Shown here: positions 1 through 64,000 of the stretch, one piece after another | Layout: each line of letters opens with the position of its first letter | How positions within the stretch are numbered: the stretch's first letter is position 1 | NCBI GenBank assembly: GCA_902728285.1 | Contig: CACVBU010001154.1 | Span: 2,804,631 to 2,868,630, forward strand | Length of the DNA stretch: 64,000 nt | Direction: 5' to 3' | Source of the DNA: Clytia hemisphaerica | Taxonomy: Eukaryota > Cnidaria > Hydrozoa > Leptothecata > Clytiidae | Made by a program: the position numbers and the translations under genes | Notes under the pieces: model-generated | Seen by the model: the letters and a program-made list of their open reading frames with translations, nothing else | Database searches by the model: none | Told to the model about the DNA's origin: nothing

Positions 1-925
1 AAGGCAGAGGGCATCCGAATGGATGCGAAGGGCTGTGGTAGGCTGTGGAGGCCTGTAGAGGCCAAATTTGGTCTAACCGGGGTGGGTCAACCGGGAGGTC
101 ATTTTTACTCATTTTTGCCGGTTTCTCGCGACATTTTCAGGAACTTTGAAGCACCCCAACCGGTTCAGGGGAGTACCTACACATACCCCCTAGCCGGTTG
201 ACATCAATGGAACTCATAAGAACGTCTGCCGGGACCCCCAGGGCCGGTGCACGGTGGTACGGGAAGGAGGTCATTTTTTCCGATTTTGACCAATTTTCGC
301 CATTTTTCCAATTTTTGCCGGGTTCTCACGACACTTTGAGGAACTTTGAAGCACCCCAACCGGTTCAGGGGAGTACCTACACATACCCCCTAGCCGGTTG
401 ACATCAATGGAACTCATAAGAACGTCTGCCGGAACCCACAGGGCCGGTGCACGGTGGTACGGGAAGGAGGTCATTTTTTCCGATTTTGACCAATTTTCGC
501 CATTTTTCCAATTTTTGCCGGGTTCTCACGACACTTTGAGGAACTTTGAAGCACTCCAACCGGTGCAGAGGAGTACCTTCACATCCCCCCTAGCCGGTTG
601 ACATCAATGGAACTCCCGGGAACGTCTGCCGGGACCCACAGGGCCGGTGCACGGTGGTACCCGTAGGTGAGAAGGGGGTGTGACATTTTCAATTGAGTAG
701 GTCGTTTTTTGCAATTTTTGCCGGCTTTTTACGGCACTTTGAGGAACTTTGAAAGACCCCAACCGATGCAAACGTGTACTCTCACATCCCCCTTGACCAG
801 TGAGCACCGATCCGACCCCCCGGCACACCGGCCGGGACCCCCAGGGGCCGTGCGCGGTGGTACTGTAAGGAAGTCAATTTTTCCGATTTTGACCAATTTT
901 CGCCAAGTTTGAAGCCTTTCCAAGC
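1..925. repeat. 200-bp tandem satellite, about 4.5 units
   Basis: Units at about 1-200, 201-400, 401-600, 601-800 and a diverged partial to about 925. Units 2 and 3 are almost identical (anchor CATCAATGGAACTC at 206 and 406). Units 1, 4 and 5 are progressively diverged. The unit is richer in G+C than its surroundings. The short ORFs across it exist only because the unit lacks stops in one frame, and I see no coding signal. The array probably continues upstream of the window. Confidence 0.9.
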
Positions 926-987
926 CTTCTAAAGGCTTCGGAAAAAAAAAATTTATTTCAATAATATATTTGGCTCTTCTCTTTTAG

Positions 988-3900
988 ATTCCATTTCCAG
1001 TGAAAGATCTTCGTCTTGTGGAGCATTGCGCAACGCAAAAGTAGCAAAATCAGGTTAGCATAATAACAATGTGCTCTTTGACATGTATAGCTGTCTTATT
1101 AGCTTTGTACTCTTTCCTCTTGCATAGAGTAGTTATTGAGTATATGTTTTAGGTTTTACATAAGATTATGTATATTTTTGAATTATATGTGCTCTTTATT
1201 TAGATCCTTCCTTCTCCAAGAGATCTTCGGTTGATGCATCAAGTGGATTGAAAGAAAGAAAAGGTTAGCATTCACAGAAGCGAAATTTGTGAATTTATGA
1301 CAAATAATTTATTTACTTTTACAGTGACCTAGTTTGTTGCTCAGTAGGTATTGAATTAATTTTATAGGTTTGTATATATATGACGATTGTATTTAGAGAT
1401 GAATCCTTGTACACGTTTTAATTTGATTAGTTATACCTTTATATTTATTCTGTTCATTTAGATTCCAAGTCCTCTGATATATTGCCTGGCAAAAGTAAAA
1501 AGAAACAAATAATTAAAGGTTAGTAGACAAACAACTATATTTGTCGATATGACTGTTGTAGCTACTAAACTATCCTGTCAAATGTAAATGAAAAATTAAA
1601 TCATGGTGATAACCAATAATTCTATTATTTATTTTGGTATCAGGTAGCCCTTTTTCAGAAAAGTATAGCGTAGGAGCTGCTTAGTTAAGCATTTGGTTAA
1701 AAAAATTTTAATCCTTCTTTACAGAGAAGCTGAAGCAATTCTTTAAAGTAGAGGATGCTGTTGTGTTACTCAATAATGAAGGCGAGTTTGTTCAATTTTT
1801 TTTTAATTTCATTTTTCTTCGAAAAGGGAATGTTGTGAAGTTTAATGTAGATATCAATATTTATTAAATCATCAACATTGCTCTCGTACCCGCTGCGAAT
1901 CACTTTTTTGTTTTGACGACGGCGTGATTAACCCTGGGATGGGCTGGTTTTTCCCTCCTGAGAGAAGGAAATTTTAAACATTTAGTAATGTTTTGATGAA
2001 AAACATCAAAGATTAATTCATAAATCATATTATGACTCTTTTAGAATATTTTTTCTTTGAAAACACAAAGTATAAATTGTGATCAAGGTAATTCGGATTA
2101 CTGCTTTGAAAACAGACTCGGAAGTCAAATGATTTGTTCTCATTTATTTTTATATTTATTAATGAGATTGGGATTGTTTGTATTTCAATATTTGTTAAAT
2201 TGCTTTTAACATCACACACTTTTTATAAAAATGAAATGCATGTAGAAAAGAAAGCAAATAACCAATGTCGTGATTTATGACATAAAGTTATCGAGAATAT
2301 GAAGTCTTTTTTACCAACCCAGGTCAGGGCTAATTCCTCATCAAATAACATCCGATTATAAATGTCGACAGTGTTCGTCCGGGGATCGAGGGTGCATCAA
2401 AGTCACTCTAGATTGCTCTATGCACAAATAGTGAACAAGTTTCAGAGCCAAACCTGCACATTTTTTTCTACATGATAACTTGTTAATAATACTGATATTA
2501 CTGATTTCACTGATATTATTATAGATAACCACAATGGTGATGAAAATGACAACATTGACGATGAAAATGACAACACTGACTATGAAGGTTCCAATGAAAG
2601 AAAAAGGAAGGAGAAACCTAGATACCAATTAAAATGTCCATACGAGTTTTGTAATAAACCAGTCAAAAACCTCACTACGCATCTAACATGCACTAAACAT
2701 GGAAAGTACCCTTTATGGACAAAGGAAGCTGCCTCAAAGGAGCAATCTGTGAGAATTAGGATGTTTAGGTACGGTTTTTTTCACTGAACCAATGGCTCTG
2801 CTGATTAAAGTATTATTTTTACCTTCAAATACCCAAATAAACTCAAAAAGCATAGAACTTAGTAGAATTGAGAAGGTGTTCAATCATTTAAAATTTTTGT
2901 GTTATTTTAATGATGCTTGATCTCATAATACATAGTAAAAGGAATAATTTAGAAAATAATCATTAAAGTATCCACATTTGAATGATTACGTCATAGCAGG
3001 TTGTCCGAATAAAACCACAAAGGAATTTATAAACCACGTGTTTGTAATGTCCATGGGCGATGTGTTAAAAGGATAAACGTGCACATTAAATCACAACATC
3101 CCAATGAAGATCCTGAACGGTTTTTACAGAAATACACAAGTGAGCCAAAAATCACATTCGTGCCGCTTGAAAAAGGACCCACATTACAGGAGGATTACTT
3201 TGACGAAGAGCTTGACCAACTGAACGACGTGGTAAATGACCCTGAAGAGGTATTTGATTTTCTTTTTGGACGGGTACTAACTTTATGGACGGGGAAAAAC
3301 AAGGTTTACTCGCAACAAAAATTTTATAAAATATATTGCTAGGATGACTAAATGTTCAAACTATGCTCTCTCTAAGCTTGTTATGGTTCAACCGAAATTT
3401 AATAGTTTCTTACAGTATCATAATTACAATTTTTTTTTTTAGGATGTTCAATGTGTATTTTCAAAGCCAGTTATATATGCACGACCAATCACAACCCGGG
3501 AAAGAAAAATGTTGGCGATTCCCAAAGATTTCAAATATACCTATGACTCTGCGGAGCTGGTACTCAAGGACTTTGCTCGATATTGCATCTCCCTTGGTAA
3601 GAGTGAAAGGCAATCAATACAGCAACGGTGCCGCCTTCAGCACATTTGGGAGACGCTTGATGGCACCATGTGCCTAAAAAGGAACAGGCTAAAAGACCGA
3701 GAAGACTTAGAAGATTTATATTTTCTCCCCCTGTTTGGACAGATACTCAAAAATTCGAGGCTACCGACATCAAAGACCGAAAAGCACAACCAAGCCTCTA
3801 CGGTTGGGTCATGTCTTTTGGCATTGGTGACATTTTGTGACTTTTTGTTAGTTCGGGACATTTTCATAGGTAAATAAAACTTTTTTCTCAATTCGAGGCA

Positions 3901-6900
3901 CGGGAAATCATTTTAAAACATAAACAAGAAAAGATTAAATTTATTCAACTAAGCTATTCCAGTCTTCACTAATTCATCATCGATCACTCATCATTTTTAA
4001 TCTAAGCTAGTGAAGACAAAGTTTTAGTTGAATAAAATCAAATTTCGTGGTATTTATGTTTTAAAAGAACATTTAACTAAAGTGAATCATTTGTTAACAT
4101 TTATCATTCAAATGCTGACTAGATACTTTTGAGACGAGGTTTATTTTATTATTTTTCTCTAATTTGTACAGAGAAATCAAGTCTTGTGTATCTAAAACTA
4201 GATGTTTTTATTTTTAGATTTAACACCTACCCAAATTGGTCGTCTCAAGGATAAAATAAAAGAACTGCTAAAGCGATTACATCCCTACGTAATTGCTCGC
4301 CAAATAACTGTTTGTACGTGTTTTTCTCAAATGAATTTTGTTTGTCTTTCTCTTATTCAAAATTTTACAATCTTTTCAATTTGAAAGAAATATCTGATTG
4401 ATTCATTTTTTAGAGTCGTAACACTCAAAGAAGATTAAATGATTTTCCTTTTATTTATTTAGTCAAGTGGAAGCAGGAAAATCTGCTCTCCATGGACGAT
4501 TTCATTCGGATAGGAAGTTCTGACCACGCAATTGCAATGGAAAAAATCCTAAATGACCCTGACTCATCAGAGATAAAGTTAACAAGGAGCATAGCCATAC
4601 AGTGCAGGGATCTTTTGATCTTTCTCATTTGTCAAGGTAATGCAGCGAGATCGTCAAATATTTGCGAGATGACAATTGCTGATTTTGAAGAAGCAAAAGA
4701 AGCATCCGAATATACTTCAAACAAAAATGCAATGGTAATGGTTTCTGACCTTTACAAGACGTCTATGATCTATGGCGCTAAGTTGATTATTTTACCAGGA
4801 GATATCTTCCTTGAAATGCGCAACTACATTAAATTTCTGCGCCCATTGTTGATAACAGATGACACAACCGATGGCCACAATCGCTACATCTTCACTTCCT
4901 CACGAGTGAAAGTTGACAAAAAGGCAGAAAAGAAGACGAAATCGGAAACTGGAAAAATGACGTCGTCAAACGTCGCTAACGCATGCTCATCTGTTTATAT
5001 TAAGGCGGAAATGGGTGATAAATTCAGGTGAGTTTGCTTTTTGATGCACTCATTCTTTTTTGTAGGTGATAGAGAAATGAGTAATATCCAAATACATTGA
5101 GATAATCATTGAATCATTGGTGGGTTAGTTAGCTAATTTTTCCAATTAACAATTGGCGTTTACATCAAGATCTCCAAAATCTGACGAGTCGTTTGTTGAT
5201 TATAAAATGAATCAATATGAAAGTTAAAGGGATAGCTTTTATATTGATTTTTTAGGTTTCGAAATTTTGTAACCCTAAAATAGCTACAGGATGATTTTCA
5301 CTTTGGTCAATTTCTTTTTGTAACGCAAAAATATGAATTCTTTTCGTTTTATATAGTTGACCTCTTGTCTGACATGAATTTATCTCTCAGGCAACACGTC
5401 TTGTGTTTACGTCTTTATCGTTGCTAACATTATGGGTAACAATCTATAGCTTGTATATTTTATAGCTTCATCGTAAATGGTTGATTATTCTTTTAATTTT
5501 ACAGCAGCAAACGATGTTCTCCAACGAGAATTCGTCATGCCGTTGCAACGCAGCTGGCAGGTTATGACAATGAAAAATTGGACGTTGTTGCCAAGGTCTT
5601 CATGAAAAATCGAGAAGGAACGACGCAGAAGTTCTATGTCCAATACTGGAATCAAAGAGAAGCCATCCGCTTATCCATGAAGATGTTCGAAAGAACGAGA
5701 GGTGAAATCCAAATTGACTTGCCAAAGCCCAACCCAGTCGACAAAGAAGAGTGCATCAAGTGGTATGAAGAAAACAAAAAAAGAATCTCATCGGAACATC
5801 GGCTGGATTTGAATGATCGAGATCTTGAGAAGTCCATGTTTGGGGAATTAGGTTAGATCTCTACAAGTGCTATATGAAAATGAATACTTTTTACGATTTA
5901 TTTGCTTTATCATTTAATCTGCATCAGCAGGGGTTGGTTTGGAGCAGGCTTATTTACCTTTAAGTGTTTTAAAAATGCATACGATCATTGAACCGAAAAG
6001 TTGAGGTTAGTTTCTTCTTCAGTAAATTTCATTATTTCCAACTTTTATACTGTTTTAATAGATGAGAGAATTGACGACTTTCAGACGCTGGTTGATGAAG
6101 AAGGTATCACATCAATTTCTATTAATCGTTACAACATATTTTTCTTGGAGCTTATTGTTTTAAGCTATGAAATCTCAAAAACTTTCTTTGTGATCGATAT
6201 AATTGAGGCTGGACATTTCATGAGATGTACAAAGTCACATTGTGTTTCAATAGACATTGGATGGATTATTTAGGGTTGAATTCACAAATATTTCCATAAA
6301 ATGATTAATTTAAAGTCCATAAATGAAACCGTTCTGCTTTTTATATGTCAGTAACAGACTTGAAAGAACCTCTAAATGAAGCAGAAGATTTAATTAATTC
6401 AGCAACCTCATCAGGATCAGACCGAAAAGAGCTTGAGATTGAAACAGATGAGCCAGCAGATTTAGAAAAAGGTACTTTTTCTTTAATATATACCACTACG
6501 ATAGAAAAGTGAAAACAAAAAGCATGACTGAATAAAACTAAAGATGAAGTGAGTTTGACAATACGAAATCATTTATTTCTTAAATTTGCATTTCACTAAT
6601 ATTTTCAGGAATATTTGATTATATAGCTATGAGTAGAGATATTCTGTTTTCTCTATATATCAGTAACAGACTCGAAAAAACATCCAACGGAAGCAGAAGA
6701 TTCTGCAAAAACAGGAACCTCATCAGAATCAGAACCACAAAAACATCAAATTGAAACATATGAGAAAACAGATTTAGCAGAAGGTACTTTGCTTTTTAAT
6801 GTCTACATCTAAGGTAACAAAGTGTGAACACGAAAGGCATGATCGAATCAAACAAGAAATAAATTTGTTTTCGTTAATTTGTTTTGTCATGATGAGGAGG

Positions 6901-9882
6901 GTCAAGCGCATTTGACAATACGAAATCTTAATTGTGTTTTAAATAGGCATTGGATTGATTATTTAGGTTTGAATTCATACTATGACATATTTATCAAGTA
7001 TTTCTAGGAATTGTTTGCTGATAAAGATACGTGTGAAAATGTTCCGTTTTTTCTATTTACCAGCTACAACATCAGTAGAATTACAAATGGAAGTAGAAGA
7101 TCTTGCAAAAGAAAAACAAGGTGCGAAGTTTTTATTACTTTTTTTGTTTGTTCACTTTTTAAAAAGTATTTCGAGTTTTCATAACGTCTAAAATTTTGTT
7201 TGTTACGAAAAAACGTTGACAAATAAATTGATTAAAAACAATTTTCAAAAAGACATTCACTTTTTTGGATATATACTTTTTAGGATTGGATAGGCAAATT
7301 TTCATACATAAATACGCCAAATGCCCTTAGTTAGAAGAGACGGAAAAACTTGAACATGTAACATTAGTTTTTTTTTCGAATTAATTAAATCACATGAGAC
7401 TGATGTCTAGTTCTTTTAAATAACGTTTGTCCTTCTTATTTCCTAAAAGATGATTTTTTACAATATTATCACTTATTAATAACGCAATCAGCTGTTTGGT
7501 CATAGCAAATTTTAAGGAATTGCTCTCGACAGTGTAAATCTTGTTCATTTAGGACCATTGTAATGACACGTGATCCTTTTTTTATATCAGCTGTGGAAAC
7601 TACAGAAACCAGCACTAAAGAACCAGATTTTCAAATAGAAACAGTCAACCAACAATCAAAATCAAGAAAATGCCTTGTTAAAATGTCACCCATCAAAATA
7701 AACGAGACACAACCTATCACCAGATATGGTATTACTTATAATCAACCTACCATTTTTAATTTCTCAACCCTTTGTCATCGAAATTGTTTATTTGTATTAT
7801 TTTCTATATCTGATATAAAATTGACAAACCTGTAGAATGACCTTCCAAATAGTTTTTAGTCACTAAAGTGAACTCTTAAGATGGTAAAAGCGGCTGGCGC
7901 TAACTAAAAAAACCATTACAAAACGAGGAGAAACAAAGTAGCAAATATAAACGATATGAACAAACATAATATAAACCAATAACACTTCCATATTTGACAA
8001 CCTATTACATTGAAACAAAGCAGGATGTATACTATTTGATTGAAAATATATAAAATTAATCCTATTTTTCAGAAATTGATGAAAATGGGAAAAAGTATTA
8101 TGACTTTGCTGGAAGGTAAGTTCTATTTTTTGGAATAATTTTTTTGTTTGTTTTGATATCGCCCAGTGATGTAGATGACAAAGGGTCAGTAAAATTTCAG
8201 AGGTAGGGTATAGAATTAGAATTAACAAATGCATTCCCTTTCTCCCTTTCTTTTTATAGAAAAATGGATGAGTAGAAGTAAAATGAAAGAAGTTGAAGGA
8301 AAATTAAGAAATGCATCAAAAGAGGATGGGTTGAAGTTGGGCTCGAATATGCCCGTTCTTAGATAAAGTTAAAGAAGGGAAAATAGACTCTTACCGTCAC
8401 GATGTGTTTAAAAATCTAAAGCAACACATAAAGGATCATAAATTGATTAGACCACATCATATACAATGGGAAAGATTAGGTATTGCTTTATTCTTATAAC
8501 GTTTGTTACAATTTTTTTGGAGTCAGAAGATTTTCTTATAAATAACCGAGTAAAATAACAGGTAGCAATCTTGGGTTATGCTTCGGTGTTGATTGATGAT
8601 TTTATTAAAAACATTGCATATAGGGTCGTAAGAACTTCAAAAATTCAATTTCGGTACATCATGAATTCGTTAATATGCTATAATACATTGTTTCATTTCA
8701 ATTTAAGCTTGTCTCCAAGAAGATGTAAAAGACCACCTATGCAATCTTGTCAAGGAAGCTTTTCGAGAAGATGATTTTCAATATAGATTGGATGTTCTAG
8801 AACCCGTAGCGTGGAAATTTTTTGTGATCGATTTTACCGGAATTGAACATGATGAAATAGAGTACTTCATCGACCGCTTTGGTATTCTTAACCTTTATTC
8901 AAATTTAATGTTGCTTCTTATTTAAATGGTTACTCGAAAAAGGTTTAATTTTATTTTAATTGAGTCATATAGTGTCATTTATAATCTTAAAGATAAAGCT
9001 CTCATAAATATACTTTATTTTATCACTAATTTCAGATAAAGACTGGAGTGACATTATACATGAAGAAAACGAATTAGGTAAGATAATATTGATCAATAGA
9101 AGTTATTTCTTCCTCAGCCACAGGAGAAAGGGCTTCTTGCCTCAATGGGTTAAATTTTCAAGTTAAATTTTGCGATTTTAGCAATTTACTCAAGTCATTA
9201 AAGTACACTTATTAAAAATTCTATCATTATGAGGTTTCTTTGGCTGTTCCATCTCATCAAAATCATTTAATTTCTTTTTTTAGACAATAACCGTGGAAAA
9301 ACTGCAAACGAAGAAAATTCATCAGATCAGAATCATTATCCTTTGTTTGATCCGTATGCCGAGGGTCAAATAAGAGATGCTGCTAGTAAGTGCCATACAT
9401 TTTATTTGCATTCAATTCTAAATTCTTTTTTCTTACTCTGAAGTTGAATTATAAAGTAGCCTGTGGTACACTTAAAGCTATTTTACAGAATAGATGATAT
9501 TAAGGTAGATTTAATTGTTTTAGAATCGAAATTGGAAGAGCTGGAAAATGAAATTAATGCAAAATCTAATAAGAACGATTGGTACAAAACAAAGACCGCA
9601 ACAAGATCATTAACTTTGAAGCTGTTGTATATCTGCCAAAGGATGATAGAGGATGACGATTTAAATTCTTCTACATGGAAAGAAACTTACCCAAAATATG
9701 AACCAGTATTCAAAATTAAACTCGAGTACCAAGCTGTGAAAGAAATCGTCCGGTACATGCGGGACAGATACCAAAGAGAAGAAAAAGATAAGCCTGGAAA
9801 AAGACACCAGAAGTACGAAATCATGCTACAGGAGGGTCGCGATTTTTATCGTAGGGCAATGCTGTACAAAAATCAAATGTAA
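988..9882 (+). CDS. Intron-rich C2H2 / tyrosine-recombinase-like gene, multi-exon
   Basis: Exons read from splice sites and frame: 988-1053, 1204-1263, 1462-1518, 1725-1781, 2525-2768, 3000 or 3072-3249, 3443-3869, 4218-4313, 4463-5027, 5505-5851, 6062-6103, 6352-6471, 6664-6783, 7064-7120, 7591-7728, 8073-8115, 8260-8479, 8708-8881, 9036-9077, 9284-9385, 9489-9882 (stop). No start codon was found, so the 5' end is open. Order of parts: Ser/Lys-rich microexons; zinc-finger-like segments at 2525-3249 (CPYEFC...H; CNVHGRC...H); a helical core-binding-like region at 3443-4313; a recombinase-like catalytic region at 4463-5851 with box I ARSSNICEMT and box II SPTRIRHAV, ending in FYVQY (candidate Tyr); acidic Ser/Glu microexons; and a helical C-terminus of unknown function. 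Almost all introns are phase 1. The protein would be about 1,190 aa. Relative of the gene at 22201. Oddities: an in-frame TAA at 3010-3012 if the better acceptor (2998-2999) is used, extra A bases near 8260 and 8366, and a phase mismatch into the last exon. Confidence 0.72.
6352..6783 (+). repeat. Duplicated 120-nt exon pair
   Basis: Exons 6352-6471 and 6664-6783 are each exactly 120 nt and are flanked by the same acceptor context (ATATGTCAG / ATATATCAG) and donor (GGTACTTT). They encode related acidic segments starting VTDLKEPLNEAED and VTDSKKHPTEAED. Both are symmetric phase-1 exons, so the duplication kept the frame. The shorter exon at 7064-7120 (ATTSVELQMEVED) looks like a further diverged relative. 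Confidence 0.8.
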
Positions 9883-12800
9883 TGTAAATGTGTAATTCAT
9901 TTGTAGAACATGTATTATGTTAAGGTTTGGTTTTGTTTTCTTCTGTTTGTTTCTGTTAGGTGCGATCTTTTTTACATTCTTTGCATAAATGAAAATAATT
10001 TTTGCATGATTGATGTATACATTTTAGGCATTTCTTTTGTATATACCTTGGGTAACTAGCTTTTGCGAGATCTAATTTTTGGCGAATTCGGAAAAAGAAA
10101 ATTATAATTGCCAAAATAATTCCCTTTAAGCTAATTTATAGACTTTTCTGGTATTTCATGACAAACCTCTTACACTGTAGGCAACGATATCAGTATAAAA
10201 GTAAAGCGCAGCGGGGTAATCATTTTTTTGATTTTTTAGGTTTAAGATTTTGAAACCCTTAAATAGGTGCTAGATAGAATTTATAAATTTTATCCGATCA
10301 AGTTTCATTTCTGCAGTTTATTGCCTTTTACTAAACATATTTTACTCATAGATTTTGATCCATTTTATTGACTTTTTCTAGGAATGATATATTATCTTTA
10401 GGTTTTTAACCTTAGCTTTTAATCTTGCATGTAATTTTTTCTTAAGAATTCAATATTTTCTTCGTTGATGTCCTAAAGACAGCTTTATGTTATACAAGTT
10501 AGATCAAATTTATGCTAGGTTATCAGAGAGAGGAAAGAATCTACAAATGAATTTACAAGCTCAAATGATGTGTTTTATAACTACGGCAATGACTCCTGTA
10601 CTTTCAAACTGTTTTCTTATTTCCATGAAAAATGATTGCCAACCAAATGTAATAACAAGTTTTAACTAATTTTGAGCATGTAAACTTTACATTTTTGATA
10701 AATACCTTTTGGATTACCTAAATAAAGAAACTGTATCTATTAGTCGTAAGAGTAGCTGCATAAATCACAAGGGTTTTCTTCATATACTGGAAACTGGTCC
10801 ACTTTACGTGACATACTGTCTATTACCATTCAATAACTCATTAATTTCTACTCATTGAGTTTTTTTTGTTTAGCAGTGAAACAATGGGGAAATGTGATAC
10901 GAAAAATGAATGCAGTTGTGATAATATTGGTTTTGTGAGTCGTGAATTAGCTTTTACCTGGGTTTTCCAATTTTTTGTATTCTAGTTACCTTTAAAAAAA
11001 TGGTACTTATCACAGTTTGATTAAGCACAGCTTTTTGCCCTTTTATTTAATTTCTTTGAAACAAATTACTACCGAAAACTGTGTTCTCTTCCATTAAAAT
11101 TTTTTGATTCGATTTTTCTAAATAATGTGCCTATGAGATAGTCATTGTATAGACCTTTCAGGTTTAGAGTTTTATCAACCTTAAAATGGCTTTCAGCTGG
11201 AGTGTGCACTTGTTATATTTTACCTTATCTTACTTTGCCCGTACTTCATCGACACTGGATCTGAATGTCTTGAGATTACATTCAGCCTAACTCTAGGTGT
11301 ATTAAATTCATTTAGTGGTCGCTGTTCTGGAATCACAGAAAACTACCAGAAACCTTATTACATAGACCGATATATAAGTTAAGCAATGTGTGTGTTCCCA
11401 TTTGACTCAGCCCATCGTGAACTGACATACTTAAAGGAAATCAAGCAAATTGGCTCGGAAAAAGTTTTATTACTGCCACCTCTTAAGGGACGGTCAAATC
11501 CGGACAAAATTCCTTAATATTCTTTTTAACTTTAAGTCTTTTAAGTCTTTAGCCCAATGGTCCACATTCGTCAACATAGAAGTTTTCTCAGTCATTTTTT
11601 AAAACGTTATTGAGCGCCAAAAAGGAATAGTCAATGCATGGAATTTTTAGGTTTAGAATTTTTTCGACCCTAAAATAGCTTTTAGGTCGAACTTGCAGAA
11701 TATAATTTTTTTCTTATCCATACTTGCCCGTACTTCATCAGCACTAGATCTGAATAGCCTCACATTACATTCAGCCCTACTGGAGGTTTCTCTGGGTTTC
11801 ATTCGAGTGTTTTGGACCATGCAAAGTATCCCACAACTCCGCTATTTTTAGACGAATCTTGATTTCTTTTTGGATTTCTTAAACATTTCAAAAGTCTATG
11901 GAGGCTGTCTTTTCAGGCTTCGAACACTAATTTATGTTTAATTAGTTTTATTTGATATTAATGGTGAGATAGCCGTTCACCGGGATTTTGGGGACCTGGG
12001 GGAGGTTATTCAGTACGTGACGCATCCCTGTTGAAACTTACAGACTTCAAAGAAATCCAGCAAATAGTTTTGGAAAAGTGGTATTACAAAACTTTTGAAA
12101 GCCAAAGTCTAAAGACAAACTAAAAGACGAAAGTTTTTCTTTAGTATTTTGTTTAACCTTGCGTAACTCAGAGGAACTTCCAAGAGTCCACAATGATTGA
12201 TATTTAAGTTACCTATGCAGCTTTAGGTGTTCTGGGACCCTTAATTACATAATTATTAAGCGCCAAAAAGAAATAGTCATTAAACGAAATCTTCAGGTTT
12301 AGAGTTTTATCAGCCCTAAAATAGCTATTAGCTGGACTTTTCAGCTGATATATTTTACTTTATCTTACTTTGCCCGTACCTCATCAGCAATAGGTCTAAA
12401 TGGCTTGATACTACATTCAGACCTGCCAAGGGTGTGTCTAGGTGCAATTTGTGTTTTCCTGATTGCCCGAAGTATCCTGGAAAACGCTAATTTAGAGCCG
12501 TTTTGACTTCTTTTTAGACATTTTTCACCTTCTCGAAGTGTATGAAGACACATGTTGCGGTTTTTAAAGACTAAATTATGTTTCCAATACAAGTGTTATT
12601 CGATACCAATAGCGAGAGCCGTTCAACTGACTGTTTACAGCCGATTCTTATAGTTCATTTAGTGTAACCCCGTTGAGGGCCCTAGAAACTACTAGAGTCT
12701 TTCCTACCTTATCACATAGACCTATATATGAATAAAGTAGTTGCTTGTTCACGTAAGACTCAGCTTAATCTATATGGCCTCAGGTTATTTATGGGGTTTC

Positions 12801-13739
12801 TCAAAAACATGCAGTTTTACCATCTTTTTTGAGAGCATTAGTCGGCGGAAAACGAACAAAGCAATTACTGAATATGAAGGGTACCGTGATGATGTTTTAC
12901 TGTAGGGATGTTACACGATTGTTTACGCCCTCATTTTGTTTGCAAAATACTGGAAAGACGAAAGAATGCTGACATCAATAAAACTTGCTTTTTGAATAAC
13001 TTTAGTTTGGCTAATGATATAAACATGAATTTTGACTCATTGTTAATCGGTTACTTTTACGAAGAGGGCTACGTGGCGTGTTGGACAATGCAGTTGCTTC
13101 CTTTTGCATGACGACGGGCCTACATATTTCCCAGTACAGCAATCACCAACCGGTCATTATTGTATTAAAGTTGCATATACATAATAAAAACATGTTTGCA
13201 TATTTCTTCTCAAATTTTCCTGACGTCAGCTGAAATCAGTAAGTAATTTTGTAGGAAAATGCTGACGTCAGAAAATCTTTTTTTTTCAAAATGAACCTTT
13301 AAATGATTTGCAACTTTAATCCCAATTTCATGTCTATATAGTTGGTAAAAAGAAATTTTATTTTGGTTTTTCAGGGCGTAAAGAATTAGGAAGCAGCCCA
13401 ACAGTAAAACTTCATCAGTGCATTCGTATTTAGTCAACGGTTTCTTCATTTTCCGCAGGCTAGTGATTTTTAAACATTATGCTAATTTTCAAGATTTTTG
13501 AAGATGCCAATACTTACCAGAGCTTACCAGAGTGTTATATTGTTATATGTTACAAGTTGCAGGCTACATATGTTGATGTCACGCTTTTCATGGAAACATT
13601 GTTATGCTGTTACAGGTAAGATAGTTTCCTGTTTACAAGTTACATAGAAATATGGTTACAATAGTTAAATGGTTGAATTTTTATGGTTCAACCCTGATTA
13701 TTGAGGACAAGTGGGTAAGACACTCAAAATAAAGTGTAT
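9883..13739. repeat. Gene-free region with a dispersed degenerate repeat
   Basis: No supportable gene. A block resembling AGGTTTAGAGTTTTATCA followed by CCTAAAATAGCT occurs near 10237, 11161, 11647 and 12295. The last three copies share a longer tail, including TTGCCCGTACTTCATC and CATTACATTCAGCC. The second and third of these copies are preceded by AGCGCCAAAAAG (about 11613 and 12251). A second layer, ACATAGACC with TATAT and GACTCAGC, recurs near 11362 and 12715. Another copy of the core block lies in an intron of the upstream gene near 5255. Copy spacing is irregular (about 490-650 bp). This looks like a decayed interspersed family or a long-period tandem repeat. Confidence 0.6.
13221..13270. 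promoter_or_regulatory. Two perfect TGACGTCA palindromes in an inverted repeat
   Basis: CTGACGTCAGC near 13220 and GCTGACGTCAG near 13261 form an inverted pair about 30 bp apart. TGACGTCA is the consensus CRE recognised by CREB/ATF factors. No gene start is visible close by, so a regulatory role is only possible. The pair may instead be the ends of a very small inverted-repeat element. Confidence 0.3.
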
Positions 13740-14137
13740 GCTTATTTTTTAATTATTTTTTTGAACATATTTTTCATGATTTTTTTAAATCTTTTGATTT
13801 TTCAAGCAAATTTTTTTTTATTTGTTTTATTTTCGTTTCCAATCTTTTTTTTTTTCGATGCGGAACTGTGTAATCTCTGAATCGACTGAATTGTTTGATT
13901 TTTAAATGAATTTTTATTATTTTCATTTCGTAGTTGATTGTTCTGATTTTTTTCATTTTATTTTGATTTTTCAGTTGATGTTTTTGCTTTTTTTTATTTT
14001 TTTTATTTGCTCATCGTGATATATCCGATCTTTTTGAAATTTTAGTTTCTTAGTTGATTGTTTTGATTTTTTGATTTTTAGTTGATTTTATTGATTTTTT
14101 TCGTTATTTTTCCGATTTTTTTATTATTTTTTTTCTT
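13740..14137. repeat. T-rich low-complexity tract
   Basis: About 400 bp of degenerate TTGATTTTT / TTTATTTTT words, very T-rich on the + strand, ending directly at the 5' break of the LINE that follows. No coding potential. The tract may have been the insertion site or may have expanded afterwards. Confidence 0.6.
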
Positions 14138-15900
14138 GTGACTTTTAACGATGGATTTTTCTTTCACTCTGTTTCACTCTCAACCGTTTCTAAGATCATA
14201 AATGGATTAAATCATGGAAAAGCAACGGGGTTGGACGATATCTGTGTAAAATCACTCAAAGCAGGTTCTCCAATCTTGGCTTACTATTTTACCCACATTT
14301 ATAATCTCTCTCTTAAAACGGGCGTTGTTCCAAAATGTTGGAAGAGAAAACGAGTCACACCCCTTTTCAAGAAGGGGGATGCTGATGACGTTAACAACTA
14401 TAGACCAATTTCAATCCTTCCAATCCCAATGAAAGTTTTTGAAAAAATAGTCCATTTCCAAGTTTCTGAATTTCTTGAAAAGAACAACATCATCAGCGAG
14501 TTTCAATCCGGTTTCAGGAATAAACATTCGACAGACACGGCAGTGTCTTATGTTGCTGACTTTGTCTTAGGAGAAGTAGCTAAGAAAAATTATGTTGGAG
14601 CGGTTCTAGTGGATTTAAAAAAGGCTTTTGACACGGTAGATCATGTTATTTTAATGAAGAAACTTTTTTGTTACGGTATTAGAGATGTTCCCTTTGATTG
14701 GTTTGAGTCGTATTTGAGTGAAAGGGAACAGTGTTCGGTTGTTGGTGATTCAAAATCTTCTTTTATGTGGGAGGGTAAGTACGGTGTCCCTCAGGGTTCT
14801 GTACTTGGTCCTTTTTTGTTTTTACTTTACATCAATGATATATTTGATTGCATCCACCCGAAAACTTTCTGCCATCTATACGCTGATGACACTGTCATAA
14901 TACAAAGTGCAAAAGATCCACAAACTCTGAAATCAGGCTTAGAAAAGCAGCTTGAATATCTAAGTGTATCTAAGTGCCTGGTTTTATTGCAACAAACTAT
15001 CAGTCATTACAACCAAGACTGAAGTTATCTTTATTGGTAGGAAACAAAAGGTTAAAGAATGTAAGGAAATGCCACCTCTATCCTTTCAAAACGTCCCGAT
15101 TCAACCTAAATCCGACGTGAAATATCTCGGTGTAATTTTCGACGAAGGTTTAACGTGGGAAAAACATGCGAGCCTTGTTAGACAAAGAGCCTATCTTGGA
15201 CTCAATAAAATCAAAAGGGTTAGTTCGACATTGAACGATAGCACGAAACGGTTATTGGTAAATGCAATGGTATATCCACATCTCGGATATTGCGTTAATA
15301 CCTGGAGCAACACTCTATCGCATGTTCGTAGGCGATTTGATTCTTTGTCTAGACAAATCGATCGGGTCACTCCAATGAACAAGCCTTTTGTTGCTGATTA
15401 CAGTACTGCTCTCATGACTTTCAAGGCTGTTCAAAAGATATGTCCCTCTTATCTATCTAAACGTTTCGTTCTCTGTGGAAATGGTGGTGAGCCCGATGCG
15501 CAAGGTGTAAATACACTGGATCAGAGAAGAAAATTCGGATACAGCGAACAAGAAATAAATTTGATTCTAAAACCTTTTTATACAATGCTACAAACATTTG
15601 GAATAGTTTGCCTACCGACCTCCGCCAAACTAAATCTTTGGTTACTTTCAAGTCCAAAGCTAAATCATATTTTTTCCAACAATAATCATACAAAGATTAA
15701 TTATTTTTTTTTAACATTCGTGAAGTCATTCTTTGTTGCCTATCGTTCTTGTTTCAGTTTCCGTATTCGTTCTTGTTCTGTTCACAGTGGCCCTTCGTGG
15801 AAACAATTCTCCAGCTGCCTAAAAGCTTTTGAATTTTTCGGAGCATGCCACTTAAAACATATGTTATTATTATTATTATTCGGTGTATATTTTCGTAATG
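14138..15900 (+). mobile_element. 5'-truncated CR1/L2/Jockey-group LINE, reverse transcriptase
   Basis: Reverse transcriptase from about 14170 on: KATGLDDI, NNYRPISILP, VDLKKAFDTVDH (first catalytic Asp), GVPQGSVLGP and the catalytic LYADDT near 14876-14893. The endonuclease and ORF1 are missing, so this is a typical 5'-truncated copy. The frame is broken near 14966 by a 10-bp tandem duplication of TATCTAAGTG (14957-14966 and 14967-14976), after which the thumb/connection region continues as WFYCNKLSV and VKYLGVIFDEGLTWEKH. A second frame change in the tail leads to NIWNSLPTDLRQTKSL and a stop near 15683. A short ATT repeat near 15862-15880 suits a LINE 3' end. Defective. Confidence 0.88.
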
Positions 15901-16944
15901 ATAATCGATAATGCACTATGTATAAAAGTTTTCCTTCTATTTATAATAGATAAGGTACGCTTTTTTTAAAAAATATATATATAATATAATAGTTTTTCTT
16001 AATGATTTCAGAGCAAGCAAAAAAAAGAAAAACTATGCGAAATAAAAGCTTCAAATCACCCCTACTTGCCGAAGAATTTTTCTTTCCCCGTAGGGTAGAG
16101 AAATTTGTCGCTTTTCAGGATGTTCTGGAAACGAAGAAATTTCGGATTGTATGACCTAGGACATAATTGTTTTGGTTTGATTTAGATTGAGATAGACCTA
16201 AAGATTGTGCAACAGAGATTTGTCAGGCTTGGCAAGGTTGCGTAAGATCTTAGCAAATAACTAAAACTAATTCATAATATAATATAATGGAAAAAATAAA
16301 AGTTAAAATTAAAGGTGTCGTATTTTGAAAATTGTTTAGTCTTGATCGAGGTTGTGGAGTTTCTAATGGGTCAGCTTCAATTGCCAATAAATTTCCTTTC
16401 AGAAAATCTATTGCTTCCCGAAGTGTCCCATGTGAAAATTTAAACTCAAGTAAATTTAGATAGAAGATATAGAAACTAAAAAATAAATTCCAAAAATTAT
16501 TGCTTGTGAAGGACTATAGACTTAAATTTCCCAAAGACTTAAAGTTCCTAAGTTAAATTCTATTTGAGATATTTTAAATATAACAATAAACGTTCTAATA
16601 TATTAGTAGATATCATATTGTTAAATAGGCTTGTTAAAATTTGTCAAAAGATTTATGGGTCACCTTTACTTGCCAATAAATTTATGAATGTATCAAAAAA
16701 TTTACTGCTTTTCTAGGCATCCCTTAATGGAATTTACGTTAATATCAGGGCTGGAGAATTCAGGAATTTAAATTTAAAAATTATAGAATTTATAGTGGTG
16801 GCAAAAGTTTAAAAATATTTCATCGTTAGATTAAGAATTTGACTATGAACGATTTCAAAAATCGGCGAGAAAAAATGTCTAGAACTATTGGATGTTCCCA
16901 AGAGAACAATCTTTGCATTTCATTAACATTGATTTTTAAGTCCA
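15901..16944. other. AT-rich stretch, no gene seen
   Basis: Only short ORFs and AT-rich sequence with many TTTAAATTTA-like words. No splice-site-bounded coding segment or clear repeat is visible. The part next to 16945 may include decayed 3' sequence of the minus-strand LINE that follows. Confidence 0.5.
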
Positions 16945-18060
16945 TTTTTTGTTCAATAAGTTTTGAAAGTTTCATGGATCGACCCTAAAGCTCCAATGAC
17001 GATTGGTATGGTGTTGACTTTCCGACCATTCCAAAGTTGTTTTACCTCTATGGACAAGTCTACATATTTCGTAACCTTTTCGTTTCGTTTTCGTGCGATG
17101 TTGGAATCAAGTGGTACCGCTATATCTATTAGTTGGATGTCTCGAGATTGTTTATTTAGGTATATGATATCGGGTTTGTTGTGGGTGACGCGTCTATCCG
17201 TTTGTACGGGAAATTCCAGAGGATTTTAACGTTTATCGTTTCGAGGATAGGTTCGGGATCATATTGGTACCATTTAGTGGCTGTTGGTTCGATGAATTGG
17301 TATTTTTCGGCTAGTAGGAGGTGGGTGTAGCGGCAGACGTTGTCATGTCGTTGGGTTGTATTTGGTAGGTGCGAGGATAGGGCATCCAGAGATGACGTGG
17401 TGGATGGTTTCAGGTTTGGTTTTACAGGCTCTGCAGGTATCGTCATTTGATTGTTTTGTGGATGTGTTTTTTGGTGTATTTGGTTGTGATGGCGTTTCTT
17501 GAATTGCGCAGATGGTGGATTCTGTTGCTCGTTTGAGTGTGGAAGATCGTAGCCATGACAGGGATGCGGTTTTGTCGATGTGGGGTTGTTCTAGTGTGTT
17601 GAAGAATTGGCCATGCATAGGTTTGGATTTGACGGTTTGGATTTTTTGATTGGTACGGATGGTTTTAACGCGGGTTTTCAGTTGTTGGTTGTTGAGTTGT
17701 TGTGATTGTTCTTCGTCGATGTTGAGTTCTCTGAGGTATTTTTCGGCTTTTTGATGGATGGACTTTGTACCTTTGGATGTTTGTGACGTTGATACTAGCA
17801 CAATAAGACGTTCTGTGGAGTTTTTTAGATATCTGCTGTACTGGATGATCTGGTTCTTGTAAAGGTCTGTGATGTTGAGTAGACCTCTGCCTCCTTGTTT
17901 TCGACTGATGTATACTCGGTCAACGTCGCTGTTGAGGTGGAGCATATGATATTGACGTAAGGTGTTTCTTGTTTCTCGGTCAACCTCTTCCAGTTCGGTA
18001 ACTGACCAGTCAAGGACTTGGAATCCGTAAGACAATGCCGGTACTGCGTACGTATTTATG
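16945..18060 (-). mobile_element. Truncated LINE with restriction-like endonuclease, copy A
   Basis: Reads 18035 to about 16945. It starts inside the reverse transcriptase thumb (ALSYGFQVLDW), then HIDKTASLSWLRSSTLKRA, a zinc knuckle (CRACKTKPETIHHVISGC), and a restriction-like endonuclease with NKPDIIYLNK and QLIDIAVP, where the Asp residues and PD motif are visible. There are two frame changes, near 17400 and 17190. The copy ends early after a segment resembling IPIVIGALGSIH. It is a relative of copy B in the same orientation about 900 bp away, but diverged, so this is not a recent duplication. Confidence 0.85.
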
Positions 18061-18946
18061 GCTTGAATAGTGCTTTATTATTATTTACTCATTTCTTTCC
18101 GTATATAAGGTATAAAGTACAATAGAGGGTTCCTGTTTATAATTTATAAAGAGTACACCTCGTACTAAAATAAATACTAAAAACATAATATAATACCGTT
18201 GATATTGATTTCAAGACTTGATTTTGATTTTCAAAAGTGCTAAAAGAACTAACAAGAGCTTGGAGTGCTTCAAAAAAATGTTTAACTTGGATGAAAAGAT
18301 CTTAAAGAAAGTCGGCCAAAAACGTTTGTTTTCCTAGAGAGGTAATATTCAAAATAAATAATTTATTTAGAAAAATAAATAACTATGCCGTAAGTTTATC
18401 AAAGGCCTATCAAAACAAAGTTATTTCAAAGTTATGGACAACTTGAAGAGCTTGATTGAATTTAAAAGTTGTGGAATCAAGAGTTGCTAATTAAACTTGA
18501 AAATATGTTGTTTCAAAAGTTAAGATGGTGGGTTTAGTAGAGTTTCTCAAAATTTGATTTCAAACATGCTAGATAAATAATAGAAATATAAAATTGTCTT
18601 TTCAATTTGTATTATTTCTTAACCGCTCGAAACTTTCTTTTGGGTTCTCCTTTTCAACCATGCGCTTGTCAGTTGTATTGAGGTATGCAAAGCTTGTTTT
18701 GCATTCCTACGTTACTTGTGATAAGCCTATTGTTTTACGAAGATCCCTAGTTTAAGGTGGCTTGAAGAGTAGTTTCTTAAAAGACTAGACTTATAACTCG
18801 ACTATGAGGAAATGGGCTCCTATCTTTTCGGCAATATATATACTACTTGCCTTACGTGGATTTGAAAAAGAGTTGAAAAAGTTTTAAAGTTTTTCGAGAA
18901 AGTTTATTGTTTTTTAAGGTCTTAATTTGCTTAACTAGAGAAAATT
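18061..18946. other. AT-rich spacer between two LINE copies
   Basis: No ORF or exon that I can support. The 3' untranslated part of LINE copy B probably occupies the right-hand end, but I cannot place its boundary. Confidence 0.5.
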
Positions 18947-21515
18947 TTAAGCTAAAGTGAAAAAACTTCGGACGACATGTGCTGTGCCTAACAGCGTTAT
19001 TTTTTGGGCCTCTGAAATATTGAATTTATTTTGAGTCAAACCAAGATTTCCTATATCATCACTCAATCCTTTGTGTATCACACCAGTTGCACCAATTATG
19101 ATTGGGACGATTTTAACTTTATTCAGGTTCCATAAAGTTTTTAATTCTACTGCCAAGTCGGTGTAGTTTCGGATTTTCTCAATTCGTTTACGGGGTATGT
19201 TGTAGTTGGACGGAATTGCGATGTCAATGATCAGTGCTTCTTTCGTTTGTTTGTTTAGGAAGACGATATCGGGTTTATTGTGGTCGATTTGGTGGTCGGT
19301 CTGGATGGAGAAGTCCCAGAGAATTTTGGTGGATTCGTTTTCCTCCACTGGATGTGGTTGGTGTTCGTACCATGGGGTCCGTTCTTGCTTTAAATCGTTT
19401 TCACGCATGAGAAGCTCGTGAATGTACTTGCACAAGTTGTTATGTCTTTGAAGATATTTTGTTGGTGCAAGTACTGTGCAACCTGATATAATGTGGTGGA
19501 TAGTCTCTTTTTCTCGGTTACATATACGGCATGTTTCTTCGACTTGCTGATGGAAAATTCGTCTCTGAATGTAGCGGGTAGTAACTGCTTGTTCCTGAAT
19601 CGCGCATATGGTGGCTTCTGTTGCGCGTTTCAGGGTTGACGATCGTATCCAGTCTGTCGTTAGGGTTTTGTCAACGTGCGGTTCGTCAAGCAGCTGGAAG
19701 TATTGTCCATGGAGGTTCTTGGCTTTCAAGATTTCAGATCTTGTTTCAATTCGTTTTATCTTGATTTTGCTTTTTCGTTGGCTTTTTGAAAGGATGGAAA
19801 GCTGCTGTATTTCGAGAGAGATTTCTTGGCTGTATGACTGGGCCATAGCGTGAATCGATTTTGCACCGCGGGTGAGTTGCCAGTTGGATAGCAAGGTCAG
19901 ATAGGGTTCGTTTGATGTTAGTAGGTAGGAGCTGAAGTTGATAATGCAGTTTTTGAAGTGGTCAACGATGTTGATAAGACCCCTTCCACCTTCTTTTCTC
20001 GGGAGGTAGAGTCTTGTTACGTCACTTTGGTTGTGCATCACGTGGAATGATTGCAAGACTTTCTCGTTTCGCGGTCGATGTTCTCTAGCTCAGTGATCGT
20101 CCAGTCCAGTACAGGAAAGCCATACGACAGAGCTGGGACGGCATAAGAGTTGATGGCGGATATTGTGTTGAGGCTGTTGAGTTCGCTTTTGAGTAGCATC
20201 TTCAGTCTTTTAAAGTACTCATTTTTGAGTGTTGATTTGGTGTATTTGTCAGTAAGTTGGTGTTCATTGAACCCGAGGTATTTGTATTGTTTGTTTTGGT
20301 CTAGGGTTTTTAGTATCTCACCATTGTCGAGTACGATGTTGTCGCTGTTCGTGATTTTTCCCCGTTTGATTGTCACTTTATTGCACTTTTCAATTCCGAA
20401 ATTCATCTGGATGTCTTCGCTGAATGTTTTGACCAGTTTGATTTGGTTGTTGAGTTGTTGATCATTCGCAGCATACAGTTTCAAGTCATCCGTAAAGAGT
20501 AGATGAGATATCGTTGTCTCTTTGTTAAATCGATAACCGAGTTTGCTTTCTTTTAGAAGCCATGATAGTGGAAGTAACGAAAGGATGAACAATGTACCTG
20601 ATGGGCAATCTCCCTGGTAGATTCCGGTGTTGATGGAAAATTTGTTGGTAGAGATCAGGCCAGTGTCGTGGTTGAGGGTGAGTGATGTTTGCCAATTAGT
20701 CATTGTGGATTCAAAGAAGCTGGTGATGGTTTTGTCGAATTTGTGAATTTTGAGTGTGTCGATGATCCAGTCATGCGGAACTGAATCATATGCTTTCTTG
20801 TAATCAATCCACGCTGTTGAGATGTTTTTCAGTTTGTTTTTGGCATTAACCATGATCAGTTTATTTATCATCAACTGGTCGATCGTGCCGAAGGTGTTGC
20901 TGGCATTTCCCTTTTGTTCAACGGGGATGATTGAGTTGGCTTGGATGTGGTGTAGCATTCTTGATGTAATGATGCTGGTGAGGATTTTATAAACGATGGG
21001 GAGGCAGGTGATTGGTCTGTAATTAGAGGGATTTCGAGTTTCGACTTTTTTTGGTACGAGGGTTGTTCGGCCAGTAGTTAACCACTGAGGGCAAGTTTCC
21101 GGGTTTTTAACGATTGAGTTCATGATTTGTGCGGTTTTGTTGTGGAATACTTTGAGTTTATTCCACCAATAATTCTGAATATTATCAATTCCTGGGCTTT
21201 TCCAATTTGCGAACTTGGAGGACGATTCAGCGATTTCTTTCGGTTCGATATCAGTGTATTCAGCTTGGATGATGTGATTGGTTGATCCTTTATACTCGTC
21301 TAACCATAATGCGTTTTTGTTGTACTCTTTGCGGTTGCCATACAACGGTTTCCAAAATTCTTCGATAGCTTCTTTTTCGGGTGGGTCAGAGATGGTAATT
21401 CGGTTCCCACGGAGTTGATCGTATAATTTGGAAGGTTTCTCGGTAAAGTCACGGTTTTGTTGAAATTGTTTTTGCCGTTTCTGATATCGAGAGAGTCTGT
21501 TGTTTATTATCTACA
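18947..21515 (-). mobile_element. R2/NeSL-like LINE with C-terminal restriction-like endonuclease, copy B
   Basis: The coding region runs from about 21515 to a stop at 18947. Reverse transcriptase: TTGRTTLVPKK, NPSNYRPITCLPIVYK, AWIDYKKAYDSVPHD (catalytic Asp), GIYQGDCPSG, and LLFTDDLKLY, where FTDD stands for the usual (Y/F)xDD. Then LRSSTLKRA-like WIRSSTLKRATEATIC, a CCHC knuckle (CRICNREKETIHHIISGC), and an endonuclease with KPDIVFLNK and LIIDIAIP, the PD-D pattern of the restriction-like nucleases of R2, R4, NeSL and HERO elements. One frame slip near 20050 fits a lost T in a T run. The frame stays open upstream to about 21515, where the element is 5' truncated before any N-terminal DNA-binding region. 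There are no rRNA genes nearby, so this is not an rDNA-resident copy. Confidence 0.9.
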
Positions 21516-22200
21516 TAAAAGATTATTTGTTCCTTGCCATGAAGCAGTGTTGTAAGGCTCTGATTGGTCCGTTTTACAGTTTATTAACAGATCATTTTTT
21601 TACAATCCCAAAAGGGAATTGAAAAAAATGAACTATTGGTTCAAAACACGTTTTTATTACATTAAGAAAAAATGTTTAAAGTTTAAGATCTCCATATTCC
21701 GAAAGTCAATTCCCAAGGGAACTCATAGTTCATCGTTTCTATTTCAATTTGTAAGATTCATTTTTTTATCAAGGGAACAAATGAGTTAAATAATTTGTTT
21801 TGAAAGGAACTTTTTGTTCATTTACAAGTATTCCCTTGCTGGTGCTATATGCACAAATAGTTCCTATTCTACAACGATTCAATGAGAGTAAAGAGAACCA
21901 AACCAATTGGGAACTCTCTGATCTCATTTTAATAGTCATTTCAACTATTTTTTAAAGAACTAATTGTATATTTAAATTTAAAAAACATTTTAATCAAAGA
22001 ATACGGTATTTCACAGAATGAAATTAAAAGGATAAAAGGAACTTCATTAAAATAGTGAGATAATTCCTTTTTTCTGAAATTACGTCAAATTATCTAGATA
22101 ATTAGTTCATTTAAGAGAGGATCGATGCGATCTCTCAAAAAGGCAAGTTCACTTTTTAAATGCTTATTTGGAAAATATGGAGAAATGACGTGTGTACGCG
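21516..22200. other. Spacer upstream of the recombinase gene
   Basis: No gene seen. It contains several short inverted or near-palindromic words built on TTCCC/GGGAA (for example AATCCCAAAAGGGAATT near 21603 and ATTCCCAAGGGAA near 21710). These could be the remnant of a small inverted-repeat element or binding sites. The promoter of the 22201 gene must lie here if the gene is transcribed alone; I see no certain TATA box. Confidence 0.4.
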
Positions 22201-23832
22201 ATGAAGAGAACTTTCAGCAAGAAAGATTGGGAAGGCGTTGAAGGAGCAAGTCCCAAGGCTAAACGGCTCAAGCTGACTCCAAATGCAGCTGGCTTGTTTG
22301 TCTGTCCTGTTTCCAATTGTGACAGCGATAGCTACCACAGTCAAAGAGGTTGCAGAAAACATGTTGTGACGAAACACGGATGGTACTTTTATTTTGAAAG
22401 TAAACCTAATGTTGATGAAGTTTTCACAGATAAAATCTATTCTTCAAAAAGAGCAGTAATCAGAAATAAAACTTGGAACATCTCATCTTTCTCGGACAAA
22501 TGTCAACTGGCTAAAGACTTTATATTTTGGATATGCAGTGCTGGAGGGGGTGGCAAAGATGCAAATCAAGCGCTTCAAATTTGCCGAAAAATAATGAAGT
22601 TCTGTAAATTTTGTTTGGAAAATTTGGAAGAAAATTTTGAATTGACTTTGACTTTAATGGAATATTGTGTTGGATCTACGGAATATATAGAGAGATTTCT
22701 GAGATATTTGGAGAATGAATGCAAACTTGGCAAACCCGGGATGATATCTTACCTACAGTCATTGAGTCATTGCCTAGACTTTTTGAGATGCAGGGGTATA
22801 CGCGCGGACAAAATAGCGATATTTCTGACCAGCGAAGTTTTTCTCTCTCGTGCCAAACAATGTCTAAGAAAGAAGATGCGGGTCGAGTGGAACACTTTAC
22901 TTTCAATCGAGCATTTGGAGAGTATCAATTGCTGGGCGTCACTTGCAGATTTACAAAGAGTGATACCTTTTCACGAGGACAGGTATAACCAAGTTGTAAA
23001 TTTATCAAAGATCAATGGTCACATTGCCCACGATCTTTCTTTCGCGTCATCTTTCGTAGTTTCTTTGTTGTTTTTGAATGTTAAAGGTAGCAGGCCAATG
23101 ACATTTCAATTTCTTACTGTGAAGATGGTTCTTACTGCTATGAAAACAGGAATGATTGATCAAACACACTTTAAAACTGAAGAACAATACGGTTTTGATT
23201 CACTTGTTTTTACTGATGACGTACTTTCGAAATTGAAAAATTACGTAGATCATGTTAGACCACGATTGAATTCAAAATGTGATTTTTTACTGGTCTGTAA
23301 AAACGGAAACCAGCTTAAAAACCTGGGAGATATATTTGGAAGAATGGTGTATCAAGCGATTGGAAAGTATATAACACCAACCCGTTATAGGCAGATCATC
23401 GAAACCGCTAGCGCTGAGAACCTGACGCTAGAAGAACAACGTATTGTCAGCCTCGACCAGAAACACACATCCAACGTTGCCAAGGTGCACTATCAAAAAC
23501 GAAAGTCACAAGATGTTGCAAGAAAAGCGAACGACTGTATGGACAAGTTGATAAAAGTTACATCGGCCAAGGAGAAAGATGTAAAAGAAGATAAAATCGT
23601 TCTTCATGTAATCGAAAAGGAAGAAATGAAACAAGTGGCCTCCGAAAAAAAGCCAAGAAACAAGAAGAATGCTTTTACTACTGAAGAGGACAACTTTCTG
23701 TTAAAGGGTATAAAGAAGTACGGACAAGGAAAATGGTCTAACATCTTAAAAGACCCAGAGTATAAATTTCACCCTTCAAGAAAAAATTCTACATTGATGA
23801 TGCGGGCAAAAGCAAGAAAATTTATTGAGTAA
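22201..23832 (+). CDS. Intronless C2H2 - tyrosine recombinase - Myb/SANT protein
   Basis: 543 aa from the ATG at 22201 (an in-frame GTG lies 9 bases earlier, but ATG is the natural start). Seen: a basic NLS-like PKAKRLKL (18-25); a C2H2 finger at C35, C40, H54, H59; a helical region at 100-230 resembling a core-binding domain; a catalytic-like region with R298 (GSRPMTFQF), candidate K325, T-x-x-R ending at R397 (TPTRYR), H422 and Y431 (VHYQKR); and a Myb/SANT-like C-terminus at 487-540 (FTTEEDNFLLKGIKKYGQGKW). The spacings R298-R397 (99), R397-H422 (25) and H422-Y431 (9) fit XerD (R148, R247, H270, Y279). Only the first His of HxxR is replaced, by Thr394. Inference: a DNA-binding recombinase derivative (Crypton-like or domesticated), possibly still catalytic. 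The related gene at 988-9882 has many introns, so this copy may be a retrocopy or belong to a mobile element. No terminal repeats were found. Confidence 0.8.
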   Translation: MKRTFSKKDWEGVEGASPKAKRLKLTPNAAGLFVCPVSNCDSDSYHSQRGCRKHVVTKHGWYFYFESKPNVDEVFTDKIYSSKRAVIRNKTWNISSFSDKCQLAKDFIFWICSAGGGGKDANQALQICRKIMKFCKFCLENLEENFELTLTLMEYCVGSTEYIERFLRYLENECKLGKPGMISYLQSLSHCLDFLRCRGIRADKIAIFLTSEVFLSRAKQCLRKKMRVEWNTLLSIEHLESINCWASLADLQRVIPFHEDRYNQVVNLSKINGHIAHDLSFASSFVVSLLFLNVKGSRPMTFQFLTVKMVLTAMKTGMIDQTHFKTEEQYGFDSLVFTDDVLSKLKNYVDHVRPRLNSKCDFLLVCKNGNQLKNLGDIFGRMVYQAIGKYITPTRYRQIIETASAENLTLEEQRIVSLDQKHTSNVAKVHYQKRKSQDVARKANDCMDKLIKVTSAKEKDVKEDKIVLHVIEKEEMKQVASEKKPRNKKNAFTTEEDNFLLKGIKKYGQGKWSNILKDPEYKFHPSRKNSTLMMRAKARKFIE

Positions 23833-24045
23833 CTTTGAAATAAAATTTAAGAAAGTATTTGAAAAATTGTATTTAAAAAAAATTAAATTAGGTATATGTG
23901 AAGTTAGAAGATTTTCTGCATCCTTTTGCTTCACTAAAATTACATTTGGTAAAATTCTAAAAACCTTATTCTCTCTAATCCCTATATCTTTAAGAAAACT
24001 TGTACTTTCAAACAAAAAATATTTGAATTAGGTATATTAGAACAT

Positions 24046-25845
24046 TGAATATCCTTTTAGCAGACACTTTGAGAATCTTATCCCCTCTTATCCCCTGCTT
24101 GTCACTCGTTATCACTGCTTATCCGTCTTATCCCTTAATTCTGAGGTGTAAAGTTTATCGGACATTGAGCATACTTTTCGCGGACACTTTGAAAACCTTA
24201 TCCTCTCTTATCCCCAGCTTGTCACTCGTTATCACTGCTTATCCGTCTTATCCCCTAATTCTGAGGTGCAAAGTCTTTCGGACATTGAACATACTTTTCA
24301 CGGACACTTTGAGAATCTTATCCCCTCTTATCCCCTGCTTGTCACTCGTTATCACTGCTTATCCGTCTTATCCCCTAATTCTGAGGTGCAAAGTCTTTCG
24401 GACATTGAACATACTTTTCACGGACACTTTGAGAATCTTATCCCCTCTTATCCCCTGCTTGTCACTCGTTATTACTGCTTATCCGTCTTATCCCCTAATT
24501 CTGAGGTGCAAAGTCTTTCGGACATTGAACATACTTTTCGCGGACACTTTGAAAATCTTATCCCCTCTTATCCCCTGCTTGTCACTCGTTATCACTGCTT
24601 ATCCGTCTTATCCCCAAATTTTGAGGTGCAAAGTCTTTCGGACATTGAACATACTTTTCGCGGACACTTTGAAAATCTTATCCCCTCTTATCCCTTGCTT
24701 GTCACTCGTTATCACTACTTATCCGTCTTATCCCCTAATTCTGAGGTGCAAAGTCTTTCGGACATTGAACATACTTTTCGCGGACACTTTGAAAATCTTA
24801 TCCCCTCTTATCCCCTGCTTGTCACTCGTTATCACTGCTTATCCGTCTTATCCCCTAATTCTGAGGTGCAAAGTCTTTCGGACATTGAACATACTTTTCG
24901 CGGACACTTTGAAAATCTTATCCCCTCTTATCCCCTGCTTGTCACTCGTTATCACTGCTTATCCGTCTTATCCCCAAATTTTGAGGTGCAAAGTCTTTCG
25001 GACATTGAACATACTTTTCGCGGACACTTTGAAAATCTTATCCCCTCTTATCCCCTGCTTATCACTCGTTATCACTGCTTATCCGTCTTATCCCCTAATT
25101 CTGAGGTGCAAAGTCTTTCGGACATTAAACATACTTTTCGCGGACACTTTGAAAATCTTATCCCCTCTTATCCCCTGCTTGTCACTCGTTATCACTGCTT
25201 ATCCGTCTTATCCCCTAATTCTGAGGTGCAAAGTCTTTCGGACATTGAACATACTTTTCGCGGACACTTTGAAAATCTTATCCCCTCTTATCCCCTGCTT
25301 GTCACTCGTTATCACTGCTTATCCGTCTTATCCCCTAATTCTGAGGTGCAAAGTCTTTCGGACATTGAACATACTTTTCGCGGACACTTTGAAAATCTTA
25401 TCCCCTCTTATCCCCTGCTTGTCACTCGTTATCACTGCTTATCCGTCTTATCCCCCAATTCTGAGGTGCAAAGTCTTTCGGACATTAAACATACTTTTCG
25501 CGGACACTTTGAAAATCTTATCGCCTCTTATCCCCTGCTTGTCACTCGTTATCACTGCTTATCCGTCTTATCCCCTAATTCTGAGGTGCAAAGTCTTTCG
25601 GACATTGAACATACTTTTCGCGGACACTTTGAAAATCTTATCCCCTCTTATCCCCTGCTTGTCACTCGTTATCACTGCTTATCCGTCTTATCCCCTAATT
25701 CTGAGGTGAAAAATCTTTCGGACATTGAACATACTTTTCGCGGACACTTTGAAAATCTTATCCCCTCTTATCCCCTGCTTGTCACTCGTTATCACTGCTT
25801 ATCCGTCTTATCCCCTAATTCTGAGGTGCAAAGTTTATCAGACAA
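24046..25845. repeat. Strict 120-bp satellite, 15 units
   Basis: Fifteen consecutive units of exactly 120 bp with no length change, differing only by point substitutions. Each unit contains CGGACACTTTGAAAATCTT, then TATCACTGCTTATCCGTC. Because 120 is a multiple of 3 and two frames lack stops, two overlapping ORFs of over 500 codons run through it. I regard these as by-products rather than genes. Variant bases recur three units apart (CCCCAAATTTTGAGG at about 24612 and 24972; GACATTAAAC at about 25121 and 25481), which points to a 360-bp higher-order unit. The edges carry a distinct variant (AAAGTTTATC). Related to the array at 34508-36028, in opposite orientation. Confidence 0.95.
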
Positions 25846-26094
25846 TTTTTAAAGTTTTTTATAAGAAAACATTTTCGAAATGTAAAACTGTTCAGAGTTT
25901 TCAAACTTCTAGTGCTTATAAAAAAATGTTAGATGAAAGGAAGGTTTTTGTCGTTGTATTCTTCTAAGTTTGAAAATTGGGTACTAGAATAACTGAAATA
26001 CCGGAAAAATTAACTTGATAATAAGCTTGAGTTAACTTTTTCTTTTTTCGAATGATAAAATAACACGATTTACAAAATGGAATGAAACTTTTGT

Positions 26095-26713
26095 TCAGAA
26101 ATCTTCAGAAGATGTTTCTCCAGATGATATGTCGACTACTTCTTTACCCTCAGGAAGAACTCTGTCGATGTCGAATTCAATTGAATCCGATTTTGATCTT
26201 GGTCTTTTTGTTGTTTCGGTCTCACTGCCACTGGTGACGACAGTTTCAGTTGCAGCATTGCAACACCGTTTCAGACTGAGTCTTCTTCTTGGTATGGTTG
26301 CCCCTTGTGAAGAAGACTTTTCGATGGAGGGTGTAGTCTCTTGCTCACTCAAGTCAGATATTGATGTTTCAGAAATTCTGTCTGGTTGCTCTACAGGTGG
26401 TGGAGGGATAGGAGGAGGAGAAGGGTTGACAGTACAATTCGCATCGGAATTCTCGTTGCCGCTGGTTTGGTCCTCTCTCGGTGGCTGATATGACGTGATC
26501 TCTAACAATGGATCTTCCTCTGATTGGTTTGCGGTTGATGTGGAAGGCGAATTGGTTTCCTCTCTCGGTGGCTGATATGACGTGATCTCTAACAATGGAT
26601 CTTCCTCTGATTGGTGTGCGGTTGATGTGGAAGGCGAATTGGTTTCCTCTCTAGGTGGCTGATTTGACGTGATCTCTTTCAATGGTTCCTCCTCTGATGG
26701 GTTTGCAGTTGAA
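26095..26713 (-). pseudogene. Detached C-terminal part of the helicase last exon
   Basis: An open frame to the stop at 26095 with no ATG start of its own. It encodes a Ser/Glu/Pro-rich tail with about three repeats of a 30-residue unit (EITSYQPPREETNSPSTSTA and variants), a proline run (PPPIPPPP) and an acidic end. The first residues match the end of the host part of the helicase exon at 31711 (PREETNSPSTS versus EEINLPST), and the frame is the same if the intervening element is removed. It is therefore best read as the 3' end of the helicase gene cut off by the insertion at 26721-31703. It may still be expressed if splicing bypasses the insertion. Confidence 0.8.
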
Positions 26714-26720
26714 GTTGAAG
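26714..26720. repeat. Target-site duplication GTTGAAG, left copy
   Basis: GTTGAAG directly precedes the left inverted repeat; the second copy is at 31704-31710. Seven bases match exactly and the next base on each side differs. The site lies inside helicase coding sequence. Confidence 0.8.
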
Positions 26721-29384
26721 CATCGACCTCTAACGGATGGACGGATAACTCATTGTTTCAAAAACAAAGCGCGACTTTATCCTTTGTGCAGGGAGCGCGT
26801 TGCCGCCAAAAATTTGAATTTTGGAGATTTTCAACATGGCGACGAAAAAAAATTTTCCGACATATCCTGCATAACAACCACTGCAGCTGAAATATCTTTC
26901 TTTGTGCTTATGCTATCACTATGGAGTTTTTTTCAGAGGATTCAAAGATTGTTGTTGTACCAATATCCAGAAGGAATAATTCTCTAACTTTTTATTCATC
27001 GAGACAAGCCAACCGACACTTGCACCTTTGAAAACCCGACAGGCTCTCATTTTGAAATTGTGGATGTCAGAGATGGAGCAATATCTTGGTTTTCCCTGAA
27101 TGAATAGGATTGCTGCTTCGAATGGTGATAAATGAAGAGTTGCTCGAAAGAATTGAATTGGATCCACACCTATTCATGGTCTAGGGGCTCTATTCATTTT
27201 ATTTGAAAATCATGCTGAGACAGACCGAAATGACGTCGTTACTAGGCTGATTTGCCTCTATCATCTCCTGCAGAAACTATGAAAGTTGGAACTTGAATTT
27301 TGTGTATCCATTCTCCTATCTAAAGCTAGAGATTGTATTCAATGAACAAATAAACTCAGACAAAAAAATGGAAATGGAACATGATGCTTTGCAAAACATA
27401 TCTTATACATTTGCTGTGTAAGAACTGCTGCCAAAACACGATAAATCACTCTGACTCAGGAGTCAACTCTACAGCACACAACCGTGCGTTGAGCTAAAGA
27501 AAAGTTAATAAATCCATTGCAGTTGCATACCTCAGATAGCAGAGGGGTGAGTTTGTGTTTATTTCTACCCTATCTTGTACAATGTTACATTCTTTGGTCA
27601 TGTTTTAGCTGTGATCAGTGGTCCTCTGTCCTCAGTGGTAGTGCTTTACTGCTTTTAGCACCTATATCATATTTATTTTTTAATGAAATTTAAAGTATTT
27701 TCCAACTCTATAAAGTACCACAATAACACTAAAAATAGTGGAAGAGGGAGGCAGATTTCAGGTTGTCAATGGAGGAATTTTAAGCTACTCAAAGTGAACC
27801 TGCCTCTGAAAACCACTAAATATAATCTTTTAGTCATCTTATTGTTTGATACACACATATCCTAATAAATTTTTGTTTCTTTTTTTCTACAGACTGACAG
27901 AAAGACTGGGATTTACGAACTAGAATCGTTGGATCCTTGTATGACACAATGAGAATCTTAACCAATAAGGCCACAAATGCTGGATATCAATTATTATGAT
28001 TTCATGATTTTTGTGTGAACAATTGGTGTGTATGATACAAGCTTCTGAATAAAACTAAATCAAATTTTTATCAGAAATCTTTTAACCCAAGTCAGTAATA
28101 TTGCTAGGAAACTATGAGAGTACAACACTAACAGATTAAGATGAATGAAAAGATAATATGCTAATTTTAAAGATTAATTTATGGACAATGAATATAAATG
28201 TGAAATGACAAGGATATGATATTTGCATTATCGCCCTACCCTTTGGTTAGACAATCGGGGTCGAATTGCACTACAGTGAAATGATTTTTCTTTGTGAGAC
28301 TGCTTGATATTTTTCTATTTTTTATCGATATATATTGAGATTTATAAATTGTAACGTAGAATTTTATTGAAAAGTCCTTCCTTGAATTTCTTGAGCAGAT
28401 TTGTAACTCTCTTAGTTAAAATTAAACGTATATACCCGGGGTACTAGGTTTGTGAGGTGACGGGTAAGTCATCTTTTCTCAAAATTGTTGATTTTCGTGA
28501 TTTTTGGACCCTTACAGAGACTCAATTTTCTTTTTAAAGGTTTTACCTCTTTGAGAGACTTATGAGTGTGTGAAAAAGCAATGACTTGTTGAAAAAGGGA
28601 CCCTTATGGCTTGCACATACTCGGCATCCATTTTGCCTAAATAGCCCCCCCCCCCTTCGGATTAAACACAGTTGGCCTCTCCAGTTTTCAAAATCTGTCA
28701 GCTATTCAAATTGTCTGCTTACATACTTTGGGATGATCTCAATCGAAATTTAAAAATTTTTTCTCTTAGTTGACAAAATTGTCATGCCCCTGTTATCTTA
28801 AATACTTTGGCTGAAAAATTTCTGAGTTTAAGTTATAAAGTAGTTATAAATTTGATAACTTTTTACGATTTTAGAAGGCCAAGTGATCATGTTTTCACCT
28901 TTTCCACCCTTTTTGTAATAAGAAATTTAACACCTAGTGGTGTTAATTCCAGGGAATAAATAGAATTTTTATTTGTCTTTAAATTGTCATTATTTTTACT
29001 TAGGTTTGTTGTGCCAGTTAACCATTGTCCTGGTAAATATATTTCATTCTTAAAAATAAAATAAAAAACCATGAAATTTGAGCTTATTTCTCAACAGGTT
29101 TGATAAGAGGCTTCTTATTGTATGCTTATGCTTGCTACCTTTTAAATCAATTTTTAACTTAAGTAACATTTCTTCATATATTCACCAAGCCTCGATTCTG
29201 GAGCTTATTTCATATACAAGTTTATGATAGTACCAAAATTTGGGTAAACAAAAAAGTTTCAAATCAGTTCAAATGCATGAAAGTTGAATTTGATATCCTT
29301 TTTATATTAAATTATTAAAAATTTTAGCTTATGTTCAAAAATGGATATATGTTATTTAGCCTGTATAATATTGTTCTGACCAGG

Positions 29385-29541
29385 TATTCATGATATGCAA
29401 CACTGCAATGTCTTCTTACATTACATCATGGACCCAATAGCTCATTGGTTGAAAGTGACGTAAAAGCAGTCAATACGTCACTTTCAACCAATCAGCTATT
29501 GGGTGGAACGGAAGACATTGCAATGGTGCATATCATGAATA
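29385..29541. mobile_element. Palindromic (foldback) MITE, 157 bp
   Basis: Two arms of about 77 nt: TATTCATGATATGCA... at the left and ...TGCATATCATGAATA at the right, meeting at GTGACGTA / TACGTCAC around an 11-nt loop near 29460-29472. Mismatches are scattered and no ORF is present. The transcript would form a long hairpin. It lies inside the larger element at 26721-31703. Confidence 0.8.
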
Positions 29542-29901
29542 ATTTTGAAGGTTTGATTGAATATAATCTACTGAAAAATTAGAGAAATGTTAATCGAACT
29601 CGTCCTATATAAAGTAACATTACCCAAAAATATTCAAAGGGATTGTCGCCATTCTGAGAAAAAAGACGACATTGATTGGTCTTTAAAAAAATAAGATGAT
29701 ACACATGATTTAAGTCATACATGAAGCTGTAATTTATTGTCAGTTACAATATAAGTCTTATTTCAAATCATACAATTTACAATTACACGTGAAGAAAAAT
29801 TTAAATTTGGAATAAGATGCAAACAATTTATTGAACTTTTTTCTTTAAAAAATAAACTTTAGATCAAGAAAAAATGGAAACATTTTTCAGTCCAAATTAT
29901 A

Positions 29902-30320
29902 CATAGTGTGCACCCCCCCTAAATTAAGGGGGGGTTTTGTTGATTTGGGTTCAAAATCTTTAGGTGGGACTTCCTATTTTTTGGATTTCAGGGGGGGGGG
30001 GAAACAGGATTAGGTGGGACCTGATTTTTTAAGGTGGGACTAAGGTGGTTTGGTTGTAAAATTGAAACATCTCATCAACATCAATCAGTGATATATAACT
30101 TTAGTAGTTACCTTTTACTATTGAAACCTAGTGGATAATCTTGTACATATGACCTGTATTATACTTGAAAGAGGTTCTGCTGGGAATTCAAATTTTTCAA
30201 AATCTTGGTGGGGGATATACTTAGTGGTGGGACCAAGCATGATTGATTCTAGGTGGGGGTTTTAATGTGTGCTGGGACCTTATTTCTTTGGTGGGACCTG
30301 GACCCCCCTTGCACACTATG
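29902..30320. mobile_element. 419-bp element with 11-bp TIR and G-rich interior
   Basis: The ends CATAGTGTGCA (29902-29912) and TGCACACTATG (30310-30320) are exact inverted repeats, flanked on both sides by ATTATA (29896-29901 and 30321-30326), a likely 6-bp target duplication. The interior repeats GGTGGGAC about six times on the + strand and includes a run of G near 29991-30001. No ORF. Nested in the 26721-31703 element. Confidence 0.65.
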
Positions 30321-31665
30321 ATTATAATAAGCCATAGTAGAAAAAAAAAACCTTCAATTTCAAAAAAATACAATACAAAGCCATTTTCTGCCACTTGAAA
30401 TAATTTGAACTAGCTTAATTAACTTAATTTCTTTTTAGTAAGATAAAAAAACAGCTAAGACAGCTAGAATTATATATAATCAACAGTATTCAAGGATTTC
30501 TGCCCCTTTTGTTGTGGAACCATAATAAGTGTTTCTATCTATCAGCAAACAAATATAGTACCAAAAGCCTGATGACGATTTTTATTTTTACTGTGCATAT
30601 TATCGGTGTTTTTTTCTTCGAGGAATGTCGGTCAAGCAGTTCATAACTGTGTATTTTACTAGGATCTTCCACCACACTAACATGGTAACCGAACTCAATC
30701 TTGTCGTTGTCTATATACAGCTATATGTGGAAAATGGAGTTGCACGTTAAATTCAGTTTATTGCCAAAACGTTTTATTTGAAATCCAACAAGATAATTTT
30801 TCTTCTTGTATGACAATATGGTTAAATCCAGGTGAGAAGTTGATCATAAGCTCACCACAACTAGTAGACAAGCATTATTTTCACACTATGCCACCACCAC
30901 AGACTTCGTATGTTTCATCTCAACACTCTACTTTCATAAAAAATAACATTTTTTCCAGCTCGTATTCTGTGTGTATGGACATGTGTAAACAGGATGGACA
31001 CCTCTGTTCGCTGTGAGGATGAAGAACCTGAAAATGAAGACAAAATTTTATGAGTGAAAGTGTACTGTTAGCAGAAGCTGTGATATTATAGATGGAATTC
31101 CTGATTTGTTGAAGTTTCACATATATTATATAATAGTATTTATCTCAATGAGATAGAAGGAAGATTGATCATGCATGACACCTTCGCAAATCAAATGTAT
31201 GTAAACATTCAGATGTCCCTTCAGATGTTTAGATATTGGAGTGACGATCTGTATTTTATATTTATATCATATTAAGTTTATGATACAAAAATATGCTAAT
31301 CTATCAAGTTAATTTTATAAAAAAGAACACAGATCAGACGAAAAATAAACAAAACATCTATCTACCTTTCATAATTGTATTAGAAACTGGGTTTGAAGAT
31401 GATCATGGTACTCTCTTTTACTGGAACAAAATTTGATGATTGAAAATTCCATACAATTTTCAGCTTCTTTCCTTCATGAGCTCCTTTCCCTGTTTCCTTC
31501 ATGGGCTCCTTTCCCCATTTCCTTCATTTTCAAGTTGTTTTTTATTTTTCTACCCGACATCCAAGAAAATTACATCAACTGGGTTATCGAGACCTCGAAT
31601 TTTTCTGATGCAATGATCACGTGATCATTCTATTGATTCGGGAATAATAAAACCAACGCGCTTGA

Positions 31666-31703
31666 AAACAATGAGTTATCCGTCCATCCGTTAGAGGTCG
31701 ATG
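31666..31703. repeat. Right 38-bp terminal inverted repeat
   Basis: Exact inverse of 26721-26758. Read on the minus strand it gives the helicase ORF three extra codons and the TAA stop at 31693-31691, so the end of the element supplies the present stop codon. Confidence 0.85.
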
Positions 31704-34700
31704 GTTGAAGGCAAATTGATTTCCTCTGATTGTTGTTCGTTTCGCTCTGCATCGTTGGACTGGTCCAAACATTCTTTCAGTGGTGAGACTGTTGGTAGTT
31801 GGAGCTGTTGTGGCGTTGAGGGCTCTTGTTCGGCTTCAGGATCGAAGCTTGGAAACGAGCAATTCATGAGGTGGTAATCGAACCATGGTCGTTCGTAACC
31901 CTTGCGTACCAGCCACGCATCGTATACTGTGTCAGGGCCATCCCAGAACACGCGAGCTCGGCGCCGGAACATTGACACTGCCTTGTCAGAGATGTGCAGA
32001 GCGTCCCAACATCCTTCGTTGTTTGATGCAAGCTCGACCACTTTTTGCACGTACTCTTCGTCACACTTTTCCGATGCGTTGTCGAAAAGTGGCGTGTCCC
32101 AAGAGAGATCTTCGTATAACACGCCTTCAACACGGTCTGCCTCCATGATCGCGTGATCAATTGCTTCGACTGTTGCACTGTCTTTGGAGTTGCTGGGCGA
32201 TGATGGCACGTCTGCATCTACTGTCCGGACATTGTTGGACGGGATGCTTGGGGTCTGGCTCAAAGAAAACTCCGCGTTTTCGTCTGCCAACATCAAATCC
32301 ATCGGGCTGAAATCAAAATCGTTGAAGACAGCTCCCATCCCTTTGGCAGCACCCGCGCCATTCCATCTGTGTGTTGGTGTGTCGAAGATTGGTTCGTGTT
32401 TGAGCTGTTCGGCCAAGTAATGGAACACCTCCATGCAGTTGATACGGAGCCAGCCTGAAAAAAACGACAATAATGAACATATAGTCGGTGAAAGAATGGG
32501 ACGATAAAATTTTATTGAAGCAGCAATGATATCCTTATTAGATACTTTGTTTTCATTACTTAGCTGACTGTGCAGGCGCAAAAAGAGACTTTCGATTGTA
32601 AATATGATCAATAATTAGCTCACCTTCGACCGAAGGGTCTTTTCGCTTAAGGGAAGATGTCTGGAACACGTCAAGCCGCTTTCGAATCGCTTCATTGTCG
32701 ATTTCATTGCCAAAGTCTGGGTATACGTTAGTGGTAATGAAAAATCCTGAATTATAATTGACTCTCAGGCCTTCCTTGTGCTTTTGAGGAAGGAAGTTCA
32801 TGCCACCTGAAGATCAAAGAAGGAAAAAGTGCCATTATACATTAGAAGAAAAAAAGAGACAAATTAAACTTGAGTAAACTCTAGTAAACGAGACAAATGA
32901 AATTCTGCGTACTAGCTTAAAGGCCTCGAACGCGCAGAATCAAAAAGGTAGGGCAAGACCACAAGGAAAGTGATGAAGAGACGAGGAAGCTACAAAAAAA
33001 GAAAAGTACCGCTCACCCTGGAGAACTCGTTTGGCGTCTTCACAAGAGAGGCTGTCTGGCGTCCACTCATCCATCATCACAATCTGAGTTTGGTCGTCGA
33101 TTAGTGCAGCTGAGAAGCGTCCGTCGTTCATGACCCCAGCTATGTAGCGAGCTGGAATGATGCCCTTGAAGGGAGAAAACCAACTGGTTTTGGCCGAGTC
33201 CGCAGGGCCCACTAAACACAATTTCGTCTCCTTGTGAGGGAACTGTTTGTGAACAAGCAACTGGTAATACTTCTTGTAGAAGCGCTTCCTGACCACAGGG
33301 TTTCCGAACGAGTTTTCAACGCCCTTGATAAAAGGTTCGGGATACGGTCTCTTGTTTGCGTCATATGCGTACTTGACAAATGCTCTCGGGGAACCTGGAC
33401 GAGAAAAAAATAGAGAATTTTTCTTGAATCACTAAATCCCCTTCAACCAAGTGGAACAAAACCAGCAACATAGGCAAAATGACTATTCACTTCCGAGAAG
33501 CACACGCTAGACTCACAAAAACATTAGAATTCGCCAAATCAGAAAAAGAAAATTTAAGTAGGTTTAATTCAGATTTTGCTTACCCTTCAAATCACGAGGT
33601 TCAAGCTCGAAACACTTCTTGGCAATGTTGAAGCACGTTCCATGAGGTGTCACCTCGATGAAGTTGTAGTCGATTGAAATTGGCTTTATTATTCGGCACG
33701 TTTTTACAGAAAGAAGACTGATAATTTGCTGAACATGCTGTGATATGGTATTTGCAACGTCGTCATTTCCGAGAATGAAATGAATGAAATCGTGCACGGA
33801 TGAGCAATAGACGTAGGTGAATCTCGATTGTGGAACTTTCTTGTACACGCTACCGTCGTACAAACCATAATGAAAAGTGTTCATGTACACTTTGACGGAT
33901 TCGATACTCTGCATAAACCGACTGACTGGTCTCAAAGCCGCGACCACTGGCTCTTCTGTGAAGTAAAAAAAAATGAAGACACTTTAAATTGATGCAAGCA
34001 ATGAACGTAAAAAAACAACAACTTAGCGCCAGGACACTTTGGTCAGTAAAATGCCAGAAAACAAATTGGAAAACTTCTCACCTGCAGAAGTGAAGTCAAC
34101 AAGTTTCATTTCGAGCAAACCTCTGCAAGACTGGACAGCGTTCTTCAGTTCTTTCGCAACATTCGAATCCATCGACTTGGTGAGCCACAATGATGTCAGA
34201 TGTTTTGATGAGTAGCGAACACCTTCCCCCATCACGACTGTCTCCAGGTTAATTCCTTCTCGTTCAGCTTCAGCTTTCACAAACTTTATTTGAGACTTGG
34301 CAAAGTGGTGTAATAGCGTTTCATTGTTGTGGTCCTTTAACACAATGTACAGTGATGCCACGAAACTGTCATTGATAGAACGAACACCTGAAAGAGAATT
34401 ATAGACCATAAAAAAATAACATTGAGATATACAGGGGAGAATAGATTGTCGAGGTGTCCGTAAAAAAATAAAAAAGCGTCCGAAAAATCCTTTCATTTTA
34501 AAAACCTGTGACAAGGCGGATAAGCAGTGATAACGAGTGATAAGCTTGTGACAAGGAGGATAAGAAATCTCAAAGTGTCCGTAAAAAATAAAAAAAACGT
34601 CCGAAAAATCCTTTCACTTCAAAAACCTGTGACAAGGCGGATAAGCAGTGATAACGAGTGATAAGCTTGTGACAAGGAGGATAAGAAATCTCAAAGTGTC

Positions 34701-37123
34701 CGTAAAAAATAAAAAAAACGTCCGAAAAATCCTTTCATTTCAAAAACCTGTGACAAGGCGGATAAGCAGTGATAACGAGTGATAAGCTTGTGACAAGGAG
34801 GATAAGAAATCTCAAAGTGTCCGTAAAAATAAAAAAAAAACGTCCGAAAAATCCTTTCATTTCAAAAACCTGTGACAAGGCGGATAAGCAGTGATAACGA
34901 GTGATAAGCTTGTGACAAGGAGGATAAGAAATCTCAAAGTGTCCGTAAAAAATAAAAAAAACGTCCGAAAAATCCTTTCATTTCAAAAACCTGTGACAAG
35001 GCGGATAAGCAGTGATAACGAGTGATAAGCTTGTGACAAGGAGGATAAGAAATCTCAAAGTGTCCGTAAAAAATAAAAAAAACGTCCGAAAAATCCTTTC
35101 ACTCGAAAAACCTGTGACAAGGCGGATAAGCAGTGATAACGAGTGATAAGCTTGTGACAAGGAGGATAAGAAATCTCAAAAAGTGTCCGTAAAAAATAAA
35201 AAAAACGTCCGAAAAATCCTTTCATTTCAAAAACCTGTGACAAGGCGGATAAGCAGTGATAACGAGTGATAAGCTTGTGACAAGGAGGATAAGAAATCTC
35301 AAAAAGTGTCCGTAAAAAATAAAAAAAAACGTCCGAAAAATCCTTTCATTTCAAAAACCTGTGACAAGGCGGATAAGCAGTGATAACGAGTGATAAGCTT
35401 GTGACAAGGAGGATAAGAAATCTCAAAGTGTCCGTAAAAAATAAAAAAACGTCCGAAAAATCCTTTCACTCGAAAAACCTGTGACAAGGCGGATAAGCAG
35501 TGATAACGAGTGATAAGCTTGTGACAAGGAGGATAAGAAATCTCAAAAAGTGTCCGTAAAAAATAAAAAAAACGTCCGAAAAATCCTTTCACTTCAAAAA
35601 CCTGTGACAAGGCGGATAAGCAGTGATAACGAGTGATAAGCTTGTGACAAGGAGGATAAGAAATCTCAAAGTGTCCGTAAAAAATAAAAAAACGTCCGAA
35701 AAATCCTTTCACTCGAAAAACCTGTGACAAGGCGGATAAGCAGTGATAACGAGTGATAAGCTTGTGACAAGGAGGATAAGAAATCTCAAAGTGTCCGTAA
35801 AAAATAAAAAAAACGTCCGAAAAATCCTTTTACTTCAAAAACCTGTGACAAGGCGGATAAGCAGTGATAACGAGTGATAAGCTTGTGACAAGGAGGATAA
35901 GAAATCTCAAGTGTCCGTAAAAAATAAAAAAAACGTCCGAAAAATCCTTTCACTTCAAAAACCTGTGACAAGGCGGATAAGCAGTGATAACGAGTGATAA
36001 GCCTGTGACAAGGAGGATAAGAAATTGAAAGCGACCTTAAATAGAAAAAAACCAGAAATACTGAAAACGTGCGTAAAAGACAAGGTTGAGATGTATAAGT
36101 TTCTTTTTTTTTCAGATTCAAAATTAATTTTCTTTAAAAAAGACTTAAAATCAAATCTAAAAAAAAGGAGAAAAAAATGAAATAATCCACGTGCTCGACC
36201 CAATCCCTTTCTTAAAAATATTTTCAAAATATCTATCAAGGTTCAATTTTTAAGATTAAAAAGTCATTTACCACGTGCACGCCCCAAAGCCCCTTCCTTG
36301 AAAAAAACATTTTAAATGTCGACCTTATGAAATAAAGCTCAAACTTTTGAAAAAATCTTTCTGAATTCAATTTCTACTAAAATCTAAAACAAGTCCACCA
36401 CGTGCTCGGCCCAATCCCCTTCTCCGAAAAAAATTTAAATATCAAAATTATTTTTCAAATTCAGTTTAAAAAATTCATACAAAGTCAATTTTTACTAAAA
36501 TCAAATCAACCCCCTTGCTCGGTCCAATCCCCCTCCCTAAAAAAAAATCGACCATCTTGAAAATGCAAAAAGTTTTTTATCAAATCAAAGGGAAGGTTAT
36601 TCAAAAGTAAAAAAAATGTAAACTTACCACGTCCTTTAACGGCTTTGCAGTGTACAGTCTCGAGTCCTATTCGTCTTGCAATTTTGGTTAAATAACTCTC
36701 ATAAGCTTCGATACCAATCTCAGGCCAATCGAACATCACCCAGAAAGATATTCCTGCGATGGCTTGGTGCTGATCATCTTTCGTTTGGTTATATAACGCT
36801 GTTCCACATGAAAAAAAACCAGCAATTGTTTGTTCAGATGAAAATTTTTCTTCCAAAAGTTGCCTTGCCTGCCAAACTTCCATATTTGATGGTGTTGGTA
36901 GCATTACTCTAACGGCTGCTGCCTGATAGTAACGAGACACATGCTGAACAACGAATGATTTTAACGCACATTTAATCAGCGAGCATCGAAGTTCCTTTTT
37001 TGGATTAATAATGTCTTGTTCCTCTTGTTGTTGAGAAGCATTTTCAACGTGTCTCTGTTCCATGTTTTCTACCACAGTTGTGTTTAGAAAGGAACAAAGT
37101 TTCTCTTTTATGGTTTCAGTCAT
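31691..37123 (-). CDS. Superfamily 3 helicase gene, six exons, interrupted at the 3' end
   Basis: Exons: 37123-36628 (ATG), 34387-34082, 33955-33584, 33394-33017, 32806-32624, 32454-31691. All five introns are GT-AG and phase 1, and the frame is intact. As it stands it encodes 832 aa. The first 390 residues have no motif I can name. Helicase motifs: Walker A GPADSAKTSW (about 454-463), Walker B IVMMDEW (about 496-502), an LQGG segment, motif C YNSGFFITTN (about 535-544), then IRKRLDVF with a likely arginine finger. This is the A-B-B'-C order of SF3 helicases of parvovirus NS1, papillomavirus E1 and CRESS Rep proteins. The P-loop has Ala where Gly is usual before KT, which may weaken ATP hydrolysis. 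No HUH nuclease motif was seen. The tail is Ser/Glu-rich. Intron 1 (36627-34388) holds the satellite at 34508-36028. The last exon is cut by the element at 26721-31703, and the original end lies at 26713-26095. Confidence 0.85.
31704..31710. repeat. Target-site duplication GTTGAAG, right copy
   Basis: Pairs with 26714-26720. It encodes part of the helicase tail (minus-strand CTTCAAC within CCT TCA AC). Confidence 0.8.
34508..36028. repeat. 120-bp satellite array, 13 units, in helicase intron 1
   Basis: Thirteen units averaging about 120 bp, anchored by GACAAGGCGGATAAGCAG. Lengths vary by a few bases, mostly in A runs and an AA insertion (AAAAAGTGTCC). On the minus strand each unit holds GGACACTTTGAGATTTCTT, then CTTATCACTCGTTATCACTG, matching the array at 24046-25845. 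The other half of the unit differs (GGATTTTTCGGACGTTTTT). Long minus-strand ORFs across it are by-products of the period. Confidence 0.95.
36180..36560. repeat. Degenerate ~110-bp tandem repeat with CACGTG boxes
   Basis: Four copies near 36188, 36272, 36397 and 36506, each with a G+C-rich core like CCACGTGCTCGGCCCAATCC followed by CCCTTC and an A-rich stretch. Three retain CCACGTG (an E-box hexamer). They lie in helicase intron 1 close to the first exon. Confidence 0.65.
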
Positions 37124-39176
37124 TTGATTTGAAATTTAAAAAGTAAGTAACTTTGGACTGGTGGCATACTGTAGATATAATTTATTTGTATCAAAGGTTA
37201 CTGAAAATTATCTGAAAAACTTTAACATCTTTATACGTGTTTCTGCAAAAAGTTTTCAGTTAGAATAAAATTTCTTCATGGTTACTAAAGATATGAATTT
37301 GATAGTTGCTCTCAAAATTGCCACGGGAATTTTCAGATACCGTGTCCTGTTGTAACCACTGTCAACATGGTTAAAAACTTTTCACTTCACAGTAGGTACA
37401 ACATTGAGTTTGTATTTATTGGACGTCTGGTTCTAAAAGTCAAAAAGTTTGTTCAGTTTTGATTTGAGCAAAGTATACTCCTGCGTTCAACATCAATACG
37501 GTACAATGTGCGTGGTGGTATTAGTAGAGAGAGTGTTCGAGTCTGTTCAAATATGAGGCTGAAAATCTTCGGCGTACATTACATATATCGAAGTACCGTT
37601 CTGACACAGTGACATAAACAGCATTTTCAAAGTTTGCTTTTTAAGCTTCAATATTGGCGTAAAGAATTATTCACAAAATAGCATCAAATACTTCATAATC
37701 CATCGTTTTCGGCTTTTTTTCCGCTTCTGTTTACATTTTTCTGCTCGCTGCTTCCCATGCACAACCATTTTTTTTGCTGTAACACTGTGCTTCAAATGTC
37801 CACGAGAATGAATCAGTTCATGTTAGTCATAGTATATTTTCATTGGCATGTCTCACTCACTAAACCTTTTGTAAGAAACTCGATGTTTACCAGTTTTGGC
37901 ACGTTTTGGCGCAAGGCTTACTCTTTGAAAAATTACTTTCGGCGCATGCAATATCCATATAATTATAGGGTACTCTGGGTTTTGTCTTTCCACCAAAAAT
38001 TTCAATTTAATTTCCTTCAAAATGAAATCACTATATAGGTAAACAATATGAATTAACGGTCAATTTCCCTTTTGTCTATGCCTTTATAATATCAGCAGGG
38101 TTTCGTTAGAGCAGCGCATAACACTCTATCTGTGTGTGTGTGTGTAACAAACTGTCATTGAAGATGTCCATCGTCCATTCTGACAATTGTATAAGGTTTG
38201 ATCTAATATCAGTAGTTTGATAGTTATTCATTCAGTAGCAAACAATGTCCCTCGAGTAAATCCAGTTGAGCAAATACGTTAAAAAGATATTAACCAAGCA
38301 AAAATAAAATCTTGTGCGCTGTTTGTTGTTTGTGAAAGCTTTTAGCTGTGTGGACTGGCAGTGCAGACGGGAAGCTACCTTCTCTGTCCGCGCATAGCTA
38401 GGAAATCAATACAAGTAGCAGCAAAAGAGATATCGCGCGCGAACATTTTTTAACCGCGCGCGGCCCGCTCAGAATCGGACGAAACATGAATATGAATATG
38501 AATATGAATTTTTTTCTGGCGAGCAGGTCCGCTACGTGAAGCAACAAAAGCCCCTGCGGGGCAAAAAGCCTTGTTCTATCTCTGTCCCTGACATTAAAAT
38601 TTGATATGAAATTTAACTTTTTTAATTACAAACTCGTGAAATTTGGATTTCCTCTTAGCCAATGATTCTGCTGCTGCATTTATCGTTCACGATTAAAAAC
38701 TTTTAATTATCAAGAGGGTCTGTAAAACATTGGTGAATGACAATTTAAAAAAATTAAAAACATTGTTTTCATTAGTAAAGTTATAAGAAGTTTCTTCTCT
38801 AAGATTATAAATAGTACTTTTTCATTTGAAATACCGCAATACACCGCGGGGTGCCTCACTTTCTAACTGATATTTTCAGATAGCAAGTCGATATGTCTGA
38901 TTATGGAAAAAAAATTCAAGTCAATTGAAACAATATTTGTCAAAATATTTACATCCGAAATTTTTTAAGAGAAATCATGAAAGCTTCTCAAATTCATAAC
39001 ACACGCTGATAAAAATAGGTTTCATTTACAAGGAAGCTTTTGGGGTATCTTCTACAAATATTATTTTGATGAAAAGCGGGAACATCATAGCAAAATATGT
39101 GCAAACGTACTTTNGTCCAATAATAGAAATCTTATCGCGCATGTGTCAATCCAACCACTGTAGAAAAAATGAAATG
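37124..39176. other. Upstream region of the helicase gene, no other gene seen
   Basis: Must include the helicase promoter, but no core element is certain. It contains a short TG repeat near 38130, CGCGCGCG inverted words near 38434 and 38455, three to four ATGAAT repeats near 38486, a CCCCTGCGGGG hairpin near 38550, and one unresolved base (N) at 39114. ORFs here are short and unconvincing. Confidence 0.5.
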
Positions 39177-39296
39177 TATGTATGTATGTAATAGTTTATT
39201 TCAAGTTGACGAACAGGTAGCAACAAAGGCTAATAAAAGTCAACGCTACTTTACAATTTGTAAGGTGATTACAAAAAGCCGACACCGTCAATATAG

Positions 39297-41669
39297 GTCC
39301 GGCAGTCTCTACACGGGCATGATGTAGGCCTCCACTGCTTAATCTTTTCCTTAAAAATACTAAGATCAACTATATCTCTATACTCATCCGGAATTAATTC
39401 CCAAACTTTTGGCCCTAAAAATGAAAGTGACTCTGAACCGTGAAAAACAGAGTTTATTTCTCTTGATCTGAAGTAAGGCGTTTTGCGATTTACTTTGATA
39501 TTTTCATCATGTTTGAAAATTTCTTTAGTTAATCTGATCTGATATTTTTTTTACATTGAAAAGTTCTATTGCTAACAACTGAAGATTTTTATGGTGGAAT
39601 TTGATGGCACCGTCTTTTTCTAAAAGCTGCTCAAAAGTAGATGTATGATCAGAATACACTATCCTCAAACATCTTTCGTGGAGGTGATTTATTTTTTTGA
39701 TCTAGCCTGCGAACATGAAACATCCAGACAAGCGAACAATAATTGAATTGACTTCGAAAGAAGGCATTCATGAGCCTTTGCTTTTTCTTTTGATTCATGT
39801 ACGGTGCTACCCTCGCAAGTGCACTGATTTTCTGGCTAGCTTTCTTATAAATCGTGTTAATATGTGGCTCAAAAGTCAGACAGTTGTCAAAAGTTAATCC
39901 TAGGATATTGCCTGAGTTGCTGTTAAAGATGCGTTCATTCTGTATAGTAATGAAGATTTCTTTTCTGGTATTGTTAGCTATCAACTCAGACTTGTCTGCA
40001 TTTCCTTTCATTTGATTTTGGGTTATCCATTCAAAGATGATAGCAGCTCCATTCGAGAGCTCCTCACCAACCTGTTCCCAAGAATCAGCTATCACAAAAG
40101 GTGTTGTATCGTCTGCATAATTCAGTACATTTCTATTTTCAAGAAAGTAGAACAAATCTCTCATGTAGATGTTAAATAGTAGCAGCCCTAGAATGGATCC
40201 TTGGGGAGCACCTACTTTAACATTATGCCAGGTACTGTAATGGTCGCCAATTTTCGTTCTTTGCTTTCTATCTGATAGATAGGCTGCTATGAGACCTAAG
40301 GCACTCCTTGAAAATCCGTATGCTTCAAGTTTAGCAATCAATAGTTCGTGCGAGATGCAGTCGAAAGCTTTTGATAAGTCAATGAGTAACGCTGCAAACT
40401 TTTTCTTTTCAACTGTAGCTTTCTTCCAAATTTCAGTCATGACTAAAAGTGGAGTTTGTGTACTCATTCCTTTTCTATATCCAAATTGTCTATTGCTCAA
40501 AATATTGTTAAAGTAGGTTGAGACTTGGGTATGTATGACTTTTTAATATATTTTTGACAGAACTGGAAGGATACTCACCGGTCTGAAGTTGCTCTTGTCA
40601 TTCTTTGAACCTTTTCTCTTATACACAGGTGTTAAATCGGCAAGTTTCAATTCTTTTGGAAAAGAGTTTGACTCGAATGACGCATTTATTTCTGAGCATA
40701 AAAACTCGGAAAACATATCACAATATTCCTTTATGATTTTCACTGGAATATCTGAACTCGACTGTGATTTTCCTTGAACTAAGTCCTTAATGATTTTCCC
40801 TACTTCCTCTTTCGTTGTTGGTATAAAAGAAAATTTATTTAGATACTCAGTTTTCTTGATTTCAGTGACACTTTTGTGTTGTCTATATTTCTGAATACAA
40901 ATTTCAGTATGATTATTTGTTTCGTCAAATGCAACATAGGGAGGCTCAGGCAAGTCTAGTTTTGATATTATTTGGCCATAATAGTCATTGAATATTTGAG
41001 CTATCTGCCCGGGGGGGGCACTCGATCTGAAATCGACCATACGTTCGGCCCAAAATTTGGCTTCTAAAATCGGACCCTTACAGTGCAGTGAATTTCCATG
41101 AAAAATCATACCCTTACAGTGCACTTTTTCAAAATTTCTCGCCCGTAAGGGCGAAATTTTTGCAATTTTCCAAGAAAATGTGGAATTTTTCCTCCAAAAT
41201 TGACCAATTTTGTGATAATTTTACCAAAAAATTGGCCTTTTACCAAAATTTCCTACCCTTACAGTGCAGTTCAGTGCAGTCTTGTAATTTCCTACCCTTA
41301 CAGTGCACTAACTGAACTATGAAAAACCTACCCTTAAGGGCCGAACGTCTGGTAGGTCATTTACCTTGAGTGCCCCCCCGGGGCTATCTGTTTCTCGTCA
41401 TTTGTGATCTTTTCTTTATCCACTAAGGTATAACTCTTATTGTTTGAACCTTTATTTGAAAACAGTGGTTGTACAGTTTTCCAAAACTTTTTGTTATCAG
41501 TTATGTTGGGATCTTTGAGGTTGGCAAAGTAGTCTTTCTTAGTCCTCCTCAATAGCGATAAGCAAAAAATTTTTTGTCTGTTGTATTTTGTTTTGTTTTC
41601 TTGTGTTTTATTGGAAAGTCGTGCGCAATTTATTATTGTTAATGAAATGATTGCTCGGTCAGAGTCCAT
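39297..41669 (-). pseudogene. ORF2 of the CR1/L2-like LINE: linker, RT and Cys-rich tail
   Basis: Segments: 41669-41383 (KKFWKTVQPLFSNKG linker); then, after the insertion at 41008-41382, QIFNDYYGQIISK in the same frame. Further RT parts are KSNFRPVSILPVLSKIY, FGYRKGMSTQTPLLVM, LLIDLSKAFDCISH (catalytic Asp), GAPQGSILGLLLFNIYMRDL and LNYADDT (catalytic pair intact). There are frame breaks near 40540 and 39660. The tail near 39450-39295 gives SLSFLGPKVWELIPDEY and the CPCRDC end. GAPQG replaces the common GVPQG and GLLLFN replaces GPLLFN, both ordinary drift. Confidence 0.85.
41008..41382. mobile_element. 375-bp TIR element with 8-bp target duplication
   Basis: The ends CCCGGGGGGGGCACTC and GAGTGCCCCCCCGGG are inverted repeats, and partial symmetry continues inward to ACGTTCGGCCC. 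Flanked by GCTATCTG at 41000-41007 and 41383-41390. Removing the element and one GCTATCTG restores the LINE reading frame (NDEKQIAQIFNDYYG), which proves the boundaries. The interior repeats CCTACCCTTACAGTGCA-like words. No ORF. An 8-bp duplication is typical of hAT elements and some others; the C/G-run ends are unusual. Confidence 0.9.
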
Positions 41670-42361
41670 CAGTAAAAAGCGAATGTGTGTAATTGTTCAG
41701 AAATGCTTGCACAGCAAAGAATTTGAAGATCATTTTGGAGATTATTTTAAATTCAAAAATACCACTGCTAGAACTAGAGACAACGGCACAAAAATTACTA
41801 TGCCAAGAATCAAACTTGAAATTGCAAGAAAACCAGCCTTTTACCAAGGTGCAGAAATTTTTAATTTATTACCAAAAGATCTTAGATCAAACAAAGATAT
41901 TGATAGTTTTAAGGATTCTTTAGATGGGTTTTTTTAGTATTTTATTCCTCATAAATTTAGCATGTTTCAGTGATTTTAGCCTTTAGCCTTACATTCTAGC
42001 CCTCAACATCTTAGTCTTACCTTATCTCATACCTTATCTCTACTTAAGCCACTTAGTTTTAAATTAACACACTTGGGTATTGTGCACTCGATACACCTAA
42101 TCTTATCCACTCTCTGCAATTTTATCCAATCTCTAGGACTAGACTTAGGACCTGGTTTTTCATTTTTCTGATTTTTGAACTTTTTTACCCCCATAGATTT
42201 TTAGATTTTAGTATATCATACTTATATATTTTTATATATTTTTTTAGACTTTTATGTAGTTTCTGTTTTATGCAGGACTTCTGAGATAACAGTGTAAATA
42301 TGTATACATGTTACGACTGTAGAATTATCCTGTTTAAATATTCGTAAATAATAATAATAAT
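41600..42361 (+). mobile_element. 3' tail of a second LINE, inserted in the first
   Basis: Plus-strand coding tail to a stop at 41937: TARTRDNGTKITMPRIKLE, then ARKPAFYQGAEIFNLLPKDL, the usual C-terminal end of CR1/Jockey-group ORF2 proteins. About 400 bp of 3' UTR follow, ending in an AATAATAAT tail near 42347-42355. It splits the minus-strand LINE between RSKLKN (42390s) and SNKTQEN (about 41610). The left boundary is approximate and no target duplication was identified. Confidence 0.8.
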
Positions 42362-42369
42362 AGTATAAT

Positions 42370-43420
42370 CTTATAGTACAGGTTCTTGAGTTTGGATCTT
42401 ATCATGATGGCTTTTCTCATATCTCTATTTATAAAAGGCATATTATTACCTCTAACCGTTTTATATTTAAAAGGAGCTTGTTTGTCTAGTTCTTCTATGA
42501 TACATTTTATTTTTGATTCAAATTCACTGTTATCACTATTGATGATCAGATCTAGTTTCATGCGAAAAGTATCACTGTTGAATGTCCTGTAAGATCGGTA
42601 TCTGATTGTTTTCGGTGGCAATTTCTTAAAGTTTTCATTTAGGATTATCAGAGTCATCTTGTGAAAGTCCGATATTCCAGTGGTAATAGTGTAAGCAGTT
42701 TTCTGAAAATGATTTGGCTTATTTGTAAGCATATGGTCAATGCAAGTTAGCCTATCAGGATTTTTAAAACAGGTTGGTGACTTAATCATAGCTTTGAGAT
42801 TCAACCCCTCACAAAAATCAACCAAAGGCTGGTTCTCAATTTCGCAATTCAAGTCTCCTACAACCATAATGTTGTTATAATCGATATCCACAGGAAAAAA
42901 TCCGTGAATCACATGCGTGTGAAAACCAATTTCCGAGCATGTGATCCTGCAAAAAATCACATGCGTGTGAAAATGTAATTCACAATCTATCTTTTCTCAC
43001 TTGTTAAATAGAATAGAAGTAAGTTACTTTTAGGGTATTAAACCTCTCTCTCTAAGAAAGACAAACAATCCTATTTGTGATTTTAAATCTAGTCACACCC
43101 CATTTATTAAGTCGAGAAAAGATGGCTTGTGAATTGTATTTTCACACGCTTGTGATTTTTTTTCAGAATCACATGCACAGAAATCAGTTTTACCAAGCAT
43201 GTGATTTCCATACTTTTTCCTGTGATCTATCGCATCTATGCTAATAGATAACGTTCAATTTGGTTTCAGAAACCAAAAGTATATCTAGATTTCCTGATAC
43301 TATAGCTGATAAATTTTCAATTTTATTCCTTATTGAATTGAGATTTAGTTGACTAATAAGTATTTTCTTACAGTTTTCAGGGTCGGATACAGGAGGTAGG
43401 CTATCTTATTAATGGAGAGT
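42370..43420 (-). pseudogene. LINE endonuclease domain, split by a MITE and deleted
   Basis: The start of the endonuclease (ILISQLNLNSIRNKIEN, then LLVSETKLN) lies at about 43378-43255. After the inverted-repeat element at 42889-43224 the domain resumes at NIMVVGDLNCEIE, with later TCIDHMLTN and TTGISDFHKMTLI (the SDF/H catalytic end). The roughly 80-90 residues normally between these blocks are absent, so the insertion went with a deletion. Confidence 0.8.
42889..43224. mobile_element. 336-bp MITE with ~115-bp inverted repeats
   Basis: The left arm begins CACAGGAAAAAATCCGTG and the right arm ends TACTTTTTCCTGTG. The arms contain AATCACATGCGTGTGAAAA and its inverse and match for about 115 bp with scattered differences, leaving only about 100 bp of unique centre. 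The flanks are ATC-like on both sides, so the target duplication is uncertain. It interrupts a LINE endonuclease. Confidence 0.8.
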
Positions 43421-43589
43421 AATGAGTTTCCATATAAGGTAATACGATAATAAAGTGCACTCTCTTCCATTGGTTATAGCCTCCCTCTGTATCCGAGCCT
43501 GGTTTTTCTTACGAAGATCTTTAAGTTTTTCAAGTTCAAGCTCTCTATTAAGCATTGGAGAATCTACATCATACCTGTGCATGTTGTCT

Positions 43590-43680
43590 TCTTGCTGCTC
43601 CTGTTCGACTCGCTGTTCCTGTCCGTCTCGTTGTTCATGTCCGTCTTGTTGTTCATGTCCGTCTTGTTGGTGAATCAATG
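43590..43680 (-). repeat. 18-bp coding repeat in LINE inter-ORF region
   Basis: About four tandem copies of TGTTCATGTCCGTCTTGT and variants. Read on the minus strand they encode a hydrophilic GHEQQD repeat. They lie between ORF1 and ORF2 of the minus-strand LINE. Confidence 0.7.
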
Positions 43681-43849
43681 TGATGTCAAAGTTTTTGCTT
43701 TGTCATTGGTTTGTGGTATGTTATCAGTTGTTGGTGATGTTTTGTGTTCGGGTAATGTATCGTCTATTTTTTGTTGTGCCTTTATTTTTATCTAATTGTT
43801 TGTTTGCAGCAACAGATATTACCGACGTTGGCTTATTGGAAACTTCTTG

Positions 43850-44851
43850 ATGTAGTATCCGTTTTTTGAATCACCTCGGACTCTATGTATTACTGCAGAT
43901 GAATCGGAGTTGAGATGTTTTGCTTTTTCCGTCCATTCTTTAAGGACAGACCTTTCTGTTGGTGTTAGGTCTTCCGTTTATGCTGATTCCTTTATATTTC
44001 TCGTTATCTTTCAGTGCGGATAGGTTGCGCAGAACTGTCATCTTTTCTTTTTCTGTACCAAGCACATCTTTAATTGGTCGTTTTTTATCGTGGCTCTCAT
44101 GTTTGGTTTTGGTATTTTGATCGTTTCAATTAGGGTATCAACAAAGGCTCTGTCAGTGATTTCTGTTTGTTCAGGCGTGTTTTCAGTTACTCCATGAATG
44201 ATGATGTTTTTCGATCGATTATCATGATCACGCTTCTCTTTCATTTCCTCATACCTAGCTAGCTTCTTTAACGATTGTTTTTAAGCCATTAGGAGTGGAC
44301 GCTCTGGTAGCACTAGCATAGGTTTTGACTTCAGTCACCTGATCCTCTACTTTCGTTAGTGATGACTGGATTTCTTGAAGGATCGAAGTTTTGATACTTT
44401 CTCCTAGGGTGTCGATTTGTTCTTTAATTCTTTTTTCGAAGTCATCTACAGTGTACGACTCGTTTTCTAGGCTCTTATTCTTTGTTTTAAGAGTTCTCAC
44501 TTTCTCTTGGTATTCTTTGATCGTTCGATCACGCTCGTGTATGATATTTTTCAAATTTTTTTGGTCGCTCTCCATACATAATGATTCTATATCCTTTGAG
44601 ATGTCTACACAGTTTGAGCAGATGAAAGTTGCTTTGTTGCGTTTCAGGGTTTGATTGTTTAAGTGTATTTGAACTTGGTATGCTGGTAGTTTAGAGCATT
44701 TGAAATGAACTAAACGAGAACATTTTACCATGGAGCATTTAAGGGTGTTTGCTTCGTCTGGAACGAAGCAATTTGCAGTTGTACACTTTGGTGGAGTCTC
44801 TGTTGATGTTATGTCAATGGATGATATATCACTGGGTGGATCCTCATCCAT
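43850..44851 (-). pseudogene. LINE ORF1: PHD-type zinc finger and coiled coil
   Basis: ATG at 44851. Residues 20-85 carry spaced Cys/His (CTTANC, LKCSMVKC, HFKCSKL, FICSNC) resembling the PHD finger found in CR1/L2 ORF1 proteins. Residues 85-190 are a Lys/Glu-rich coiled coil. The frame stops at 44255 and resumes in another frame at 44244 (RSKNIIIHGVTENTPEQ, the start of an RRM-like region), then is lost. It should bind nucleic acid as the chaperone-like partner of ORF2. Confidence 0.75.
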
Positions 44852-46019
44852 TGTTGGTGATTTTGGTGGCGGAAGATGATGGTAGCGTTTGTGGGAGCTT
44901 CATTTTTTAGTAAAAAAAATGATGAAAGATGAAGAGCAAATATTACCATATTAAGGGCTCTGACCATAGTGAATTCTTAATATTTGCCAAGTACAAAATA
45001 TGAATTTCTACTTGATGAAGCACACAAAACTGTGGCATATTATACATTTTCTGTTAGGCCAATTATCTTTGAGTCTGAGAATTTAGGAATCGCAATGAAA
45101 AAAATTGATGAAGAAGAAAATGAAGACTTTTGCGAAGAAGAGTATTTTAACTTTGGCGAGCTTATTCTCGGCGAAGAAGATACATTTTGAAATTTTTTTT
45201 GCGGTAGAGGGTGTATCTTTTACCGAACTAAAAATAGATTTTCGGGAAATTTTTCTAAAGCTTATTTGTCTCAAAATCTTGAAAATAGTGTTTTTTTACC
45301 AAATTTTCATCAAAATTTTTTATAGAAAAACAGCCATAACTTTTGATGCATCATTTAAGAAATTTTTTCCGAAAATTTTAAAACAGTTCAATTATTTGCA
45401 GACAGTTTGAAAAAACTTCGAAACAAAAAGGTTAATTACCCATTAAAACTTAGCACTTTTTATAAAAGAAGGTAATGCAACATATTATTAATGTCTTTTT
45501 TAAGTTCATAGCATCGTTTTTGCAATTAAACTCTTAATCGCACGATTGGTTATTTTTTCTTATTTGGCACGCCCTCAAAGAGAGCAATTAATCGTTAATT
45601 GCATCCTGTAGAGAGCAATTAATCGTTAATCACACTCTCCAATGCAGCGCCAATGTTTACAAAATTGATTTTAATGTTTTTTCTTGCATTTTTTTTGCAT
45701 CGAACGTTTTAATTGCATTCGAAATTTATTTTGTGAGAAAGAAAATCAATAAACAACAATAAAAGAAAGACATAAAGAGAAGAGAAAAATATAAAACTCT
45801 CAGTGTAATTTCTGTAATTTACTTTCCTAACTGGGAAAAAGTAGTGAAAGCCATTGTGCGATTAGCTCGTAATCACATAATAACTCGTACAATTCGAAAA
45901 TTGCACTCGTGATTTTTTTGTTTCGAATGTCCCTCGTCCTTTCGGACTCGGAAAATTAATATATTAATTGCACTCGTTATCATGTGATTACACATACTAA
46001 TCAATAAAATTTCAAAGTA
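44852..46019. other. AT-rich intergenic DNA between LINEs
   Basis: No gene supported. It contains a 21-bp direct repeat AGAGAGCAATTAATCGTTAAT at 45579 and 45610, and mirrored AATCG / CGATTA words to about 45990, possibly a decayed inverted-repeat element. An acidic ORF at 44984-45190 has no recognisable features. Confidence 0.45.
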
Positions 46020-47942
46020 GTGCATAATACACCTTCACAAAATAAAAACGTAACAAAACGTAAATCTCGTGGAAATAAAACACAAAGTAGAAATAGCAAT
46101 AACAACAAACAAGTAGTCGCAATAATCGGCGATTCAATAAAGCATGTAAAAGGGTACAAACTGTCAAACAAAGACAAAAAAGTGGTTGTCAAGACGTTTC
46201 CAAGCGCCAAAACAAATTGCATGCAACACTACCTAAAGCCGACTCTAGAACAAAAGCCTGACATGCTAATTCTACATTGCGGAACAAACGATTTTATATC
46301 CAAAGAGCCGGAAGAAATATCGGATAATATTATTGAACTAGCGACATCGGTGAGCAGTGCGAGTGAAAATACGATTGTGGTTGTATCTGGTATTGTGTCG
46401 AGAGGGGATAATCTCAATGTAAAGTTTGTCGAAGTAAAGGAAATGTAATGAATGCAATATTGGTTATATGGACAATAGTGGTATTGATCCTCGTGAACAT
46501 CTAAATAAAGGTCGTCTTCACCTAAACATCAGTGGGACGAATGAACTAGAAAAGAACCTTCAGAATATGATAAATTGCTGATGGGAACTGCATGACCCAG
46601 GACCAAACCTCGATGGTAAGAGAATCTTTTCCAATCCTTTAGAACATTTGAAAAAAGAAAAAGGGATCTTATTCTCCTTTTTGAATATTAACTCTTTAAG
46701 AAATAAAAGACGTTAAAAATATAATTTTACCAAACGTAGACATACTATGCATCGCAGAGACAAAGCTTGACTCCTTTTTTCCGGAATCTAAACTTCTTGT
46801 CGAAGGATTTAAAAAGCCAATAAGACTCGATTTCTCAAAAAACAGTGGAGGTCTTTTACTTTATGTCACCTCCCACTTCGTCAACTCAGTCATGAATTAC
46901 TCTCGCCAGGAATCGAATGCTTAACACTGGAATTAAATCTAAGAAAGTCCAAATGGCTTATCCTTTCAATCTATCGAAATCCAAGACTACAAAAACTTAT
47001 GCCTTTTCTTGAGGAGTTAACCAAAGTTTTCGATCATTACGGTGCTTCGTATGAAAATTTTTTAATTTTTGGTGATTTTAATGAGGAGATATCTGATAAA
47101 GATATGTCAAATTTTCTAGACTCATTTTCATTGAAAAATTTGATTAAAAATCCAACATGCTTTAAGTCATAAAAGGGTAGATGCATTGATCTAATTATAA
47201 CAAATCGACCTCTTTGCTTCAAAAATACCGGGTCCTTTGAAACAGGAATCAGTGACTACCATCATCTGATTTGCAGCATGTTCAAAGCTAGTTTTAAAAA
47301 AGCTCCTCCAAAGATTATAGAATATAGATCTTTTAGAAAATTTGATGAAGCGTGTCTCCGGTCAGATCTTTCTCAAAACCTCGATTGTGATTTCCCAGAT
47401 TTTGAATCCTTTAGCAACACCTTTGAAAATATTTTTGATGCTCATGAACCATCAGGGAAAATCAAAAGCCCCACATAACTAAAGCTGTGCGAAAAGCAAT
47501 CATGGTTCGCTCATTCTACAAAAATAAAGCTAGTAAGACCGGAAACCCCTTCTACAAAAATTTATATCGTAAACAAAAAAATTATATTGTAAATTTGAAT
47601 AGGAAAGCAAAAAGAAAGTATTTTCGTGATTTAGGGACATCAGAAAACTTTTGGAAATCCGCAAAACCATATTTTTCCAAGAAGGTTCAACATCACGAAA
47701 AAATCTTCTTGCTTGAAGATTCAAATAAACCTAATGAATTGATAGATGATGAGACTACTATAGCTCAAACTTTTAACGATTATTTTGTAAATATAGCTTC
47801 TTACGGTGGCCTAAAAACTTCAGAATCTAGTCTTTCTGAAAATCCCGAAGTCGATCCGTTCGAAAACCACCCTAGCATACTTCGCATTTTTGAATCCATA
47901 TCCATCGTGTTATGCTCAAATAAAATCGAGATAAATTGGTGA
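46020..47942 (+). mobile_element. CR1-like LINE with SGNH ORF1, lacking RT (3' loss)
   Basis: ORF1 at 46020-46448 carries an SGNH hydrolase (VVAIIGDSIKHV, HCGTNDF) and continues one frame over to a LHLN block V and a stop near 46579. Then a decayed endonuclease: ILCIAETKLDSFFPESK, ENFLIFGDFNEE, GRCIDLIITNRP, FETGISDYHHLI, with at least two stops or frame changes. A linker at 47487-47942 (RKAIMVRSFYKNKA...ENFWKSAKPYFSKK) breaks off just before the RT. Loss of the 3' half is unusual because LINE copies normally lose their 5' end; a later deletion or rearrangement is likely. Confidence 0.8.
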
Positions 47943-48916
47943 GCGGTCCTTTTTCAGCAAAGCTGAACATGTGATGCTTAATGACATTAACTTTTACATG
48001 TTAAGGCAGCAATCAGAAAATACACTTCCATTTTATTTTTAATCTTTTTAAGTCAGTAGTAGAAAATTTCAAATTCACTGCTGCTGGTGGTCATTATTCA
48101 GTTCAAACACTTTAAATAATTTCCAAATAAAATAAGTTCTTTCACATTATTTTCCTCAAAATTCTTGAACATGTTACTTGCAAAATGAAATGCATCTGGA
48201 GAGGTTCGTGATTGCTGCCTTATAATATTGGAATGTTTCAAGGGGTTTGAAGCACAGATAAGCGACTTTTATAAACAATCAAAATGCTAGATCCTATCTG
48301 CGGGCACGAAATTTAAAAAGTCAATTTTTTGCTTCACTTTTTTTAGCTGGAGAAAGCTTAAAGTTGCATATCTAGCCCTTCGGGCTTTACAGATCTGTGG
48401 TTTGAAGTCATTGCATGATTTGCTTTTTTGATTGCATGAATGTATGAAAACTAGTAGTTAATTTATAAGTTAGTGATATTTTTGTAAAAATGGATTTTAT
48501 TCTTTACCACTTTTACTTATGACATCCTAAACTATCAAAAGTCCATATTACAATGTCACATTTACTGTAATATTTTAAAACTACAGAATCAAAACAATGA
48601 CGAGAAAGACTACATTATTACCAAAACTACACATCAATGTGTTATTGTTTTTATGACTTCATGATTGAAATAGGGTCTTTTTTCACAGGATACGTTTGTT
48701 GAAAAATTCTTGAAGGATCTTTTAAAATTCATCAAATTATTTTCAGTTTAAAAGCCCTGTATGAAATACTCTGTGTTACCCTTTTAAATACCACTGTAAT
48801 CCCCCTATGTTATTAATTCCATGCTACGGTGTTACTCTTTACAGTTTTATCTTTTTATTTTTTTTATTTTACCCTCATTCAAGTTGGTCGCTCGTACGAA
48901 TAAGACGTGTATCAAA
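47943..48916. other. Gene-free spacer between two LINEs
   Basis: No coding segment. It holds a small inverted-repeat element (48003-48221) and, toward 48800-48916, the probable 5' UTR of the following LINE. Confidence 0.5.
48003..48221. mobile_element. Small MITE with 13-bp inverted repeats
   Basis: AAGGCAGCAATCA at 48003-48015 and TGATTGCTGCCTT at 48209-48221 are exact inverted repeats. TA on either side of AGGCAGC...GCTGCCT would suit a Tc1/mariner-type TA duplication. No ORF. Confidence 0.5.
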
Positions 48917-50053
48917 ATGGCTGCTACTGAACACACCTTCAATATCGACGAAAGTATTTCAAGTGTCAATTCAGAGGATGCTGAGAAATATATTGATGAA
49001 ATTTACAATGAAATCAACCAAAGTGATGATTATGAATTAACTTTTGACAATGTTTGTAGGGCTGTACAACAGAATCTACGAAATGAAATGCAAAGGTTTG
49101 TTCTTGATACAGTGACAAGAAATGTCAAAAATATTACACTTGATAATACAAAACTTGAATTTGAAAATACTGTTTTGAAGGAAAAAGTTGAAAATCAGCA
49201 AAATGAGATACAATTCTTGAGGGATGAGCTGATTTCTCGCAGAAACAAATATTCTCCGTCCTATAAAGGGAGTGAAATACTAAACTCAAAAGAAACTCTT
49301 AGTCAAACATTCGGCTTAATAGACTTCGATTTTGATACACCAAATGCTTCTTTTGATCAGACTGAAATTGTTGAAAAAACTGTAACAAAAGTTAATGACC
49401 AATTAAAAGAAGTTCGTTCATCAAAACACAATGATTTCATTACAAAGAGCAATCATAAAAAGATTATCGAACGTGCAAAAGAAACTCTCAATAATAATAC
49501 AATATCTGAAAAACCAAAATCTGACAAAAAGGAGCAAAAAGTTGTCAGTGAAAAGAAACAGTCAAAAAACGTGATAGTTTGTGGAGATAGTATTTTGAAT
49601 GGCGTAGATGGAAATGGTATTTCAACTAAGAAAGCAAGAGCTGTTGTCAGAAGTTTTCCTGGAGCTACCACAAGTGATATGATCGATTTTATAAAACCTT
49701 TGGCAAAGAAAAAACCTGACATGATGATTATTCATGCTGGGACAAATGATTTGACAAAGGACAATATGGACACAGTTGAAAATTTTGGAATCGTTCTTGC
49801 AGAAATCAAACGAGAATCACCTGATACTGAGGTTGTTTTATCAAGTTTATGCATTCGAAATGACAAACAAAATGTAAGTAAACTGGTTAAACCTTTGAAT
49901 GAAAAGCTCAAAGAATTCTGTGATACGAATGAAATCAAGTTTATCAATAATGACGGAATTGACTCATCGTGTTTATCGAAGAGAAAGCTTCATTTGAATC
50001 AAAAAGGACTTAAAAACTTGGCTTTGAATATGAAGGAATATGTTCAACAATGA
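48917..50053 (+). CDS. LINE ORF1: coiled coil plus SGNH hydrolase
   Basis: 378 aa from ATG 48917 (context CAAAATGG); the frame is open further upstream, but that part looks like 5' UTR. Residues 1-110 are acidic and then coiled-coil (a long Glu/Asn/Lys heptad-like stretch), followed by a Lys-rich linker to 215. The SGNH domain has block I VIVCGDS with S225, block III HAGTND with N277, and block V LHLN with H359. The Asp three residues before the His is replaced by Arg. Esterase-type ORF1 proteins are known from CR1/L2 elements such as zebrafish ZfL2-1, where they help ORF1p act with membranes or lipids. The intact ORF suggests recent activity. Confidence 0.88.
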   Translation: MAATEHTFNIDESISSVNSEDAEKYIDEIYNEINQSDDYELTFDNVCRAVQQNLRNEMQRFVLDTVTRNVKNITLDNTKLEFENTVLKEKVENQQNEIQFLRDELISRRNKYSPSYKGSEILNSKETLSQTFGLIDFDFDTPNASFDQTEIVEKTVTKVNDQLKEVRSSKHNDFITKSNHKKIIERAKETLNNNTISEKPKSDKKEQKVVSEKKQSKNVIVCGDSILNGVDGNGISTKKARAVVRSFPGATTSDMIDFIKPLAKKKPDMMIIHAGTNDLTKDNMDTVENFGIVLAEIKRESPDTEVVLSSLCIRNDKQNVSKLVKPLNEKLKEFCDTNEIKFINNDGIDSSCLSKRKLHLNQKGLKNLALNMKEYVQQ

Positions 50054-50091
50054 TTGCCTGCTTTTAGTATAGTTGGGAATAAAGCTTAAAA

Positions 50092-52807
50092 AGTTTTATC
50101 TCTTAAAGATCTCAAATATAAGAACCCTGAAAATATCATTTTATCATACATAAGTATAAATTCAGTTCGAAATAAACTTGATAATCTTGTTACCTTTTTA
50201 GACGGAAGTGTTGATGTTTTCAGTATTGCGGAAACAAAAATCGACTCTTCCTTTCCAGAGAGTCAATTCTGCCTAAAAGGCTTTAAAAAACCCTACAGGC
50301 TAGACTGGTCTGACACCTCTGGTGGACTTCTAACTTATGTCAGATCTGACATACCTTCTCGTCTCATAAAGACAAACAAAGACTATCAAGTTTTATTTGT
50401 CGAACTCAACCTAAGAAAACAAAAATGGCTTCTTTTTATAATCTATAGAAATCCTAGCTCGAATATTAATTTAGACCAATATTTACAATTCTTGACTGAT
50501 GCTTTTGACATATATTCATCATCCTACGATAATATCCTAATTGTCGGTGATTTCAATGCTGAACCATGGAGTGGAAATTTAAAACCATTTCTAGAAACGC
50601 ACGGCTTATATTCGCATATCAATGAAAACACATGCTTTAAATCTGAAAAAGGTTCGTGCATTGATCTAATCCTTTCAAATCAAAAATACTCTTTTAAACA
50701 CTCTGGTACAGTTGAAACTGGCATTAGTGATTATCATAGTATGATAATTTGACATTTAGCAACTTTAATTATATTTTTCAACAAATCATCGATCATCATG
50801 CTCCTTTCAAAACCAAGTTCCTCAGAGCCAATAATAAACCTCATGTAACAAAAACACTTAGAAAAGCCATCATGAAACGATCACATTTGAAAAATATTGC
50901 AAATAAAACAAAAAATGAGGTTGACAAGGAAAATTATAGGCGACAGAGAAACTTGGTTGTGAAACTAAACCGGAAAGAAAAGAAAACATACATTGACAAA
51001 TTAAACCCCAAACAGGGTAAATCCTTTTGGAAGACCATCAAACCATTATTTTCCAATAAAAACAAAAATGTCAATGAGAGTATTCAACTTCTTGAAGGTG
51101 ACTTAATGATTGATGATCCTCAGAAAGTTGCTTCAATTTTCAATAACTTTTTCAATCAAATTACCGATAGCCTTGAAATACCGCAGTGGTCAAACGACAA
51201 TAATAACTTAGATAATATTTGTGAATATTACTCGAGCCATCCAAGTATAGTAGCAATTAAACAGGTATCCCCTCTGGCTACATTTAAATTCAAGGAAGTT
51301 AGCTCTAAGCAGGTCTCAAAAATCATCTTATCCCTTGATCATTCCAAGTCTGTCGGTGGACTGATACCTGTTAAATTGCTAAAACTTGGAGTTGAACGTT
51401 GTTCTCCAATTCTAGCCACTCTTTTTAATTCAACAATTAATACTGGGTGGGGTCTTTCCCCATGAACTTAAGCTTGCAGATATCATTCCATGTCATAAAA
51501 AAGATAGCGCCTTGGAAAAGTCAAACTATAGACCCATAAGCTTGTTACCTACAATATCTAAAGTCTTTGAAAGACTCATGGTAAATCAAATGCTGCCTTT
51601 CTTAGACACTTTCCTCTCGAAATTTCTTTGTGGATTCAGAAAGGGGCACAGCACACAACACGCCCTAATAAACTTACTTCGAAGGTGGCAAAATCATCTA
51701 AGCTCAGGAGATAAAGTAGGTGCCTTGCTTATGGATTTATCCAAGGCTTTTGATGTTCTTCCACATAATCTTCTGTTGGCTAAACTTCAGGCTTACGGTT
51801 TCGAGTCTCCATCTTTAAATCTAATTCAAAGTTATATTTTCAATCGAAATCATCTAGTCCGCATATCTTCAATATTTAGTGAGTGGCTTACTGCTAAATC
51901 TGGGGTTCCTCAAGGCTCAGTATTAGGACCTATTTTATTTAATGTTTTCATTAATGATATGTTTATCATATTTAATGAAGATGACATCTGTACCTTTGCT
52001 GACGATAACACTCTTTCGGAGGCAGGAAAAACGCTTGAAATTGTTTGCACTATGCTCTCCAAAAAAGCAAAACTAATGTTAGATTGGTATGCACAAAATT
52101 CATTGGTGGCAAACTCAGCAAAGTTTCAAGTCATCTTCCCAGGTAGTCCAAAATGTAATATTTCTCTGATCATTAATGGTAGTATTATTGATAGTTCTGA
52201 AATTGTAAAACTTTTAGGAGTTTTGATTGATGACAAACTCTGTTTTTATCCTCATCTATTACATATTACGTCTAATGCAAACAACAAAATTAAAGCCTTA
52301 ATGAGGATAAGGACTATTTTGTCCCAAGAAAAACGTGACATCTTATATTTCACTTTTATTATGTCAATTTTCAATTATTGTCCACTCATATGGATGTTTT
52401 GTTCTAAAACTGCACATGCATTAATCAATAAAACACATTACAGAGCCCTTAAAGCAAGATTTTCAAACTTTACCGAGTCCTTTGAAAAACTTCTTGTTAG
52501 ATCTAATTCGATTAAAATTCATGACCGAAATATTAAACTTATGCTTTGCGAAGTTTTCAAATCTCAAAAAAAACTGGGCCCTAAAATTTTGCATGACATT
52601 TTTGAAACAAAGAAAAGACCATATGCTCTAAGATCAGGAGATTTGCTTGAAATTCCAAACTATGCTTTCACCGATTCTTTTGACTTTCGCGCCACAATGA
52701 CTTGGAATGAAATTCCGAGTGTTATCAAAAGCGTCGAAACTCTCTTGGATTTTAAAAATAAACTAGATGAGACTACCATCTCATGTAGATGTAACTATTG
52801 CAGATAA
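50092..52807 (+). pseudogene. LINE ORF2: endonuclease and reverse transcriptase, two breaks
   Basis: Endonuclease: ISINSVRNKLDNL, SIAETKIDSSFPES, NILIVGDFNAEPW, GSCIDLILSNQ, ETGISDYHSMII, then TGA at 50750. The following text starts at FNYIFQQIIDHHAPF, so part of the linker is missing. The RT starts near 51100 (KQVSKIILSLDHSKSVGGL) and shifts frame near 51465 (reading to LKLADIIPCHKKD). It continues SNYRPISLLPTISKVFE, GFRKGHSTQHALINLL, LMDLSKAFDVLPHN (catalytic Asp), GVPQGSVLGPILFNVFIND and TFADDNT (catalytic Asp pair), and ends CRCNYCR. FADD in place of YADD is common in this group. Confidence 0.88.
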
Positions 52808-53384
52808 ATCTCCTCTTCTACCCATAATCTAGTGTAGTCTTTTTTTCTTTCTTTTTTAATATATATTATATGTATCTTATAGAATTTTTTATACATTTTA
52901 ATTAGAGTTTGTTGGAATGTATTAGTATTAAGTTACTATTTTTTATAATTTTTCCAAAGTTAAATAAAGTGAAAATCAAAAAAAATCAAATGTGAAAAAT
53001 TGTATTGAGCTATCTTTATACTTTTTCCAGGAAGATTTTTTGAAACTACTACAAAAGTATTACAAAATCGAGTGCAAATGACTTTTTTATCCGTCTTTTA
53101 ATTTTTTCAACATCCTCTTCTTTGAGATTATTGTTATGACTCACTAGCAATAAATTTTTGGTGAATGTAAAGGTCTTATTAGTTTGTTTTTTAAATTCTG
53201 TATTAATAATGGAGTCGTCAATTTCTCATACATATGTAAATTTCTTCGCTTTGCGAAAACAGAGCGCTCGTTCTGCAAGCCCTTTTATGTTGATATAATT
53301 TTTTTTCTACAGTTGGTATAAATTAGTGTTTCATTATTACTATGTAAGACCAACATTAAATAAATCGGAAAAAGAAAATATATA

Positions 53385-53392
53385 TAAATAGA

Positions 53393-53424
<32 letters not shown>
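53385..53424. repeat. TAAA microsatellite
   Basis: About nine tandem (TAAA) copies, TAAATAGATAAATAAATAAA onward. It lies just downstream (minus strand) of a possible exon. Confidence 0.9.
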
Positions 53425-53453
53425 ACAAAATGAATTTTAATTAATTGTCTTAC

Positions 53454-53678
53454 CTGGTGATAACCACATTTACAATGGACTCTGACTATATTACCATTAA
53501 CGTCCCTGTAGTCCTTTCCATAATGTTTAAGGCAATTTTTGATGGAATTGTATTTCTTCTTCATGACTGGACCCCCTAGAGCTTTCCCCAGTGGCAAATT
53601 TGTGTTCCCCAAGGGCGAACTTGTGGAGAAGCTCTTCCCATTCATGGACGTTTTTACCAGTGTGACTATGAGGCTTTG
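53454..53678 (-). CDS. Possible exon of an unknown small gene
   Basis: A minus-strand coding-like segment ending at a consensus donor (CACCAG|GTAAGAC at 53453). One frame has an ATG near 53678 (MTKPHSHTGKNVHEWEELL) and runs to a stop near 53528. The other starts at 53645 and ends NGNIVRVHCKCGYHQ at the donor. The two could join by a one-base slip. Cys and His residues near the end (HCKCGYH) look zinc-finger-like. No second exon was found. Low confidence. Confidence 0.3.
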
Positions 53679-53969
53679 TCATACTTGGATTGTTTTGAAT
53701 AAAACAGGTTTTTGATTTGTTTTGAAAAAAACTGTTTTAACTTTGTTACACATTACTTTTTTACAGGTTTTTAATCTAAAAATAAAAAATAGATCAAAAT
53801 TTTAAGTCAAAAATCTCAAACATGTTTCAAGTGTGAGAAATTGAGTGAAAACAATCAAAACGTCACCAGATGTTGATTAAAGACAATTTCAAGGTCAAAT
53901 CATTTGAAAACAATCAAAAAATTGACGCAATTGATCACATAACCCAAGATTGGCTTGAACCGTGCGGAG

Positions 53970-54335
53970 ACTAAAGTCAAAAAAATACCATCTTTAACAG
54001 CAGCAGTGGTCCAATTTTCTTCAATTTTACAAATGAACTACGTGATATTACCATTTATCAAATTATAATATACATTTGTTTAAATAAAATCTGTTTCCAC
54101 TTTGAGTAAACAACGTGATGACTGCCAAAAAGCCAAAGTCGGAAAAGGACCATTTTTAAACGCAGCAGCGTGACAAGTGTTCTAATCCTCCTCAAATTTA
54201 CACATGAACTACGTAATAGCACCATTTATCAAATTATAGTATACATTTGTTTAAAAAAAATCTTTGTCCAGTTTGAGAAAACAAAGTGACGACCGCCAAA
54301 ACGCCAAAGTCGGAAAAAGACTATTTTTCCGTAAT
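53970..54335. repeat. ~167-bp tandem repeat, two and a fraction units
   Basis: The anchor AAGTCGGAAAA(A)GGACCAT recurs near 53972 (diverged), 54136 and 54307. Units share TGAACTACGT and ACCATTTATCAAATTATA, followed by ATACATTTGTTTAAA. The rest of 53690-55140 shows no gene that I can support. Confidence 0.7.
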
Positions 54336-55214
54336 AGTACTATTTTTCAAATCAATATAAAAGGGGTTGCACGCGTTCAGAACTCTTCCGTCCCTCCACT
54401 CTGTTTGCATAGCAAAGACATGCGAGAGGCGAGAGTGACAAAAACAAGCCGTAAATGCCATGTTTATAAGTGGCGAAGCAATCCAAAGCCTCCTCGATTT
54501 GCAAGTTGCAAACAAAAAATTTAATGACAAACAAACGCTATATATTCAAGTAAGACGAAAACACTAAACACTCTCAGTGGATCTTGAATTTAAAAAGAGT
54601 TTTTGCAATAAACAGACTGTACCCTTATAATCATAAAGGTTGGTGAGTCCAATCAAAATACAGATTTGATCGGTAGCGTCATGCTTCACCTTACACTTTT
54701 ACTTTACACAATGGAGAAAGTTTTACAATAAACCAAGGAAAATCTCAAATTTCTGAGAGATGAATTTCTTTGCATACTATCATGTGTAAAAATACTAAAA
54801 AAAGGAACTGAGTTATTGTTTTAATTATTCAATATGAAATTGTAAATAGCAAAAGGTCTAATCCCAAAGTATAAACGTTTTTTACATAAGGCACGACAAA
54901 TTTTATTTATTGTTCTACAGGAAGGCTTTTCGAAGAATATGGGTCAGTCCTGGTCAGCAAATCAGTATATAATAAAGTTAAATCTCTGAAAATATAGGGT
55001 CATAAGGTCAAGATTGACATTTTGAAGCACCAGACATTAATTTTCAACTCGTTCAGTTGCAAATTCAATATTATTATTTTTTCTATTTTGAGAAATATAG
55101 GGTCGGTCAGGCATGTAGAACAACAAATTAATTTGATCTCACCTAATGCCAAATAGAAAAAAAAAACTATCAAACCAGGGAAACAATTTTATTTTTCCAA
55201 ACAAATGCAAAAAA

Positions 55215-55490
55215 GGAAAATTCATGACAAAAGTATTAAACCACATTTTTAACGCATGCGAAAGAAAGTTCATAATTCACGACAAAAGTTTTCCAAGTTT
55301 TAAACGCACGTTGAAAGAAATCTCCAAATTCATGACAAAATTATTCCAAATTTTAAACCCATGTGAAGGAAAAGTTAAAAATTCACAACTAAAGTTTTCC
55401 ACATTTTAAATGCATTTGAAGGAAAAGTTCATAGTTCACTACAAAAGTTTTCCACGTTTTGAACGCATGCAAAGGAAAGCGTAATAACTA
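55215..55490. repeat. ~54-bp tandem repeat, five units
   Basis: TTCATGACAAAAGT-like anchors at 55221, 55276, 55329, 55382 and 55435, each followed by a CCACATTTTAAACGCATG-like segment. Copies differ by 20-30%, so the array is old. Confidence 0.8.
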
Positions 55491-55499
55491 AAACGTGAA

Positions 55500-55622
55500 A
55501 CGTCAGAGAAACGGGTGGAAACGATATGGAAACGGGGGGAATCGCCCTGGAAACGGAGAGAAACGACAGGGAAACTGGTGGAAACGGGGAGAAACGATTG
55601 GAAACGGGTAAACGACCAACAG
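55500..55622. repeat. Short GGAAACGG minisatellite
   Basis: About ten irregular copies of a roughly 12-bp G/A-rich unit (GGGTGGAAACGA, GAGAGAAACGAC). The ORFs across it on both strands are by-products. Confidence 0.8.
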
Positions 55623-55719
55623 TGAACAAAGCTTCTGTTGTATCATTAGTCGATGAACAGCGGGTTGGAGCAGAAGTATTCTTAACCTTAATAAGCCAGT
55701 ATGATTGATCGAAATTTAT

Positions 55720-57882
55720 TGAAACAGTGTTGATTTTTTCAGAGTGGGTGTACGGATTTCCAACAGGAGTTTTAAATGGGGGAGGGGTTAAACATTTGGT
55801 TTTATGGGTTAAGTTAAAAGATCACAGGTGAGTAGTTCCGAGACTCCGTTAATATCAGAAATTTCGCGGTAGGTCGCAAAAACGTTTGTCACAAAAAAGG
55901 CATAAGACATGTCCCAATTCTCACTTTAAAACAGTGGCCTTTGATATAGCAAATCATTTAATACACGTTTTTTTTTATAAGGAACCTTAACTTGGCTCCG
56001 AGCCTGGAGTTCCTTATTTTTCTAGAGAATTTCAGCCTCGAAGTTCCTTATCGAGTTCCTTAGTTACTAAGCTGTTAAGTTTGGTATACATTGAAACCAA
56101 TTTAAATTCCCAAAAGGCGAACATTAACTTTAAAACAAAAGTACTTGAAATTCAAAATGTCTCATGAGGTGTAAACAACACAATTATCATTGTGAGATGT
56201 AATTTTATAGCAATGAAATCTGTTTGAAAACGAGGACAAAAATAAATTTATGCATCTCGAGAAGAGTGTATCGCATAGATTAGCAATTTTGCGAAATTCC
56301 GCAGCGTTACCGATGCATAATATCGCAGCCCTGAATCTTTTAACCATATTTTGTAAAACAAATTGATGTAATACCATGTATGGTCGAAATCATTACGTAA
56401 TCAAACTTACGCATAGGAAGAATTCTATACCACAATACGACAACATCAATAAATCAAATGACAAACACAGTTGAGAGTTAATGTAAATATCATTTTTGTA
56501 ATGTAATAAATAACGCAAGAGTAAACAGATTCAAAAGATATATAATAACTAATGTGAAAAAATATAATGCAAAAGCATTGCACTAGGAATCTCGAATCTT
56601 CTGCCGGTTTATAAACAAGACCTTAGAGCACAGAATCAATTTTTAAAGAAGTTTGATTGTATAGAAAAAAATACTTGTTTATCAGATCTGTTGAATCGAA
56701 TAATTAAAATTGCTCAAAGAAAAATTCAATCCATTCATCGAACGTACTTTTTACTTTAGTTTGGTAACAGATTATAATGAAAATACCAAAAAATACTTAA
56801 AACTAATAACCTTTTGACAAGAATCGTTTAAACCAGAATTAATTTAAAACAAAATTCAAGGAAATATAACAAAACTTTACAACGATAGCGCATGTTGTGA
56901 ATTTCAATCTAGTTCAATGCTTAAATCTATCATTTTTATGAAAGAAAATGCACATATGAGAATAAATCTTGCTCTCTATTTATCTACGATAAAAATAAAA
57001 AAGAAACAAATAAAATAAATACTGACCTCTTTAATTACAAACTTTCACTTTTTCACAGTTTAAAAACAATTAACATATATTAGGTATTTACGCTTAATGC
57101 TCTATCGTCTATAGAATAAAATATAAACAAAATATATAAATCTGTGTTAAAAAACATAATTGAACAGCATCTAATTGTAGGGGGTCTAATTAGCGGCGTT
57201 CTGGGGAAAGAATCCGCAAAATGGGAGGGGGTCACACAGTGAGTAATTTTTGAGATTTTCCTAGGAAAATAAAGGTTTTGATTGTCTATGACAATTTCGG
57301 GACAACATACTAGTAAAATGAGATGGTGGTCGTAATATAGTGATATTGAGGATGAAAAATCAAATTTCACTTTAACTCCTTACCTACAATCAGACAAAAA
57401 AGACTTGGGTGGGTTTAAAAACAAAATGTAAGAAACATACAGTTTACATAAATATATACAATAAAAAAGACTACTCTTCTGTGCTTAGTTGTAGGGGGTG
57501 TGGAATAAGCAAGGGGTACCCGGAAGAAAAATCATTAAATGGAGGAGGGGGTCATAATTAAGTGATTTTGGGTGATTTTCCCAAAAAAAACCTAGGAAAA
57601 TGAAGAGCAGGGAATATGTTATACTTTTCTAGCTGCAAAGGTAATTTTTAAAGCCAGCAATAAGACCAAAATTTATAAACGCAATTCCTTGAACTTTCAG
57701 ATAAAAACATCACAGTAAATCATCACATCAAAACAATCAAGACATCACTACTCTTGTACAGATCACGGAACTCGAAGGTTAGAAAAAAATATAACTACTC
57801 ATAACAAATATCAACATAAAATTCGAACAAATATGTTTGAAATACCAGAATAACTGTCCGTGTTAGCCATTTACCATTTAGT
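55720..57882. other. AT-rich DNA with a diverged duplicate, no gene seen
   Basis: Two related blocks near 57170-57280 and 57485-57606 share TTGTAGGGGGT, a GGGAGGGGGTCA / GGAGGGGGTCA segment, GATTTTCC and CTAGGAAAAT. They look like two copies of a short interspersed repeat. The GAACTTCGAGGCTGAAATTC / GAGTTCCTTA words near 55980-56060 are partly inverted. The stretch from 57606 to 57882 probably holds the 3' UTR of the minus-strand gene. Confidence 0.45.
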
Positions 57883-60800
57883 CTATTCTAACTTGCAACC
57901 TTTATTAGTAAGTTTTTTCAATCTCTTAGTTGTCAGCAGCTTTGCAGTATCTTTGCTGATTTTTACGTTCGAGAATCTAAAGTCTGGATTGAATTTACTC
58001 AAACAATCTGTTAAATAATGCAAGTAAACATTCCCCCATCTAATTTTCTCATTCCCTTTAGAATCGGTGTGAGGGCGATTTCCCATAGACCTGACCACAA
58101 TCTTTTCAGTTGTAAATGGAATTCTGCATTGCTCGCATCTTTTGACGAGCTTTGGGCAATTGCGTACATCACTACGGACAACAATATGAAATGGTTGACT
58201 GTTATCTCGATCGGGATCGAAATCATCATCAGCATCATCATCGTCAGTGACGTCATGAATTGCCCAGTTTTCAGCACTTTTTCTGATCTTTACCGGAGCG
58301 ATAGCAGGCGTGCTTTGATCGTGTCGAACAACAAATAGAGCTGGTTCCTCTTGTGTCGCTCTGCGCTTGACGACTTTCTTCTTCTTACCAGAATCTTGTG
58401 GTTTCTTGTACGTATTCGAAGGCGTTGGAATGAATTGTAAGAATTTCGTTATATGTCTGCTTCGCTGCTCATCAGTCATGTCTCTGTATCTTGAAGGGGA
58501 GACATAAAATGTTGCATATTCGGGTGCCAGGCGGTATTTCCCTTTCCCGCGAATAGCCAAACTAATTTGAGAATAAAAATTCTCTTCGATCCATCGGTTT
58601 AGAACATCTGACATGACAACGACATCTTTTGAAGCTATTTTCAAATCTTCTCTCTTCTTTTTCTGCAACTTGTGCAATAATTCAAGATTGTTGTTGTAGT
58701 ACCTTAAGGTTAAATTGGGAAATGTTAAGCAGAAAGGACGAATTATTGTACACAAGCTAAAGAAACATGGAAATGTATTTCCCCATCAGCGAACGTAAAA
58801 ATATCAAACAGAAGTGTGAGAATGCAAGGGAATTCAACTTTGGAAGCAATGATGTGTGAGACGAAGACAAAGAAAGTTTCCACGTTTCGTAAAACACCAA
58901 GAAACCTGTTCGCGAGACCACTACGTCCGACAGGACAGAGATTAGTTAGATTTCTTTTTAATGATCGAACGATAGACTCAATAAATCCATACATACATAC
59001 CTTCCATCGATCTGCAATTTATCTCTGGCAGATTGAACCAGGCAGTCGGAAAATCGGGCGAAGTGGTTTTGTTTAAAATAGTCAAAAAATCCTGGAGCAT
59101 TTCGTTGCCAATCTTCTTCAAGTGAGTTGAGTTTGGCTGTTAGATCTTCAACATTTTCAGCGTCTGCTAATCCCAGCTCTTGAACTGGACCTACTTGACT
59201 GCCGAAGATGTCAGCCATAATTCTATCAATGCAGTTTACTCTCATTTTTGATAATTTATCGGAACAGGCTCCTTGGATGTGATGGGTACACCAGCAACTA
59301 AACGAGTTCTTGAATACCTAAATGATAAGAACAAAAGAAGAAAATGAAGAAAAATCATTTGTATATATAATAAACAACAAGTGATACTTTTATGGACCTA
59401 CCTGGTTATTCTGGAGAACATTGAACATTCAATGAAAAACACTTTTACATTGGAAAAGTAATAAAATTTATGATGTGCTTATAAAAAATGTTAACTTTGG
59501 CCCAATTAATTGAGAAGGAATATTATTAGTAACCCAAAAATCAAACCTTAGCCAAGATAATCTGTTAAAGTATCAGCAAAAAAACATCTACCCTTTTTAG
59601 AAGAACAATGACCACTGTGCTTAAAAGTAGTGATTCTTATAGACAAAGATCCAACAGTGCCAGACAATTTCAAAAAGTATAAAAAGAAGCCAAACATTAA
59701 ACATTTCCTTGGATTTTTAAATAAAAAACAACAAGAAAATTGAGTCGAAGCATTGTAGCATTTGAAATGTTTTTAGTATATGGTTGAAATGAAAATTTTA
59801 TTTAAAAATCCAAGGAATTGTTTATTTTTGGGATATGCTTCTTTTTATACTATTATAGACAAAGACCTGCTTGATTTTCTTTTTCCCATAGCTTATGACT
59901 TAGTACTTGGGGGTAAAATGTGCTAATAAATAAGATCTAATTCCTACAAACCCTACAAAAATCCCATATTTACAAATCTTTAGTCCCAAATATGCCAATT
60001 GTAGTTGTACCATTTAAAGAAGATTCAAACAAAATTCCTCTTGAGCTACTTTGATTGCAGCTGTCATAGGAGTTCAATCTTTTCCAGGCAAGGAAAAAAG
60101 TACAAACTATCAGGAAGCTACCATGTTTATGTTGTTTAAAGCCGTTTTTGATTTGATAAAAATTTAAGAAGTTAAAGGGTGCAAATGACCATGAATTAGC
60201 CATGCTACTTTTGTATCTTAGTTGTTACAGCAAGCAGACAAAGTTTTTTGACCCACATTCAGATCTCGAAAGAAGAGTTCTTTGTAGCGAATAGAAAGTA
60301 AGCATTCAGGTAGTAACAGAAACGTTTAAAATCTTGAGATTCAAACCCTGCAGGTTTGCAAATCTTTGGGGAAAATGATGAGTTGAATATCTTGTAGATG
60401 TTGCAGGAGGTAAATATTACCAATAGTAAGTCCCCCCTAATTTTCTTCAGTTTGTACAGGAATAAATGGAATAAAAAATACCTCTTTCAATCCTTTGGAC
60501 TGGGCTTGATCAAGATCGAATCCTAGTTTTCTCAGTTCAATTGTTTCTGGTGCAAATGATATCATATCAGTGGCAAATTTCCTGAATTCTGATGTGTCCT
60601 TTCTAAAGTGCCAACGGCTAGGGCCTGGAAAGAAAGGGTGTTTACCATGCTCGTCTATCAACGAAAGATTTTCGTAGCACGAATCTGTTAACCACAACCC
60701 ATCGGCCAATTCAAACGTTGTGTCAACGTTAAAAATTGATTCCCCGTTGACGCAGTATTTCACAATGTCCCCCATCATGATATCGTGATAATTAAAGGTT

Positions 60801-63446
60801 GAATAGCGATCTTCCTCGAAGGTTGTTCGGCGTATGAAATTATTCTTTTGCATCGAATTTATAATAGCCTCCGCTTGATTCAATGGATTTATGTTTTCTT
60901 TCAACTTCAAGGCATATTTTCGGTTGTGCACATATTTTGAATCAATAATTTTTGCAGGGTCTTCAGTTGTGTTCAGTTTATTTACACGGAGATAAATTTC
61001 ATCCACCGCAACCTTTTCTGCAAGTAGGGAGTCAACATTTGTTTTCACATCTGGGTGTCTTCTTTGGTAGTCACCTGTAAATTAAAAAAAGAATTGAACA
61101 AAGAAATAAATCTGGTGAATAAGAGAATTTCAACAGAGAAATATTCAGAACTGTTGGACGTGCTAACCGCCCTGGGCTCAACTTATTATTTGCATAATTT
61201 GTAGGTCTAATTGCAAAATTGATAAGTGAAGTTTAATCAAGAAAATCTTATGCAAGAACAAAAGAGCAAATACTTATGACCGTGCCCCTGAAAAAAACAA
61301 TCCCAGGGATTCACCCAAGGATCAAGTGTGCTTAAGTCAAGCCAAATCGGATTATCTTTGAAGTCTCTAGGCTACCCTTAGGTTTTTAAAATAGAAATAC
61401 CTGCAAAGGGCTTTTTGGCATTGCCATGTTTGCTGATAAACGTTCTCTCTTTTTCTTCTTCATTGATACTAGCACCCCAGCGGCACAAAAGATAATAAAA
61501 ATCAATGGGTTTGTCATCCAACACTGGTTGAAGTTCGGCTATCATGTGCGTGAAACTTCCTTTGTACCGATAATGACGAGTAAGGGTGAACACATTTTTT
61601 GCATCAATTTCCAGTTTTTCTGGCATTGATGAACCAGCCTAAGGAGTCTTTGTGTGCTACTTGACAGATGTCTAAAACAAAAGAAATATTTTGAGATATT
61701 AACAATGAAATACCTTAAGGGAACTAATTTTGGCGCGACTAATTTTCACGGGAACTAATTTTCGCGTTTTTGGGTGTCTACCGCGAAAATTAGTCCTGCG
61801 AAATGCAAATTTTACTAGAAATGCTAAAAAAACCCTAGGAAAATGAAAGAATTTAGGCAAAAAGTGGGTGTCTCCCGGGAAAATTAGTTCTGCAAAAAAC
61901 GCCAATTTCATTACCTCACACCGCAAAAATAAGTTTTGTGAAAATTAGTTCCCTTAAGGTAGAAGAAATGAATACAAAATGTTGTTTAATAAGAGAAAAA
62001 ACTTCAATGGAATAAAGCTGAATATTTTAAAAAGACAATTTGTCAAAATAACTTTTTTTAAGAATAGATGGTGTATCTTTGTTGAACTAAATAATGCAGA
62101 GGCTTATGTTCCAACAAGCTGGAACTCTGATTGGATCTGCCTGGAAAGTAGTTAGCCAAATAAGAGAAAATAGACATTAATGTAAAAAATCCTTAAAACT
62201 GAACGAATAAACGAACGAACGAACAAATGAAAGGGCGAACAAATAAAAGGGCGAGCGAAAAGATTCATGAATGTAATATTGAGTAGACTCGAGAAATTGA
62301 AGCAACCCTGTTTTTCCAGCAATTTTTAGAAAACATTGGGAATTGCTATCAACAATATATTCTGTGTGAAAATAACAATGAGGATGAAAGTTAGCCAAAT
62401 GAGAGAAATCATTAAAGACATTAACGGAAAAGATCCTGAAAAGCTGCGAACAAACAAGTAAACAAATGAAAGAGTGAGCAAAGAATAGAGCAAAAATTCA
62501 TGAATGAAATATTGAGTAAGACTTGAGAAATTTTCCTGCATGGCAATCAGCTGCTCCGGCAATTTTATCATTACTTTTGCTTTTAATAATACATAAATTT
62601 AGAAAATATTTCCACAAAATTTCAAACAGTAAGTGGGTCCACTTTGCCTGTTTTTGATCATTTTTAGCTTTGAATACCTATTTGAGCAGCAAAGTTTAAG
62701 CTTCAGAAAAATATAAATTAAAATATTTGAGCTAAGTAGAAAAAATCTTAATTTTTTTCTTCATCGTTATTCATCTTCATTGAAAAATTTTAAAGACAAA
62801 TTCTACTTAGAATTATCTTTTCAACAAGGTATAACTTTCTATTATATATTATTTCCCTTAATCTTAAGATAAGCAACACCTGCGGTCATACAGGTCATAT
62901 TTTTTCATAATTTGCTTATAAAGAACTGCCAACGTCATCAAATTGTTTGCGGTAGCAATTCTTTTTAAGTGCCAAAACAAACTTTGCATGGATATGTACA
63001 ATTCTGACAAGTAATTTTTGAAGGTAATCCCAGAAATAGAATTTCACAAAAAACACAAAACATCCTGTATTTGAAAACCCTACCCTACCCCTAAAAACAA
63101 TTTCTAGGAACCAAAAAAATTCACAAAACTTCCTTTCCCTGAGGTAATTTTTCATTAACGAAAACATTGTAGTCCTCAGCCACCTTAGTAACAAATAAAA
63201 ATGAACTCACCTTTATCAAAGTAGTATGTCTTTTTAGAATTGCCTTTGGATTCATACGCCCCATTGCCATCAGCCCGTACTTCTGATAGTGACACCTTAT
63301 TTCTATCCAACGTACACATGAAATTATTTTGGTAATTTGTCGGTGTAGCTTCTACTTGGAATACTTCCGGTGTTTCTGTCAATACTTGTATGATAAATTT
63401 GGACCGATCAAAGTCATTATCCTTAGTGGAATCTACATCTTGTCTC
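57883..63446 (-). CDS. MULE-type transposase-derived gene, five exons, 5' partial
   Basis: Exons 63446-63211, 61671-61401, 61074-60482, 59317-59001, 58702-57883 (stop). All introns are GT-AG and the phases agree. The first exon seen begins at an acceptor, so upstream exons lie beyond or are unrecognised. Domain evidence: IFNVDTTFEL (first catalytic Asp of the MULE fold), GKHPFFPGPSRWHFRK, IELRKLGFDLDQA (second Asp region), VFKNSFSCWCTHHIQGACS (the conserved C..H block), and YYNNNLELLHKLQKKK, where MULE proteins have a Asn/Ser-rich YTNN segment. After about residue 560 comes a Lys-rich linker, an Asp run and a CEQCRIPFTTEK zinc-ribbon-like end. At least 745 aa. Exon 2 has one extra A in an A5 run near 61650. 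No terminal repeats were seen, and the introns are consistent with a domesticated gene. Confidence 0.78.
59676..59851. mobile_element. 176-bp MITE in an intron of the MULE-derived gene
   Basis: AGTATAAAAAGAAGC at 59676 and GCTTCTTTTTATACT ending at 59851 are inverted, with symmetry continuing through CCTTGGATTTTTAAATAAAA and its inverse (about 50 bp per arm). A direct repeat TATAGACAAAGA lies at 59638 and 59855, but is offset 26 bp on the left, so it is not a clean target duplication. No ORF. Confidence 0.65.
61713..61959. mobile_element. 247-bp MITE with TA target site
   Basis: The ends CCTTAAGGGAACTAATTTT and the exact inverse (61941-61959) are flanked by TA on both sides (61711-61712, 61960-61961). 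The interior repeats GAAAATTAGT / ACTAATTTTCGCG words. TA duplications suit Tc1/mariner-type mobilisation. It lies in the first visible intron of the MULE-derived gene. Confidence 0.8.
62155..62570. repeat. ~237-bp tandem duplication
   Basis: GCCAAATAAGAGAAAATAGA (62155) and GCCAAATGAGAGAAATCATT (62393) start two diverged copies sharing a GAACAAATGAAAG-type AACGAACG microsatellite, TTCATGAATG and ATATTGAGTA, and GAGAAATT. It lies in an intron of the minus-strand gene. Confidence 0.75.
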
Positions 63447-64000
63447 CTGAGGATGGAAGAGAAAATTTATTTGTTTACTTTTTAATGTTTTGAAACAATA
63501 GAATCTTTGTTTTATATAAGAAACAATCATTATAAATCACCATAACTTTGTTTAAAGCTGGGCAGTGGCTTTAAAAATCATGGGGAGGGGTTTGAAGAGA
63601 ATACACTAAGGAGGCTTTACAAGAAAATGTAACAAATTTCATTGAATTATATTTAATTATATACAAAATTAATAAACAAATTGATTTTGCAGTTCAAATA
63701 ATATAGTTTAATAATCAATTTTATAAACAGTGATTTCTAGATTCTACACCCTAATACGCTTCCTCAAAGGTATAAATTTGGGACATGCCACAGTTACAGG
63801 AGTTGAATATTTCAGAGATTTGTCTACCATCTACAAAAAGGGGGTCAGGGTCCAGGATCAAACCTGATTCTTCAAAATTTGAAAGCAGAAGGCAGTGCCC
63901 CCTAATTTTGGCATCGATCCAACTTGAAAATCCCAATTTTCTATGAAAGGGGGAGGGGTGGAACTGGCAATCAGTAAAAATGTGATATTTTCATTTCCAT
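63447..64000. other. Upstream of the first visible MULE-gene exon
   Basis: AT-rich, with one short minus-strand ORF (63936-63751) that lacks splice signals or recognisable motifs. The missing 5' exon of the gene may be here or beyond the window. Confidence 0.4.

Follow-up and report, generated by a model that had tools for sequence, protein, structure and literature searches.

The locus considered here raises two questions, namely what kind of mobile element has split the last exon of a helicase-like gene, and what kind of DNA was split. It was examined in a 64,000-nucleotide stretch of the Clytia hemisphaerica assembly, referred to below, at its full length, as the window; features given without a strand are those to which no orientation was assigned.

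The inserted element and its copies

The inserted element occupies positions 26721–31703 (4,983 bp) and is bounded by a left terminal inverted repeat (TIR) at 26721–26758 on the forward strand, which begins CATCGACC, and by a right TIR at 31666–31703 on the reverse strand. As had been claimed in the sequence-only reading, the inverted repeats are perfect (38 of 38 bp), and the target-site duplication GTTGAAG was located on both sides, at 26714–26720 and 31704–31710. The precise insertion of a TIR element with a 7-bp duplication, truncating the reading frame, is confirmed. When the 20-bp TIR end was searched for with up to three mismatches, only two places were found in the window, as compared to a mean of 0.00 in 100 shuffles, and a 24-mer of the end, with the same tolerance, has 21 matches in the 417-Mb assembly, against none for the reversed control. 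The claim that the element has no recognisable transposase was borne out by a Pfam scan of 18 of the 20 element-overlapping frames of at least 60 aa (all but 31617–31835 and 31695–31877), none of which gave a transposase. No copy of the TIR was found in viral_contigs, and neither Rfam (gathering cut-offs) nor tRNA scans returned anything from the whole window.

Two repeats are nested in the element, namely a palindromic MITE-like insert (29385–29541) and a second repeat (29902–30320), and both are missing from the five long copies that were compared with it (C129, C810, C899, C294 and C869). The second repeat is present in a partial copy, C393, and at 10 further genome places among the matches listed, and C129 shows a 6-bp overlap at its empty site for this repeat.

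Had all copies of the ends lacked a 7-bp duplication, the earlier description of the insertion would have been in doubt. Among five two-ended copies, the duplication is exact in three (window, C810 and C294) but absent in two (C129 and C899), in which the ends are intact; C869, missing the last 4 bp of its right end, was left out of this count. From a sister family, four copies were retrieved, and the one in which both ends fell within the retrieved stretch, C207, has an exact 7-bp duplication. As the right flank of C899 is that of C294, the missing duplication of C899 may reflect a rearrangement or an assembly join. The lack of a duplication at the intact ends of C129 is unexplained, and should be counted against the 7-bp-duplication reading.

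The interrupted helicase gene

Exons 1–6 of the interrupted gene lie on the reverse strand at 31704–37123 (37123–36628, 34387–34082, 33955–33584, 33394–33017, 32806–32624 and 32454–31704), with GT/AG at their splice junctions, and the C-terminal tail, separated from them, lies on the same strand at 26095–26713, adjoining one copy of the target duplication. Two further points of the sequence-only reading stood. The seven exons, joined with one target copy, come to 3,105 nt, or 1,035 codons, and are open through to the final stop. With the element present, the frame gains three residues and ends in ...STIDL at a stop codon supplied by the right inverted repeat (832 aa). The element inserted into an 87-bp coding tandem repeat (29 aa; 26471–26720, reverse strand), within its third unit.

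The site is uninterrupted in all five other copies of the gene that were inspected. Six contigs have listed helicase matches of 87–98%, and these copies lie on five of them (the match on the sixth, C80, falls short of the site). Identity to the predicted empty site is 80/80 bp in C768 and in C38, 79/80 in C714 and 72/80 in C850. It had been reasoned that relatives ending at the same short C-terminus, with no tail, would speak against truncation, and here the seven relatives divide: the same kind of tail is present in P0002, P0004 and P0006, whereas P0005 and P0007 stop before it, P0001 terminates early, next to an assembly gap, and P0003 ends differently. Truncation by the element was not refuted by this comparison.

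The protein is probably an SF3-like helicase, as suggested by its motifs, the name given to a relative in a database and a Pfam match below threshold. It contains a Walker-like GPxDSGKTSW and an MMDEW, which we take to be helicase motifs; its relative P0006 is named 'SF3 helicase domain-containing' in UniRef, and the relative P0002 matches PPV_E1_C at E 0.012, below the Pfam cut-off. A profile search against solved structures gave no helicase match, and the AlphaFold model of P0002, which is poor (mean pLDDT 38), found no match in the PDB at E 0.001 or better.

A dispersed two-gene unit around the insertion

The helicase gene belongs to a larger unit at 21507–37115, about 10.6 kb when the nested element is subtracted, that also encodes a tyrosine recombinase (YR). 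The left end of the unit (21507–21536, forward strand) reads TTATCTACATAAAAGATTATTTGTTCCTTG and its right end (37092–37115, forward strand) closes with GAACAAAGTTTCTCTTTTATGGTT. A search with a 30-mer of the left end gave 18 places in the genome, and its reversed control gave none; the right end is matched at 15–16 of 16 bp in nine of the 10 copies for which the right side was retrieved. The outer flanks of the copies are unrelated, except for the pair C714 and C18, which are alike at 27 of 29 bp just beyond the right end, a likeness that is unexplained. At both junctions of the two-ended copies, TT is found in 9/9 and ATGGTT in 2/9. If the ends were joined, they would form a TCTTTTATG-GTTATCTA-CATAAAAGA-like junction, in which 9-bp arms flank an 8-bp spacer.

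The recombinase-like protein (22189–23832, forward strand; 547 aa) is encoded by an intronless frame and has a C-terminal Myb domain. Residues R302, R399, H426, H434 and Y435 are invariant in all 42 aligned proteins, and it is among these that we place the R-H-R-Y set. The best PDB match of the model is XerD (E 7.4e-3, probability 1.00, TM 0.22/0.41), Foldseek gave no match at E 0.001 or better, and the stretch 427–436, with the presumed catalytic tyrosine, has a pLDDT below 50. The Myb part of the model matches TRF1/TRF2. The unit further contains two tandem arrays, the first with about 15 copies of a 120-bp repeat (24042–25844) and the second, in helicase intron 1, with about 13 copies of a 121-bp repeat (34433–36031) that is inverted relative to the first and about 73% alike. 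Both are rich in CTTATC/GATAAG, with 34 and 24 per kb, respectively, as compared to 2 per kb over the window as a whole.

Of 18 close recombinase loci among the matches listed, where close refers to at least 78% identity, 14 have helicase exons linked to the recombinase; homologues of 66% or less were left out of this count, and none of these lies within 15 kb of any listed helicase match. The helicase matches are spread over many contigs, and those on C850, C423, C140, C139 and C899 are found without a recombinase of at least 78% among the matches listed. It should be considered that the best 39 of 51 candidates in one of these two listings and the best 79 of 632 in the other were scored, and that these counts should be read as at least the numbers given.

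What was the interrupted unit? Polinton-like viruses and virophage kin carry YR integrases together with SF3 helicases, and the unit might accordingly be a degraded integrant of such a virus rather than a Crypton-like transposon. We consider this unlikely, as the frames of at least 110 aa in the unit belong to the recombinase, the helicase exons or the arrays, overlap the helicase exons or run antisense to them, or, in one case, lie in the nested element, as the helicase gene is spliced, and as viral_contigs held no confirmed relative of the helicase. Less probable still is the picture implied by the sequence-only reading, in which the element disrupted a host helicase gene present as a single copy. 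Seven exons, the splice sites of exons 1–6 and a tail common to relatives would suit such a gene; against it speak the many-contig matches, the ends fixed at 21507 and 37115 with differing flanks, and the linked recombinase. The proposed start codon, the ATG at 37123, does not hold either, for the repeated unit has its right end at 37115 and does not include it, so that codons one and two, and codon three in part, belong to the flanking DNA; the NCBI models P0001 and P0002 begin at a position aligned with residue 21. As the helicase gene is one of the two genes of a repeated mobile element, the 'broken gene' is mobile DNA inside mobile DNA. This host unit is a Crypton-like element and a more novel object than the TIR element within it.

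Superfamily of the inserted element

Two relatives, C34 and C624, share the left end of the window element, followed by decayed P-type transposase exons. In C34, the left end matches at 38/38 bp of the TIR and at 89% over 539 bp, and the transposase pieces follow the order of Clytia protein P0128 over residues 11–922 and include a PF21787 match of 3.3e-12; C624 has the left end and most of the same pieces, mostly about 95% alike to those of C34. The right TIR was not found in the approximately 4 kb past the C34 transposase, nor in the approximately 1 kb past that of C624. The genome search for further end copies, which had been recommended for finding an autonomous relative, thus yielded transposase-bearing relatives but no copy with both 38-bp ends plus a transposase.

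Membership in the P superfamily was judged by the catalytic domain and not by THAP. A simple THAP-like pattern turned up in none of 100 homologues, of which some are N-truncated. The first exon of C34 encodes a CxxC...HPxxxCxxC...H...CxxC domain, and an N-terminal zinc domain matches Pfam RAG1_imp_bd above the cut-off in six of 10 scanned homologues (Hydra, lancelets, a sea cucumber and P0133) and below it in Clytia. The window element is a non-autonomous P-superfamily transposon, the transposase relatives of which have a RAG1-N-terminal-like zinc domain. Its ends start with CA, as is usual for the P superfamily. The earlier view that its duplication matches no common family is not supported, since Galileo, a P-superfamily element, is described as making 7-bp duplications (PMC2775673, PMC4168063) and relatives with this left end encode P-type transposase. 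That the element belongs instead to Dada or another superfamily with 6–8-bp duplications is hardly credible, as, although Dada duplications are given as 6–7 bp, the Dada-U6 and Dada-U1 families are described without terminal inverted repeats and the Dada targets as RNA genes (PMC3706591), whereas the window element has a 38-bp TIR, a protein-coding target and relatives with P-type transposase exons.

Proposed course of events and comparison with known elements

We thus favor, with a probability of about 0.87, the reading that a P-superfamily transposon, mobilised in trans, is nested in a dispersed YR and SF3-like helicase element, where it ended the helicase frame and cut off the tail. A cut-and-paste transposase, presumably that of relatives, would recognise the 38-bp ends and move 26721–31703 in trans; insertion into one host-element copy would leave the 7-bp duplication, the helicase frame would stop in the inverted repeat, with the tail common to related copies severed, and the truncation would probably impair the protein. 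The host element itself may be moved by its recombinase via a circle and replicated by its helicase. A bolder proposal, which we consider doubtful but possible, is that the host unit represents a new class of YR transposon, equipped with an SF3 helicase for its own replication and with inverted arrays that resemble iterons. It would be excised in circular form, leaving a YR-type junction in the circle, and replicate as an episome before reintegration, and a P-type transposon of a RAG1-N-like-headed lineage would have landed in it.

If correct, these readings would place a RAG1-N-terminal-like region ahead of P-type transposases, and the Crypton-like element with its replicative-type helicase would link chromosomal YR transposons to self-replicating episomes. 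The source of the RAG1 N-terminal region, outside the Transib-like core, is described as under discussion (PMC8355894). The locus also advises caution, in that gene copies should be counted before a transposon in a spliced gene is considered host-gene damage.

The inserted element resembles the P superfamily (P element, 1360, Galileo) in the TNP-like RNase H transposase of relatives with the same left end, and Galileo in its 7-bp duplications, but differs in that these relatives have a RAG1_imp_bd-like zinc domain at the N-terminus, with no THAP-like pattern found, and in that no transposase was found in the window copy. N-RAG-TP of Aplysia, as far as it is described in PMC8355894, likewise has RAG1 N-terminal-like sequence in a mobile element, whereas in the present relatives the domain precedes a P-type transposase, a link not found in the titles or abstract openings of the papers listed by the literature searches. 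For the host unit, a literature search, which tests novelty weakly, found no combination of YR and SF3 helicase. PMC3212892, the main text of which never uses 'helicase', describes animal Cryptons as lacking a C-terminal domain and found no terminal repeats in them. Unlike in Cryptons, the recombinase is not the only or main gene here, the SF3-like helicase being linked at 14 of 18 loci among the matches listed. The host element shares with Cryptons, as described in PMC3212892, the tyrosine recombinase and the lack of long terminal repeats and of a consistent target duplication. It departs from them in its C-terminal Myb domain, its pair of inverted tandem arrays and its second gene, which is spliced and encodes an SF3-like helicase.

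Insertion into the last exon of the helicase gene

Recomputed on the window sequence, the P-type element occupies 26721-31703 (4,983 bp) with the 38-bp inverted-repeat ends and the 7-bp duplication GTTGAAG that the sequence-only reading had claimed, and the joined frame of 3,105 nt and the truncated frame of 832 aa of the seven-exon, minus-strand helicase gene (37123-26095) likewise came out as had been given. The splice sites of exons 1-6 are proper, and the end sequence of the element has no further occurrence in the window and none in shuffles. The target lies in a coding tandem repeat of 87-bp units, in unit three. GTTGAA precedes GTTGAAG there, but the duplication was scored as 7 bp, since other copies reveal the sequence of the empty site. 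The insertion is real and its mechanism ordinary.

Protein searches gave Clytia hemisphaerica relatives with identities of up to 99-100%, and P0004, a protein from contig C38 of the same assembly, has a reading frame uninterrupted across the insertion point. At the DNA level, uninterrupted copies do exist: the TIR is absent at the site in all five other copies inspected, the joined flanks matching at 80/80 in C768 and C38, 79/80 in C714 (where the frame changes shortly past the site, followed by an assembly gap) and 72/80 in C850. In the fifth, C423, the match is 58/80 and the repeat unit that comes next is a different one. These empty sites are paralogous and are no proof of an empty allele at the window locus.

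The tail cut off by the insertion has an ending (LSLKRC...SIEFD...) common to the proteins P0002, P0004 and P0006, from which the C-terminal ending of P0003 differs; the last residues of the tail resemble SUMO-interacting and nuclear-localisation motifs. NCBI labels P0004 'serine-rich adhesin for platelets-like', perhaps owing to its low-complexity tail. The interrupted copy has likely lost its function, and since the host unit exists in multiple copies, the insertion may be only weakly selected against.

Family and probable transposase source of the inserted element

Searched with at most 3 mismatches, a 24-bp end was found at 21 places in the assembly (0 for the reversed control), and both ends are intact in five copies: in the window, C810, C294, C129 and C899. 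An exact 7-bp duplication accompanies the window, C810 and C294 copies, and none is present in C129 or C899. Because its right but not its left flank is common with C294 (loci L011 and L012; 99.8% over 900 bp), the C899 copy looks rearranged or misjoined in the assembly; the sharing would reflect ectopic recombination or an assembly join. A sister family has ends CATGAACTTC..., ~80% alike at the left end; of its fetched copies one, C207 (4,659 bp; GAAATAT at both flanks), has both ends. Two inserts in the window element, at 29385-29541 and 29902-30320, are absent from five other long copies, to which it is 95% alike over shared sequence. The second is also present in the partial copy on C393 (95-96% alike to the window copy across long stretches) and is therefore older than the insertion into the helicase gene.

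The 7-bp duplication had been said to match no common family, and the element can now be placed in the P superfamily via transposase pieces on C34 and C624. Both loci begin with the 38-bp end of the window element, match its first 539 bp at 89% and, past this left end, carry pieces colinear with P0128, a 926-aa Clytia protein. For Pfam TNP-like_RNaseH_N, the catalytic domain of P-type transposases, one C34 piece scored above the cut-off (3.3e-12) and another below it (6.5e-4), and the domain was found in 10/10 homologues scanned. Both loci are decayed: C34 has reverse-transcriptase-like frames (by eye), and in C624 the gene contains ~5 kb of additional DNA and its frames are broken. The right TIR was not found in the stretches fetched of either. 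The search for transposase-bearing relatives identified the donor family, known by its left end because C34 and C624 share that end and showed no right TIR; it found no intact autonomous copy.

The family, a member of the P superfamily, has a transposase whose head is unusual. The C34 first exon reads CxxC...HPxxxCxxC...H...CxxC, common to 13 aligned homologues with small departures (P0147, as cut, lacks the last CxxC pair; in P0130 that pair is imperfect and FP stands for HP). CxxC...PxxxCxxC occurs in 27/100 homologues versus 2/2,000 shuffles, and several of the homologues without it are N-truncated; a THAP-like pattern occurs in 0/100. Pfam RAG1_imp_bd, a RAG1 N-terminal-like domain, is above cut-off in 6/10 homologues scanned (P0132, P0133, P0135, P0136, P0149 and P0150; sources include Hydra, Branchiostoma and Apostichopus). 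Two others, P0128 (E 0.00095) and P0139, score under the cut-off, and the domain is missing from P0130 and from P0142, the latter N-truncated; the C34 exon by itself is below cut-off (E 0.025) and not top of its list.

The host element

The picture of a lone host helicase gene did not survive: its DNA recurs at 87-98% identity on at least six contigs besides the window's and at ~65-76% on many more, where some matches are of the arrays alone. The neighbouring recombinase ORF (22189-23832) recurs alongside the helicase gene, helicase exon matches lying at most 15 kb away at 14/18 recombinase loci with at least 78% identity, among the matches listed. The unit is a dispersed YR + SF3-like-helicase element whose ends are fixed and which carries two mutually inverted 120-bp-repeat arrays; it lies at window 21507-37115 (15.6 kb, ~10.6 kb without the P-type insert) and on C18, C38, C431, C460, C468, C714, C768, C770 and C775.

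Similarity to C38, C714 and C768 starts at 21504-21507, and to C38 and C714 stops at 37115-37116. Searching the assembly for the left-end 30-mer with at most 3 mismatches gave 18 places (control 0). All 11 copies compared match the left end at 18/18, seven of them having been picked via this left-end search; the right end, not used for picking, is 16/16 in three and 15/16 in six of the ten copies with the right side fetched, and was not located in the other, C77. Flanks of copies (58 to 1,000 bp) have no mutual similarity except for a simple repeat and 27/29 bp common to C714 and C18 (loci L051 and L065) just outside the right end, their remaining flanks being unrelated. The longer direct repeat ATGGTT stands at both junctions in only 2/9 copies.

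Across 42 sequences, recombinase residues R302, R399, H426, H434 and Y435 are invariant. Its structure model (mean pLDDT 84, low confidence at 427-436) best matches XerD in the PDB (E 7.4e-3, TM 0.22/0.41); for the C-terminal Myb domain, the matches are TRF1/TRF2. The helicase appears SF3-like by name and motif, and weakly by Pfam. Two arrays of ~120-bp repeats, mutually inverted and 73% alike, flank helicase exons 2-7, with 34 and 24 CTTATC/GATAAG per kb versus 2 per kb in the whole window. The helicase would drive replication of the host element from these arrays, and the element may excise as a circle.

Elsewhere in the window, LINE-type reverse transcriptase frames lie around the element at 14075-15911, 17343-21510, 39649-41220 and 50090-52807, with RVT_1 confirmed in 14075-15022, 20038-21510 and 51416-52807 and the other frames recognised by eye. 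The ORF at 4414-5031 has a weak phage-integrase match (E 0.083) and is perhaps a second recombinase fragment. A tandem repeat occupies 111-660 (200-bp unit, 2.8 copies, 95% matches).

That a P-superfamily element inserted into a dispersed YR + SF3-like-helicase element, ending the helicase frame, has in our estimate a probability a little under nine in ten, lowered slightly because C714 and C18 have flank sequence in common and the recombinase scores weakly in the fold comparison. The target of the insertion is a dispersed two-gene tyrosine-recombinase element and, on a thin literature comparison, the more novel object of the two.

Comparison with known elements

In PMC8355894, N-RAG-TP of Aplysia is characterised as a RAG1-N-terminal-like element; by this description, it is like the P-type transposase head in its RAG1-N-terminal-like sequence. 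Joined with one TT, the ends of the host element would give TCTTTTATG-GTTATCTA-CATAAAAGA, with 9-bp arms and 8 bp between, and this predicted site is close to the YR-type sites described in PMC3212892, which have 11-13-bp arms and a 6-8-bp spacer.
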